Positions 1 to 45,361 of a stretch of 45,361 nt of DNA are shown here, one piece after another. Numbering within the stretch: the stretch's first letter is position 1; every line of letters begins with the position of its first letter. The position numbers and the translations under genes were made by a program. This DNA comes from Pseudomonadota bacterium. Its GTDB lineage: Bacteria; Desulfobacterota; Desulfovibrionia; Desulfovibrionales; Desulfovibrionaceae. Location of the stretch: NCBI GenBank assembly GCA_018816865.1, contig JAHIUW010000027.1, positions 1 through 45,361 of the forward strand. The letters run 5' to 3'. Under the pieces are notes generated by a model. That model had not been told where the DNA came from and ran no database searches. It worked only from the letters and a program-made list of their open reading frames with translations.

Positions 1-141
1 AGGAAACCTACAACAGAGAATGGATCGTTGGTCGGCATGGGTACAAGACCCCGACGCAGGTCAGAGAGAAGCAGACCGCCACGGTGTCCGTAGCGGCCTG
101 ATTAGCACAAATGAGTGTCCAAAAAACTGTAGACCGCTACA
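1..141 (+). mobile_element. Right end of an IS3-like insertion sequence (partial)
   Basis: The first 141 bases read as the 3' end of an insertion sequence. They hold the last codons of a transposase (3-101) and then about 40 non-coding bases that end in ...AGACCGCTACA at 141. Read inwards from the end, the terminus begins TGTAGCGGTCTACAG, matching the 5'-TG...CA-3' ends of IS3-family elements. The sequence becomes regulator coding sequence immediately at 142. The left end and target duplication lie outside the window, so the boundary is inferred from the TG/CA rule and the abrupt start of the regulator homology. Confidence 0.6.
3..101 (+). pseudogene. Transposase C-terminal fragment (IS3/IS481-like integrase core end)
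   Basis: A 32-residue reading frame open at the window edge and closed by TGA at 99-101. It contains YNREWIVGRHGYKTPTQVR, which resembles the C-terminal tail of DDE integrase-core transposases of the IS3/IS481 type (Tyr-Asn-x-Glu followed by a Gly-Tyr-x-(S/T)-Pro motif). No catalytic residue lies in the visible part. Whether the rest of the gene is intact cannot be seen. It is a different element from the complete IS3 copy at 4681-5920, because the terminal inverted repeats differ (TGTAGCGGTC against TGTAAAGTCC). Confidence 0.55.
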
Positions 142-1341
142 ATGGTCGGCCTGCCCTTTTGGGAGATTGTGCAAAAGCATGCTGCGTGGAATCGCCCAGC
201 CCTACCTGCGGTTTACAAACACAAACGCCCGGTTAAACAGGACCAAAAGACATACCTCGGCCTTGATGTTTTAACCATCGCAATCCCCATCCTCGATAAA
301 GAAGGAGAGGTAGAGTATGTGGTTTTGAGCATTCGGGACGACTTCCACAAAGGCCAGATACCAAGCCTGGATGAACTTGATGAGCAGCAGGAAGTCATCG
401 AAGAATTACGCCCCGAAGATCTCATCTACCATAGCGCAGCCATGGAACAAGTGGTTCAATCGGCACGTAAGGTGGGAAACCTCAGCGCTCCCTGCCTGCT
501 GCTCGGTGAATCCGGCTGCGGCAAAAGCCTGCTGGCAAAGTTCATCCATGCCAACAGCACACGTCAAGAAAAGCCATTCGTTGTCGTGAACTGTGCGGCC
601 ATTCCAGAACAACTGTTCGAATCCGAACTCTTCGGCCATGTAAAAGGCGCATTCTCTGGAGCCACCAATGTACGCGGCGGCCTGTTCGCCAAGGCCGAGG
701 GTGGCACCCTGTTCCTCGACGAAATTTCAGAGCTTCCGCTCCCCATGCAGGCCAAACTCCTCCATGCAGTTCAGGAAATGGAATACCGCCCTGTTGGCAG
801 CTCCCAGACAGTCAAGGCAAATGTACGCATACTCGCTGCATCCAATCGAAAGCTTGAGCGGATGGCAGCCGATGGTGCATTCCGCCAGGATCTTTTTTTC
901 CGGCTCAATGTTTTTGACATCACCATTCCGCCGCTCAGAGAACGACAGGAAGACCTCATCCCACTCCTCTGTTATTTCCTCAATCACTACGGGAAAAAGC
1001 ACGGCAGAGGAAAACACCTCTCTCCAGAAGCCCAGATTCTCTTGTGTCAGCATTCATGGCCAGGCAACGTTCGAGAACTGGCACATCTGGTGGAACGACT
1101 CGTCGTCACCACGGACGAGGAAACCATCACTGTCGAGCACCTGCCGACGACCCTCTACCAGGCATCATCCCCTCTGACTGAGGCTCCTCCCCATGGCTCT
1201 CTGGACGCAATCATGGCCGAAGTAGAACGCAAACTGATACTTGACAGCGTCACCAAGCAAGGGAGCACCCGCAAGGTGGCAGCAACCCTTGGCATTAGCC
1301 AATCCAGAGCTTCACGCCTCATCCGCAAATACACCGCCTAG
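142..1341 (+). pseudogene. Sigma-54-dependent transcriptional activator, N-terminally truncated by an IS
   Basis: NtrC-type enhancer-binding protein, 399 residues visible. Residues 1-65 are the second half of a PAS-type sensory domain; the first half is missing because the IS end abuts codon 1, so the ATG at 142 is probably an internal codon. The AAA+ domain has Walker A GESGCGKS (122-129), the sigma-54-contacting loop as GAFSGA (169-174, a tolerated variant of GAFTGA) and Walker B GGTLFLDE (187-194). A Fis-type helix-turn-helix lies at about 375-398. It sits directly upstream of three palindromes and a -24/-12 promoter and is the obvious activator of the genes that follow. A truncated product without its sensor part could be inactive or constitutive. 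Family assignment is firm; the truncation is inferred from the IS boundary. Confidence 0.85.
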
Positions 1342-1343
1342 CC

Positions 1344-1439
1344 CGAGTCAAAAATGACTCGCCGAGTCGATTCCGACTCATACCCCCCAGAGCCACTCAC
1401 ACCCTCATTCCTGTCAATAATCGAGTCATTTACGACTCA
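1344..1439 (+). promoter_or_regulatory. Three 16-bp palindromic enhancer sites
   Basis: Three copies of GAGTCR-N4-YGACTC occur at 1345-1360 (centre AAAA), 1364-1379 (ATTC) and 1423-1438 (TTTA). They start four bases after the regulator stop codon and end about 110 bp upstream of the -12 element at 1547-1548. This is the usual placement for the upstream activating sites of an NtrC-type activator, so they are most likely bound by the product of the adjacent truncated regulator gene. Confidence 0.75.
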
Positions 1440-1447
1440 CTCCTCTT

Positions 1448-1466
1448 TTGTGCGTTGATCGCACAA
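1448..1466. promoter_or_regulatory. Second palindrome class, TTGTGCG-N5-CGCACAA
   Basis: A perfect 7-bp inverted repeat with a 5-bp centre lies between the enhancer palindromes and the sigma-54 promoter, with a further TGTGCG half-site at 1473-1478. Its sequence is unrelated to the GAGTC palindromes. It may be the operator of a second, unidentified regulator. The partner protein is unknown. Confidence 0.35.
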
Positions 1467-1533
1467 TCAATCTGTGCGCCACGCAAAAGCCTTAATTAAT
1501 TCACTTTATTTTTAGCTTGCCCTTCGTTTTCTT

Positions 1534-1548
1534 TGGCATATCGCTTGC
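1534..1548 (+). promoter_or_regulatory. Sigma-54 (-24/-12) promoter
   Basis: TGGCATATCGCTTGC has the GG and GC dinucleotides separated by exactly 10 bases and closely matches the RpoN consensus TGGCAC-N5-TTGC. Transcription would start near 1560 and give a leader of about 215 nt before the transporter start at 1777. No other -24/-12 element with correct spacing was seen nearby. It links the regulator at 142-1341 to the following gene train. Confidence 0.8.
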
Positions 1549-1776
1549 TTATAGGAACTCCATACACCGTGAGAAAGCATCTGATTAAATTCATGCTGTC
1601 ATAAGGAGGAAGAGGGCCACGTTTCTACTGAGGGAAGCAATAAAACGTTCACCAATTCTTACCTTCTCTAAGCTCATCACTGCGATGCCGACATGGGGGG
1701 CATGCCACATTCATACGCAGACACTGATGCAGTTCGGGACATAGGGTGAACAGTCACACAAATTTGAGGAGAGAAA
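1549..1776 (+). other. Long leader between sigma-54 promoter and first gene; no gene seen
   Basis: This stretch of about 228 bases follows the promoter and ends with the GAGGAG ribosome-binding site of the gene at 1777. It contains an AAGGAGGAAG run near 1602-1611 that resembles a ribosome-binding site, but no open frame of useful length follows it. I see no recognisable riboswitch fold. Together with the palindromes and promoter this accounts for the 435-base gap after the regulator. Confidence 0.4.
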
Positions 1777-2706
1777 ATGATCAAGAATCAAGTTGTAATC
1801 GGCTCACTCTATGCGCTTTGCGCCACAGTCCTCTGGGCTGGCGCATTCATCATCGCTCGCCTGGCTGTTGGTGAAATTTCGCCCATGACCCTTGGTGCTA
1901 CCCGTTGGGGCATGGCTCTGGTCATTCTCTGTACGTTCATGCTGCCCAAAGTGAAAAAGGAATGGCCCGTTGCCAAAAAATTCCTGCCGCAAATCATTGC
2001 TGCCGCTCTTTTTGGTGTGGCCGCTTACTCCCCACTCAGCTATTTCGCAGCGCAGACCACTTCTGCCATCAACCTTTCACTGATTTCCGTCACCACGCCC
2101 ATTTTCATTGTCATCATAGCTTCCCTGATGGGCCAAAAACAATCCATCAACACTTGGGCAGGCTGTACTGTCGCGCTGATAGGTTCCTTCTATCTCGTCA
2201 GTGGTGGCGAACTCAGTCGCATCCTGGCCATGGAATTTGCCGCAGGTGACATCCTGATGCTCGCCGCTGCCGTTGGCTTTGCCATCTACAGTTTGATCCT
2301 CAAGAAGACCCCCGACGGCCTTTCCGGCGGAACCATCATGACGCTCATGTCTTTCTTCGCAGTACTCATGCTCATTCCCTGCGTCATCTGGGAATCCACT
2401 CAGCCTTCCATGGTCTTCAACATGAACGGCATCGTCTTCTTCTCCATCACCTTCTCTGCCATCTGTTCCTCCATCATCGCCTGGTGGACCTGGAACATCG
2501 GCCTGGAAAAAGCAGGTCCGGAACTCTGCGGAATGATCTACTACGCACTGCCCCTGTGGGGCGGCTTCTTCGCCTTCATCTTCCTCGGCGAAAAGATCAC
2601 CTCTATCCACTTCATTTCCGGCGCACTGATCATCGGCGGTATCGCCTGGGCCAGCCGCGGCACCAAGAAAGTTACTGCTGAAAACGCAGTTCCTAGCGAA
2701 GCATAA
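1777..2706 (+). CDS. EamA/DMT-family membrane transporter
   Basis: A 309-residue polytopic protein of the drug/metabolite transporter superfamily. It has about ten hydrophobic helices arranged as two EamA repeats (about 10-140 and 155-290). The N-terminal helix with ALCATVLWAGAFIIARLAVG and the G-x-P-x-x-x-x-x-R pattern at its end (ISPMTLGATRW) are typical. The start is supported by GAGGAG ten bases upstream. It is the first gene behind the sigma-54 promoter, so it probably moves the substrate or a product of the downstream hydroxylase, but EamA substrates cannot be read from sequence. Confidence 0.85.
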   Translation: MIKNQVVIGSLYALCATVLWAGAFIIARLAVGEISPMTLGATRWGMALVILCTFMLPKVKKEWPVAKKFLPQIIAAALFGVAAYSPLSYFAAQTTSAINLSLISVTTPIFIVIIASLMGQKQSINTWAGCTVALIGSFYLVSGGELSRILAMEFAAGDILMLAAAVGFAIYSLILKKTPDGLSGGTIMTLMSFFAVLMLIPCVIWESTQPSMVFNMNGIVFFSITFSAICSSIIAWWTWNIGLEKAGPELCGMIYYALPLWGGFFAFIFLGEKITSIHFISGALIIGGIAWASRGTKKVTAENAVPSEA

Positions 2707-2726
2707 ACAGCTCCTTCATATCCTTT

Positions 2727-2750
2727 GGGGCGGGCCTTTGGGCCTGCCCC
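2727..2750 (+). repeat. Intercistronic hairpin
   Basis: GGGGC-G-GGCC-TTTG-GGCC-T-GCCCC folds as a 10-bp stem with one G-U pair and a 4-base loop, 20 bases after the transporter stop. It has no T-run and so is more likely an mRNA-stabilising or processing stem than a full terminator. Confidence 0.5.
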
Positions 2751-2761
2751 CACAAATTTCC

Positions 2762-2782
2762 TTCCGCATCATCGATGCGGAA
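2762..2782. repeat. Perfect inverted repeat TTCCGCAT-N5-ATGCGGAA
   Basis: An 8-bp perfect inverted repeat with a 5-base centre lies between the EamA gene and the hydroxylase subunit genes. It may be a second intercistronic stem or an operator. No T-run follows. Confidence 0.4.
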
Positions 2783-2876
2783 AATGGGACGGGTGCGCCC
2801 GAACCACAGGCAAAAACATCATGAATTGCTGGCCGCATACAGGTCACAGAGACACCATCGACCAAGGAACTCCATC

Positions 2877-3374
2877 ATGAAAGAACAGCAAAAGAAACTC
2901 ATTCAACTGACTGTGAACGGCGAAGTCCTGTCTCTCCAGGTTGAAGCGCATTGGATCCTCTCCAAAGTCCTGCGCAACGACTGCGGGCACACCGGCACCA
3001 AAGAAGCCTGCGGAGAAGGCGCGTGCGGATCCTGCACCGTGCTCATCGACGGCGTAGCCGTCCCCGCCTGTATGGTGCTGGCTGTGGAGCAGCAGGGCAA
3101 GAACATCGAAACGATCGAAGGACTATCCACAAACGGCAAGCTGCATCCCATCCAGGAAGCCTGGCTTGAAGAATACGGCGCCCAGTGTGGTTTCTGTTCC
3201 CCCGGGATGATCATGACGACGAAGTACCTGCTGAGCAAAACCCCTGATCCCACAGACGATGAGATCAAAGAGGCCCTCGGCGGCAACCTCTGCATCTGCA
3301 GCAACTACGAACACATCATCAATGCCGTAAGAAGTGCAGCCAAGAAGATGCGTAAGGAGCAGGCAAATGTTTAA
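2877..3374 (+). CDS. Molybdenum hydroxylase, [2Fe-2S] iron-sulfur subunit
   Basis: A 165-residue small subunit of the xanthine dehydrogenase/CO dehydrogenase family. Residues 1-80 are a plant-type ferredoxin fold with cluster ligands C45, C50, C53 and C65 (CGEGACGSC motif). Residues 90-155 are the all-helical second [2Fe-2S] domain with C104, C107 (CGFC), C139 and C141 (CIC). It passes electrons from the Mo centre to the FAD subunit. The chosen ATG has AAGGA eight bases upstream; a longer frame from 2775 lacks such a site. The stop overlaps the start of the catalytic subunit (ATG at 3367) by 8 bp, so the two are translationally coupled. Confidence 0.93.
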   Translation: MKEQQKKLIQLTVNGEVLSLQVEAHWILSKVLRNDCGHTGTKEACGEGACGSCTVLIDGVAVPACMVLAVEQQGKNIETIEGLSTNGKLHPIQEAWLEEYGAQCGFCSPGMIMTTKYLLSKTPDPTDDEIKEALGGNLCICSNYEHIINAVRSAAKKMRKEQANV

Positions 3375-4706
3375 AACGAAAGCCGTGGGAAACGTGGTTC
3401 GTCAGAAAGACGGCCGTCCTCGCGTCACTGGTGAAGCAAAGTTCTACGCCGATGTCCTGCTCCCCAACATGCTGCAAACTCGTATTTTGCGCAGCCCATA
3501 CCCGGCTGCCGACATTGTCAGTATCGATACAAGCAAGGCCGAAGCCATGATTGGCGTCAAGCTCGTCATGACCCATAAAAATTATCCCAAGGCATTTCGC
3601 GACACTCTATACTATGTCGGAGATCTGGTAGCCGCAGTCGTGGCCACCGATGAGACCATTGCAGAAGAAGCTCTGAAGTTGATCGAGGTAGAGTACAACA
3701 AAAAGAAATTTGTCCTGAGCCTTGAAGAAGCCATCAAGCCGGATTCCCCCCAGGTATTCGAAGGGGTGGACAACTGCCATGATTGGGAATTCCACTACTA
3801 CATGAGTGATCGAGATCCTGAGACAAAGCTTTTCAACACCAAAACACAGGCTGACTACAACGGCTTTGGCGATATTGATAAGGGTTTTGCAGAAGCAGAC
3901 GTGGTCATCGAGCAAAAAGGCCTCAAATACGCCTATTGCAAAAGCCCTGCAATGGAGACTCGTGGTTGTTCCGCCCACTACGACGGTAACAAGCTCAATG
4001 TGTACACCCACTCGCAAGGTCTTCATGATGAAAAACTATGTCTTGCACAGGCGCTGGGCATCAACGCAAGCATGCTCAACTATATCTCGCCCTATACCGG
4101 CTCCAGTTTCGGTGGCAAAAACGCTTTCCCACTGGACCGCAACATTGCATCTCACTACCTGATGATAGCCAGCCTTGCCAGTCTGGACCTGAACAAGCCT
4201 GTGCACTGTAGCTATTCCCGTGAAGAGGAAATGCTGTGCGGCTGGTCCCGAGGAAGTCTCGGCGATGTAAAGATTGGCTTCAAAAAGGACGGCACACTGA
4301 CCACCATGGATTTCTTCCATTGGCAGGAATGCGGTGCCGGAGGCGACAAATATCCGCCCAAAAACGCCGTGCTTGCGACCGGAGCAGTGCTCTATTCACA
4401 TAACTGCGAACACCAGCGCAGCAGGATCCGCTACGTCCATACAAACAGGTTCTGCTGTAACGGCTGGCAGGGATATGGCGTCCCTGAAGGTACATACGCA
4501 GTTGAGACCACCATGGATATCGCCGCCGACGAGATGGGTATTGACCCGGTTGAAATCCGCAAAAAGAACTGTATGCGGGCAGGCGATGTCGATTCAGGAT
4601 GGGACCCGCTCACCTACAAATCATGCTACATTTCTTCTTCCGGCATCCGCGAGTGCCTGGACGCAGGCGCAGAGCACCTGTGTAAAGTCCCCTTTCTTAG
4701 GGCCAA

Positions 4707-5595
4707 TCAAAAGTAGAGACTCTGGGTTGAAGGTTTTGGGGTAGCCGGAGGGCAGTGGGTGCCCACTGCCCTCCGGGCGGCGAACTCCACCGGCGGCATG
4801 TCTCCAAGGGACTCATGGGGTCGCTCTTCGTTATACTCACGCACAAAGACATCTGTTGCTTCGCGCACTTCGCTCAAGCTGTTGAAAACATACAGGTCCA
4901 GCACTTCACTACGGTAAGTCCTGTTGAAGCGCTCCACGTATGAATTTTGAGTTGGCCTTCCTGGCTGAATGAAATCCAAAATGACGCCATGTGTCTCCGA
5001 CCAAGCGGCCATGGTCGCGCCGATAAACTCCGGTCCGTTATCCATCCTCAGCTTCTCTGGGTAGTGGCCTCGTTCTTCAGCGATGCGGTCGAGCACCCGA
5101 ACAACCCGACCGGCGGGCAGGCTGGTGTCCACCTCCACGGCCAAAACCTCGCGGTTATAGTCGTCCACGGCGTTGAACGTCCTGAACGTCCGCCCGCTGT
5201 AGAGCGTGTCCCGCATGAAATCGATGGACCAACAGTAGTTCGGTGCCAGGGGCTGGGCCAAGATCTTCCGCACGGTGCGGGGCAGACGTTTCTTGCCCTT
5301 GCGCTTCAGGTTCATCTTCAACAGGCAGTAGACCCTCCAGACCCGTTTATGGTTCCAGGGATGACCGTGTCGCCGGAGCACACGGAACAGCTTGCTGAAG
5401 CCCCACGTGGGCTTTCTCTCGGCCAGCTCAAACAGTGCGGCCACGACCTCGCTGTTGTCACGAGGGGTCGGGTTGTAGGCGTAGTAGCTCCGGCTCACGC
5501 CAAACGCCGCACAGGCCTTGCGGAGGCTCGTGGCGTGCACACTGATTGCGTGCAGCACAAGTGCTTTCCGTTGAGCTGGCCTTAAAGTTTTTTTT
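4707..5595 (-). CDS. IS3-family transposase OrfB (integrase core)
   Basis: DDE transposase expressed as a -1 fusion with OrfA. The frame itself is open from 5729, but the part before the A8 run (5588-5595) is the shadow of OrfA. After the shift come a conserved HTH_21-like segment (SLRKACAAFGVSRSYYA) and the rve core with catalytic residues in WSIDFMRD, RMDNGPEF and SYVERFNRTYR (D, D, E). The C-terminal end has the EYNEERPHESLG motif usual for this family. The stop lies inside the left terminal repeat of the element. Translation presumably requires the slippery site; no independent start with a good ribosome-binding site was seen. Confidence 0.92.
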
Positions 5596-5848
5596 CGATG
5601 ACATCCTTGAGCATCATGTTCTCGAGGCTCAACTCTGCGAACATCTGCTTGAGCTTGGCGTTCTCCGCCTCCAGTTCCTTCATTCGCCGGATGTCCGAGG
5701 CCTCCATGCCGCCATACTTCGACTTCCACTTGTAGTAGGTCGCACTGCTCACCCCATGCTCGCGGCAGATGTCCGTGACGGCTCGGCCACCCTCGGCGGC
5801 CTTCAGAATCTTAACGATTTGAAACTCGGTGAATCTTGTTTTGCGCAT
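5582..5848 (-). CDS. IS3-family transposase OrfA
   Basis: An 88-residue DNA-binding protein: helix-turn-helix (residues about 8-45, with GRAVTDICREHGVSSATYYKW) followed by a leucine-zipper-like helix (about 52-85). Its last codons contain an uninterrupted A8 run on the minus strand (5595-5588) directly before the stop. This is the usual site of programmed -1 frameshifting that makes OrfAB. Start supported by the preceding AGGAG (AACAGGAGTTTCGT before ATG). Confidence 0.93.
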   Translation of the reverse strand: MRKTRFTEFQIVKILKAAEGGRAVTDICREHGVSSATYYKWKSKYGGMEASDIRRMKELEAENAKLKQMFAELSLENMMLKDVIEKKL

Positions 5849-6979
5849 ACGAAACTCCTGTTCCTTGTTTGGAGCAGAAGTCTCTACTTGGCAATGGACC
5901 TAATTTACGGGGACTTTACACCTGGACTGGAAAAACACCTGGCAGCACCCCAAAGAAAAGACAGGACGAATCAGGAGCGGCATGGGTGTCGCCATCTTCG
6001 CCATGGCTGCGGGTCGTCCCGGACCGGGGAACTCCAGTGAAGCCATGGTCAAGATCTTCCCTGACGGCACTGCTGCGCTGGTTTGCGCCATCGCCGACAT
6101 CGGCCAGGGACAGCACACAGTACAAACGCAGATCGTTGCTGACGTACTCGGACTTCCTTATGAAAAAGTGGGCATCGTCTGTCACGACACGGACTCCACC
6201 CCCTTCGCAACGTTGGTCGCCGGAAGCTGTGGCACCTGGATTCAGGGTTGGACCACTTACGGAGCGGCCATGGATGCAAAGAAGCAGGTCCTTGAGCTGG
6301 CTGCCAACAAGTTGAATGTTCCCACTGAAGACTTAACCATGGATGAACATGGTGTGCACGTCACTGGCGATCATGAAAAAAAAGTGACCTTCTCCGAAGC
6401 TTTTGGCCCACGAGGTCATTATGGAGGCATCCACGAAGTCGTGGGATATCATGTCCATAATTCACCGCACGCCTCCGGACACAAGGACGGAAAAAAGGAT
6501 CAAATATACATTCCCAAGGAAAAGGGCGCACAGTTCATCACCTTGGATGTAGATACCGAAACCGGCATCATTTCGAACGTCAAAGTCATCATGGCCCAGA
6601 ATGTCGGCAAAGCCCTCAACCCGAAGATCGTCGAAGGCCAACTTCTGGGCGCCCGCCATGGTATTGAGAACGCAATGCTCGCCAACGACTGCATCGTGGA
6701 CAAGCGCAACGGTTGGCTCATGACACCCAACTGGATCGATTATCGCCACACCACAGCCTTGGATTGCGACGTCACCCCCCTTGTCATCGAAAAGCCAGGC
6801 GACTTGAGCCACCCGCTGGGAGCCACGGCTTGCGGGGAGGGCGCAGCCTGTCCGACATTGGCCTCATTCTCCAACGCCCTCTTCAATGCCATCGGCGTCC
6901 GCATTCTGGAAACACCGTTCACCCCGGAAAAGATCCTCACAGCCCTTGGGAAGATCAAGGCCAGAGGGAGGAAAGAATA

Positions 6980-7963
6980 ATGAAACGTTTTAATCACTTC
7001 GACGCAAGGTCAATTGAAGAGGCAGTCTCACTGCTCCAAGAGGGTGGAGGCCCAGCCTACGTCATCGGAGGCGGCAGCGACCTCATGGGTTGCCTGAAAG
7101 ACAACTTGTGGATGGAATACCCCGAGCGGATCGTCAACCTGAAGACAATCCCCGGACTGAAAGATATTCGCGAAGAAGACGGTGCGTTGCATATCGGCGC
7201 ACTCGTAACCCTGACGGAATTGGCCGAAGCCGAGAGCGTCAAGGCCACTTGGCCAAGTCTGTCCGAGGCAGCCCGCCGAACCGGTTCTCCCCTGCTGAGG
7301 AACATGGGAACCGTGGCAGGCAACATCTGTCAGGAAAATCGTTGCTGGTACTACCGCTACCCGGACAAGATCGGCGGCCGCATCGATTGTGTGCGCAAGG
7401 GCGGCAAGCGCTGTCTGGCCGTTCCCGGCGACCACCGCTTTCACTCCATATTTGGTGCAGTGAACAAATGTATCGCCGTCAATCCAAGCGACACAGCTCC
7501 GTCTTTTGTCGCCCTGAACGCCACCATCAAGACCACCAAGCGCGATATCCCCATTGACCAGTTCTTCTCCGCAGAGATGGGCGCGCAGTCAACGGTGCTG
7601 GACCGCGACGAGATCGTCACTGAAATCATCGTCCCCAAACCGGAAGCAGGTCCAACCAGTGCGTTTCGCAAAATAGCCTTCCGCCAGTCCATCGACTTCG
7701 CTCTGGTCAACTGCGCTGCGTCCCTTGCCATCGTTGACGACACGATCACCTCTGCCCGCGTCTGCCTCAATGGGGTGCACAATAACCCCCGGCGTTGTGA
7801 AGCAACCGAAGAGGCACTCATGGGCAAGAAACTGACCGAGGCACTGGCACAGGAGGCTGGCGAATTGGCCGTGGCCGACGCCAAACCCCTGTTCCAGAAC
7901 GGATTCAAGGTTCAGATGGCAAAAACCATCATCGCCGACACGCTCATGGATTGCATCAAGTAG
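6980..7963 (+). CDS. Molybdenum hydroxylase FAD-binding subunit with an extra Cys loop
   Basis: A 327-residue medium subunit of the xanthine dehydrogenase family. FAD-binding motifs are VIGGGSDL (28-35) and TVAGNI (111-116). The C-terminal CO_deh_flav_C domain follows from about 205. An insertion after GNI carries C117, C122, C137, C145 and C164. Four of these have a spacing similar to the [4Fe-4S] loop of the 4-hydroxybenzoyl-CoA reductase beta subunit, so a fourth Fe-S cluster is likely. The start ATG overlaps the stop of the catalytic subunit (TAATG) and has GAGGAAAG upstream. Intact, although its partner gene is broken. Confidence 0.92.
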   Translation: MKRFNHFDARSIEEAVSLLQEGGGPAYVIGGGSDLMGCLKDNLWMEYPERIVNLKTIPGLKDIREEDGALHIGALVTLTELAEAESVKATWPSLSEAARRTGSPLLRNMGTVAGNICQENRCWYYRYPDKIGGRIDCVRKGGKRCLAVPGDHRFHSIFGAVNKCIAVNPSDTAPSFVALNATIKTTKRDIPIDQFFSAEMGAQSTVLDRDEIVTEIIVPKPEAGPTSAFRKIAFRQSIDFALVNCAASLAIVDDTITSARVCLNGVHNNPRRCEATEEALMGKKLTEALAQEAGELAVADAKPLFQNGFKVQMAKTIIADTLMDCIK

Positions 7964-7985
7964 ACCATCACCAAGGATGATCGAC

Positions 7986-8600
7986 ATGAAACAGACACAA
8001 ATCAACGTCTCCGGCATCATTCTCGCTGCCGGGCAAGCCTCCCGAATGGGCAGGGATAAATTATCCCTGCCCTTCAGGGGAATGCCCTTGCTCCAACATG
8101 TCGTAAACGCGGCACGTCGCTCTAGCCTGAGCGATGTAACCGTGGTCCTGCCCAAAGACTCCGATCTTGAAAAAGTCGTAAATCTAACCGGTTGCAACGT
8201 AGTCATCAGCACCCAACGCGACCTGGGCCAAGCCGAGTCATTGCAGGCCGGCCTACGAAGCATTCCAGATCACGCTGCGGGGTGCATGGTCCTGCTCGGC
8301 GACCAACCGCTTATCACGCCGACCACCATCGACCTGCTCGTAGGGGCCTTTGCACAACAACCTGAATGCTGGGTCGCTCCAATTCAAGAAGGTATGCGTG
8401 GCAACCCAATCACCATTCCCGCCACCTGGTTTCATAGGGTCTTCGAGTTGAAAGGAGACACGGGGGCTCGTCCGCTGCTGGCATCGCCCGGCCTTGCCCT
8501 GCGGCTGGTTCGCATCCACGAAATCGGTCCGTTCATTGATGTGGATACCGAGCACCAATACCAGTGGCTTCTGGATAAATACGAAACCAAGACAGCCTGA
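7986..8600 (+). CDS. MocA-like molybdenum cofactor cytidylyltransferase
   Basis: A 204-residue nucleotidyltransferase of the MobA/MocA type. The signature LAAGQASRMGRDK (13-25) binds NTP, and LLGDQPL carries the metal-binding aspartate. In this context it should attach CMP to molybdopterin, giving the MCD cofactor used by XDH-family enzymes. I prefer the ATG at 7986 (AAGGA at 7973-7977, 8-base spacing) over the ATG at 7977, whose ribosome-binding site would be too close. It is intact and follows the FAD subunit by 22 bp. Confidence 0.85.
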   Translation: MKQTQINVSGIILAAGQASRMGRDKLSLPFRGMPLLQHVVNAARRSSLSDVTVVLPKDSDLEKVVNLTGCNVVISTQRDLGQAESLQAGLRSIPDHAAGCMVLLGDQPLITPTTIDLLVGAFAQQPECWVAPIQEGMRGNPITIPATWFHRVFELKGDTGARPLLASPGLALRLVRIHEIGPFIDVDTEHQYQWLLDKYETKTA

Positions 8601-8608
8601 GGGTTACC

Positions 8609-9424
8609 ATGAACGTTCAATCCCCTGTCATCGTCATGCGCGGAGCAGGCGACCTCGCCACCGGAGTGGCACTCCGCCTCTACCGGGCTGAGTTACGCAA
8701 GATAGTTATGCTGGAAACTGCCAACCCACTGGCCGTCCGCCGCACCGTGGCTTTCTCCGAATGCGTGACCCACGAGCGGATGACCGTAGAGGGAGTAACT
8801 GCAAAACACATCGCCTCCACAAACCTGGTAAAAGAGACCTGGGCTGCGGACTTCATCCCCGTCCTGGTGGACCCCGACGCCGCCACTCTGCCCCGACTCA
8901 ACCCGGATGTCCTCGTGGACGCCATCATTGCCAAGCGCAACCTGGGCACGTACAGCTCTCAGGCCCCGCTTGTCATCGGTCTTGGGCCAGGATTCACCGC
9001 CAGCGAAGACGTACATATGGTGATTGAAACCATGCGGGGTCACTCTCTGGGCAGGGTCATCACCCAAGGCGCTGCTCTCCCCAATACCGGCATCCCTGGC
9101 ACAATCAACGGTTTCGCCATCGAGCGGGTCAATTGGGCTGAAAATGCGGGAATATTTACCACCATGTTCACAATCGGCGACACCATTTCCGAAGGTGAAG
9201 AACTGGGGCATGTTGACGAAACACCGGTCATCGCAAAGCTCTCCGGCATCGTCCGAGGATTGCTGCAAAGTGGCACTCACGTGAACAAGCGAACCAAGCT
9301 TGGCGATGTGGACCCGCGAGGTTCCATCTCCTATTGCGGCGAAGTCTCGGATAAGGCGTTAGCCGTCGGCGGCGGCGTACTGGAAGCGATTTCAGCACAC
9401 ATTTTCAGCGTGGCGCACGCATGA
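8609..9424 (+). CDS. yqeB: YqeB, selenium-dependent molybdenum hydroxylase maturation protein
   Basis: A 271-residue protein of the EF2563/YqeB family. It begins with a glycine-rich nucleotide-binding-like segment (GAGDLATG, 12-19) and continues with the family's GLGPGFTA and NTGIPG patterns. YqeB is a known genomic marker, together with YqeC and SelD, of molybdenum hydroxylases that need labile selenium at the Mo site. Its biochemical step is not established. GAGGG lies upstream of the ATG, and the stop overlaps the yqeC start (ATGA). Its presence is the main reason to call the neighbouring hydroxylase selenium-dependent. Confidence 0.88.
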   Translation: MNVQSPVIVMRGAGDLATGVALRLYRAELRKIVMLETANPLAVRRTVAFSECVTHERMTVEGVTAKHIASTNLVKETWAADFIPVLVDPDAATLPRLNPDVLVDAIIAKRNLGTYSSQAPLVIGLGPGFTASEDVHMVIETMRGHSLGRVITQGAALPNTGIPGTINGFAIERVNWAENAGIFTTMFTIGDTISEGEELGHVDETPVIAKLSGIVRGLLQSGTHVNKRTKLGDVDPRGSISYCGEVSDKALAVGGGVLEAISAHIFSVAHA

Positions 9425-10260
9425 CCAGGACCGCGATCTTGTCAGGCCCAGCCTCCATCATCTCGCCGGAACACCGGCTCATCGCCGTCATCGGAGCGGG
9501 AGGAAAAACCTCCCTCATCGGGTGGATTGCACAGCAGAGGCTGCTCGAACAAAAAAAAGTCATCATCACCACGACAACAAAGATTCTCCCGCTCCATGAC
9601 GTATGTACTGTACTTCAAGAACAAGGCCCTGATTTTCCGGATCGCGTCTATCGCGCCCTGAACAAGCATTCGCGTATCCTCATTGCACGCACATTCGACA
9701 CCCAGACCGGAAAAATGATCGGTCTGGATACGGATATAATCACACAGCTGCATGAGTCGGGCATGGCAGACTCCATTTTGGTGGAAGCCGACGGCGCCGC
9801 CCATAAACCTCTCAAGGCCCCGGCCAAACACGAACCGGTCATACCCTTCGCTGCAGACATATGCATCGGTGTCATGGGACTGGATGCCGTATACCGCCCG
9901 CTGACGGAAGCCAACGTGCATCGGCACGAGATCTTTTCCAGAATCACTGGATTAGCACCAGGCGAACTGGTCACTCCGGCTGATATGATCCACATCGCCA
10001 CAGCCCCGAACGGACTGTTCAAGGGAAGTCCTCCAGATAGCGAACAGGTCATCCTACTCAACAAAAGCGACATCCCCGGCAGCAGAGACTGGATCGATGA
10101 ATTTGAATCCATTTTGAACGACAAGCAACATTTACTCCCTTGCAAGTGGTTCACAGGAAGTGTTCAACAGCAGCATTTGAATCGAATCAATCACACTCCC
10201 GACCCCATGCATTATTCTGTCAGATCGCGACTCTCATTGTCTCATCCGTTCCAAAAGTGA
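9421..10260 (+). CDS. yqeC: YqeC, selenium cofactor biosynthesis protein
   Basis: A 279-residue P-loop protein. The N-terminal GAGGKTS (25-31), followed by VIITTTTKI, and the central LVEADGAAHKPLKAP segment are characteristic of the YqeC family. The family co-occurs with YqeB in selenium-dependent molybdenum hydroxylase systems, but its reaction is unproven. The ATG overlaps the yqeB stop by 4 bp. No sign of decay. Confidence 0.9.
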   Translation: MTRTAILSGPASIISPEHRLIAVIGAGGKTSLIGWIAQQRLLEQKKVIITTTTKILPLHDVCTVLQEQGPDFPDRVYRALNKHSRILIARTFDTQTGKMIGLDTDIITQLHESGMADSILVEADGAAHKPLKAPAKHEPVIPFAADICIGVMGLDAVYRPLTEANVHRHEIFSRITGLAPGELVTPADMIHIATAPNGLFKGSPPDSEQVILLNKSDIPGSRDWIDEFESILNDKQHLLPCKWFTGSVQQQHLNRINHTPDPMHYSVRSRLSLSHPFQK

Positions 10261-10270
10261 GGAAGCAGCC

Positions 10271-11854
10271 ATGCCCAAAGAAGAAAAGACCCCACTGACA
10301 CCGCGCTCCACATGCCCACCCGATAACGGCGGTGTGTGTGCTGTCTGTTTCTTCGGTGCCCTATCCATCATCCTAGCCGCGTGCGTCCCGCTCCTCATGG
10401 CCCCGGAGGCGAGTGAACGGGTCATCAATTCGCTCTTCACCTTTGTCACCGTGGAAATGGGATGGCTCTATATGCTCACGGGCATGGGGTCCTTCGTCCT
10501 GCTCATGTGGTTCGCCTTCGGACCATTCAGCCACAAACGCCTCGGCGAGACAGTGGAGTACTCGACCTTTTCATGGATCGGCATGCTGTTCTGTGCAGGC
10601 GTAGGCGCAGGCATCATGTTCGGCGGCTCCATAGATTGGGCATATTACATGGCCTACCCCATGCACGGAGAACCCGCAGGCTCCCTGAAGGCCGCCGAAT
10701 GGGGCGCGGCATACGGCATGTTCCATTGGGGTCCCATATGCTGGGCCATCTACGCAACTCTGGCCGTCCCCATCGGCTACAGTTATTATGTTAAAAGAAT
10801 CCCCATCCTGAACATCTCGCAAGGATGCACCGGCCTGCTCGGCGACTCTGTGAACCGCTGGCCCGGAAAGATCATTGATATACTATTCATGACCGGCCTC
10901 GTGGCCGGCTCAGCCACAGCGCTTGGCCTCGGCATCCCCATCGTTGCCGCATCCATTTCTTCCGTGACAGGCGTTGAGCACTCGTTCTGGCTTGAGTTTG
11001 GCACACTCCTCTGCGTCACCGTCATCTTCTGCATATCTTCAAGTCTCGGTCTGAAAAAAGGACTCAGTAACCTCTCGAACTTCAACGTCTTGATCGCCAT
11101 GGGCCTGTTGCTGTTCGTCTTCATCACCGGACCGACTCTGTTTCTCACCGACATGGCAATTACCTCACTAGGACTCATGGTCTCCGAACTGATCACCATG
11201 GCCACATGGATGGACCCCATGAATTCGTCCGGCTTCACCAAAGACTGGACCGTCTTCTACTACGCATGGTTCGTGGCATATGCCCCCTTCATGTCCCTTT
11301 TCATCGCCAAGATATCACGAGGCCGCACCGTGCGCGAAGTTGTGCTCGGTCCGGTCATCGTCGCCTCACTCGGCTGCGGCTGTTTCTACCTCGTGTTCGG
11401 CAACTTCGGCCTGCACCTCCAGCTCACAGGCCAGCTTGATGTGGTGACTCTGGTCAAGACCGTCAAGGGCGCCACTGCCATCATGGCCATCGCAGATTTC
11501 ATGCCCATGGCATCCTTCTATAAGGTGGTGTTCGGCGCGGTCACCGCCATCTCCATGGCCACGACCTTTGATGCGGTCTCCTTTGCACTGGCTGCCACCA
11601 CGACGCGCAAACTGACACCCGACGATGAACCCGCCCGCTGGAACCGTCTGTTCTGGGCTCTCTCACTCGGATTGGTGCCCACGGGCATCATGCTCATCGA
11701 CGGACCACTCTCGGTACTGCAAACCGCATCCATCGTGGTGGGGCTACCAGTGCTTGTCGTGATCTGGATCGGGGTAGCGTCTTTCCTCAAGGAATACCGG
11801 CAAACAGGTTGGGTGGAATATGACTCCGCCGCCTGCACTCCGCGCGATCAGTAG
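10271..11854 (+). CDS. BCCT-family (betaine/carnitine/choline) transporter
   Basis: A 527-residue membrane protein with about twelve hydrophobic helices. The FCAGVGAGIMFGGSIDWAYY region (helix with G-x-G-x-M/I-x-x-G and the following W) and the FHWGPICWAIYA segment are typical of BCCT carriers. The helix-8 region around TKDWTVFYYAWFVAYAPF contains the aromatic residues that form the trimethylammonium box in BetP and CaiT. It starts 10 bp after yqeC with GAGGAAGC upstream. Its place inside a hydroxylase operon suggests that the pathway substrate, or a counter-ion, carries a quaternary ammonium group. The family call is firm; the substrate is inference. Confidence 0.9.
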   Translation: MPKEEKTPLTPRSTCPPDNGGVCAVCFFGALSIILAACVPLLMAPEASERVINSLFTFVTVEMGWLYMLTGMGSFVLLMWFAFGPFSHKRLGETVEYSTFSWIGMLFCAGVGAGIMFGGSIDWAYYMAYPMHGEPAGSLKAAEWGAAYGMFHWGPICWAIYATLAVPIGYSYYVKRIPILNISQGCTGLLGDSVNRWPGKIIDILFMTGLVAGSATALGLGIPIVAASISSVTGVEHSFWLEFGTLLCVTVIFCISSSLGLKKGLSNLSNFNVLIAMGLLLFVFITGPTLFLTDMAITSLGLMVSELITMATWMDPMNSSGFTKDWTVFYYAWFVAYAPFMSLFIAKISRGRTVREVVLGPVIVASLGCGCFYLVFGNFGLHLQLTGQLDVVTLVKTVKGATAIMAIADFMPMASFYKVVFGAVTAISMATTFDAVSFALAATTTRKLTPDDEPARWNRLFWALSLGLVPTGIMLIDGPLSVLQTASIVVGLPVLVVIWIGVASFLKEYRQTGWVEYDSAACTPRDQ

Positions 11855-11890
11855 ACCAAACTTTTTCAATCGCAAGACATAGAGGTCACA

Positions 11891-12916
11891 ATGAAAACCA
11901 TGCACGTCGAAAATGCCGTAGGTACGATCTTATGTCATGACATCACCCGCATCATCCCCGGCGAAGCCAAAGGGCCTGCTTTCCGCAGAGGCCACGTTGT
12001 CACTAAGGCGGACATCCCCGCCCTGTTGGACATAGGCAAGGAGCACCTCTATGTGTTCAGCCCCGATGACGGATACGTCCACGAAGACGACGCTGCTTAT
12101 CGCATAGCCAAGGCAGCAATAGGCCCCGGCATTGAACTCAGCACTCCTGTTGAGGGCAAGATAACCCTGCGCGCCACCACTGACGGCCTACTCGACATCA
12201 ATACCGACACCTTATTCAAGCTCAACTCGGTCAAGGATGTCATCTTTGGTACGATCCACACCAACCAGTTGGTCAAAACAGGCCGCGCCATGGCCGGAAC
12301 CCGTGTCATCCCGCTGGTGGTACCGGAAGAGATTGTAGCCGAGGCCGAAGCCATACTTCGGGAAAACTCACCGCTCATTCAAGTTCGCCCGCTCAAACCT
12401 TGCCGCGTTGGGATTGTCACCACAGGCAGCGAAGTTTTCAGTGGCCGCATCAAGGACAAATTCGGCCCGGTCGTCCGCAACAAGTTCAAAGAATACGGTT
12501 CCACAACGATAGGTCAGAAGCTCGTCTCGGACGAGCCGACGATGACAGTAAAAGCCATTCAGGATTTTCTGGAAGAAGGCGCAGATTTTATAGTTGTCAC
12601 CGGAGGCATGTCCGTAGACCCGGATGATCAAACCCCGGCATCCATTCGCATGACTGGTGCAGAGGTCGTGACATACGGAGCTCCTACATTCCCCGGTGCC
12701 ATGTTCATGCTGGCAAAGATCGATGGAGTTCCAATTGTCGGCCTGCCAGGTTGTGTCATGTACTACCGGGCAAGCATTTTCGATTTGATCATACCGAGGA
12801 TTCTGGCGGGCAAGGATGTGACCCGCGAAGACATCATCAATCTGGGGCACGGCGGATTTTGCGAAGGATGCGATGACTGCCGGTACCCTGTTTGCGGCTT
12901 TGGCAAGGGAGTCTAG
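11891..12916 (+). CDS. MoeA-like molybdopterin-binding protein of the hydroxylase cluster
   Basis: A 341-residue protein with a MoCF_biosynth (MoeA/MogA-like) domain around residues 170-310, including TTGSEVFSGRIKDKFGP and VVTGGMSVDPDD, the family's nucleotide and molybdopterin-binding signatures. The C-terminus carries four cysteines in CEGCDDCRYPVC, a possible metal or Fe-S site absent from standard MoeA. It is shorter than MoeA and lacks its usual N-terminal domain arrangement. It probably inserts or modifies the metal for the neighbouring selenium-dependent hydroxylase. AGAGGT precedes the ATG. The stop is one base before the xdhC start. Confidence 0.82.
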   Translation: MKTMHVENAVGTILCHDITRIIPGEAKGPAFRRGHVVTKADIPALLDIGKEHLYVFSPDDGYVHEDDAAYRIAKAAIGPGIELSTPVEGKITLRATTDGLLDINTDTLFKLNSVKDVIFGTIHTNQLVKTGRAMAGTRVIPLVVPEEIVAEAEAILRENSPLIQVRPLKPCRVGIVTTGSEVFSGRIKDKFGPVVRNKFKEYGSTTIGQKLVSDEPTMTVKAIQDFLEEGADFIVVTGGMSVDPDDQTPASIRMTGAEVVTYGAPTFPGAMFMLAKIDGVPIVGLPGCVMYYRASIFDLIIPRILAGKDVTREDIINLGHGGFCEGCDDCRYPVCGFGKGV

Positions 12917-12917
12917 A

Positions 12918-13934
12918 ATGCGCGATGTGTTTGCTGCGATTCTGATACGACTTGAACAGGGCCAACCAGTCGTTCGAGTGTCCGTCATGAAAAGTGCCGG
13001 ATCCACACCACGCGCCGCCGGCGCAACCATGGCCGTTTTCAAGGACGGTTCCATGAAAGGCACCATCGGTGGCGGCTCCGTGGAAAACGAAAGTCACATC
13101 GCAGCAAAACTAATGAAACCAGGCACATCAGAGATTCGAACCTTCGACCTCACCGCCAATGATGCAGCCTCCCTTGGCATGGTCTGTGGAGGCAACATGA
13201 CCGTGCTGCTCGACTCCCTCCTCCCGAGCAAGGAAACGATCAACCTCGTTCAGGAGGTCATCAAACGATACAGATCGAGTGACAAACACCAACTGACCAC
13301 CACACTGGCAGCTAATGGCGAAGTTCTCCGAAGAGAGGTTCAGCCTGCCGACAACGACACATTGAAATCACTGCACGCGCCAGTTGTCTTCCCTACCGAT
13401 GACGGATCTCTCTTTGTAGAGCCGCTTATCATACCGAAAACCATCCATTTCATCGGTGCAGGACATGTGGCGCAAGCAACGGCACCACTGGCTGCCTCCA
13501 CCGGATTCCGAGTCAAAGTCGTTGATGACCGCACCGACTTTGCCAATGCCGATCGTTTCCCCAACGCAGCCGAAATCACTGTGGCGGACAGCCTCAAGGA
13601 ATGCCTCCCCGAAAGTCTCGGCCCAGAAGACTACGTTGTCATCATGACTCGCGGCCATCTGCATGACAAAGATGTTCTGGCCCAAGCACTGAAAACAAGC
13701 GCCGGGTATGTGGGTATGATCGGAAGCACGAAAAAGAAAAAGGCGGTATACGAGTCTCTCCTCTGCGACGGGTTCAGGCCACAGGACTTGGACCGAGTCC
13801 ATTGCCCCATCGGACTGTCCATCGGTGCTGACACACCGGAAGAGATAGCCATCAGCATTATGGCGGAACTCATTTCAATAAGGAAAGAGAACAGGTCATC
13901 GTTTAAGCAAGTGTCTCAAGTTATGGATAAATGA
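12918..13934 (+). CDS. XdhC-family maturation protein
   Basis: A 338-residue protein with an N-terminal XdhC_CoxI domain (residues 1-90, SAGSTPRAAGATM and GTIGGGSVENE) and a C-terminal Rossmann domain (from about 170, FIGAGHVAQATAPLA). XdhC proteins bind molybdenum cofactor and pass it, after sulfuration, to XDH-type enzymes; here the inserted ligand may be selenium. It starts directly after the MoeA-like gene (TAG-A-ATG) with GGGAG upstream. It is the last gene of the island; the next gene is on the opposite strand. Confidence 0.88.
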   Translation: MRDVFAAILIRLEQGQPVVRVSVMKSAGSTPRAAGATMAVFKDGSMKGTIGGGSVENESHIAAKLMKPGTSEIRTFDLTANDAASLGMVCGGNMTVLLDSLLPSKETINLVQEVIKRYRSSDKHQLTTTLAANGEVLRREVQPADNDTLKSLHAPVVFPTDDGSLFVEPLIIPKTIHFIGAGHVAQATAPLAASTGFRVKVVDDRTDFANADRFPNAAEITVADSLKECLPESLGPEDYVVIMTRGHLHDKDVLAQALKTSAGYVGMIGSTKKKKAVYESLLCDGFRPQDLDRVHCPIGLSIGADTPEEIAISIMAELISIRKENRSSFKQVSQVMDK

Positions 13935-14115
13935 AAAGAGCTCCCAAAGAGGAGTCATTTTCACGTTCCATCACAGGACAATTGATCTGACCTCCCTGAT
14001 GCTCAATCAGCAACGGATTCTCCGTTATGACAAGGCCGTGTCATATGGGGAGCAGTATAAATTACCACTGGGCCCCCTTCACCACGCCCACCACCCTCTT
14101 CCTTTTGCTGGACGC
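13935..14115. other. Convergent intergenic region at the right border of the island
   Basis: Between the xdhC stop and the mobB terminator I see no gene. ATGACA-N6-TGTCAT at 14026-14043 is a 6-bp inverted repeat without a T-run. No tRNA, integrase or attachment repeat was recognised here. By eye the base composition rises to the right of this point. Confidence 0.4.
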
Positions 14116-14144
14116 AAAAGAGACCAGCACAACGCACTGGTCTC
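14116..14144 (-). terminator. Rho-independent terminator of mobB
   Basis: On the minus strand GAGACCAG-N9-CTGGTCTC (14144-14120) is followed directly by TTTTGC. The 8-bp perfect stem with a short T-run lies about 45 bases after the mobB stop. Confidence 0.75.
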
Positions 14145-14187
14145 CTGAAATCAATCCCCATCGGCAACGACGCAGTCAGGCCCGCAA

Positions 14188-14895
14188 CTATTTCCCCTGG
14201 AGCTTGATCTCGATGGCTCCGGGCGCATAGCCCTTGAACTCCTTGAGCATGCCCACCACCGAGGCCGAAAAAACGCGCTGCACAAAGGGGTTCATGGCGA
14301 TGGTCTGCCCACCCACCGTGACCTCCACTCCGGAGAACTGGGACTGGCAGTCCTCGGGCAAAGCCTTGCCCGCCACGATATCCCGCGCCAGGGAGACGCA
14401 ATCGGGACGACCACAGGCCCCGCAATCCAAACCGGCCAGGGCAAAGCCCTTATCCAGCACCAGATCTGCCAGAGCCGAAACGTCGCGGACATGGTCCATG
14501 CCGTAACCCGCCACCTCGCCATAGCTCGCCAGGGCCAAGTCGTCGCCCAGACTCCCTGCATCAGCGACGGAGCGCAACAGCAGGATGCGGGGCAGCCAGC
14601 CCAGGCTCTTGCCACCCTCCACGATGACCACATCGGCATCCAGCAACGGCAAGAGATCGGGCAGGTGACGCCTGCCTTCCCAGAACACCGCAGCGCCGTC
14701 CGGAGCCAGCAGGGCCGCGCTGCCATAGACCTTGCGCAGCCGGTCCGTGTCCGTGCCCTCGGTGTCCACACCCTCGTGATGCGTGAACTTCACCGCAGCG
14801 ACGGATATTCCGCGGCCTTTCAGTTCCTCGCCCAAGGCCAGAGCCAGGGTCGTCTTGCCTGTATCCTTGAATCCAACGATGCTTACTGCGATCAT
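14188..14895 (-). CDS. mobB: MobB, molybdopterin-guanine dinucleotide biosynthesis protein, with a Cys-rich C-terminal domain
   Basis: A 235-residue GTP-binding protein. The N-terminal P-loop is VGFKDTGKTT (about 8-17), and FTHHEG is the MobB switch-like motif. Residues 1-150 match standard MobB, which assists MobA in guanylylation of molybdopterin. The extra tail carries C-G-A-C-G-R-P-D-C and a later Cys (C-x2-C-x4-C-x16-C), a pattern of [4Fe-4S]-type domains. The start is ambiguous between two adjacent ATG codons; GGAG fits the second (14895) better. Transcribed alone, away from the other Moco genes at 19691-21785. Confidence 0.9.
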   Translation of the reverse strand: MIAVSIVGFKDTGKTTLALALGEELKGRGISVAAVKFTHHEGVDTEGTDTDRLRKVYGSAALLAPDGAAVFWEGRRHLPDLLPLLDADVVIVEGGKSLGWLPRILLLRSVADAGSLGDDLALASYGEVAGYGMDHVRDVSALADLVLDKGFALAGLDCGACGRPDCVSLARDIVAGKALPEDCQSQFSGVEVTVGGQTIAMNPFVQRVFSASVVGMLKEFKGYAPGAIEIKLQGK

Positions 14896-15130
14896 CATCT
14901 ACTCCAGGAGTCGTCCGTGCAAAATTGCTTGCCATTGAGGACCAGAGTTCCCCCCTCAGGTCAAGCACCATGCCCGAAAAACATCAAGTCCAAGGAACTC
15001 CCTGTGCATATTTTATCCGAAATCTACAACGCAGTTTTTTGAATTCATGAAGCCCTATCCACAGCACCCCTGCACCATGGCGACTGCATGGCCATGCAAC
15101 TAGCCAAAATCTCAATGTATATTTTAAGTA

Positions 15131-15158
15131 TTGACAAATATTTTTCCCGTTCTAAAGT
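15131..15158 (+). promoter_or_regulatory. Sigma-70-type promoter of a candidate small RNA
   Basis: TTGACA (15131-15136) and TAAAGT (15153-15158) are separated by 16 bases in an AT-rich stretch. The predicted start near 15165 coincides with the base of a hairpin and lies about 95 nt before a strong terminator. Confidence 0.6.
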
Positions 15159-15164
15159 AATAAT

Positions 15165-15258
15165 GACTGCCAGGTCATTCCCCCTCAGCACTCTGGCGGT
15201 TTCACACACAGTTAGAGGTCTGGCCCGTCCGCGACACCGGGTCAGGCCTCTCTTTTTA
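15165..15258 (+). ncRNA. Candidate small RNA, about 94 nt, two stem-loops
   Basis: This segment lies in a 640-base gap between mobB and tupC without any convincing gene. It has a promoter at the right distance. Stem I pairs ACTGCCAG (15166-15173) with CTGGCGGT (15193-15200), leaving a CU-rich loop. A single-stranded linker rich in CACA follows, then a strong terminator stem. The layout is that of a free-standing bacterial sRNA. I recognise no known family. The short frames that cross it (for example 15088-15471) show no coding character. Confidence 0.5.
15214..15258 (+). terminator. Rho-independent terminator of the candidate sRNA
   Basis: A 14-bp stem (AGAGGTCTGGCCCG with CGGGTCAGGCCTCT, two G-U pairs) encloses a 10-base loop and is followed by CTTTTTATT. 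No plus-strand gene precedes it, which points to a non-coding transcript. Confidence 0.85.
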
Positions 15259-15537
15259 TTCTTGCACCCAAGCGACACCCACCCCTACGCACCGCCCCAG
15301 GGTCAGCACTGCAACCGCCGCAAGCTCCTCATCCCCCAATGCTGGTGTGCAGTAGATTCAATCCAACCTTCTTCGTGCATCAGCCAGGGTCAAGTTGAAC
15401 TACAATCAGCCATTCTAAGCAGTCATTTCATTCTTACCACAAAAGACCAAAACGAACCTGAACGCACGTGAACGAACAACAGACCCTCGCCCGCCCTTTG
15501 GCTTCAAATCAAACCTTTGAAGAAGCGGGGGAGATGA
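15259..15537. other. Gap without a recognised gene
   Basis: About 280 bases between the sRNA terminator and the tupC stop. Base composition is mixed and no frame has a ribosome-binding site or recognisable product. TTCAAA-N7-TTTGAA at the tupC end (minus strand) is a weak stem and not a clear terminator. Confidence 0.4.
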
Positions 15538-16194
15538 TCAGGAAGGCTGCTGGATCCGCCCTCCGCGCAGGTGGATGATCTCGTCGCACATATTGCGCAG
15601 CCAGCCCATGTCGTGACTGACCACCACCAGGGTCGTGCCCCACTGTTCCCGGGCCGCCATGGCCGCATGATGAATGCGTTCCACACTGACTTCATCAAGA
15701 CTGGCCGTGGGTTCGTCCAGCAGAAGCACCTTGGGCTGCAGCACAAGACGCGCCGCCAGGGCCACCCGTTGGGCCTCGCCGCCGGAGAGTTCGTACCAGG
15801 CCCTGTGCATGAAGAGTTTCGGGTCCAGCCCCACCATCTCCAAGACATGTCCCACCCGCTCCTTGCTTGGGCCATGGCCCCGGACCTTGAGCCCATAGGC
15901 CACGTTGGCGGCCACCGAGCGCTTAAGCAGGTACGGCTCCTGCGTCAGCAGGGACACCTCGCGACGCACACCACAGTCAGAACCGGCATTCCCGTTTCCG
16001 GCAAATCTCACAACACCTCGCAACGGGATCTCCAGAAAGGCCAGCAAACGCATCAGGGTACTCTTGCCGCTGCCATTGGGCCCGGCCAGACCGGTGATCC
16101 GGCCCACCGGCAGATCCAGTTCCGGCACGCAGAGAACCTCCCTGCCGCCGTACTCCTGGATCACATCCCGCAATTGGTACAACGGCATGCTCAT
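15538..16194 (-). CDS. tupC: Tungstate ABC transporter, ATP-binding protein
   Basis: A 218-residue ABC ATPase with Walker A GPNGSGKS (38-45), signature LSGGEAQR (136-143), Walker B VLLLDEP (156-162) and the H-loop VSHD. It energises uptake of tungstate through TupB. I chose the ATG at 16194, which overlaps the tupB stop (ATGA); the longer frame from 16341 would run through tupB. Size and organisation match tupC. Modulation by substrate is not visible; there is no C-terminal TOBE domain as in ModC, which argues for tungstate rather than classical molybdate transport. Confidence 0.9.
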   Translation of the reverse strand: MSMPLYQLRDVIQEYGGREVLCVPELDLPVGRITGLAGPNGSGKSTLMRLLAFLEIPLRGVVRFAGNGNAGSDCGVRREVSLLTQEPYLLKRSVAANVAYGLKVRGHGPSKERVGHVLEMVGLDPKLFMHRAWYELSGGEAQRVALAARLVLQPKVLLLDEPTASLDEVSVERIHHAAMAAREQWGTTLVVVSHDMGWLRNMCDEIIHLRGGRIQQPS

Positions 16195-16886
16195 CGTTCG
16201 GCCATCCTTCTCAAGCCCACAACGGACAGATTCACGATAAAGGCGACGAGCAGCAGCACCAGTCCCAGGGCTATGCCCATGGCGAACTGCCCCTTGCCCG
16301 TTTCCAGGGCAATGGCCGTGGTGATGGTCCGGGTGTGCCACTTGATGTTGCCGCCGACCATCATCGAGATGCCGATCTCGGACACGATGCGCCCATAGGC
16401 CGCCACCGCGGCCAGGGCCATGTGGAATCTCGCCTCCCAGAGCGTGGTCAGCAGAACCTGGCGCGGAGAGGCCCCCAAGGTACGTAGAGTCGGCTTCAGG
16501 CGGGCGTCCATGTTCTCCACGGCCGAGGCGGTCATGGCAATGACAATGGGCAGACCCAACAGGGTCTGGCCCACGGCGATGCCCGGGATGGTGAACAGCA
16601 GCCCCAGCCCACCCAGCGGCCCCTTGCTGGACAACATGGCATAGACCAGCAGCCCGATGACCACCGTGGGGAAGGACAACATCGTATCCGTGAGCATCCG
16701 CAAAGCCTTACGCCCCGGGAATTCCGAGTGCCCCAAGAGGAACCCCAGCGGAGCCCCGATGCCCAGGCAACAGACGATGGACAGGGACGAGACCATGACC
16801 GTGACGGACACGGCGGAGTACGTCTCCTCGTTCCCGGTGAACAGCAGCACAAACGCCTGCAACAGCCCGTCGAGCAGATAATCCAT
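16191..16886 (-). CDS. tupB: Tungstate ABC transporter, permease
   Basis: A 231-residue inner-membrane permease with about five to six hydrophobic helices. The EAA-like loop is in LRTLGASPRQVLLTTLWEA (about 130-150). It forms the membrane channel of the TupABC system. It overlaps tupC by 4 bp and is separated from tupA by 80 bases that hold a strong hairpin. Confidence 0.9.
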   Translation of the reverse strand: MDYLLDGLLQAFVLLFTGNEETYSAVSVTVMVSSLSIVCCLGIGAPLGFLLGHSEFPGRKALRMLTDTMLSFPTVVIGLLVYAMLSSKGPLGGLGLLFTIPGIAVGQTLLGLPIVIAMTASAVENMDARLKPTLRTLGASPRQVLLTTLWEARFHMALAAVAAYGRIVSEIGISMMVGGNIKWHTRTITTAIALETGKGQFAMGIALGLVLLLVAFIVNLSVVGLRRMAER

Positions 16887-16904
16887 AGGCCCTCAATGAT
16901 AAGG

Positions 16905-16923
16905 GGGGCGCGACGCGCCCCCA
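16905..16923 (-). repeat. Intra-operon hairpin between tupA and tupB
   Basis: GGGGGCGCG-A-CGCGCCCCC is a perfect 9-bp inverted repeat, followed on the minus strand by TTATCATT. Such a stem after a binding-protein gene typically stabilises the upstream mRNA or gives partial termination, so that TupA is made in excess of TupB and TupC. Confidence 0.6.
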
Positions 16924-16966
16924 ACTTTTCAAGCATACCGGCTCCGATGGAATCGAAGCCCTGATT

Positions 16967-17794
16967 CTATTGGCCGGCGTTGGGCGTGAACAGCTGCTTG
17001 CCCATCAGACGGAAGTCGGCAACAGCCTTCTGCGCCTTGGCCGAAGCCATCCAGTCGATGAACTTCTTTGCCAGTTCGTACTTGGCCTTGGGGCATTTGC
17101 CGGGGTTCACGGCCATGGCGCTGTACTGATTGAACAGCCCCTTATCGCCCTCCACCAAAACCTTCAGTGCGGGCTTGCCCGCCTCGTCGGCCTCATACTT
17201 AATGTAGGTACCGCGGTCGGTCATGGTGTAGCCGCCCTTCTCGGACGCCACACGGATGGTGGCAATCATGCCCTGCCCGGTCTGGACGTACCAGGCCTGC
17301 TTTTCGGGCACAACCATATCAGCGGCCTTCCACAGGGAAAGCTCCTTCTTGTGGGTGCCGGAATTGTCGCCACGGCTACAGAACACGGCCTCTTTGGCGG
17401 CAAAGGTCTTCATGGCGTCGCTCAGGCTCATGCCTTTGACTCCGGCGGGGTCGGTCTCGGGACCGATGATCACGAAATCATTGTACATCAGCTGGGTCCG
17501 GTCCACGGCGTAACCCTCGTCCACCTCCTTCTTCTCAGAGGCCGGGGCGTGGACCAGCAACACGTCCACATCACAGTTACGGCCCATGGCCAGAGCCTTG
17601 CCTGTGCCGACGGCGGTCCAGCGAAGCTCGATGCCGGTATCCTTGGTGAACAAGGGAGCCAACTCATCCAACAGACCGGTATTGTCGGTGCTGGTGGTGG
17701 TGGCCATCATCAGCACATCATTGGCCAGACCCGCAGTGGCCAGCATCACGACCAAAGCCAGGGCCGCAGCCATCGCTTGAAGCATTTTTTTCAC
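16967..17794 (-). CDS. tupA: Tungstate-binding periplasmic protein
   Basis: A 275-residue extracytoplasmic binding protein. Residues 1-24 are a signal peptide (cleavage after GLA). The mature protein begins close to TTTSTDNTG (32-40), the oxyanion-binding signature of TupA; GDNSGTH is the second conserved ligand-binding motif. It captures tungstate with high affinity for TupB/TupC. I chose the GTG at 17794 because AAGGAGG lies six bases upstream. Divergent from fdhE over a 263-base intergenic region. Tungsten supply next to formate dehydrogenase genes suggests the enzyme uses W. Confidence 0.93.
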   Translation of the reverse strand: MKKMLQAMAAALALVVMLATAGLANDVLMMATTTSTDNTGLLDELAPLFTKDTGIELRWTAVGTGKALAMGRNCDVDVLLVHAPASEKKEVDEGYAVDRTQLMYNDFVIIGPETDPAGVKGMSLSDAMKTFAAKEAVFCSRGDNSGTHKKELSLWKAADMVVPEKQAWYVQTGQGMIATIRVASEKGGYTMTDRGTYIKYEADEAGKPALKVLVEGDKGLFNQYSAMAVNPGKCPKAKYELAKKFIDWMASAKAQKAVADFRLMGKQLFTPNAGQ

Positions 17795-18057
17795 GGTATT
17801 CCTCCTTAAAGAATAAAACTCAATACCCATTATGACCATGAATACCACAAACTAACCATGACCGACAATTAGGCCTTTCACCGTCTGCTGTCCACCTCAG
17901 CGCATATACTCAAGCTTTGGCACAAACATTTCTCAATAACCCAGCTGAAAAAATTGTTTTTATCAAGTAATTATAAAACGATAGACTCTGTTTTCCTTGG
18001 TATTCCAAAAGGTGTAGGATGGGCCCACGTCGTCCCACCGCAACCAGAGGAAACCAC
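17795..18057. promoter_or_regulatory. Divergent tupA / fdhE promoter region
   Basis: An AT-rich 263-base region must hold the promoters of both the tup and fdhE transcripts. Two related ACCATGA-containing segments (about 17833-17840 and 17856-17864) lie close to tupA and could be regulator contacts. I could not assign a convincing -35/-10 pair on either strand. Confidence 0.4.
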
Positions 18058-18945
18058 ATGTCGTATTCAGCAGACCTGGAAATCAAGAAGCTCACCAAGC
18101 GGATCGAATCGTTGAGAACCCGTGGGGACATCCCGACCGAGTTACTGGATCTGGTGGACGCAGTCTTTCGCCGCCAGCTTGTGGCCCGGGGCGAGGCCAA
18201 GGTCAGCACCCTCGGCGAAGCCCAGCTTGCCCCGAAAGAACTGCATATCCAGGGCGCTCCCCTCATCGAAAGGGAACAGTCTCCCTATGACAGCTTACAG
18301 GCAAAGAGCCTGTTCCGGGAATTTCTGAAGATGCTCACCGACCGGGACGACGGTCTGTGCAAGGCAGGGAAAACCATTGAACAAGCCCTGGTCAGCGGCG
18401 AGCTCGACCTGGATACGGCCTTTGCCGCCCACCTGAGCGGCGACGATGCATACTATGAGGCCATGGCCGAGCGCACACCCGAAGCGCCGCGCGCCCTGCC
18501 CTTTCTCGTGCAGGCCAGCATGTCTCCGTCCATCAGCGCCGCCGCCGCACTCTTGAGCAAACACCATGACACAGACATGATCTGGTCGCATGCCCATTGC
18601 CCAATCTGCGCCAGCCTGCCGCTGATCGGTGAACTGCGCGAGAAACAAGGCTACCGCTACGTGATCTGCTCGTTCTGTTCCACCAGCTACCGCATCCCCC
18701 GGCTGGCCTGCGCCTTCTGCGGCGAGACCGACCCCAAGAAGTTGGCCTATTTCAATTCCGAAGACGAGGCCGGATACCGGGTCGAAGTCTGCGAATCCTG
18801 CAAAATGTACATCAAATCAACAGATTTCCGTGAGCGGGACAAGACGGCCCTGCCGTTGATCGACGATCTCGAATCCCTGAGCCTGGACATCCTGGCTGGA
18901 AACGAAGGCTATCTCCGGCCAACCTTGTCCGGCCTCGGCTTTTAG
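18058..18945 (+). CDS. fdhE: FdhE, formate dehydrogenase accessory protein
   Basis: A 295-residue cytoplasmic protein with the FdhE C-terminal rubredoxin-like fold. Four metal-binding Cys pairs appear in the order CPIC, CSFC, CAFC and CESC within the last 115 residues. FdhE acts in assembly and quality control of Tat-exported formate dehydrogenases, binding the apo-catalytic subunit. I chose the ATG at 18058 (AGAGGA upstream) rather than an upstream ATG at 18019. It leads the fdhE-fdhD-mobA-tlpA-moaA train, which overlaps almost throughout. Confidence 0.93.
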   Translation: MSYSADLEIKKLTKRIESLRTRGDIPTELLDLVDAVFRRQLVARGEAKVSTLGEAQLAPKELHIQGAPLIEREQSPYDSLQAKSLFREFLKMLTDRDDGLCKAGKTIEQALVSGELDLDTAFAAHLSGDDAYYEAMAERTPEAPRALPFLVQASMSPSISAAAALLSKHHDTDMIWSHAHCPICASLPLIGELREKQGYRYVICSFCSTSYRIPRLACAFCGETDPKKLAYFNSEDEAGYRVEVCESCKMYIKSTDFRERDKTALPLIDDLESLSLDILAGNEGYLRPTLSGLGF

Positions 18946-18953
18946 GGGGACGC

Positions 18954-19694
18954 ATGCCCGAGCAACAAGACTCCTCCCTGGCCGACGTCGGTCTGGCCCA
19001 GGCCCAGTGCCGCCGGTTCGAAGGCGGTTCCTGGCGCGATTTCACCGACACCGTCACCCCGGAGGTCCGCATCAGTCTGCTCTGGCCCGCCTCGGAACCC
19101 ATTCTGCTGTGGGCTTATCCCTCGGACCTGACGGACCTTGCCCTGGGCCACGCCCTGATCGAACTCTGCCTTCCCGGGCAGGTGCCCGTCCTGCAGCAGG
19201 CCACTGACCACGAGTTTCACCTGACCCCTCAGGACGCGCCCAAACCAAGGGCCGCAGCGCAACAGCGCCCCCTGGAGGCCCAGGAAATCCTGTCCAGCAT
19301 GGAGGACTTCGTGACAGGCGATGGACGCTGGGATGCCACGGGCTGCTTCCACCGCATGGCCGTGTACTGCCCCCAGCGCAAGCGATTCATCGATACGGTG
19401 GAGGACATCGGCCGCCACAACTGCATCGACCGCATGGCCGCGCGCATGTTGGCCGCGGGAGAAATCCCCGAGGAGCTAGCCCTGTTCATCTCCGCCCGGG
19501 CCACGGCCTCGCTGACGGACAAGATCGCCAGGGCGGGCTTCGGCATAGTCATCAGCCGGGCAGCGGTGACCACCGCGGGCCTTGAAACGGCCAGGGCCGC
19601 GAGCATGACGATGGTCGGTTTCGCCCGCACAGGACGCTTCACCGTGTTCAACGATCCTGCAGGCCGCATCCAGGATCTCGAGGAGGCCCCATGA
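18954..19694 (+). CDS. fdhD: FdhD, formate dehydrogenase sulfurtransferase-like accessory protein
   Basis: A 246-residue member of the FdhD family. FdhD transfers sulfur from IscS to the Mo/W-bis-MGD cofactor of formate dehydrogenase. VEDIGRHNCIDRM, ISARATASLTDKIARAG and SRAAVTTAGLETA are the family blocks for cofactor binding. It is shorter than the E. coli protein, and I do not find the CGxCG pair that carries sulfur there; the only nearby cysteines are C131 (TGCFH) and C139. GGGGG precedes the ATG. The stop overlaps mobA. Function is likely but possibly altered in mechanism. Confidence 0.9.
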   Translation: MPEQQDSSLADVGLAQAQCRRFEGGSWRDFTDTVTPEVRISLLWPASEPILLWAYPSDLTDLALGHALIELCLPGQVPVLQQATDHEFHLTPQDAPKPRAAAQQRPLEAQEILSSMEDFVTGDGRWDATGCFHRMAVYCPQRKRFIDTVEDIGRHNCIDRMAARMLAAGEIPEELALFISARATASLTDKIARAGFGIVISRAAVTTAGLETARAASMTMVGFARTGRFTVFNDPAGRIQDLEEAP

Positions 19695-20290
19695 GCACAG
19701 GTCTGACCGGATTCATCCTTGCCGGGGGAAAAAGCACCCGCCTGGGCCTCGACAAGGTGGTACTGCCCTATTCCGGCGAGACCCTGCTGACGCGCACCGT
19801 GGCTTTGGCCTCGAAATTCTGCGCCGAGATCTATGTCTCAGGCCGCGACCCTCGCACCATGGGCATCGACCTGCCCTGGATGCTTGATGACGAGCCCGGC
19901 AGGGGGCCGCTGGGAGGCATTCTCACAGGTCTGACGCGGCTGAACAGGCCGCTGCTCGTGCTGGCCTGTGACCTGCCCATGCTGGACGAGGGTACCGTGG
20001 CCAGACTGGTGACCGCCCGTTCACAACGTCCAGATTCAGCAGTCATCACGACGTTCCTGCAGCAGGAAACCGGCTGGATCGAGTCCCTGGTCTCGATCTA
20101 CGAACCCCAGGCCGCCCCCTTGCTGCGTGAGGCGGGCAGCAAGGGATTGTACAAGCTCTCGGCAGCGCTGCACCCGACGGTGCGCCATCATGTGCCCTAT
20201 TCGCAGCACGAAGCCAGCCCATTTTTTAACATTAATTTTCCCGCTGATCTTGCCATGCTCAGGCGGGTTGAAGGACGAGAAACGGCTTAA
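19691..20290 (+). CDS. mobA: MobA, molybdenum cofactor guanylyltransferase
   Basis: A 199-residue GTP:molybdopterin guanylyltransferase. The nucleotide-binding signature ILAGGKSTRLGLDK lies at residues 9-22. RGPLGGI and ACDLPML are the further family motifs, the second with the metal-binding aspartate. It makes the bis-MGD cofactor needed by FdhA. It overlaps fdhD by 4 bp and has GAGGAGG upstream. With mobB at 14188 and moaA at 20793 it completes part of the pathway; moaC, moaE, moaD and moeA for this branch are not in the window. Confidence 0.92.
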   Translation: MSTGLTGFILAGGKSTRLGLDKVVLPYSGETLLTRTVALASKFCAEIYVSGRDPRTMGIDLPWMLDDEPGRGPLGGILTGLTRLNRPLLVLACDLPMLDEGTVARLVTARSQRPDSAVITTFLQQETGWIESLVSIYEPQAAPLLREAGSKGLYKLSAALHPTVRHHVPYSQHEASPFFNINFPADLAMLRRVEGRETA

Positions 20291-20292
20291 AT

Positions 20293-20796
20293 ATGATTTC
20301 ACGAAACAAGGTGTCTCACACGGGCCTGGCCGTAATGCTGGTCCTGCTCTTCATCCTCCCCGCCCACGCCAGTGGCGATGATCGCCCCTTGAGCGCCAAA
20401 GACCTCATGACACTCGTCGCCAAGGAACGCGGACGGGTGGTGGTCATCAATTTCTGGGCCTCCTGGTGCGGCCCCTGCCGCCGCGAATTTCCCGCCATGG
20501 CCAAGTTGCGGGCCCAATTTCCGGCGAGCAAATTGCTCCTTTTGGGAGTATCCCTGGACTTCGACAACGAGATGTATGCAGAGTTCGTCAATGCACAGAG
20601 ATTCCCCTATCCGGTGAGAATCGGCGATTCGAAGATAATGAAAGACATGAACATCGAGGCCATCCCCAAAACGTTGATCTTTGACCTGGACGGAAGCCTC
20701 GCCCAAAATCATGACGGCCCGGCACCCTTTGCCGAACTGAACGCCACAGTCAAGGCGCTGCTCAGACAAGGCCACGCCTCGGAGAAAACCCAATGA
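20293..20796 (+). CDS. TlpA-like thioredoxin-fold protein of the fdh locus
   Basis: A 167-residue secreted or membrane-anchored thioredoxin-like protein. A signal or anchor helix occupies residues 10-27. The active site is WCGPC (58-62), and the cis-proline segment is in IEAIPKTLI. It would reduce or protect thiols in the periplasm, where FdhAB acts, for example during export and maturation. The start at 20293 lies two bases after the mobA stop; its ribosome-binding site is weak. The stop overlaps moaA by 4 bp, so translational coupling within the cofactor operon is likely. Confidence 0.85.
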   Translation: MISRNKVSHTGLAVMLVLLFILPAHASGDDRPLSAKDLMTLVAKERGRVVVINFWASWCGPCRREFPAMAKLRAQFPASKLLLLGVSLDFDNEMYAEFVNAQRFPYPVRIGDSKIMKDMNIEAIPKTLIFDLDGSLAQNHDGPAPFAELNATVKALLRQGHASEKTQ

Positions 20797-21785
20797 TTGT
20801 TGACGCCCACGGACGTGTTGTGCGCTATATGAGATTGTCGGTCACGGACCGCTGCAACCTGAGCTGTTTCTACTGCCGCTCCTGCGAAGGGCTCCAGAGC
20901 ATCCCCCATGAGCATATACTGACTTACGAGGAGATGCTCTCCCTGGCCAAGACAGCACAGCAGATGAAGGTGGAAAAACTCCGCCTCACGGGCGGTGAGC
21001 CGTTTGTCCGGCGTGATTTTCTGGCGTTCTTAGGCATGCTGCGCGAGGAGTGCCCCGGCCTGGACGTGCGCATCACCACCAACGGCACCCTGCTGGCTGG
21101 CAAGGTCCCGGCCCTGAAGCACCTGGGCATCAAACGCGTGAACATCTCCTTGGACACCATGGACCCCGTAAAATTCCAAGAGATCACCGGGCGGGACATG
21201 TTCCATCGCGTCCGCCAGGGCATCGACGACTGCCTGCACTACGGCCTGAAGGTCAAGATCAACGTGGTGGCCGTACACGGCGTCAACGACGACGAACTGC
21301 CTGCGTTCCTCGACTTCGCACGCACCCACCCGGTGGACGTGCGCTTCATCGAGTTCATGCCCATCGGCTGCGCCACGCGCTGGAAGGGCAGCAGCACCTG
21401 GAAGTCTGCGCAGATCCTTGAAGACGCCCAACAGTACGCCCAACTCGAACCGCTGGACCGTGCCCACGATACCGACGGCCCGGCCCGAATGTTCACCATC
21501 CGGAATGGGCTGGGGCGCATCGGGCTCATCTCCCCGCTGACCAACCATTTTTGCGACACCTGCAACCGACTGCGCATCACCTCCGACGGCAAGCTTCGGA
21601 CCTGTCTGTTCTCCGACAAGGAGTTCAACCTGCGCAAGGTGCTGCGCCACCCGAAACTCGGGGCCGAAGCCGCACTCAGAGTCATGCAACTGGCGACCAT
21701 AAACAAGCCCATCGGTCATGAACTGCTTCGCCGCAAGATCGACAATCAGGTCTGCAACAAGGTGATGTCGTCCATTGGAGGCTAA
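20793..21785 (+). CDS. moaA: MoaA, GTP 3',8-cyclase (radical SAM)
   Basis: A 330-residue first enzyme of molybdopterin synthesis, turning GTP into 3',8-cyclo-7,8-dihydro-GTP. The N-terminal radical-SAM cluster motif is CNLSCFYC, followed by the SAM-binding LTGGEP. The C-terminal second [4Fe-4S] site is CDTC plus a later Cys (CNRLRITSDGKLRTC). It lacks the C-terminal double glycine after a long tail but ends in SSIGG, matching the MoaA GG terminus needed for activity. The ATG overlaps the tlpA stop. Confidence 0.95.
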   Translation: MIVDAHGRVVRYMRLSVTDRCNLSCFYCRSCEGLQSIPHEHILTYEEMLSLAKTAQQMKVEKLRLTGGEPFVRRDFLAFLGMLREECPGLDVRITTNGTLLAGKVPALKHLGIKRVNISLDTMDPVKFQEITGRDMFHRVRQGIDDCLHYGLKVKINVVAVHGVNDDELPAFLDFARTHPVDVRFIEFMPIGCATRWKGSSTWKSAQILEDAQQYAQLEPLDRAHDTDGPARMFTIRNGLGRIGLISPLTNHFCDTCNRLRITSDGKLRTCLFSDKEFNLRKVLRHPKLGAEAALRVMQLATINKPIGHELLRRKIDNQVCNKVMSSIGG

Positions 21786-21786
21786 C

Positions 21787-22668
21787 GTGTTCAGGGACCA
21801 GCCCAGCGAACCCGAAGACTTCGACTCCATCGTGGAAAGCGAAGCCACGGCCAGGCGCTGGCTGCTCAAGCACTGCTGGAGCAACCACCAGCGTTACTGC
21901 CCGCGTTGCAAAAGCCGCAAGAACTACCATCTGAACAGCGGTCGCCGCCGTTGCGCCCGCTGCCGCTACACTTACCACGATTTCACCGGCCGCTGGATCA
22001 ACAACTGCAATCTCACCGCCCAGGACTGGGTTCGAGTGCTGAACCTGTTCGCCAAAGAGACCACGGCCCGTCAGACCAGCAAAGACCTTGGGCTATCCTA
22101 CAACACGGCCTACAAGGCCATGAACACCATCCGCTTCGCCATCCTGGCCCATGCCTTGGACGCCCGCCAGCTTCTCGGACCCGACTCGGCGCTGGGCCTG
22201 TCCCTGACCGGCAGGATGCTCAAGAACGAACCCCAGGCCAAAAGCCACATCGTCCAGACCCCGGTTTTCGGCATCATGGACCGCAAGGAATGGGTCTTCG
22301 TCGACCTGATCCCCGGATTCGACATCGAGACCATCCTGCACTTCAAGCTGAACTTCCAGCTGGCCACCGTGCGCGTGGGCAACGTGGTCTACACCGACCG
22401 CTATCAGCGCTACGACACCCTGATCTGCTGCGCGGGCAATCACCCTTCCGCCGACTACATCAAAGGTGGGGACAGCGTCTCCATCGACCAGGACGACCAG
22501 GGCTTCTGGCGTTTCGTGTCCTCACGCCTGGCCAAGTTCCACGGCGTCACTCCACAGAGATTCCCCTTGTATCTCAAGGAATTGGAATTCCGCTACAACT
22601 CCCGCAACAAGGACCTTATGTCCGTGCTTGCCGACCATCTCTCGGATTTCGTTCCCGAACTTTCCTGA
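21787..22668 (+). CDS. Transposase-derived (IS1595/ISXO2-like) protein, probably domesticated
   Basis: A 293-residue protein with the architecture of IS1595-group transposases. A zinc ribbon lies at residues 38-59 (CPRC...CARC), followed by a helix-turn-helix-like segment (TSKDLGLSYNTAYKAM) and a DDE-like fold (TPVFGIMDRKEW, VVYTDRYQRY, LKELEFRYNSR). Only the second catalytic Asp (VYTD) is evident: the first (usual VDE) is replaced around GLSLTGR, and the third Glu position before FW reads DDQGFW. No terminal repeats surround it. I chose the GTG at 21787 (GGAGG upstream, 2 bases after the moaA stop). Its place as last gene of the fdhE-moaA operon, just before fdhAB, suggests a DNA-binding regulatory role. 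Confidence 0.78.
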   Translation: MFRDQPSEPEDFDSIVESEATARRWLLKHCWSNHQRYCPRCKSRKNYHLNSGRRRCARCRYTYHDFTGRWINNCNLTAQDWVRVLNLFAKETTARQTSKDLGLSYNTAYKAMNTIRFAILAHALDARQLLGPDSALGLSLTGRMLKNEPQAKSHIVQTPVFGIMDRKEWVFVDLIPGFDIETILHFKLNFQLATVRVGNVVYTDRYQRYDTLICCAGNHPSADYIKGGDSVSIDQDDQGFWRFVSSRLAKFHGVTPQRFPLYLKELEFRYNSRNKDLMSVLADHLSDFVPELS

Positions 22669-22868
22669 TCCCTGCTTCCGCTTAAGTGCCAAAGATTAAC
22701 TAAGTCTACTTACCCCCCTTCCCAATCCCGTCTGCATTCAATCTATCCTGCCTAAAAAAGCATAATACAACATTCTCAATTAGTTAGCGTTCATTTTTTA
22801 TTTCCATAAAGACAGGCCTGCAATGATTATTTTTTGTGTGTGCAAGAACATGAGCAGGTAAAGTATTT
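22669..22868. other. AT-rich gap upstream of the fdhAB promoter
   Basis: About 200 bases without a gene, markedly richer in A+T than the neighbours. It probably carries regulator-binding sites for the formate dehydrogenase promoter. No palindrome long enough to name was seen. Confidence 0.4.
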
Positions 22869-22897
22869 TTGTATCAGGCTTCCCGATTTTATATAGA
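22869..22897 (+). promoter_or_regulatory. Candidate sigma-70 promoter of fdhAB
   Basis: TTGTAT (22869-22874) and TATAGA (22892-22897) are 17 bases apart. A short stem GCGGCT-AATC-AGCCGC (22919-22934) would lie in the 5' leader just after the start point. Confidence 0.5.
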
Positions 22898-22954
22898 ATC
22901 AATAGATGTCAAGAACCTGCGGCTAATCAGCCGCGCAAACCACAGGAGGGCGAT

Positions 22955-23161
22955 TTGTCCCAGGCAGCGGTTCTACCCGCACTTCCCTTTGCCGGGCTGG
23001 GCATGGATCTCTCACCGGTGATCCTGAGGGCACAAGGCATGGCCCTCAAACAGCTCCGCTTCAGCGAGGGGAACTGTACAATGGTGGGACGTCCCCAGGT
23101 TCCAGGATTGGCCGGATTCCGGCTACTTCTGGCCCTGTCACGCGAAATCCGCGGTCGCTGA
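22955..23161 (+). CDS. Possible small protein encoded before fdhA
   Basis: A 68-codon frame that starts at TTG with AGGAGGG six bases upstream, an unusually good ribosome-binding site. Codon choice is GC-rich at third positions like the neighbouring genes. The predicted product has no signal peptide or motif that I recognise; it is basic towards the C-terminus (ending SREIRGR). It ends 30 bp before fdhA and would share its mRNA. It may be a real small protein, a leader peptide coupled to fdhA translation, or chance. No function is proposed. Confidence 0.4.
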   Translation: MSQAAVLPALPFAGLGMDLSPVILRAQGMALKQLRFSEGNCTMVGRPQVPGLAGFRLLLALSREIRGR

Positions 23162-23191
23162 CCGCCTACATTCAACTCAAGGAGACGCGGC

Positions 23192-26100
23192 ATGAAACTT
23201 TGTCGTAGAGGATTTCTCAAGCTCTCCGCCGCGGCAGGCACCGCCGCGGCATTCGGTGGCCTGGGCATCAGCCTGACCCCCACCGTCGCCAGGGCTCAGC
23301 TGCTCAAAACCCGCTGGGCCAAGCAAACCACCTCGGTCTGCTGTTACTGTGCCGTCGGCTGTGGTCTGATTGTCCACACGGACAAGGCCAGCCTGCGCGC
23401 CATCAACGTCGAAGGGAACCCCGATCATCCCATCAACGAAGGCGCACTGTGCGCCAAGGGCGCGTCCATCTGGCAACTCGCCGAAAACAAGCGTCGCATC
23501 AAGAACGTCCTGTACCGGGCACCCTACAGCGAAGAGTGGGAAGTCAAGGACTGGGACTGGGCTTTGGAACGCATCGCCAAGCGTGTCAAGGAGACCCGCG
23601 ACAAGTCCTTCACCCTCAAGAACGCCAAGGGGCAGATGGTCAACCGCTGCGACGGCATTGCGTCCGTTGGTTCGGCGGCGCTCGATAACGAGGAATGCTG
23701 GGCCTACCAAAGCATGCTCAGATCTCTCGGCCTGGTGTACATCGAGCACCAGGCTCGTATTTGACACAGCGCAACTGTAGCGGCTCTGGCAGAGTCGTTC
23801 GGACGCGGTGCGATGACCAACCACTGGATCGACATCAAGAACAGTGATTGCATTTTGATCATGGGCAGCAACGCTGCCGAAAACCATCCTATTTCCTTCA
23901 AGTGGGTCCTGCGCGCGCGGGACAACGGCGCAACGGTGATCCACGTTGACCCGAGATTCACCAGGACCTCCGCCAAGGCCGATATCTACGCCCCCATCCG
24001 TTCGGGCTCGGACATCGGGTTCCTGGGGGGAATGATCAAGTACATCCTGGACAACGATCTGATCTTCAAGGAATATGTAGTCAACTACACCAACTCCTCG
24101 TTCATCGTTTCCAAGAAGTTCAAGTTCAATGACGGACTGTTCTCGGGCTATGATCCCAAGACCCACAAGTACGACAAGTCCCAGTGGGCCTTTGAGTACG
24201 AGTCCGAGGGCATCCCCAAAAAGGACCCAACCCTCACACATCCCCGCTGCGTGTACCAGCTGCTGAAGAAACACTTCAGCCGGTACGCCCTGGATAGGGT
24301 CGAACGGATCACCGGCACCCCCAAGGAAGACATCCTCAAGGTCTACAAGGCCTATACGGCATCGGGCAAAGCCGACAAGTCCGCCACCATCATGTACGCC
24401 ATGGGCTGGACCCAACACACCGTGGGCGTACAGAACATCCGCTCCATGGCCATGATCCAGCTGCTGCTAGGCAACATCGGCGTGGCCGGCGGCGGCGTCA
24501 ACGCCCTGCGCGGCGAGTCCAATGTGCAGGGTTCCACGGACCACTGTCTGCTGTGGCATATCCTGCCCGGCTACCTTGGCATTCCCACGGCCTCCTTGGA
24601 CACCCTGGAGACCTACAACGCCAAGAAGTCGGCCCCGCACCTGACGGGAGCCAAAGACCCCATGTCCGCAGCCTGGTGGCAAAACTACCCCAAGTACATG
24701 AACAGCTTCATCAAATCCATGTACCCGTCCGCCGACCCGAACAAGGCCTACGACTACCTGCCCAAGTGCGATGACGGAAAGAACTACTCCTGGCTGAATC
24801 TGTTCGAAGAGATGAGCAAGGGCACGTTTGACGGTTTCTTCGCCTGGGGTCAGAACCCCGCCTGCGGCGGCGCCAACTCCAACAAGACCCGCGACGCGAT
24901 GACCGAACTGGAATGGATGGTCAACGTCAACATCTTCGACAACGAGACGGCGTCCTTCTGGAAGGGCCCGGGCATGGACCCCAAGAAGGTCAAGACCGAG
25001 GTCTTCATGCTGCCCTGCGCAGTCTCCATCGAGAAGGAAGGCTCCATCACCAACTCGGGACGCTGGATGCAATGGCGCTATCAGGGACCCAAGCCCTGGG
25101 GCGACACCCGCACCGACGGCGACATCATCCTGGAACTGACCAAGAAGATCAAAGAGCTCTATGCCCACGAGGGCGGACAGCTTCCCGAAGCGATTCTGGG
25201 GCTGGGCACCAACCTCTGGGAGAACGAGCACGGCGAATTCGATGCCCATGCCGTGGCCAAACTGATCAACGGCTACTTCACGCGCGACATCGAAATCAAG
25301 GGCACTCAGTACAAAAAGGGCGATCTGGTCCCGAGTTTCGCCTTCCTGCAGGCCGACGGCTCGACCATGTCCGGCAACTGGCTGTACTGCAACTCGTACA
25401 CCGCGAAGGGCAACATGGCCGCCCGCATCGACCTGACCCAGACCGCGGAACAGGCCACGATCGGATTGTATCCGAACTTCTCGTGGTGCTGGCCCGTCAA
25501 CAGGCGCATCATCTACAACCGCGCTTCCGTTGACTTGAAGGGCAAGGCCTATGCGCCCAAGAAGCCCGTCATCCAATGGGTGGACGGAAAGTGGATCGGC
25601 GACGTGCCCGATGGCGGCTGGGCTCCTGGAACCAAGTACCCCTTCATCATGAAGCCTCAGGGCCACGGACACATCTTCGGCCCCGGTATGGCCGACGGTC
25701 CATTCCCCGAGTACTACGAGCCCCTGGAATGTCCGGTCCCCAACCACCCGTTCTCCAAGCAGCTCAGCAGCCCCACGGCCTTGCAGTTCACCAGCGAGTA
25801 CAAGGCGGTCTGCGATCCCAAGTACCCGTTCGTGTGCTCCACCTACCGTGTAACCGAGCATTGGCAGTCCGGCGTCATGACCCGTAACACCCCCTGGCTG
25901 CTCGAAGCCGAACCACAGATGTTCTGCGAAATGAGCGAAGAGCTGGCCAAGGCGCGCGGCATCAAGAACGGTGAGAAGGTCATGGTGGAAAGCGCCCGCG
26001 GCGAGCTGTGGGCCATCGCCATCGTCACCAAGCGCATCAAGCCCTTCAAGGTCATGGGCAACACCGTGCATCAGGTGGGCATCCCCTGGCACTTTGGTTG

Positions 26101-26215
26101 GGTCTACCCCAAGAACGGCGGCGATGCTGCGAACCTGTTGTCCCCGTCCGTCGGTGATCCCAACACCGGCATCCCCGAAACCAAGGCCTTCATGGTCAAC
26201 GTCAGAAAGGCGTAA
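23192..26215 (+). CDS. fdhA: Formate dehydrogenase catalytic subunit, selenocysteine-containing (FdhA)
   Basis: One gene of 1008 codons read through an in-frame TGA at 23762-23764 (codon 191). TGA follows HQARI and precedes HSATVA, exactly where FdhA enzymes have Sec then His. The Tat signal is CRRGFLKLSAAAG (4-16), so the enzyme is exported. The [4Fe-4S] ligands are C50, C53, C57 and C87. It carries bis-MGD with W or Mo and oxidises formate, or reduces CO2 in reverse. It is followed by the beta subunit only; no membrane gamma subunit is present, so it is a soluble periplasmic FdhAB. AAGGAG precedes the ATG. Neighbouring tupABC favours tungsten. Confidence 0.96.
23762..23803 (+). promoter_or_regulatory. 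Selenocysteine UGA codon with candidate SECIS hairpin
   Basis: Directly after the UGA, GCGGCTCT (23780-23787) can pair with AGAGTCGT (23791-23798), an 8-bp stem with two G-U pairs and a short GGC loop starting 15 bases past the UGA. Bacterial SECIS elements that bind SelB lie at this distance inside the coding sequence. The fold was found by eye; the Sec assignment rests mainly on protein conservation. Confidence 0.7.
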
Positions 26216-26227
26216 GGAGGAAATACC

Positions 26228-26959
26228 ATGGATAAGACCTTCTTTATCGACCTGACGCGTTGCACGGCCTGCCGGGGTTGCCAGGTGGCCTGCAAGCAAT
26301 GGCACGATCTGCCGGCAGAGGAAACACACAACTTCGGGTCCCATCAGAATCCCGCGGACCTGTCCTTCATCACTTACAAACTCGTGCGCTTCAGCGAGAC
26401 CGAAGTGGGTGGAAAGCTGAAATGGCTGTTCTTCCCCGAGCAGTGCAGGCACTGCATCATCGCTCCTTGCAAGGAAGTGGCCGACGGCTACAACGAGCAG
26501 GCCATCCTGCGCGACACGACCACCGGTGCGGTGTTGTTCACCGGATTGACCGGCACCCTGTCCGCTGACGAGAAACAGGAGGTGCGCGAAGCCTGTCCCT
26601 ACGACATCCCGCGTATCGATGCGGAATCGGGACTCATGTCCAAGTGCGACATGTGCATTGACCGCGTGCACAACGGCATGAAGCCCTCGTGCGTCACGAT
26701 CTGCCCCACGGGCGCCATGAACTTCGGTGACCGTGAGGAGATGTTGGCCCTGGCTGAAAAGCACCTGGCCAAGGTCAAAAAACGCTCACCCAGGGCCCAT
26801 CTGGTCGATGCCGATGACGTGAATGTCATCTACCTCGTCGAGGAAGACCCGAAACGCTATCACAAGTTCCTGGCTGCCGACGCAAGCCCGGCCATGCCCA
26901 CCATGGGCAGACGCCGCATGATGGCCAAGCTCCTCAGCCCTGTGAGAAACCTGACATAA
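26228..26959 (+). CDS. fdhB: Formate dehydrogenase iron-sulfur subunit (FdhB)
   Basis: A 243-residue electron-transfer subunit with four ferredoxin-type clusters. The first motif is CTACRGCQVAC (C12, C15, C18, C22). Others are CRHCIIAPC, the CPYDIPRI region with later CDMCIDRV, and CVTICPTGAM. It has no transmembrane C-terminal helix, unlike FdnH, so it stays soluble and is co-exported with FdhA. It delivers electrons to periplasmic c-type cytochromes. AAGGAGG lies 9 bases before the ATG, and only 12 bases separate it from fdhA. Confidence 0.95.
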   Translation: MDKTFFIDLTRCTACRGCQVACKQWHDLPAEETHNFGSHQNPADLSFITYKLVRFSETEVGGKLKWLFFPEQCRHCIIAPCKEVADGYNEQAILRDTTTGAVLFTGLTGTLSADEKQEVREACPYDIPRIDAESGLMSKCDMCIDRVHNGMKPSCVTICPTGAMNFGDREEMLALAEKHLAKVKKRSPRAHLVDADDVNVIYLVEEDPKRYHKFLAADASPAMPTMGRRRMMAKLLSPVRNLT

Positions 26960-26985
26960 ACACCTCCCATTAACTCCCAACTGAC

Positions 26986-27024
26986 GCCGCGGCCCGGACA
27001 ACTCCCCGGGCCGCGGCCTTTTTT
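26986..27024 (+). terminator. Strong Rho-independent terminator of fdhAB
   Basis: A 12-bp stem GCCGCGGCCCGG with CCGGGCCGCGGC and an 8-base loop, followed by CTTTTTTG. It lies 27 bases after the fdhB stop. Confidence 0.92.
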
Positions 27025-27134
27025 GTGTCTAGGAGCACAAGATAGCCGGTACTGTGTGAAGCCGCCCTCGGGCAGACAAAAGGGCTTGCATACTATGTTA
27101 GCAGGAGATAGAAGCACACCACGACGGCACACGC

Positions 27135-27174
27135 GTCAGCGGTGGCACTTGCCCCCCCTCGTGCCACCGCTGAC
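27135..27174. repeat. Perfect 14-bp inverted repeat
   Basis: GTCAGCGGTGGCAC (27135-27148) and GTGCCACCGCTGAC (27161-27174) enclose a C-rich 12-base loop. No T-run on either side. It is a very stable stem in RNA or a cruciform in DNA. Confidence 0.75.
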
Positions 27175-27212
27175 GACACCGTCTAGAAAGCTGCCTGCCA
27201 AGAAGGCACTCT

Positions 27213-27261
27213 CAGCAACAAGCGCCGCAACCGTTTTACACGGCTGCGGCGCTTGTTGCTG
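27213..27261. repeat. Perfect 17-bp inverted repeat
   Basis: CAGCAACAAGCGCCGCA (27213-27229) and its exact complement TGCGGCGCTTGTTGCTG (27245-27261) surround a centre that itself can pair (ACCGT with ACGG). No T-run follows on either strand, so it is not a classical terminator, though it could block transcription from both sides. Confidence 0.75.
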
Positions 27262-27345
27262 ACTCAAAATCACCCTGAGCTTGAAATGCAGCTGTTGCCC
27301 GCCTTCCCCACAGGAAGCGGACAACGCCGAAAGATCAGTCCAAGA

Positions 27346-28224
27346 CTAGAGATCGATGATGGTCACGTCGCCGGGAGTCAGGTCGTAGCCCAGGAAGATC
27401 CCGGCCACACGGGCGAAGCGCCCGGGGTCGTCGGTAGCCAGAAACTGCACCGATCCGGCCCCGTTGCGGGGATGGCGCAGTCCATCATCCTCAAGACACT
27501 CGACCACCTCCTGGGCCGTGGTGGCGGCGGAATCGATGATGGCCACCCCGGGCCCGGCCACATGGGCAATGGCCTTGGCCAGGACTGGAAAGTGGGTGCA
27601 GCCCAAGACGATCACATCAGGACGATTTTCAGGGAGTTCGGCAAAGAGCGGATCCAGATAACGAGCCGCGACACCCTCGACGATGGGTCCCTCGGTCCAG
27701 CCCTCCTCGGCCAGGGCAACGAACAACGGGCAGGCCAGAGAGGTGATGCGCATCTCGGGGCACAGCTCGCGAATGGCGTCCTGATAGGCCCCACCTCGCA
27801 CGGTGCCCTCGGTGGCCAGCACGGCAATACGCTTGGTTCGGGTCGCCAGGCATCCGGCGCTGGCACCTGGCCGCACCACACCCACCACGACCAAATCGGG
27901 ATAGGCCTCGTTCAAGGGAGGCAGGGCCACGCTGGAAGCCGTGTTGCAGGCAATCACCAACATCTTCACCCCACGCTCCACAAGCTCCTGCGTACATTGC
28001 AGGGCATAGCGCGCAATGGAGCGGGGACTCTTGGTGCCGTAAGGCAGACGGGCGGTATCGCCCAGATACAGAAAATCCTCGTTCGGCAGACGCTCACGCA
28101 GGGCCTTCAGGACGGTCAGGCCGCCGACACCGGAATCAAAAACGCCGATGGGGAGTGTGGTTCGGTCCATGGTCATGGGCAGGATGTAGCCCTCGGCTGG
28201 TTGGATGTCCAGAGGGTTCGACAC
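27346..28224 (-). CDS. murI: Glutamate racemase
   Basis: A 292-residue enzyme that converts L- to D-glutamate for peptidoglycan. PIGVFDSGVGGLTV carries the first catalytic Asp region, VIACNTAS the first catalytic Cys, and VLGCTHFP the second Cys. The C-terminal part is slightly longer than typical. The reading frame starts at a GTG that overlaps the stop of the upstream lipoprotein gene (TAGTG); an ATG at 28176 or 28170 is an alternative that would trim an unconserved N-terminus. It is the last gene of the minus-strand operon, an unusual housekeeping passenger behind signalling genes. Confidence 0.93.
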   Translation of the reverse strand: MSNPLDIQPAEGYILPMTMDRTTLPIGVFDSGVGGLTVLKALRERLPNEDFLYLGDTARLPYGTKSPRSIARYALQCTQELVERGVKMLVIACNTASSVALPPLNEAYPDLVVVGVVRPGASAGCLATRTKRIAVLATEGTVRGGAYQDAIRELCPEMRITSLACPLFVALAEEGWTEGPIVEGVAARYLDPLFAELPENRPDVIVLGCTHFPVLAKAIAHVAGPGVAIIDSAATTAQEVVECLEDDGLRHPRNGAGSVQFLATDDPGRFARVAGIFLGYDLTPGDVTIIDL

Positions 28225-28538
28225 TACCTGATCTGACGAAATTCCAGCTCCCCCACCCCAGGCAATTCCAGGCGTATCACGCCGCCCTCACTGATCCTGC
28301 CAGGCAGGACCCCGCCGCTCTTGGTGTGCAGCCAGACCTCGCCCTTCTTGACCTGCCAGGTCAGGGGCACGTCTTCCCCCTCGGTGGACCACACGCCCTT
28401 GCCATCGTCGCCTAAGGTCAGATGGACCGTGGCGGCCCCATTCTTGGCAGAGTAGGTGCCAGGGACATCCGGAACTTGGGAACAGCCCAGGGTCAGCAGC
28501 ACCACCAGCACCACAAGCCCATTACGAAACAAACTCAT
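28224..28538 (-). CDS. Small lipoprotein of unknown function
   Basis: A 104-residue protein with a lipoprotein signal (VVLLTLGC, lipobox Leu-x-Gly-Cys around residue 19). The mature part is a small beta-rich domain with PGTYSAKNGAATVHL and DVPLTWQVKKGEV, reminiscent of lipocalin-like or META-type folds seen in small bacterial lipoproteins; this is only a resemblance. I chose the ATG at 28538, which overlaps the upstream MauE-like stop (ATGA) and has GAGGAG upstream. It would be anchored in the periplasm beside its operon partners. Confidence 0.75.
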   Translation of the reverse strand: MSLFRNGLVVLVVLLTLGCSQVPDVPGTYSAKNGAATVHLTLGDDGKGVWSTEGEDVPLTWQVKKGEVWLHTKSGGVLPGRISEGGVIRLELPGVGELEFRQIR

Positions 28539-29011
28539 TGCGACAACTCCTCGATCTTCCATGAATAACGGTTCTCCAGATGGAAGACGCTGTCAAAGAA
28601 GAACACGTGCGCAGCCATGCTCAGCCACGTCAGATCACGCACCACGGTCTTCCATGAGACTTCATCCTCCAGACTGGTGAAACAGCCGCACCCGATGGGG
28701 ATATCGGCAATGAGCACATAGCCCAGCGCCAGGGTAAACATGACCAGCATGCCGCCGATGACCAGCACTGCAGACTTGCTGCGTACACCGATCACCAGCA
28801 GTAATCCGGTCACCAGTTCCACCCAGGGCATCAACACGGCAATGGTCTTCACCAGCCAGTAGGGAATCATCTGATAGCCGGCAATGACCTCCGCAAACTC
28901 AGCGGGATACTGGATCTTGTAGACACTGGCGTAGATGAACAGCCCGCCCAGATAGAGACGGAAAGCAAGGGCCAGATAGCGATGGGTCAACAATCGGCGC
29001 AGGTGGCTCAT
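28535..29011 (-). CDS. MauE/DoxX-like membrane protein
   Basis: A 158-residue protein with four hydrophobic helices (about 10-30, 50-75, 80-105 and 120-140). It has the glycine- and charge-containing first helix (LALAFRLYLGGLFIYASVYKI) and a CGCF motif on the loop after the third helix, both typical of the MauE/DoxX group. MauE works with the thioredoxin-like MauD in periplasmic disulfide or cofactor maturation of methylamine dehydrogenase, but no such enzyme is present here. It overlaps both neighbours by 4 bp. With the nearby CPxC thioredoxin it suggests a membrane thiol-redox pair. Confidence 0.8.
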   Translation of the reverse strand: MSHLRRLLTHRYLALAFRLYLGGLFIYASVYKIQYPAEFAEVIAGYQMIPYWLVKTIAVLMPWVELVTGLLLVIGVRSKSAVLVIGGMLVMFTLALGYVLIADIPIGCGCFTSLEDEVSWKTVVRDLTWLSMAAHVFFFDSVFHLENRYSWKIEELSQ

Positions 29012-30756
29012 TGCTTGCGCTCCACGGGATATCTGTGTTCCTCCCACTCATCGAGGCCGCCGGGAAGGACTTGGACGTTCTTGAACTCGCGCTTCTTGAA
29101 TAGCCAGGCCACGTCCTCATCGTAATGGCGGGATACTGTACGGCCATAGACCACCACGGGCGTCATCGGGTCCAACGTGCCAAAACGCATGGAAAACACA
29201 AAATCGAACAGGGCGCGGGGCACGTTCACCGCCCCCTTGATGTGAGCCTGGCGGTAAAACTCCGCAGGACGGGCATCCACGATCACGACCCCGGCCTGCA
29301 TCAATTCCTGCATCTCATTCGCCCCCACCTGCCCGACCGCTTCCCGGGTCCACGAGGCCGGAACCAGGTTCACCCCGTTGGGATTGGAGACGTTAAACAG
29401 CAACCCCACACACAGGGCCAACAGGAAGATGAACACGAAATCCGTACGCCGCACCTGGGCCGAACGGGATGTCTCGCGACGGATGATTTCCAGGATCTTC
29501 TCGCGCGCTTTTTCCACGTCGGACAATTCCAACTTGCACTGGCTGACCTCCTCCAGAAGGCGGTTCAGCTCCTCATTGCGCTGCACAAGGTCCTTGTTGA
29601 GGACGTTGATCTCCTCAAAAAACGTGGCGTTTTTCAGAAATACCAGAAAATTACCGGTCAGGGCCTTGAGTAGATCAAGTTCATCAGAGCTGAAACCCCG
29701 TTTGTCCTGGCGTTCGCCCAGGCCTTCGCCCAAGGCCAGCACCCCCTGGGTCTGCTCGTCCACAGCAAAGGTCACGACCACCTGCGGTTCAAAGGGGAAA
29801 CCCTTGCCCTCAAGGACCTGCCTCCCCGTCAGAACGCGCACACTCATGGGGATGGGCATGCGCACCCCCTCGGTCTGGAAGAATTTTTCCAGACCCTGGC
29901 GTATCCCTTGCTCCTCGCCTTCGCCGGGCAACACCCCGCGCATCACCAGATACGGAGATCTACCATGCAGATAAATGCAGGACAGCCTTGCCGAAAACGC
30001 CCCCATGGCCGTCAACAGAAAAGTATCCAGAATACCTCGGGTCTCCACGATGCCCGACAGCTCGTTGGTGGCCTCGTACAAGGTATTCAAATGAAACACC
30101 CGACGGTCCAGTTCGCGTCGGGCCTGAAGGGTCAACTCCAAGGCCTGCTCGTACTCGACATTTTTGGCGGACAGACTCAGGCTCAAATTGCGCACGGCCT
30201 CCTGGGCCAGGGCGCTCCTCAAACTGGCAAGGAGGATCCCCACCAGGCGCAACAGAAATTCCTCCGCTTCCGCCGTCGAGCCACTTTCGCCCAACCGCCT
30301 GCCCAAGCCGAGCAGCCCGGCCTGCTCACCGGGGCCGCGCCAGCGCACAAGGGTCTCCACTCCAGGCGGCAAAAACGACCAGGCCTCCAGGCCGGAGTTG
30401 ATGATCTCCACGCGGCCGGAGAAACTGGAACTTGACGGGCCGTACAGGGCCTCGGCCACGGTTTCGTCCCCTGAGGCCAGGGCCAAGGCCACCTCATCCG
30501 AAAGCCCTCGCTGCGAAAAACGCAGTGTTCCGCCCTCGGGGTCCATGCACAGCGCAAACCCCATGGGCACCCCCAGGGGCCCCATGGTCATCAGCAGAAA
30601 CGTATCCAGAATTCGGGTTGGATCTGAAAGCGTGGCCAACTCGCGCGCGGTATCGTACAGGGCCTTCAGATGAAAGAGCGTGTGTTCCTGTTTCGCAAGA
30701 GTGCTCTGGGCCTGTTCCAAGGCCCGGGAAGGATCGCTGGACGCAGAACTGACCAC
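29008..30756 (-). CDS. GAF-GAF-coiled coil-TM-rhodanese protein
   Basis: A 582-residue multi-domain protein. Two GAF-like domains occupy about 30-205 and 225-385, each introduced by a very similar coiled segment (HLKALYDTARELATL... and HLNTLYEATNELSGI...). A coiled coil (about 385-430) and one transmembrane helix (FVFIFLLALCVGLLF, about 440-455) follow, then a C-terminal rhodanese domain (about 475-575) that would face the periplasm. The rhodanese active-site loop reads VVVYGRTVSRH: Gly stands where the catalytic Cys is expected, so it cannot carry persulfide in the usual way. GTG start with AGGAG five bases upstream. It looks like a signal-transducing or scaffold protein joining a cytoplasmic sensor to a periplasmic sulfur-binding-type module. 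Confidence 0.75.
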   Translation of the reverse strand: MVSSASSDPSRALEQAQSTLAKQEHTLFHLKALYDTARELATLSDPTRILDTFLLMTMGPLGVPMGFALCMDPEGGTLRFSQRGLSDEVALALASGDETVAEALYGPSSSSFSGRVEIINSGLEAWSFLPPGVETLVRWRGPGEQAGLLGLGRRLGESGSTAEAEEFLLRLVGILLASLRSALAQEAVRNLSLSLSAKNVEYEQALELTLQARRELDRRVFHLNTLYEATNELSGIVETRGILDTFLLTAMGAFSARLSCIYLHGRSPYLVMRGVLPGEGEEQGIRQGLEKFFQTEGVRMPIPMSVRVLTGRQVLEGKGFPFEPQVVVTFAVDEQTQGVLALGEGLGERQDKRGFSSDELDLLKALTGNFLVFLKNATFFEEINVLNKDLVQRNEELNRLLEEVSQCKLELSDVEKAREKILEIIRRETSRSAQVRRTDFVFIFLLALCVGLLFNVSNPNGVNLVPASWTREAVGQVGANEMQELMQAGVVIVDARPAEFYRQAHIKGAVNVPRALFDFVFSMRFGTLDPMTPVVVYGRTVSRHYDEDVAWLFKKREFKNVQVLPGGLDEWEEHRYPVERKQ

Positions 30757-30764
30757 CAGGACTC

Positions 30765-31310
30765 CTAGAGGAAGGATTGAATGATCTTGTAGAACTCGTC
30801 AAAGTCCTGGATGCTGCCGAGATGGGTCCAGAGCACGGTCCCGTCCGGCTTGAGCAGCATGGTGTATGGCGTCTTGGGCTCACCTAGGACCTTGTGGACC
30901 GCATAGTCAGGATCACGGATAATGGGGTACGGCGCATCGTACTGTTCGCGGACGGAGTCGACCTCCATCTGGGTGGCTCCCCCGGCGACCGAGAAGATCT
31001 TCACCCGGGAGCCCAGCTTGGCCCGATCGATACGCTTGAAAAGACTGCGCACGTTGGGGGCCTGCTTGTGGCAGATGGGGCAGTAGACCCCTGAAAATTC
31101 GAGCATAATCAATTCGGCCTTGACGTCGCCCAAGCCAAACGAATCGCCACCCACCCCCAGGTAGGCCTGATCGCTTTGCAACGGAGGCATGGGGATGGCG
31201 AACGGGGGTAGCCTGGTTCCCGGGTCGGGCAGGTTCATGGCCCCTGCGCCGCCAGCCAGCAGCAACAGACTAAAAGCGAGGAAACAGCTCAGAAGAGTGC
31301 GGATCGACAT
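30765..31310 (-). CDS. Secreted thioredoxin/AhpC-like protein
   Basis: A 181-residue protein with a signal peptide (residues 1-24, ending GAGA) and a TlpA/AhpC-TSA-type thioredoxin fold. The active site is YCPIC (C77, C80), a CPxC type rather than the CGPC of the fdh-locus homologue. The conserved cis-proline region is EPKTPYTMLL. It is expected to act on thiols in the periplasm, possibly with the MauE-like membrane protein encoded two genes downstream. Its ATG lies one base after the REC-STAS stop, with a G-rich ribosome-binding site. Confidence 0.85.
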   Translation of the reverse strand: MSIRTLLSCFLAFSLLLLAGGAGAMNLPDPGTRLPPFAIPMPPLQSDQAYLGVGGDSFGLGDVKAELIMLEFSGVYCPICHKQAPNVRSLFKRIDRAKLGSRVKIFSVAGGATQMEVDSVREQYDAPYPIIRDPDYAVHKVLGEPKTPYTMLLKPDGTVLWTHLGSIQDFDEFYKIIQSFL

Positions 31311-31311
31311 G

Positions 31312-32028
31312 TTAGCCCCCCAGGGCCGTCATGGCCTGTTCTTCGGTGTCGTAGATGGCTGCAAATTTGGTGATGCCCACCATACCGAACACCTTGCGAA
31401 AGTTCTCGGAAAGCCCGGCGATGGCCACGGACGTCCCCCGGCGCTCGCTCTCGGACAAAAGCTGAATCAGCACCGCTATCCCAGCACCGTTGATGGATGA
31501 GCTTTCATCGAAATGCATGATAATCTTCCCGCCCCGGGCCACCTTGTCGTAGGCCGAGACCAGAAACGGCTCGGAGCGTGAGGTCACGTTGCCCCTGACC
31601 TCAACGATGGTCACGCCGTTTTCGCCTTCACGGACGCAGACCTCCTCCTCCTTGTCCTGGATGAGTTGCAGGCGCTCCTTGGCCCGCCTCAGCGCAGTGT
31701 CCAGATCGTTCTTCTGGATGGGCTTGTTGATGAAGTCCGTGGCATTCAGATTCAAAGCCTTGATGGCGATGTCCATATCTCCATGGCCGGTGATCACGAT
31801 GACCTCGGTCAACGGGTCGATCTCCTTGATGCGTTTCAAGACCTGCAAGCCATCCATGCCCGGCATCTTGATATCCGTCAGCACGATAGACGGTTTCTGG
31901 GCAATGAAGACCTCCAGCCCCTCCTCACCGCTCCCGGCGGTCAGGACCTCGAAGCCGTAAGCCCCAAGGAACAGCTTGAACATGGAAAGAGTGGGTTTCT
32001 CATCGTCGATGACAAGGATTTTGCTCAT
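31312..32028 (-). CDS. Response regulator with REC and STAS domains
   Basis: A 238-residue protein. Residues 1-120 are a receiver with acidic pocket DD (8-9), phospho-acceptor D52 (LTDIKMPG) and the conserved Lys (NKP, about 102). Residues 135-238 are a STAS/anti-sigma-factor-antagonist domain, with DESSSINGAGI at the place where SpoIIAA-type proteins are serine-phosphorylated. There is no DNA-binding domain. The output is thus likely protein-protein, such as partner switching, rather than transcription by itself. Ribosome-binding site AGAAGGA. It follows the histidine kinase gene by 15 bp and is its natural partner. Confidence 0.88.
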   Translation of the reverse strand: MSKILVIDDEKPTLSMFKLFLGAYGFEVLTAGSGEEGLEVFIAQKPSIVLTDIKMPGMDGLQVLKRIKEIDPLTEVIVITGHGDMDIAIKALNLNATDFINKPIQKNDLDTALRRAKERLQLIQDKEEEVCVREGENGVTIVEVRGNVTSRSEPFLVSAYDKVARGGKIIMHFDESSSINGAGIAVLIQLLSESERRGTSVAIAGLSENFRKVFGMVGITKFAAIYDTEEQAMTALGG

Positions 32029-32043
32029 CTTGATTCCTTCTTC

Positions 32044-34062
32044 TTAGGCCACGGGGGGAAACAACAGCTTGAATGTCGTGCCCGCGCCAATCTTTGATGT
32101 AACGGAGATTTCTCCCCTATAGTCTTTCACTATTCCATATGAAATCGCAAGTCCCAGCCCCATCCCTTTCCCGGTTTCCTTGGTGGTGAAGAAGGGTTCG
32201 AAAATCTTGTCGATCTGGGTCTGATCAATGCCCACTCCCGTGTCGCTCACGGAGATGACCACCCAGCCGTCTTCCACAAAGGTCTTGAGGGTGATCTGGC
32301 GCTCCCGGGGATCGCTGTCTTCGGGATTGGACCAGACGTTGATGGCATCCCGGGCATTGGAAACCAGATTGAAGAACACCTGCTGGAGACGATTGCCATG
32401 GGCCTGAACCAGGGGCAGATCCTGACCCAATTCCAGCTTGAGGGTGATGTTCTGCAGTTCCAACTGACGGCCGATGATCTTCTGAATGGCCCGCACCGGA
32501 TCGTTGATGTCCAGCTTTTCAGGGGTCAGGTCCGACATGCGTCCAAACTGGCGCAGGGTATTGATGATCTCGGTTGCCCGATCCACCTGCTCGCTCATTT
32601 GCCCGGTGATCTGCTTGAGCTGCTCCTCGGGGACTCCGCTTCCGCCTTCAACGACCATGGACAGATAATCGCTGCCCATCTTGATGGCGTTCAGGGGCTG
32701 ATTCAGCTCATGGGCGATGCCCGCGGACATCTCGCCCAAGGTCGTCATCTTGCTAGCCTGGATGAGCTGGGCGTCCTTTTCAATGGTATCGGTGATGTCC
32801 GTGGTGGCCACGATGATCGCCTCACGCCCGCCATAGCTGGTGGCCGAGGCATGCATATTCACGAAAAACGTCTGACCGTCGGCCTTGCGATGGATGGTTT
32901 TGGGGTAGTACACACTGCCGCCGTTATCAGCGGCGAGGGCCTCGAAGGACAACAAGGTGCCCATCTCGCCTTCGGCTTCCAACTCCAGAAACGACTTGCC
33001 GCGAAAATCGTGAAGCCCGTAGCCATAGACATCCGAGGCACGGGGGTTCACATCCAGGATACTCAGGCCAAATCGATCAACCACGAAGATGGGGTCCGGC
33101 CCGGCGTCGAACAGAGAGCGATACTTGGACTCGGATTCATTGAGCCTGTTCCGGTAGAGCTTGATGGAGCGAACCATGTAGGTGAACGAGTCGGCCAGTT
33201 GCAGCACCTCGTCGGCGATCTGCTTATGACGGACGACACACTCACGGCAATACGGGGGCTTTTTGGGCTTGGGAGCGCCCTCGGAGATCGGTCCCATGGT
33301 CCTGTCCACATGCCAACAAGGAAGATCGGAATTGTGATAGGCCGGACAACGCTCTCCGCTCTCCTGGTCCACCAGCAGATCTTCATACTGCTTGCCCAGG
33401 TCGAGCTTGAAGTTCAGGTTACCCTTGGAAATCTCGTCGGACATCTTGATCAGCTTCGTCACCGGCAGAGTGATATACCCGGCGATGCGGTGGCTGATCC
33501 AAAAGATGATCACAATGACCAGGGTGATGAACCCCAGAAAGGTGATGCGCAGCTTGGACACCAGGTTGTCGATGTGGCGCTGGTTCAGGCCCACGTGCAC
33601 CGTGGCGATGCGATAGATGCCCTCCAACACGGGCACGGCGATGTCCAGGGCCGTCTCGCCGCCCATCAGCACCGACCGCACGCTGGCGGCCTGGACATCC
33701 TCGGGCAGAAGGTTCATCCGCAGGATTTCCTTGGGGAACGGCCGGATGAACGTATGGGCCAGGACATCGATCTCCGGGCCCGCGACGTAGATGTAGGACA
33801 CCAGGTCGCGCCGCTCACCCAGCATGCTCACGTCGAAGATCAACGCAGTGAGGCTCGGATAGTCGCTGTCCAGGACATACCCACTGCCCCGGTCCGCCAC
33901 TGACTGGGCAATGGCCACGCCCCTATGCTCCAGCTCGCTGGTCAGGCTGGACAACAGAATCCAGCGTGCCAGCAAGGCGATGATCACGCTGATGACCATG
34001 AGCACCGCCAGGATGGAGAAGAAGATCTTGTTCTTCAGGCTGATATTTCTATATCGCTTCAT
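32044..34062 (-). CDS. Membrane sensor histidine kinase with Cys/His-rich insert
   Basis: A 672-residue kinase. TM1 (about 10-32), periplasmic sensor region (about 33-165), TM2 (about 168-188) and a HAMP linker come first. Then comes an unusual segment with CPAYHNSDLPCWH and YCREC, a possible metal, haem or redox site. A PAS domain, HisKA with phospho-acceptor His in GIAHELNQPLNAI, and HATPase motifs NLVSNARDAI, DTGVGID and GKGMGLGLAISYG follow. I chose the ATG at 34062; a GTG three codons earlier is possible. It follows a ligand-binding lipoprotein gene and precedes the response regulator, forming one signalling unit. Confidence 0.9.
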   Translation of the reverse strand: MKRYRNISLKNKIFFSILAVLMVISVIIALLARWILLSSLTSELEHRGVAIAQSVADRGSGYVLDSDYPSLTALIFDVSMLGERRDLVSYIYVAGPEIDVLAHTFIRPFPKEILRMNLLPEDVQAASVRSVLMGGETALDIAVPVLEGIYRIATVHVGLNQRHIDNLVSKLRITFLGFITLVIVIIFWISHRIAGYITLPVTKLIKMSDEISKGNLNFKLDLGKQYEDLLVDQESGERCPAYHNSDLPCWHVDRTMGPISEGAPKPKKPPYCRECVVRHKQIADEVLQLADSFTYMVRSIKLYRNRLNESESKYRSLFDAGPDPIFVVDRFGLSILDVNPRASDVYGYGLHDFRGKSFLELEAEGEMGTLLSFEALAADNGGSVYYPKTIHRKADGQTFFVNMHASATSYGGREAIIVATTDITDTIEKDAQLIQASKMTTLGEMSAGIAHELNQPLNAIKMGSDYLSMVVEGGSGVPEEQLKQITGQMSEQVDRATEIINTLRQFGRMSDLTPEKLDINDPVRAIQKIIGRQLELQNITLKLELGQDLPLVQAHGNRLQQVFFNLVSNARDAINVWSNPEDSDPRERQITLKTFVEDGWVVISVSDTGVGIDQTQIDKIFEPFFTTKETGKGMGLGLAISYGIVKDYRGEISVTSKIGAGTTFKLLFPPVA

Positions 34063-34089
34063 GTGGTCCACTGCCTGGCCAGAGCCGGG

Positions 34090-35331
34090 CTATTGGGCGG
34101 CCTTGCCGCTCAGGATATTTTGCTTCACCTCGTTCCAGTCGGTGATCAGCACGAACTTGCCGTCCTTGAACCTTGTGAAATACACCCGGTCAAATCCCTG
34201 ATGGTCCTGGGCGGAAAAGGACAGCGTGTTGGCGATACCCAAGGAATAGTCACGGATGGACTCCAGGGCCTTGATGAACCCGTCCCGCGTCAGATCGGGT
34301 CCTGCACGCATCAGCCCCTCCACGAGGACCTTGGCATTGATGTAGCCCTCCAACCCGACGGAGTTGGGACGCTCATTCGGATAATAACGCCGCAGCAGAT
34401 CATTGTATTCTCCGGCTCCCCAGAGCAGGGTCTTGGATTCCGGGGATTCAGGCGGCGGCACCACCTGGGTCACAAAGACGTTGTCGCCCTCGACGCCCAA
34501 CAATCGGGCCAACTCCTCGGCACCCACGAAGGACACGTTATGGAACAGCGGGGTGAAGCCCTGCTGGTGAGCGCGCAGGATGAACTTGGCGCAGGGCTCA
34601 TAGGTCCCGATCATGACCACGGCCTCGGCCTGCGAGGAGATGATGCGCGACAGCCCTTCCTCGATGTCCGAAGTGCCCCGGGTGTAGGAACCACGGGCCA
34701 CCGGTGCCAGACCGTACCGCTTGAGTGCGATCTCGGTGCCCTTCAGGCCGTCAAATCCATAGGCATCATACTGGTAGAAAACCGCGATCCTGCGCAGGCC
34801 CAAGTCTTCCACAAAGCGCCGTACCGCCTCGGCGGTCTCCTGATAATACGAGGCCCGGATATTGATGATGTAGGACTGAAAGGGCTCGCGCAGGGCGTTG
34901 GCCCCTGTGAACATGCCCACCAGCGGAATCCGGGCCTGATCCACCAGGGGGATGATCTTCACCGTGGTGGGTGTGCCCACGTAACTGAACAGGCAGAAGA
35001 CCTTGTCCTCAATGATCAGCTTCTGGGTATTGGAGACGCATAGCGGGGGATCGTACTTGTCATCATAGGGAATGACGCGAATGGTCCGGCCATGCACCCC
35101 CCCCTGCTCGTTGATGTACTTCAGATAACTCATGGCCCCGAGCAAAGTCTGCTTGCCCAGATAGCTGGCATGGCCGGACAAGGCCAGGGAAGAGCCAATG
35201 AGGATTTCGGACTCCGTCACTCCTTGGGGGACCTGGGTGAGGTCGCCGGCCTCGTTCCCCGTCCTGTCGCAGGCAGCCGACAGCCCCAGGACAACAACGG
35301 TCAGGATAGTTAGCAAGAGCCGTACGAGCAA
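34090..35331 (-). CDS. Periplasmic ligand-binding lipoprotein (Leu/Ile/Val-binding type)
   Basis: A 413-residue type I periplasmic binding protein. A lipoprotein signal (LGLSAAC, Cys about residue 21) is followed by the conserved opening ILIGSSLALSGHASYLGKQ and the YQYDAYGFDG segment of the ANF/LIVBP fold. It starts at TTG with a strong G-rich ribosome-binding site. No ABC permease or ATPase is nearby; the next gene is a histidine kinase. It therefore probably presents a small ligand to that kinase instead of to a transporter. The ligand is unknown. Confidence 0.87.
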   Translation of the reverse strand: MLVRLLLTILTVVVLGLSAACDRTGNEAGDLTQVPQGVTESEILIGSSLALSGHASYLGKQTLLGAMSYLKYINEQGGVHGRTIRVIPYDDKYDPPLCVSNTQKLIIEDKVFCLFSYVGTPTTVKIIPLVDQARIPLVGMFTGANALREPFQSYIINIRASYYQETAEAVRRFVEDLGLRRIAVFYQYDAYGFDGLKGTEIALKRYGLAPVARGSYTRGTSDIEEGLSRIISSQAEAVVMIGTYEPCAKFILRAHQQGFTPLFHNVSFVGAEELARLLGVEGDNVFVTQVVPPPESPESKTLLWGAGEYNDLLRRYYPNERPNSVGLEGYINAKVLVEGLMRAGPDLTRDGFIKALESIRDYSLGIANTLSFSAQDHQGFDRVYFTRFKDGKFVLITDWNEVKQNILSGKAAQ

Positions 35332-35582
35332 AGGTCCCCCCTCTCCAGCCGCCCTGTGGCTGAAACGGATTTTTGATGAATTTACAGGACGATATCAGAC
35401 TACGCAAAGGGGTCAAGCCGAAGCGACCTGATCAAATCCTGGCCCCCTGGCCCGAGCCCTCTCCCGGTTGCTATCACCCTGTGTTGCCTCATGCCCCTGA
35501 ACCCGTTACAGTCCAACAGGTTGGAGCGGCACACCCAACTCACCGTCAAACCGACCCAAACGCACTGCCAGGGAGCCCCCAC
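35332..35582. promoter_or_regulatory. Divergent promoter region
   Basis: A 251-base region between the start of the sensing operon (minus) and the HTH/substrate-binding regulator (plus). An open frame runs through it in the regulator's frame, but I see no ribosome-binding site for the longer start at 35373, whereas the ATG at 35583 begins the conserved HTH. No clear -35/-10 pair was assigned. Confidence 0.4.
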
Positions 35583-36485
35583 ATGAAAAAACTCCTTTCC
35601 ACCAAGGAAGTGGCCCAGAGACTCGGCGTCAACGAGAAGATGGTCTACACCCTGATTGCGGAAAAGGGGCTGCCCGCGTCCAAGGTCACGGGCAAGTGGC
35701 TGTTTCCCAACCATCTGGTGGAACAGTGGGTGGAATCAAGGACCATCAACTATCCGGAGCATCGCCAGCCCGAACCGCGCGAGGACCTGCTGATCATCTG
35801 CGGCTCCAACGACCTGCTGCTGGAGCGAACGCTCTCACTGTTCATGAGCCTGTATCCCGACCAGACTGCGGTCTTCGGCAACCTCGGCAGCCTGGGGGGC
35901 CTGAAGGCCCTGCGCCGCGGGGTCTGTCACATGGCCTCCAGCCATCTGGCCCAGGACAGGGGCGAGGAATACAATTTTTCATTTGCCAGGGAAGTGCTTC
36001 AAGAACTGCCCGCAGTGGTCAATTTCGCGCGCCGCGAACAGGGCCTTGTGCTGGCTCCCGGCAACCCAAAGAGGATCAGCGACATGCGCGATCTCGGCAG
36101 CAAGAATCTGACCGTGATCAACAGACCCTTGGGCACCGGCACGCGTCTGCTCTTCGACAGGGAGCTTGAAAAGGCGGGGGTGGACGTCTCCACTCTGGTC
36201 GGATACGGCAACGAAGTGCATAGGCACATGGATGTCGGGCTGGAAATTCTCGCGGGCCGTGCGGATTGCGGTCCCGCCATCCGTCCGGTGGCGGGTTTGC
36301 TGGGTCTGGAATTCATGCCGCTGGCCTGGGAACGTTTCGATCTGCTCATCCCCAAGGATCGATTCTTCGACAAGGCTGTCCAACTCTTCCTGAACATGCT
36401 GCCCGACAAGGCCCTGCGCGAGATGGCCGAGGCCCTGAGCGGCTACGACATGAGCATGACCGGCAAGATGGTCTTTCCGGGTTAG
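35583..36485 (+). CDS. Transcriptional regulator: excisionase-type HTH plus substrate-binding domain
   Basis: A 300-residue protein. Residues 1-60 form an excisionase/MerR-like helix-turn-helix (LLSTKEVAQRLGVNEKMVYTLI... GKWLFPNHLVEQWVE). Residues 75-300 are a PBP-type domain (substrate-binding family used in molybdate and tungstate sensing regulators), with NRPLGTGTRLLFD as the anion-contact-like loop. Proteins of this architecture often sense oxyanions or small molecules and control transport genes. It may control the divergent sensor operon or remote tup/mod genes. Its stop overlaps that of the convergent gene (shared bases TTAG). Confidence 0.85.
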   Translation: MKKLLSTKEVAQRLGVNEKMVYTLIAEKGLPASKVTGKWLFPNHLVEQWVESRTINYPEHRQPEPREDLLIICGSNDLLLERTLSLFMSLYPDQTAVFGNLGSLGGLKALRRGVCHMASSHLAQDRGEEYNFSFAREVLQELPAVVNFARREQGLVLAPGNPKRISDMRDLGSKNLTVINRPLGTGTRLLFDRELEKAGVDVSTLVGYGNEVHRHMDVGLEILAGRADCGPAIRPVAGLLGLEFMPLAWERFDLLIPKDRFFDKAVQLFLNMLPDKALREMAEALSGYDMSMTGKMVFPG

Positions 36486-36871
36486 CCTCCTGCCCCGTCG
36501 TCGGCCTCGCCCGGTCCGAACAGTTCCTGCACAAGGCGTTCGCTGCCCTTATCGCGCGACACATAATCCTTGGCATCCGCCAGGGATGTGAATCGCAGGT
36601 GAAAATGCCGGACCTTGATCTTCTCGAAGCTGTCCAGCACCAACAGATATTCCCCGTCAGCCCTTCTGAACAGCCGATACTCAAAGACCGTGCTCCTGCG
36701 AAGGTCATGATCAACCTCGCGGGAAGCAGTGTCCAGGAGTTCCCCTGTGAACTCCAGAGGCTCCCCGTTTGCCAATAGGACCTTGACCTGTTTCATAGTC
36801 CCCCGCTGCTCACGGGTACAGGCGGCACACTTGCCCCCGCATCCACATGGAATCAGCTTCAACCCTGCCAT
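36482..36871 (-). CDS. Protein of unknown function with N-terminal Cys cluster
   Basis: A 129-residue frame. The first 25 residues hold CGCGGKCAAC, a compact potential metal site. The rest is a mixed alpha/beta domain with KVLLANGEPLEFTGELLDT and EYRLFRRADGEYLLVLDS. I recognise no family. The first ATG follows a terminator T-run and has no ribosome-binding site; the ATG at 36796 has GGGGGAC upstream and would give 104 residues without the Cys cluster. Both remain possible. It converges with the regulator gene and overlaps its stop. Confidence 0.6.
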   Translation of the reverse strand: MAGLKLIPCGCGGKCAACTREQRGTMKQVKVLLANGEPLEFTGELLDTASREVDHDLRRSTVFEYRLFRRADGEYLLVLDSFEKIKVRHFHLRFTSLADAKDYVSRDKGSERLVQELFGPGEADDGAGG

Positions 36872-36911
36872 AAAAATTGAAAAGGCGGAAGGCGCTGACG
36901 CCCTCCGCCTT
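36871..36911 (-). terminator. Rho-independent terminator of the repeat-containing membrane protein gene
   Basis: On the minus strand AAGGCGGAGGGCG pairs with CGCCTTCCGCCTT (one G-U-type mismatch region) around a short loop, followed by TTCAATTTTTA. It lies 24 bases after the stop at 36935. Confidence 0.75.
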
Positions 36912-36934
36912 CAAAGGCAGCAGGAGAGAGATGA

Positions 36935-37585
36935 CTACTGGGCCTGACCGGGTTCCACCGTGGGGACAACGGCTGTTGGACTCTCGACCTCAGGGCTCTC
37001 GACCTCAGGACTCACAGCCTCAGGACTCACAGCCTCAGGGCTCACGGCCTCAGGGCTCACGGCCTCAGGGCTCACGGCCTCAGGGGGCACCACTGCGGGA
37101 GCTGCGGGAGTGACGGGCACGATTTCGGCTTCCTTGAAAACCTCCACCTGGACCTGCCGCAACAACTCCATGGCCTTGGACAACTTCTCGTTCTGGTCGT
37201 CGCTGTCCATCTGGGTACTGAGATAGGCGGTGCGCTGGGCCATCTCCTGGAGCATGGTCCCCATGATCATCTTCTTGGCCTTCAGGGGCAGCCCCTCCAA
37301 GGCGACCAGATGCTCCTCCACCACGTTCATCCGCCCGGCCAGTGCACCGACGTCGTTTTTCAAAACCACCAGACTATCGACCCGGGACGACAACCCCTTG
37401 AAATTCTGGTTCAGGCCGAAGAAAAAGACGACAAGCAACACCACAGCCAAAATCGCCACAAACAGAGCAACCTTGCCCATATCACGACTGGTCTTGTCAA
37501 CGGTCTCAGCTGGCAAGGGCTGCGGAGCGTCCTTTTGCTCTGCGTTTTTCTGATCAATAAAATGCACCTTTTCAGCAGCGCTCAT
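36935..37585 (-). CDS. Single-pass membrane protein with C-terminal PEAVS repeats
   Basis: A 216-residue protein. After a short cytoplasmic head comes one transmembrane helix (ALFVAILAVVLLVVFFFG, about 38-56), a helical, coiled-coil-like stretch (about 60-150) and a C-terminal tail of tandem PEAVS/PEVES pentapeptides. The tail is proline- and glutamate-rich and should be extended, like a spacer through the periplasm. I chose the ATG at 37585 (GGAGG upstream). No family recognised. It stands alone between two terminated genes. Confidence 0.75.
   Translation of the reverse strand: MSAAEKVHFIDQKNAEQKDAPQPLPAETVDKTSRDMGKVALFVAILAVVLLVVFFFGLNQNFKGLSSRVDSLVVLKNDVGALAGRMNVVEEHLVALEGLPLKAKKMIMGTMLQEMAQRTAYLSTQMDSDDQNEKLSKAMELLRQVQVEVFKEAEIVPVTPAAPAVVPPEAVSPEAVSPEAVSPEAVSPEAVSPEVESPEVESPTAVVPTVEPGQAQ
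36978..37082 (-). repeat. Seven tandem 15-bp repeats inside the coding sequence
   Basis: Seven units of (plus strand) GGGCTCACGGCCTCA and close variants; the unit is a multiple of three, so copy changes keep the frame. The right-hand three units are identical, the left ones vary at two to three positions. They encode PEAVS (5) and PEVES (2). Confidence 0.95.
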
Positions 37586-37734
37586 GGAAACCTCCCAGGA
37601 AAAATGGACAGCCTTTCGATAAGAAAAGTCTATAGGCAAATCGGAGCCTGCAGGCAAGTGAAATTTCTATTTTTGCCTTATATATGTTGCAACTTCAATA
37701 TGTTAGAAAAAAACAATACAGTTTCAAATCAGAC

Positions 37735-39048
37735 TCAACCCGGTGAAGAAAGCACCACTCTGTTACGACCGAGATTCTTGGCTTGATACAGGGCCTCATC
37801 CACTCTCTTGAGCAGAGACGAGGAGGACTCACCCCGGGTCGCCTGGGCCACGCCGAAGCTGGCGCTGATCACATGGGGAACACCGGGGAAATCGCAGCCT
37901 TCGACCTTGCGCCGCAGGCGTTCCGCCACGCGAGTGGCCCGGCGATGATCCGAGTCCGGAGTCAGGACCATGAACTCCTCACCTCCCCAACGGGCCAGGA
38001 TATCCGAGCTGCGCACGTTGTTCTGCACAAGCTTGGTCAATTCCTTCAGGACGACGTCGCCCACGTCGTGGCCCCACTCATCGTTGACATGTTTGAAATG
38101 GTCAACATCGAGCATAATCAACGAATACTTGCTGCTTCCATGGGTTGATGTCTTCTCCAACTCCGCCAGCAGATCCAGAAGCCGACGACGGTTGAAGGCA
38201 CCGGTCAACGGATCGGTGGAAGCCTCGTCCTGCAAGGCCCGTTTTTCGTCCTCCAGTTCGGTGACATCCGTCAAGGTCACCAGATAGCGCCCAGGAGTGG
38301 GGAATTCCTTGAAGGCAACCATGAACGAAGAAAGTCGCCGGGCAGGATCACGCAAATTGGGGATGGTCAGCATCCGTTCACGGTCCAGAGGGTCCTCGAT
38401 GACGCTCCTGATCCAGTCATCCCCCCCCTTCCAGGGCACACCGTCCAGTTCGCTGATATAGTCGCCAACGCAGGCCCCCGAGCGCACAAAGTCCGTGTAG
38501 GTGGAGAGCCCCAGAAAGGCCAGCATGCCCTGATTGACGTAGGCGATCGTGCCATCCTCGGCCAACAGCGCAAAATGGGGGGACGTATCCATCATCAGGT
38601 GCACCGCGCCGTCTGCCGCCTCCAGCCTGCGTCGCAGTTCCACACTGCGCACGATACTGGCGAGGGCCAAAACCAGCACGTCGGGCAGCAGCGGTTTCAG
38701 GAGCAATCGGTCCGCGTCCTGCTCAGCGGCCTTGAGCAATAGCGCCGTGTCCTCGACCCCACAGGCCAAGAGCACCGGAACATCGGGCGCCATCCTGCGC
38801 ACCTCGCCAATCAACCGCACCCCGTCCAGCGCAGGCGCCAGGATATCCGTAATCACGATATCCACCGAGGTCTCCCGCATACATTCGAGGGCCTGGTCCA
38901 CAGACTCGGCGACCACGACATCCGTCACCATCCGCGACAGGATGGCCACAGCCTGTTCGCGTGCCACCGGCTCTCCGTCCACATACAGCACGGTCACGTC
39001 ATGCATCATTCCGGGCTGCCGGGCATCGGTCTGCTGATCCGTGTTCAT
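37735..39048 (-). CDS. Diguanylate cyclase with receiver and PAS domains
   Basis: A 437-residue protein. A receiver-like domain (about 15-135) has Asp in VITDILAP, but only one acidic residue in the first pocket (YVDGEP), so phosphorylation is uncertain. A PAS domain follows (about 145-270), then a GGDEF domain (about 280-435) with DVDHFKHVND and the active-site signature GGEEF. It should make cyclic di-GMP. RxxD for product inhibition is not obvious upstream of GGEEF (NVRSSDIL is near). Start: ATG at 39048 after AGGGAG; the adjacent ATG at 39051 is an alternative. Confidence 0.9.
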   Translation of the reverse strand: MNTDQQTDARQPGMMHDVTVLYVDGEPVAREQAVAILSRMVTDVVVAESVDQALECMRETSVDIVITDILAPALDGVRLIGEVRRMAPDVPVLLACGVEDTALLLKAAEQDADRLLLKPLLPDVLVLALASIVRSVELRRRLEAADGAVHLMMDTSPHFALLAEDGTIAYVNQGMLAFLGLSTYTDFVRSGACVGDYISELDGVPWKGGDDWIRSVIEDPLDRERMLTIPNLRDPARRLSSFMVAFKEFPTPGRYLVTLTDVTELEDEKRALQDEASTDPLTGAFNRRRLLDLLAELEKTSTHGSSKYSLIMLDVDHFKHVNDEWGHDVGDVVLKELTKLVQNNVRSSDILARWGGEEFMVLTPDSDHRRATRVAERLRRKVEGCDFPGVPHVISASFGVAQATRGESSSSLLKRVDEALYQAKNLGRNRVVLSSPG

Positions 39049-39156
39049 CATAACTCCCTGTGGGCTCGGGGCGGGTCAGGGACACACTGGTCCACTACTA
39101 GTGCCTGCATGCCCGGTTCGGTGGAACGAAGCAAGCAGTCCGGATAAAACATGGCC

Positions 39157-39831
39157 TCAATTGACCCAGCGCCCTGCAACGAATCGAAAGATCTCCGTGA
39201 CCTTCAACCGACCGATCCGGGCAAAAGGCCCCTGGCTGGCCTGACCGAGGGTCTGGCCCCGACCCTCGAAATGGTGCTCCTCATAGCGGAGCACACCGAC
39301 ATAGGAGCACGACGGCGAGCTGGAGGGTTTGACCTTGAATTCCATGGTCTCGGACGCGATCCGCGTAAAGCGGGCGGCATAGCCGTCCTCGCGGGGCACA
39401 ATGTCCATATTCAAATCCGTGTGCCGCAGATTACGACCGATCTTGACCAGCCAGTCCCTGGCAAAGGATTCAAAGCGCTCGCTGGCGGCCCCCAAGGTGA
39501 CCACTCCCCGCAACGCAGGACGCCGGGGCTGCGCGGAACGACTGAGGGCCGAGGTCTTTGTCCGTGGAGTGAGATCGGGACGAGTCCGAAAGAATGCCCA
39601 AGAGGGATCGAAGTCGCAGGCCCACAGCTTGTCAGGGGCCCGTTGTCTGAGAAGTGGGGAGAAGACGTCCCAGTTGCCGTCGAACCCCTGGGCCCACTGC
39701 TTGTCAGGGGCGCGCGAGGTCAGCAGAGGACTGTCGACCTCAGAGGCTTGCTCCTCGGAGCTGCACCCGGCCTGCGCCGCAAACAGCATCAAGGCGCACA
39801 GGGCAACGAGAGATTGCTTTCGGTATGACAT
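39157..39831 (-). CDS. Lipoprotein of unknown function with duplicated segment
   Basis: A 224-residue protein with a lipoprotein signal (LFAAQAGC, Cys 23). Residues 34-57 and 58-81 are a tandem duplication (SPLLTSRAPDKQW and SPLLRQRAPDKLW, each followed by a Trp-containing half). The C-terminal part (about 110-224) is an unrecognised mixed domain. The start ATG lacks a strong ribosome-binding site. Function unknown; an outer-membrane or periplasmic location is likely. Confidence 0.7.
   Translation of the reverse strand: MSYRKQSLVALCALMLFAAQAGCSSEEQASEVDSPLLTSRAPDKQWAQGFDGNWDVFSPLLRQRAPDKLWACDFDPSWAFFRTRPDLTPRTKTSALSRSAQPRRPALRGVVTLGAASERFESFARDWLVKIGRNLRHTDLNMDIVPREDGYAARFTRIASETMEFKVKPSSSPSCSYVGVLRYEEHHFEGRGQTLGQASQGPFARIGRLKVTEIFRFVAGRWVN
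39589..39732 (-). repeat. Tandem 72-bp duplication in a lipoprotein gene
   Basis: Two direct 72-base copies (39661-39732 and 39589-39660) encode 24 residues each, with about half of the residues identical. The unit keeps frame and carries RAPDK and two aromatic residues per copy. Confidence 0.75.
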
Positions 39832-39864
39832 GGGGCATTTTACTCTGCGTGGCCCCAGCGGGCA

Positions 39865-39900
39865 ATAAAAAAGGCCCGGAGCCTTTCGACCCCGGACCTT
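39865..39900 (-). terminator. Rho-independent terminator of the VWA-OmpA gene
   Basis: On the minus strand AAGGTCCGG and CCGGGCCTT form the stem, followed by TTTTTATT. It begins 15 bases after the stop of the gene at 39915. Confidence 0.82.
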
Positions 39901-39914
39901 GATTCACGATTCGA

Positions 39915-40955
39915 CTACTTGATGGTGATTTCGACGCGACGATTCAGCTTGCGGCCTTCGCCTGTGTTGTTGTCGTACTTGGGCATGGACTCGCCCATGC
40001 CGGAAGCCCCAAGCTTCACTGCAGGGATTCCCTTGCCCACCAGATACTGCTTCACGGACTGGGCACGGCGCTCGGACAGCCCCTGGTTGTAGGCATCAGG
40101 ACCGATGTTACACGTATGGCCCTCCAGCACGGACGGGCGGTCAGCCTTCATGAGCATCTGCGCCGCTTCGTCCAGGATGGGCATCATATCGTCCCGAATC
40201 ATGGCGGAGTCGAAATCGAAGTTGATGCGCAGTTCAATGACCTCGGTGACCTTTTCCATCATCGGAGCGGGCGCGGCCTCGGCAACGTCATCATAGAAAA
40301 CGTCACGCACAAACTTGTCCACGGCGGCCTTATCGGCCAACAGCGCAGGCCCCGAAGCGGACACGGAGCAGCCGGACAAGGCGGCGATGTCGTCCAGGAC
40401 CTTCTGCCCGGCGGCGGAATCCGCAAAGGAAACCACGTGGAAGCAGAGTCGGCCCCGGGCGGCCTGATACATGGAGGTGGCTTCGGCCACGGGGTCAATA
40501 CCCTCGTTGTTCACACCGTCGGAGAAGATGATCACGGCGACCTTGCCCTTCATGGCGTCCAGGGTTGGAGCCAGAGCGGACATACCATTGCCCATGGGGG
40601 TCATGCGTCCGAAAATCTCATAGTCCTCGCTCAGACTGCCCACGGCCTGATCAATCTCGGTCTTGCCGTACTTGCCCTGCCACATGAGGTCAAATGGGGC
40701 GAAGGTAGCCATACCGGCCTCGTACCCCAAGGCAGGAATCATTTCGTTGATACCCTGCATGACCTGCTTGGCCAGGATGATCTTCTTCACGCCTTCGGTC
40801 TCGTGGCGCATGGCCATGGACCCGGAGTAATCGGCAAACATCACGAAACCGTCCACCTTGGGGACCAGCTTGGCCTGAGCCGGACCTGCGCCGAGCATCA
40901 GCATCATGCCAATGGCCAACGCGGCAATAGCAACTATACTTTTTAGTTTGTTCAT
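39915..40955 (-). CDS. Secreted von Willebrand factor A - OmpA fusion protein
   Basis: A 346-residue protein with a signal peptide (1-28, ending AQA). A VWA domain (about 33-215) has the MIDAS motif DYSGSM, the Thr in GRMTPMGNG and the Asp in IIFSDGVNN, so metal binding should work. A C-terminal OmpA-like peptidoglycan-binding domain (about 240-346) has NFDFDSAMI, GHTCNIGP and LSERRAQSVKQYL. It would be anchored to peptidoglycan in the periplasm and bind a protein partner by its VWA part. GAGGAAA precedes the ATG. Confidence 0.9.
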   Translation of the reverse strand: MNKLKSIVAIAALAIGMMLMLGAGPAQAKLVPKVDGFVMFADYSGSMAMRHETEGVKKIILAKQVMQGINEMIPALGYEAGMATFAPFDLMWQGKYGKTEIDQAVGSLSEDYEIFGRMTPMGNGMSALAPTLDAMKGKVAVIIFSDGVNNEGIDPVAEATSMYQAARGRLCFHVVSFADSAAGQKVLDDIAALSGCSVSASGPALLADKAAVDKFVRDVFYDDVAEAAPAPMMEKVTEVIELRINFDFDSAMIRDDMMPILDEAAQMLMKADRPSVLEGHTCNIGPDAYNQGLSERRAQSVKQYLVGKGIPAVKLGASGMGESMPKYDNNTGEGRKLNRRVEITIK

Positions 40956-41238
40956 TAAAATTTCCTCAGCTTTTTCAGGTTATTAAATTTTCATCTTGCG
41001 ATGAATTTCTAGCCTCTACACCAATATCCAATATACCAACTCCTGAATAAAAAGAAAGGGTTTTTCCAAATATTGCTCTCCCCTCCCCGTAGACCGTGCG
41101 GAAGAAACCGTTCACCGATTTCCCACTGCCCCCGACAACAATCCAATTTAATAGGAACGTTGTCGATGCGAGGAAAGGCTTCATACTTCTCTGCCCAGCA
41201 AACTCAGCCAGCCGCTATCACCAAGGAGCGTTCACTTC
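40956..41238. promoter_or_regulatory. Divergent intergenic region
   Basis: A 283-base AT-rich region between the VWA-OmpA gene (minus) and the MFS-GNAT gene (plus); it must contain both promoters. I see no gene in it and could not assign promoter elements with confidence. Confidence 0.4.
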
Positions 41239-43032
41239 ATGTCCACTGATACCTCAGATTCCGTCATGAACAGATGGCTCGTCGTTCTTGGAGCGGTCCT
41301 GATACAGCTCTGCCTGGGGGCAATCTACGCATGGTCCGTCTTCACTCCAGCCTTGACCAACGCAGGCTGGACCAAGCTGCAAACACAGATTGTCTTTTCC
41401 GTCGGGCTTGTGACCTTTGCCGTGGTCATGGTCTGGGCGGGGCGCAAACTCCCGGACTGGGGGCCACGAAAGCTGGCCTGCCTCGGCGGCGCGATTCTCG
41501 GCTTGGGCTACGTCATGGCTGGTCTGCTCGGAGCCACCAACTTTCTGACCGTGACCCTCTTCATTGGCATCATCGGCGGCGCGGGTATCGGCATCGGATA
41601 CGTGGTGCCCATTGCCGTGGGCATGCGCTGGTTCCCGGACAAGAAAGGCATGATCACCGGACTGGCCGTTGCCGGCTTTGGATTTGGGGCCATGCTCTGG
41701 GTCAAGCTGGCTGGGACATGGGGGCACCTGATTGCCACTATCGGCCTGGACGGCACCTTCACGGTCTACGGTCTTGCCTTCACGGGACTGGTGCTGCTGG
41801 GCAGCATCTGGATGGTCTTTCCTCCTCCGGGTTGGGCCCCCGAGGGCTACACCCCTCCCGAGCCCTCAGCTGGAAACGGCTCCGGCTCCGGGACTTCTGA
41901 TTTCAGCGTCGGCGAGATGCTTGAAACACCCCAGTTCTACCTCATCTTTCTGGCTTTCGTGATCAGCGCGGGCGCGGGCTTGATGTCCATCGGCCTGATG
42001 AAGCTCTACCCCATGGAAGCCTTGCAGGCGGCTGGGCTTTCCCAGATTGAGGCCAGCGGCATAGCGGGAACGGCCATGGCCGTTTTCTTCAGCATCATGA
42101 ATGGGCTAGGACGCATCGCCTGGGGTGCCATCAGCGACAAGATCGGCCGCAAGCGTTCCCTGCTGATCCTGACCACCACCCAGGGTTTCTTTGTCATCGC
42201 CTTCACCTTCATGGCCGGACAGGAATACATGCTCTATCTTGGAGCCGCACTCATCGGATTCAACTTCGGCGGCAACTTCGCCCTGTTCCCCACCATTACA
42301 GCAGACACCTTCGGCACCAAACGCGTGGGGCAGAACTACCCCTTCATATTTCTGGCCTACGGAGTGGGTGGAATCCTGGGTCCCATCCTGGGCGGCATGC
42401 TGGGTGATTTGGGCAACTTCCCCTTGGCCTTCACCACCTGTGGCATTGCCTGTATCATCGGAGCCGGCTGCATCGCCCAACTCAAGCCTGCCAAGCACGC
42501 CGAAGTTGAGACTGACCTGAGCCTCGAAGATGCAATTTCCACCCGCCCACAATGCACGGGGCTCACTTTCCGGGAACTGCGCGAGGCAGATGCCCCGGCC
42601 ATCTGCGGATTCCCCAAATCGGAACGGGAACTGATGTACATGTTCCCGAAGGTGGCTGCTCCCCTGACCAGCAAACAGTTGCTGACCATGGCCGCCCAAC
42701 GGCACTCGCCCACGGTGGCTCTGTGCGAGGAAGACCTGGCTGGATACGCCAACTTCGTCTCCTGCGCCCATGGCGGTGTTTGCGAGATCGGCAACGTCGT
42801 TGTGGCCCCAAAATTCCGACGCCAGGGCGTAGGAGCCTACCTCATGGAGATTATGGAGGAAAAGGCGAAATCCGAGTTCCAGTCCGACCGCTTGCGGGTG
42901 CGCTGCCTGAGCGAAAACACAGCAGCCTTGCTCTTCTATGGCAGACTTGGGTTCCAGCCCGTGGGCATGGATACCCGAGAGGCCCCCGATGGCCGCACCC
43001 TGGCCAGAATCCAACTTGAGAAAATGCTCTAA
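41239..43032 (+). CDS. OFA-type MFS transporter fused to a GNAT acetyltransferase
   Basis: A 597-residue fusion. Residues 1-415 form a twelve-helix major facilitator of the oxalate/formate antiporter type (LGAIYAWSVFTPAL opening, AWGAISDKIGRKRSLL between helices). Residues about 435-597 are a GNAT N-acetyltransferase with the acetyl-CoA-binding motif VVAPKFRRQGVGAYL and the LLFYGRLGFQPVG end. Both halves look complete, and the linker is short and charged. The substrate of the carrier is probably a carboxylate (formate, oxalate or lactate relatives), and the acetyl acceptor is unknown. AAGGAG lies ten bases before the ATG. It stands alone. Confidence 0.88.
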   Translation: MSTDTSDSVMNRWLVVLGAVLIQLCLGAIYAWSVFTPALTNAGWTKLQTQIVFSVGLVTFAVVMVWAGRKLPDWGPRKLACLGGAILGLGYVMAGLLGATNFLTVTLFIGIIGGAGIGIGYVVPIAVGMRWFPDKKGMITGLAVAGFGFGAMLWVKLAGTWGHLIATIGLDGTFTVYGLAFTGLVLLGSIWMVFPPPGWAPEGYTPPEPSAGNGSGSGTSDFSVGEMLETPQFYLIFLAFVISAGAGLMSIGLMKLYPMEALQAAGLSQIEASGIAGTAMAVFFSIMNGLGRIAWGAISDKIGRKRSLLILTTTQGFFVIAFTFMAGQEYMLYLGAALIGFNFGGNFALFPTITADTFGTKRVGQNYPFIFLAYGVGGILGPILGGMLGDLGNFPLAFTTCGIACIIGAGCIAQLKPAKHAEVETDLSLEDAISTRPQCTGLTFRELREADAPAICGFPKSERELMYMFPKVAAPLTSKQLLTMAAQRHSPTVALCEEDLAGYANFVSCAHGGVCEIGNVVVAPKFRRQGVGAYLMEIMEEKAKSEFQSDRLRVRCLSENTAALLFYGRLGFQPVGMDTREAPDGRTLARIQLEKML

Positions 43033-43043
43033 TCTTCCTGTGA

Positions 43044-43095
43044 GCTGACAACAGAAAGCCCCGTTGCCATCGGCGACGGGGTTATCTGTTGTCAG
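43044..43095 (+). repeat. Long hairpin after the MFS-GNAT gene
   Basis: GCTGACAACAGA (43044-43055) pairs perfectly with TCTGTTGTCAGC (43084-43095), and an inner CCCCGT/ACGGGG stem encloses the loop. No T-run follows directly, so it is a stable 3' stem rather than a textbook terminator, though it probably ends or protects the transcript. Confidence 0.75.
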
Positions 43096-43266
43096 CCCAT
43101 AAAAATAAAGCCTTCAGCCCCAACCAACCTGCTGTAAAAGTGGCAGCCGTCTGAGACTAATGAAAACGTTGATGGCCTCCTTTTGCAGACCACGTTGTCC
43201 CATGGCCTGTACTATGATCCACCATCCTGACCAAGCATAACTGGATCAGCTCCGTGCCAAACAAAG

Positions 43267-43602
43267 CTAGTGGGAGGCGCAGTCAGCATCCCTGAACCAC
43301 CAATGGCCCTGTGGAATCTCAACCAGCATTTCCGCCTCGATTGCCGGCACGGGGAAGATGATGATCAGGCTTTCACTTTCCTCAAGCCAGTACATGTCTC
43401 CTACAAGGTGCTTGGTGATCTCATGATCAAACAGACCGCATTGCGAAGCGATGTCCTTGACTGCCAGACCGATGGTGTACTTGGCGTTGTCACTAAAGAA
43501 AACGTCTGTCAGATAGACCCGATGCGCTCCGGCCAGAAACTCATGGATGTTGCCCCCGGATTCCTCAAACACTCGTGAAGCTTGACTGATGGCGTCGCTC
43601 AT
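43267..43602 (-). CDS. Protein of unknown function
   Basis: A 111-residue protein starting at the ATG with AAGGAGG five bases upstream; the longer frame to 43728 lacks such a site. It has no signal peptide or transmembrane helix. It is acidic and contains AHRVYLTDVFFSDNAKYTIGLAVKD and ends with WWFRDADCASH. I recognise no family. A short cytoplasmic protein is likely. The gene lies downstream of and in the same orientation as the TetR-type regulator, 261 bases away. Confidence 0.7.
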   Translation of the reverse strand: MSDAISQASRVFEESGGNIHEFLAGAHRVYLTDVFFSDNAKYTIGLAVKDIASQCGLFDHEITKHLVGDMYWLEESESLIIIFPVPAIEAEMLVEIPQGHWWFRDADCASH

Positions 43603-43863
43603 GGCCGCCTCCTTGGTCTGTGGCGGGGCATTCTCTGTCCCGATGCGGGACCACCTCACCTGCCTCTGGATAAGCAACACCAATGCCACAATCGATTTCC
43701 GATTGAATTCCAGGATGGTCCCCGCCAACTGCGGTCGAGAATTCCGAGCTGAAGAGTCGGATTCAAAAGGGTGACACGGACGTAGCTGCAGATTCTGCTC
43801 CCAAATCAGCAGGACCTCATGGCTGAGGTTCGAGAGAGGAAACCCAACAACCTTGAGGGCAGA

Positions 43864-44499
43864 TCAACGCTCCGAAGGGACAACAAGCGATGTGGTCAGC
43901 AGAAATTCGATGGTCCGGGCGATACGATCCCAGCCGTCGTCGGACTCGAGATCAATTCCACCGATGGAGTTGAGGCGCAGAGACAAAGTGCCGACATTGG
44001 ATACCGCCAAGGCCATCAGCAGAATGACCGCGGGCAGATCCACCTGCGCCGGAGGCTCATCATTGATAATCTCCTCAAAAAACTCTAGGGCCCTGCGTTC
44101 ACGGATATACGCCAGGGCATGGGTCAACAGGCAGTTCTGACGACCCTCCTCGGCCATGACCGCCAGCGTCCAGGGGCGTCTGCGGAGTGCCCGTAAATAG
44201 TTTCTGAAAAATACGGACAACTGTTCTCCTAACGGCTGTCTCTTCAAACCTTCGCAATCCCCATCGGCCAACTCATCCACGGATGGCCAGAAGCGTTGGG
44301 ACATGGCAAAAGAGTCCAGCAGATGCGCCAACCCCCCGAATAAGCGTATAATCAAGGCTTCATCGACTTTCGCCTGCGCTGCGACCGCAGAAAGGGTCAC
44401 CTGGCAAACTCTCTTCCGGATAACCTCGCCTGTGGCGTCAAGAACACGTTCTCGTAGGTCGTGGGGCTCCGAAAGGGGAATAACTGTCCGGACTGACAT
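43864..44499 (-). CDS. TetR-family transcriptional regulator
   Basis: A 211-residue protein with an N-terminal TetR helix-turn-helix (about 14-60, RERVLDATGEVI... LSAVAAQAKVDEALIIRLFGG). The all-helical C-terminal ligand/dimer domain follows. The recognition helix region deviates from the consensus (DEALIIRLFGG instead of xxxLYxHF), so DNA specificity cannot be guessed. AGGAGG lies six bases before the ATG. Target genes are unknown; the small gene at 43267 is a candidate. Confidence 0.82.
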   Translation of the reverse strand: MSVRTVIPLSEPHDLRERVLDATGEVIRKRVCQVTLSAVAAQAKVDEALIIRLFGGLAHLLDSFAMSQRFWPSVDELADGDCEGLKRQPLGEQLSVFFRNYLRALRRRPWTLAVMAEEGRQNCLLTHALAYIRERRALEFFEEIINDEPPAQVDLPAVILLMALAVSNVGTLSLRLNSIGGIDLESDDGWDRIARTIEFLLTTSLVVPSER

Positions 44500-44556
44500 G
44501 GGTGACCTCCTCGTTTCAGTCTTTTCCCTCCATGTAAGACCCCATTTGCCTCAGTC

Positions 44557-44580
44557 AAAAAAAAGCCCGCCAAGGCGGGC
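44557..44580 (-). terminator. Rho-independent terminator of the small lipoprotein gene
   Basis: On the minus strand GCCCGCC-TT-GGCGGGC is followed by eight T residues. It lies 30 bases after the stop at 44610. Confidence 0.92.
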
Positions 44581-44609
44581 CAGTACTGACAGAAAACGAA
44601 CCATACCGG

Positions 44610-45002
44610 CTACATTTCCTTAGCAATTTGGGCCAAGACCCGCTCGGAGGCAACCTTGTCACCGAGGTAACCGATACGCACAGCGATCTCTGTCACGCGA
44701 GGATTTTTGCTGTCCAGATCAATCCAGACCTCGGTGTCCCCGTCCAGAGCCCTTACCTTGGCATCGGAAAGATGGCGTTCCTTGGACTGGATCTTCAGCC
44801 CCAGGGAATGGCAGGCATCCACTGATGCTTCAAAGGCCACATCCAGATACACATTGTGGACCTGCTTGGCCCAGCCGGAAATATAGACATAGGTCCCGCC
44901 GCCCGCCATCCCTGCGGCCACCACGGCACAGCCGCTGACGCCGGCAAGTGACAGCAGTACGAGCAATACAGCCAGATATTTTTTAGCGACAATCATGGAC
45001 AT
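44610..45002 (-). CDS. Small lipoprotein, DUF3568-like
   Basis: A 130-residue lipoprotein (lipobox AGVSGC, Cys 25) with a glycine-rich stretch (VVAAGMAGGGTYVYISG) and a domain with VYLDVAFEASVDACHSLGL and the WIDLDSKNPRVTEIAVRIG block. This resembles the DUF3568 group of small periplasmic lipoproteins of unknown role. AAGGAG lies six bases before the ATG. It sits immediately downstream of the rRNA operon but is separated from it by two hairpins. Confidence 0.8.
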   Translation of the reverse strand: MSMIVAKKYLAVLLVLLSLAGVSGCAVVAAGMAGGGTYVYISGWAKQVHNVYLDVAFEASVDACHSLGLKIQSKERHLSDAKVRALDGDTEVWIDLDSKNPRVTEIAVRIGYLGDKVASERVLAQIAKEM

Positions 45003-45187
45003 GAGGTTCTCCTTAAAGTTCTCGGTGGACTGGCGGACCCGTCGTCCACGATATCTTGATTCGCTGTGATTTCTACCAGTTGCCGCGCCCTGTGTAAACC
45101 GCTCCGCCCCTGGGTTGGAGCCAGATCAATTACACGACGATGGCCGGTCGAACCGCAGGCGGCCCTGGGGAATCGAGGCCTGGTGCC

Positions 45188-45224
45188 GTTGTGGCGTCGG
45201 GGCAGTCCTGTCCGACGCCACAAC
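45188..45224 (-). terminator. Second hairpin downstream of the rRNA operon
   Basis: GTTGTGGCGTCGG (45188-45200) and CCGACGCCACAAC (45212-45224) form a perfect 13-bp stem with an 11-base loop. It lies just beyond the main terminator and could act as a back-up stop or an RNA-processing stem. No T-run is present. Confidence 0.6.
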
Positions 45225-45227
45225 GCG

Positions 45228-45262
45228 AAAAAGGTCCGCAAGCTTTGACTTGCGGACCTTTT
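45228..45262 (-). terminator. rRNA operon terminator
   Basis: AAAAGGTCCGCAAG and CTTGCGGACCTTTT form a perfect 14-bp stem around CTTTGA, with T residues following on the minus strand. It lies just after the 3' end of the 5S rRNA gene. Confidence 0.92.
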
Positions 45263-45270
45263 AAAAGAGA

Positions 45271-45361
45271 GTCCTGGCACCGGCCTACTTTCCCACTGAC
45301 TGAACGGCAGTATCATCGGCGATGAAGGGCTTAACTTCCGAGTTCGGAATGGGATCGGGTG
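45271..45361 (-). rRNA. rrf: 5S ribosomal RNA (3' part)
   Basis: The reverse complement reads CACCCGATCCCATTCCGAAC, then CTCGGAAGTTAAGCCC, and ends in GGGAAAGTAGG...GGTGCCAGGACT. This is the conserved loop B-C and 3' half of bacterial 5S rRNA. The 5' end lies outside the window. The 3' end is placed by eye, to within a few bases. Confidence 0.95.

Follow-up and report, generated by a model that had tools for sequence, protein, structure and literature searches.

The locus analysed here raises the question of why a molybdenum hydroxylase accompanied by markers of selenium-cofactor maturation should lie beside a betaine-type carrier of the BCCT family, and which compound the two might serve. 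It belongs to a Pseudomonadota bacterium (GCA_018816865.1, contig JAHIUW010000027.1, positions 1–45,361 of the + strand; GTDB lineage Desulfobacterota, Desulfovibrionia, Desulfovibrionales, Desulfovibrionaceae), and the whole stretch of 45,361 nt is called the window below. The original prediction had placed at 1777–13934 an operon of ten genes in one orientation, encoding a candidate selenium-dependent catabolic pathway for a betaine-like compound. Profile searches recovered all ten gene functions on the + strand of this interval. The genes were thus correctly placed but the start of the unit was not, as it opens upstream with a σ54-dependent activator (142–1341) and a σ54 promoter (1534–1549).

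The interval begins with a gene for an EamA (DMT) carrier (1777–2706; PF00892, 117 bits), a proposed product exporter. The genes of the enzyme follow: a small subunit with two [2Fe-2S] domains (2877–3374; Fer2_2, 102 bits, and Fer2, 26.2 bits), a large, Mo-binding subunit in two pieces, and a FAD subunit with a five-Cys loop (6980–7963; profile and structure-sequence matches). The N-terminal piece of the large subunit carries a GWQGYG loop (3367–4680; MoCoBD_1, 169.9 bits; homologous to residues 1–438 of the intact relative L048) and the C-terminal piece the catalytic Glu motif GEGAA (5921–6980; MoCoBD_2, 151.3 bits; L048 residues 434–789); in the alignment, L048 homology spans 3367–4680 and 5910–6977. 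The gene is split by an IS3-type insertion on the − strand (4681–5920; transposase open reading frames 5582–5848 and 4707–5729 with rve and HTH_Tnp_1 domains), which has 12-bp perfect inverted ends (TGTAAAGTCCCC/GGGGACTTTACA), is flanked on both sides by CCTG, and is the only full copy of the element found in the source assembly. The expected three-subunit, xanthine dehydrogenase-type hydroxylase is therefore present in all its subunits, but the interruption of its large-subunit gene probably leaves the system without activity in the source genome.

Downstream lie genes for a MocA/YgfJ-type cytidylyltransferase of the cytosine dinucleotide cofactor (7977–8600), whose best family is the cytosine-dinucleotide enzyme model TIGR03310 (157.4 bits, cut-off 186.45), for YqeB, a selenium-cofactor maturation protein (8609–9424; TIGR03309, 339.6 bits, cut-off 220), and for YqeC (9421–10260; TIGR03172, 175.8 bits, cut-off 73.05). 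These are followed by the BCCT carrier (10271–11854), a molybdopterin-binding (MoCF) protein with a Cys-rich tail (11891–12916; PF00994, 84.7 bits), which is a proposed cofactor-handling factor, and an XdhC-family maturation factor (12873–13934; NF045664, 367.4 bits, cut-off 350), whose gene joins the cluster in only a subset of relatives. The MoCF protein had been described as MoeA-like; it has the MoCF_biosynth domain but, beyond this domain and the tail, no full MoeA match.

Whether the BCCT gene accompanies the enzyme in related genomes had been fixed beforehand as the test that could refute the prediction, and it does accompany it. An orthologue of the enzyme (at least 69% identity) occurs in 25 of the 348 genomes of the order Desulfovibrionales, the source included, and 24 of these 25 encode an orthologous BCCT (raw counts over related genomes). 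The one genome with the enzyme only, G077, is 72% complete. Conversely, the orthologous BCCT is found in 25 of the 348 genomes, 24 of which also have the enzyme; the remaining one, G262, has the tail of the FAD subunit at a contig end. In G266 the cluster is divided between contigs, one with the enzyme genes and another with EamA-MocA-YqeB-YqeC-BCCT, and even there both parts are retained. Twenty other whole genomes (four of them without YqeB and YqeC) have the same order, activator-EamA-enzyme-MocA-BCCT, so that the arrangement is not due to chance. Furthermore, four near-complete genomes that lack yqeB still have the BCCT gene, so that the link to the enzyme is closer for the carrier than for the selenium marker. 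This near-constant combination of an enzyme, a betaine-type importer and a switch of their own in the Desulfovibrio family points to an undescribed use of a betaine-like compound.

The carrier scores above the cut-offs of two BCCT models, PF02028 (441.2 bits, cut-off 27) and TIGR00842 (411.5 bits, cut-off 407.55). Its best NCBIfam equivalog is the carnitine/γ-butyrobetaine antiporter CaiT (NF002887, 390.9 bits), but the cut-off of 541 is missed, and the carrier retains Thr431, Thr432 and Asp434 of the DddT Na+ sites; two DddT residues of these sites are changed, F415 to Ser or Cys and S422 to Ala. The DMSP importer DddT (21ff) is the closest solved BCCT (417 bits) and shares with the carrier the Na2 threonines and the aromatic box W140, W320 and Y324, which is kept in the BCCT relatives (n = 24; W320 and Y324 covered in 23 of 24). 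The clade differs from DddT in its linkage to a Mo enzyme and in two residues of the DMSP pathway, W105 and S204; passages of the DddT paper describe a significant loss of activity on their exchange for Ala (PMC13270143). The carrier of the window has Gly118 and Ala217 at these positions, and 24 of 24 relatives likewise have Gly and Ala, so that none of these carriers has the DddT pair. Three other BCCTs in the compared loci retain Trp at the W105 position and have Thr, Val and Val in place of S204; only the W105 change therefore marks the clade. As S204 holds the carboxylate of DMSP in DddT, its replacement by Ala means that a carboxylate betaine is not assured. DddT-like carriers that do not transport DMSP have been reported by the DddT authors in the same passages (PMC13270143).

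The proposed switch of the operon lies upstream of the EamA gene. The activator (142–1341, + strand; Sigma54_activat, 220 bits) is an EBP with AAA+ and Fis-type HTH domains and what we take to be a PAS remnant. It aligns with the L048 activator at 80% over residues 52–454, and the first 51 residues of its relatives have no counterpart in window positions 1–141, at the contig edge. A motif search located three GAGTC-N6-GACTC inverted repeats behind it (1345–1360, 1364–1379 and 1423–1438), proposed to be activator-binding sites, and pattern matching found a −24/−12 promoter, TGGCAT-N5-TTGCT (1534–1549, + strand). At least one repeat is present in 23 of the 24 gaps examined and at least two in 20, and all 24 have the promoter pattern (window included in each count). 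The locus thus has, at the level of sequence, both marks of a σ54-regulated operon, namely an AAA+ σ54 activator and a −24/−12 promoter.

The same operator was used to search the source genome for more pathway genes. None was found, the two other operator-like sites being single and inside open frames, and the operon contains a single catabolic enzyme; the notion of a catabolic pathway is therefore not borne out. Among the matches listed, which cover 17 of 23 genomes, a second group of operator sites outside the operon occurs in G203 only, where a sister activator (56%) and a pair of the same sites precede another BCCT cluster. A further connection comes from the distant GWQGYG enzyme of L044, near which, on one contig only, lies an MttB-family gene; no such gene was found in the source genome. 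Together, the carrier pocket, the G203 cluster and this neighbour agree with a betaine-type substrate class, as had been proposed. The suggestion that the wider family consists of betaine enzymes was rejected: 20 neighbourhoods of further relatives (41–51% in the FAD subunit, other loop motifs) gave no BCCT or MttB match in a search with one MttB query over contigs of which some are short, and the betaine link is therefore limited to the GWQ clade. The Gracilibacteria record L041 was excluded as probably misbinned, the two neighbours tested being unrelated.

The loop that marks this clade, GWQ[GA]YG, is present in 29 rows of the alignment (26 distinct places), in which Gln takes the position filled by Arg in 26 and by Thr or Ser in 8 of the 34 other rows. 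The active-site Arg of xanthine-oxidase-family enzymes has a functional role; the excerpts of the literature on active-site residues name Glu869 only. In the Clostridia relative L046, Gln replaces the catalytic Glu. In the FAD subunit, Cys117, 122, 137, 145 and 164 are invariant wherever covered (29 or 30 of 31 rows, with gaps in the others), and this loop is predicted to hold an extra [4Fe-4S] cluster as in the β subunit of 4-hydroxybenzoyl-CoA reductase. AlphaFold2 modelling of the large subunit from seven relatives was set aside (mean pLDDT 35.6).

Selenium-dependent molybdenum hydroxylases such as the nicotinate dehydrogenase of E. barkeri and clostridial xanthine dehydrogenase/purine hydroxylase share with this system the xanthine-oxidase fold, the 2Fe-2S and FAD subunits, YqeB, YqeC, a MocA-type gene and selD. 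The Mo, Fe-S and FAD subunits of this family are all encoded in the window, YqeB and YqeC are linked to the enzyme, and selD, the check proposed for the source genome, is present, which upholds their reading as selenium markers. Described members differ in having AFRGFG for GWQGYG and in lacking the extra Cys loop, both carriers, and the σ54 activator with its operator; the window operon, in turn, has no recognised genes of purine or nicotinate breakdown, and some members of its clade lack YqeB. In C. difficile, purine use needs YqeB and also depends on selD, according to passages of PMC11448449, which call labile selenium on Mo the least understood route of selenium incorporation. All 26 genomes examined have selD, and the in-frame TGA in each copy implies that it also serves another use there.

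The YqeB gene lies inside the cluster in 18 of the 24 other enzyme-bearing genomes and is found nowhere in four of them, each at least 99% complete. These four also have the BCCT. Their lack of YqeB led us to reject an obligatory role: enzymes of this family probably do not strictly require selenium, and of the predicted selenium-dependent hydroxylase the markers and selD stand while the requirement is weakened. A branch with support 83/77, under the starred level, sets the four YqeB-less rows apart on one of its sides in a tree built without L063, L071, L041, L047 and L070, which are partial or frame-broken; L045 and L071 are the same 3,790-base contig. Six near-fixed differences, none catalytic, separate YqeB-bearing enzymes from the YqeB-less group, taken here as the four plus G077, which has YqeB elsewhere. 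Overall, the marker genes, the conserved BCCT and the betaine class of the earlier interpretation are supported, its selenium requirement is weakened, and its pathway is not borne out.

Both the substrate of the enzyme and its use of selenium are something that we infer. The reading we tentatively favour, and rate slightly below an even chance, is a σ54-switched, self-contained module that oxidises one imported quaternary-ammonium compound, most likely an N-methylated heteroaromatic betaine such as homarine, trigonelline or the like. The activator would sense the compound, bind the GAGTC-N6-GACTC sites and fire the −24/−12 promoter. The BCCT, judging from its family and most of its Na+-site residues, would import the zwitterion with Na+, and the heterotrimer (Mo, probably with a cytosine-dinucleotide cofactor, two 2Fe-2S clusters, FAD and the extra 4Fe-4S cluster) would hydroxylate it with water, yielding two electrons. 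MocA, the MoCF protein, XdhC, YqeB and YqeC would mature the cofactor, with the last two putting selenium on Mo in most members. We place N-methylated heteroaromatic betaines foremost because xanthine-oxidase-family enzymes can hydroxylate an aromatic C–H beside a quaternary nitrogen and because an exchange of the usual active-site Arg for Gln would suit a cation. A parallel is animal and human aldehyde oxidase, a xanthine-oxidase-family enzyme that hydroxylates the N-methylpyridinium N1-methylnicotinamide to a pyridone; it differs in being single-chain and selenium-free. Plain aldehyde oxidase chains of 1,338 residues match one Mo-domain stretch at only 31 bits. If EamA exports a pyridone-type product, as we guess from its family, the compound would mainly be an electron donor. 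The most specific version of this scheme strikes us as rather doubtful: the enzyme would be the first hydroxylase with selenium whose substrate is a permanently cationic betaine of the N-methyl-heteroaromatic kind (homarine/trigonelline class). Members of the Desulfovibrio family would import the compound, convert it by a single oxidation at a Se-Mo centre that the Arg-to-Gln change has re-tuned, use the electrons for respiration and send the pyridone out of the cell, and a sub-lineage would have switched from selenium to sulfur on Mo.

The same genes could be read in other ways. Were the enzyme an aldehyde oxidoreductase, the BCCT would import choline, carnitine or a similar compound, and an aldehyde derived from it elsewhere in the cell (e.g. 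betaine aldehyde) would be oxidised. Aldehyde oxidase 5y6q_B is indeed the best match among the nearest solved FAD-subunit relatives (137.7 bits), D. gigas AOR that of one Mo-domain stretch (71.5 bits), and XdhC is in the AOR-linked family NF045664. We nevertheless consider it unlikely, given an operon without an alcohol dehydrogenase or amine lyase gene, a D. gigas loop of AFRGYG against GWQGYG, and the nicotinate, xanthine and purine substrates of the labile-selenium enzymes named in passages of PMC2276186. A decidedly unlikely role is that of a reductase which, through its extra 4Fe-4S cluster, deoxygenates or reduces an imported electron acceptor. It draws on 4-hydroxybenzoyl-CoA reductase being the best NCBIfam family of the large and FAD subunits (TIGR03194, TIGR03195), on the Thauera structure as the best solved large subunit (1rm6_A, 241.5 bits), and on the invariant Cys loop, a trait of that enzyme which the FAD subunit has. 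However, TIGR03194 gives 190.1 and 156.6 bits on the two pieces and 361.6 on intact L044, far below its cut-off of 994.55, the operon has no CoA ligase gene and includes a BCCT gene, and a similar Cys loop aligns in 5y6q_B, so that the loop is no reductase marker.

That the enzyme is a purine or nicotinate-type selenium-dependent hydroxylase, with an osmolyte BCCT nearby by chance, appears quite unlikely. YqeB and YqeC accompany such enzymes in the cases described in passages of PMC2276186 and PMC11448449, and nicotinate dehydrogenase 3hrd_B is the closest solved structure to the C-terminal Mo piece (139.8 bits). Against this, the two pieces score 121.9 and 40.9 bits, and intact L044 171.8, with the selenium-dependent xanthine dehydrogenase model TIGR03311 (cut-off 830.45), no purine-breakdown gene is recognised in the operon, and the BCCT lies inside it and co-occurs near-perfectly even where the cluster is split. 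Improbable, finally, is a system without any part for selenium, in which YqeB and YqeC serve another enzyme and the Mo ligand is sulfur throughout. The genomes that keep enzyme, MocA and BCCT without YqeB, and the lack of a catalytic residue dividing the two groups, speak for it; the frequency of YqeB inside the cluster, a source genome whose only YqeB and only FAD-subunit match (E ≤ 1e-5) are those of the operon, and the position of the YqeB-less rows on one branch side, as a single switch would give, speak against it.

Among the matches listed, no paper unites a molybdenum hydroxylase and a BCCT in one operon, passages of PMC4791908 naming the two in separate sections and loci. Searches found no paper on N-methyl heterocycles with a molybdenum hydroxylase and, among the titles listed for homarine and trigonelline, none on an anaerobic route. 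An operon that pairs such an enzyme with a betaine-type importer would widen the chemistry of labile selenium, whose described substrates are purines and nicotinate in passages of PMC11448449 and PMC2276186. Being conserved and self-contained, it would also offer a genetic system with a small list of candidate substrates. Homarine and trigonelline are common in marine organisms, and if either is the substrate, these nitrogen compounds would gain an anaerobic sink through this system. As a matched set of orthologues with and without YqeB occurs within a single family of bacteria, the question of what selenium adds becomes directly testable, and a switch from selenium to sulfur in one orthologous enzyme, if true, would allow the reason for using labile selenium to be studied as a natural experiment. 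A smaller shared trait is the tail of the MoCF protein, CEGC..CRYPVC.FGKG, which recurs with small variations in the window and the 18 relatives listed.

The operon at 1777-13934 on the forward strand carries, in order, genes for an EamA carrier, the 2Fe-2S, molybdenum (Mo) and FAD subunits of a xanthine-oxidase-family enzyme, a MocA-type protein, YqeB, YqeC, a BCCT carrier, a MoCF-domain protein and XdhC. This is the single-orientation gene set of the original prediction, and it is conserved in relatives. The FAD subunit was found in 42 of the 348 genomes of the order (E ≤ 1e-40), which split into 25 at ≥69% identity, the host genome included, and 17 at ≤43% identity. The order sigma-54 activator-EamA-2Fe-2S-Mo-FAD-MocA-(YqeB-YqeC)-BCCT recurs in 20 other fetched whole genomes, where the MoCF gene usually comes next and, in some, that of XdhC as well. 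A separate search for the BCCT carrier (E ≤ 1e-150) returned 25 of the 348 genomes, 24 of them in the enzyme-bearing set; the remaining one has a truncated FAD-subunit end at a contig edge, and the sole enzyme-bearing genome without the carrier (G077) is 72% complete. Conservation of the carrier, proposed as a check, thus holds in 24 of 25 enzyme-bearing genomes, own included, in raw counts that ignore kinship. Of the 348 genomes, just one other belongs to the host genus, and it lacks both the enzyme and the BCCT carrier. The operon is real and conserved, and a literature search at the level of titles returned no description of one like it. We regard it as belonging to the selenium-dependent hydroxylase kind, in a new form, with a substrate class that is only proposed.

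In one genome (G266), the cluster is divided between two contigs, the first with the enzyme genes and the second with EamA-MocA-YqeB-YqeC-BCCT. Its enzyme genes and an activator copy are 80-87% like those of the window, and the remaining cluster, which lacks enzyme genes, is 49-80% like it, as if the enzyme part had been transferred and replaced.

The host genome (3.64 Mb, 99.97% complete), of which the window is contig 42, belongs to a family that also contains Pseudodesulfovibrio and Desulfovibrio genomes. Its Mo subunit gene is split into two parts, 3367-4680 and 5910-6977, that align to an intact relative. Between them lies an IS3-type element (4681-5920) with rve and HTH_Tnp_1 transposase domains, perfect 12 bp ends (TGTAAAGTCCCC / GGGGACTTTACA) and CCTG bordering it on either side; it is the single full copy found in the assembly. 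The activator gene, which lies near the contig edge, starts 51 residues late compared to a relative. The module is therefore probably not working in the host genome; relatives with intact genes exist. By eye, a G+C-rich inverted repeat (GGGGCGGGCC...GGGCCTGCCCC) is visible at 2726-2752 in the gap between the EamA and 2Fe-2S subunit genes, and could possibly be an attenuator separating EamA from the remaining genes.

The selD gene, whose presence was also to be checked, was found in all 26 genomes examined, with an in-frame TGA in each, which implies that selenocysteine is used as well in this group. Within the window, the gene for a formate dehydrogenase alpha subunit (23192-26215, forward strand) has an in-frame TGA at 23762-23764, presumably selenocysteine; the part after the TGA scores 1218.6 bits against TIGR01553, and a formate dehydrogenase beta-like protein follows from 26228. 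The presence of selD and of the YqeB/YqeC markers is in keeping with the predicted selenium dependence of the enzyme itself in most members, but probably not in all. Besides the host genome, 20 of the 24 other enzyme-bearing genomes examined encode YqeB: 18 do so within the enzyme cluster, G266 in its separate BCCT part and G077 elsewhere. YqeB was not found in the other four (G304, G095, G301 and G094, all ≥99% complete), which retain enzyme, MocA and BCCT. The FAD subunits of these four group together on one side of a moderately supported branch (83/77), and six near-fixed Mo-subunit residues set the YqeB-less genomes apart in a comparison that grouped G077 with them. Both outgroup genomes have YqeB, on contigs other than that of the enzyme. 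On the simplest reading, Mo would carry selenium in most members, and one lineage would have switched to sulfur. In C. difficile (PMC11448449), growth on xanthine and urate requires YqeB and depends on selD, and YqeC shows no clear requirement. In one genome (G203), another Mo hydroxylase, whose loop reads AMRGFG, accompanies a second YqeB-YqeC-MocA set; the 20 kb locus has no BCCT match, and the enzyme is perhaps an ordinary selenium-dependent hydroxylase. The MoCF-domain protein (11891-12916), for which all NCBIfam models fall below cut-off, has a Cys-rich tail (CEGC..CRYPVC.FGKG) conserved, with small variations, among the 18 relatives listed, and might possibly handle selenium or a metal as the cofactor matures.

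The large and FAD subunits are nearest to the 4-hydroxybenzoyl-CoA reductase family, the C-terminal Mo piece is nearest to nicotinate dehydrogenase (3hrd_B, 139.8 bits), and aldehyde oxidases are among the nearest solved structures to the FAD subunit and one Mo-domain stretch; NCBIfam scores are far below curated cut-offs. The catalytic Glu (GEGAA) is conserved in the clade. The loop GWQGYG replaces AFRGFG of nicotinate and xanthine dehydrogenases, AFRGYG of D. gigas aldehyde oxidoreductase and AMRGHG of 4-hydroxybenzoyl-CoA reductase. In an alignment with 63 rows of relatives, the Arg column is occupied by Gln in the 29 rows of the GWQ clade (26 distinct places), by Arg in 26 rows, by Thr in 6 and by Ser in 2; partial misalignment may affect the rows with Thr or Ser. 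Five Cys residues are invariant in all FAD-subunit rows that cover them, which predicts an extra 4Fe-4S cluster. A Clostridia enzyme (locus L046, 7147-10957) has a GWQAYG loop but Gln at the position of the catalytic Glu, adjoins EamA, acetate-kinase-like and phosphotransacetylase-like genes, and may have a non-hydroxylase function.

Of solved structures, the DMSP importer DddT is nearest to the BCCT carrier (417 bits; CaiT, 240; BetP, about 160). Using the residue roles given in the DddT study (PMC13270143), we found W140, W320, Y324, Y112, W313, F316, Y317 and the Na2 threonines retained. The window and 24 of 24 relatives have Gly in place of W105 and Ala in place of S204; at the Na+ site, Ser or Cys replaces F415 and Ala replaces S422. 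Another three BCCTs, from the fetched loci, have Trp at the W105 position and Thr, Val and Val at that of S204, so the W105 change alone is peculiar to the clade. As replacement of W105 or S204 by Ala significantly reduces DMSP transport in DddT (PMC13270143), DMSP is unlikely to be the cargo, and these residue changes suggest a wider pocket.

Two constraints define the proposed substrate class: (i) a BCCT cargo, with quaternary N or S, and (ii) a bond that the enzyme family could attack, a heteroaromatic C-H or an aldehyde. Betaine aldehyde would offer the latter, but its use would require further enzymes, none of which is in the operon. N-methyl heteroaromatic betaines would combine both constraints within one molecule, in keeping with the betaine-like substrate originally suggested; animal aldehyde oxidase acts on N1-methylnicotinamide, a precedent. 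With such a betaine as substrate, the activator would sense it, BCCT would import it, the enzyme would hydroxylate it and EamA would export the product. Electrons would pass to NAD(P) or ferredoxin; in G266 a gene for a GltD-like oxidoreductase lies 3′ of the enzyme genes. One contig (L044) offers a second link to quaternary amines: enzyme genes whose products share GWQGYG and 53-63% identity are preceded there by genes for a cupin-HTH regulator, a TRAP carrier and an MttB-family methyltransferase (TIGR02369, 288 bits, cut-off 525; nearest solved structures 2qne and glycine betaine methyltransferase 9yce). An MttB-family gene was not found in the host genome, and neither a BCCT nor an MttB match was seen in 20 neighbourhoods of more distant enzymes, which have other motifs where the loop is seen.

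Between the activator and EamA genes lie a sigma-54 promoter (TGGCAT-N5-TTGCT, 1534) and three GAGTC-N6-GACTC inverted repeats, predicted operator sites. With the window included, the promoter pattern occurs in 24 of 24 such gaps, and operator-like sites number at least one in 23 and at least two in 20, with none in the gap of locus L053 (G266). The host genome has five operator-like sites, compared to one for a reversed control pattern; three are upstream of the operon, which seems, on site pattern, to be the sole target since the other two are single and inside open frames. Among the matches listed for 17 of the 23 genomes searched, G203 has a sister cluster (L147, 4976-10902) in which a sister activator (56%) and a pair of such sites precede genes for an enolase-superfamily protein (nearest solved structure 3sjn), another BCCT and a UxaA/galactarate-dehydratase-like protein. 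The activator family is thereby associated with BCCT substrates in a second case, and this cluster is probably another betaine-type catabolic module.

Genes for Mo/W cofactors abound in this region: on the reverse strand, facing the operon, lie the gene for MobB, which has an Fe-S domain, and next those for components of a Tup-type tungstate ABC carrier (14188-17848; the TupA-like binding protein scores 359.6 bits, below the cut-off of 400), and a MoaA-like gene lies at 20793-21782.
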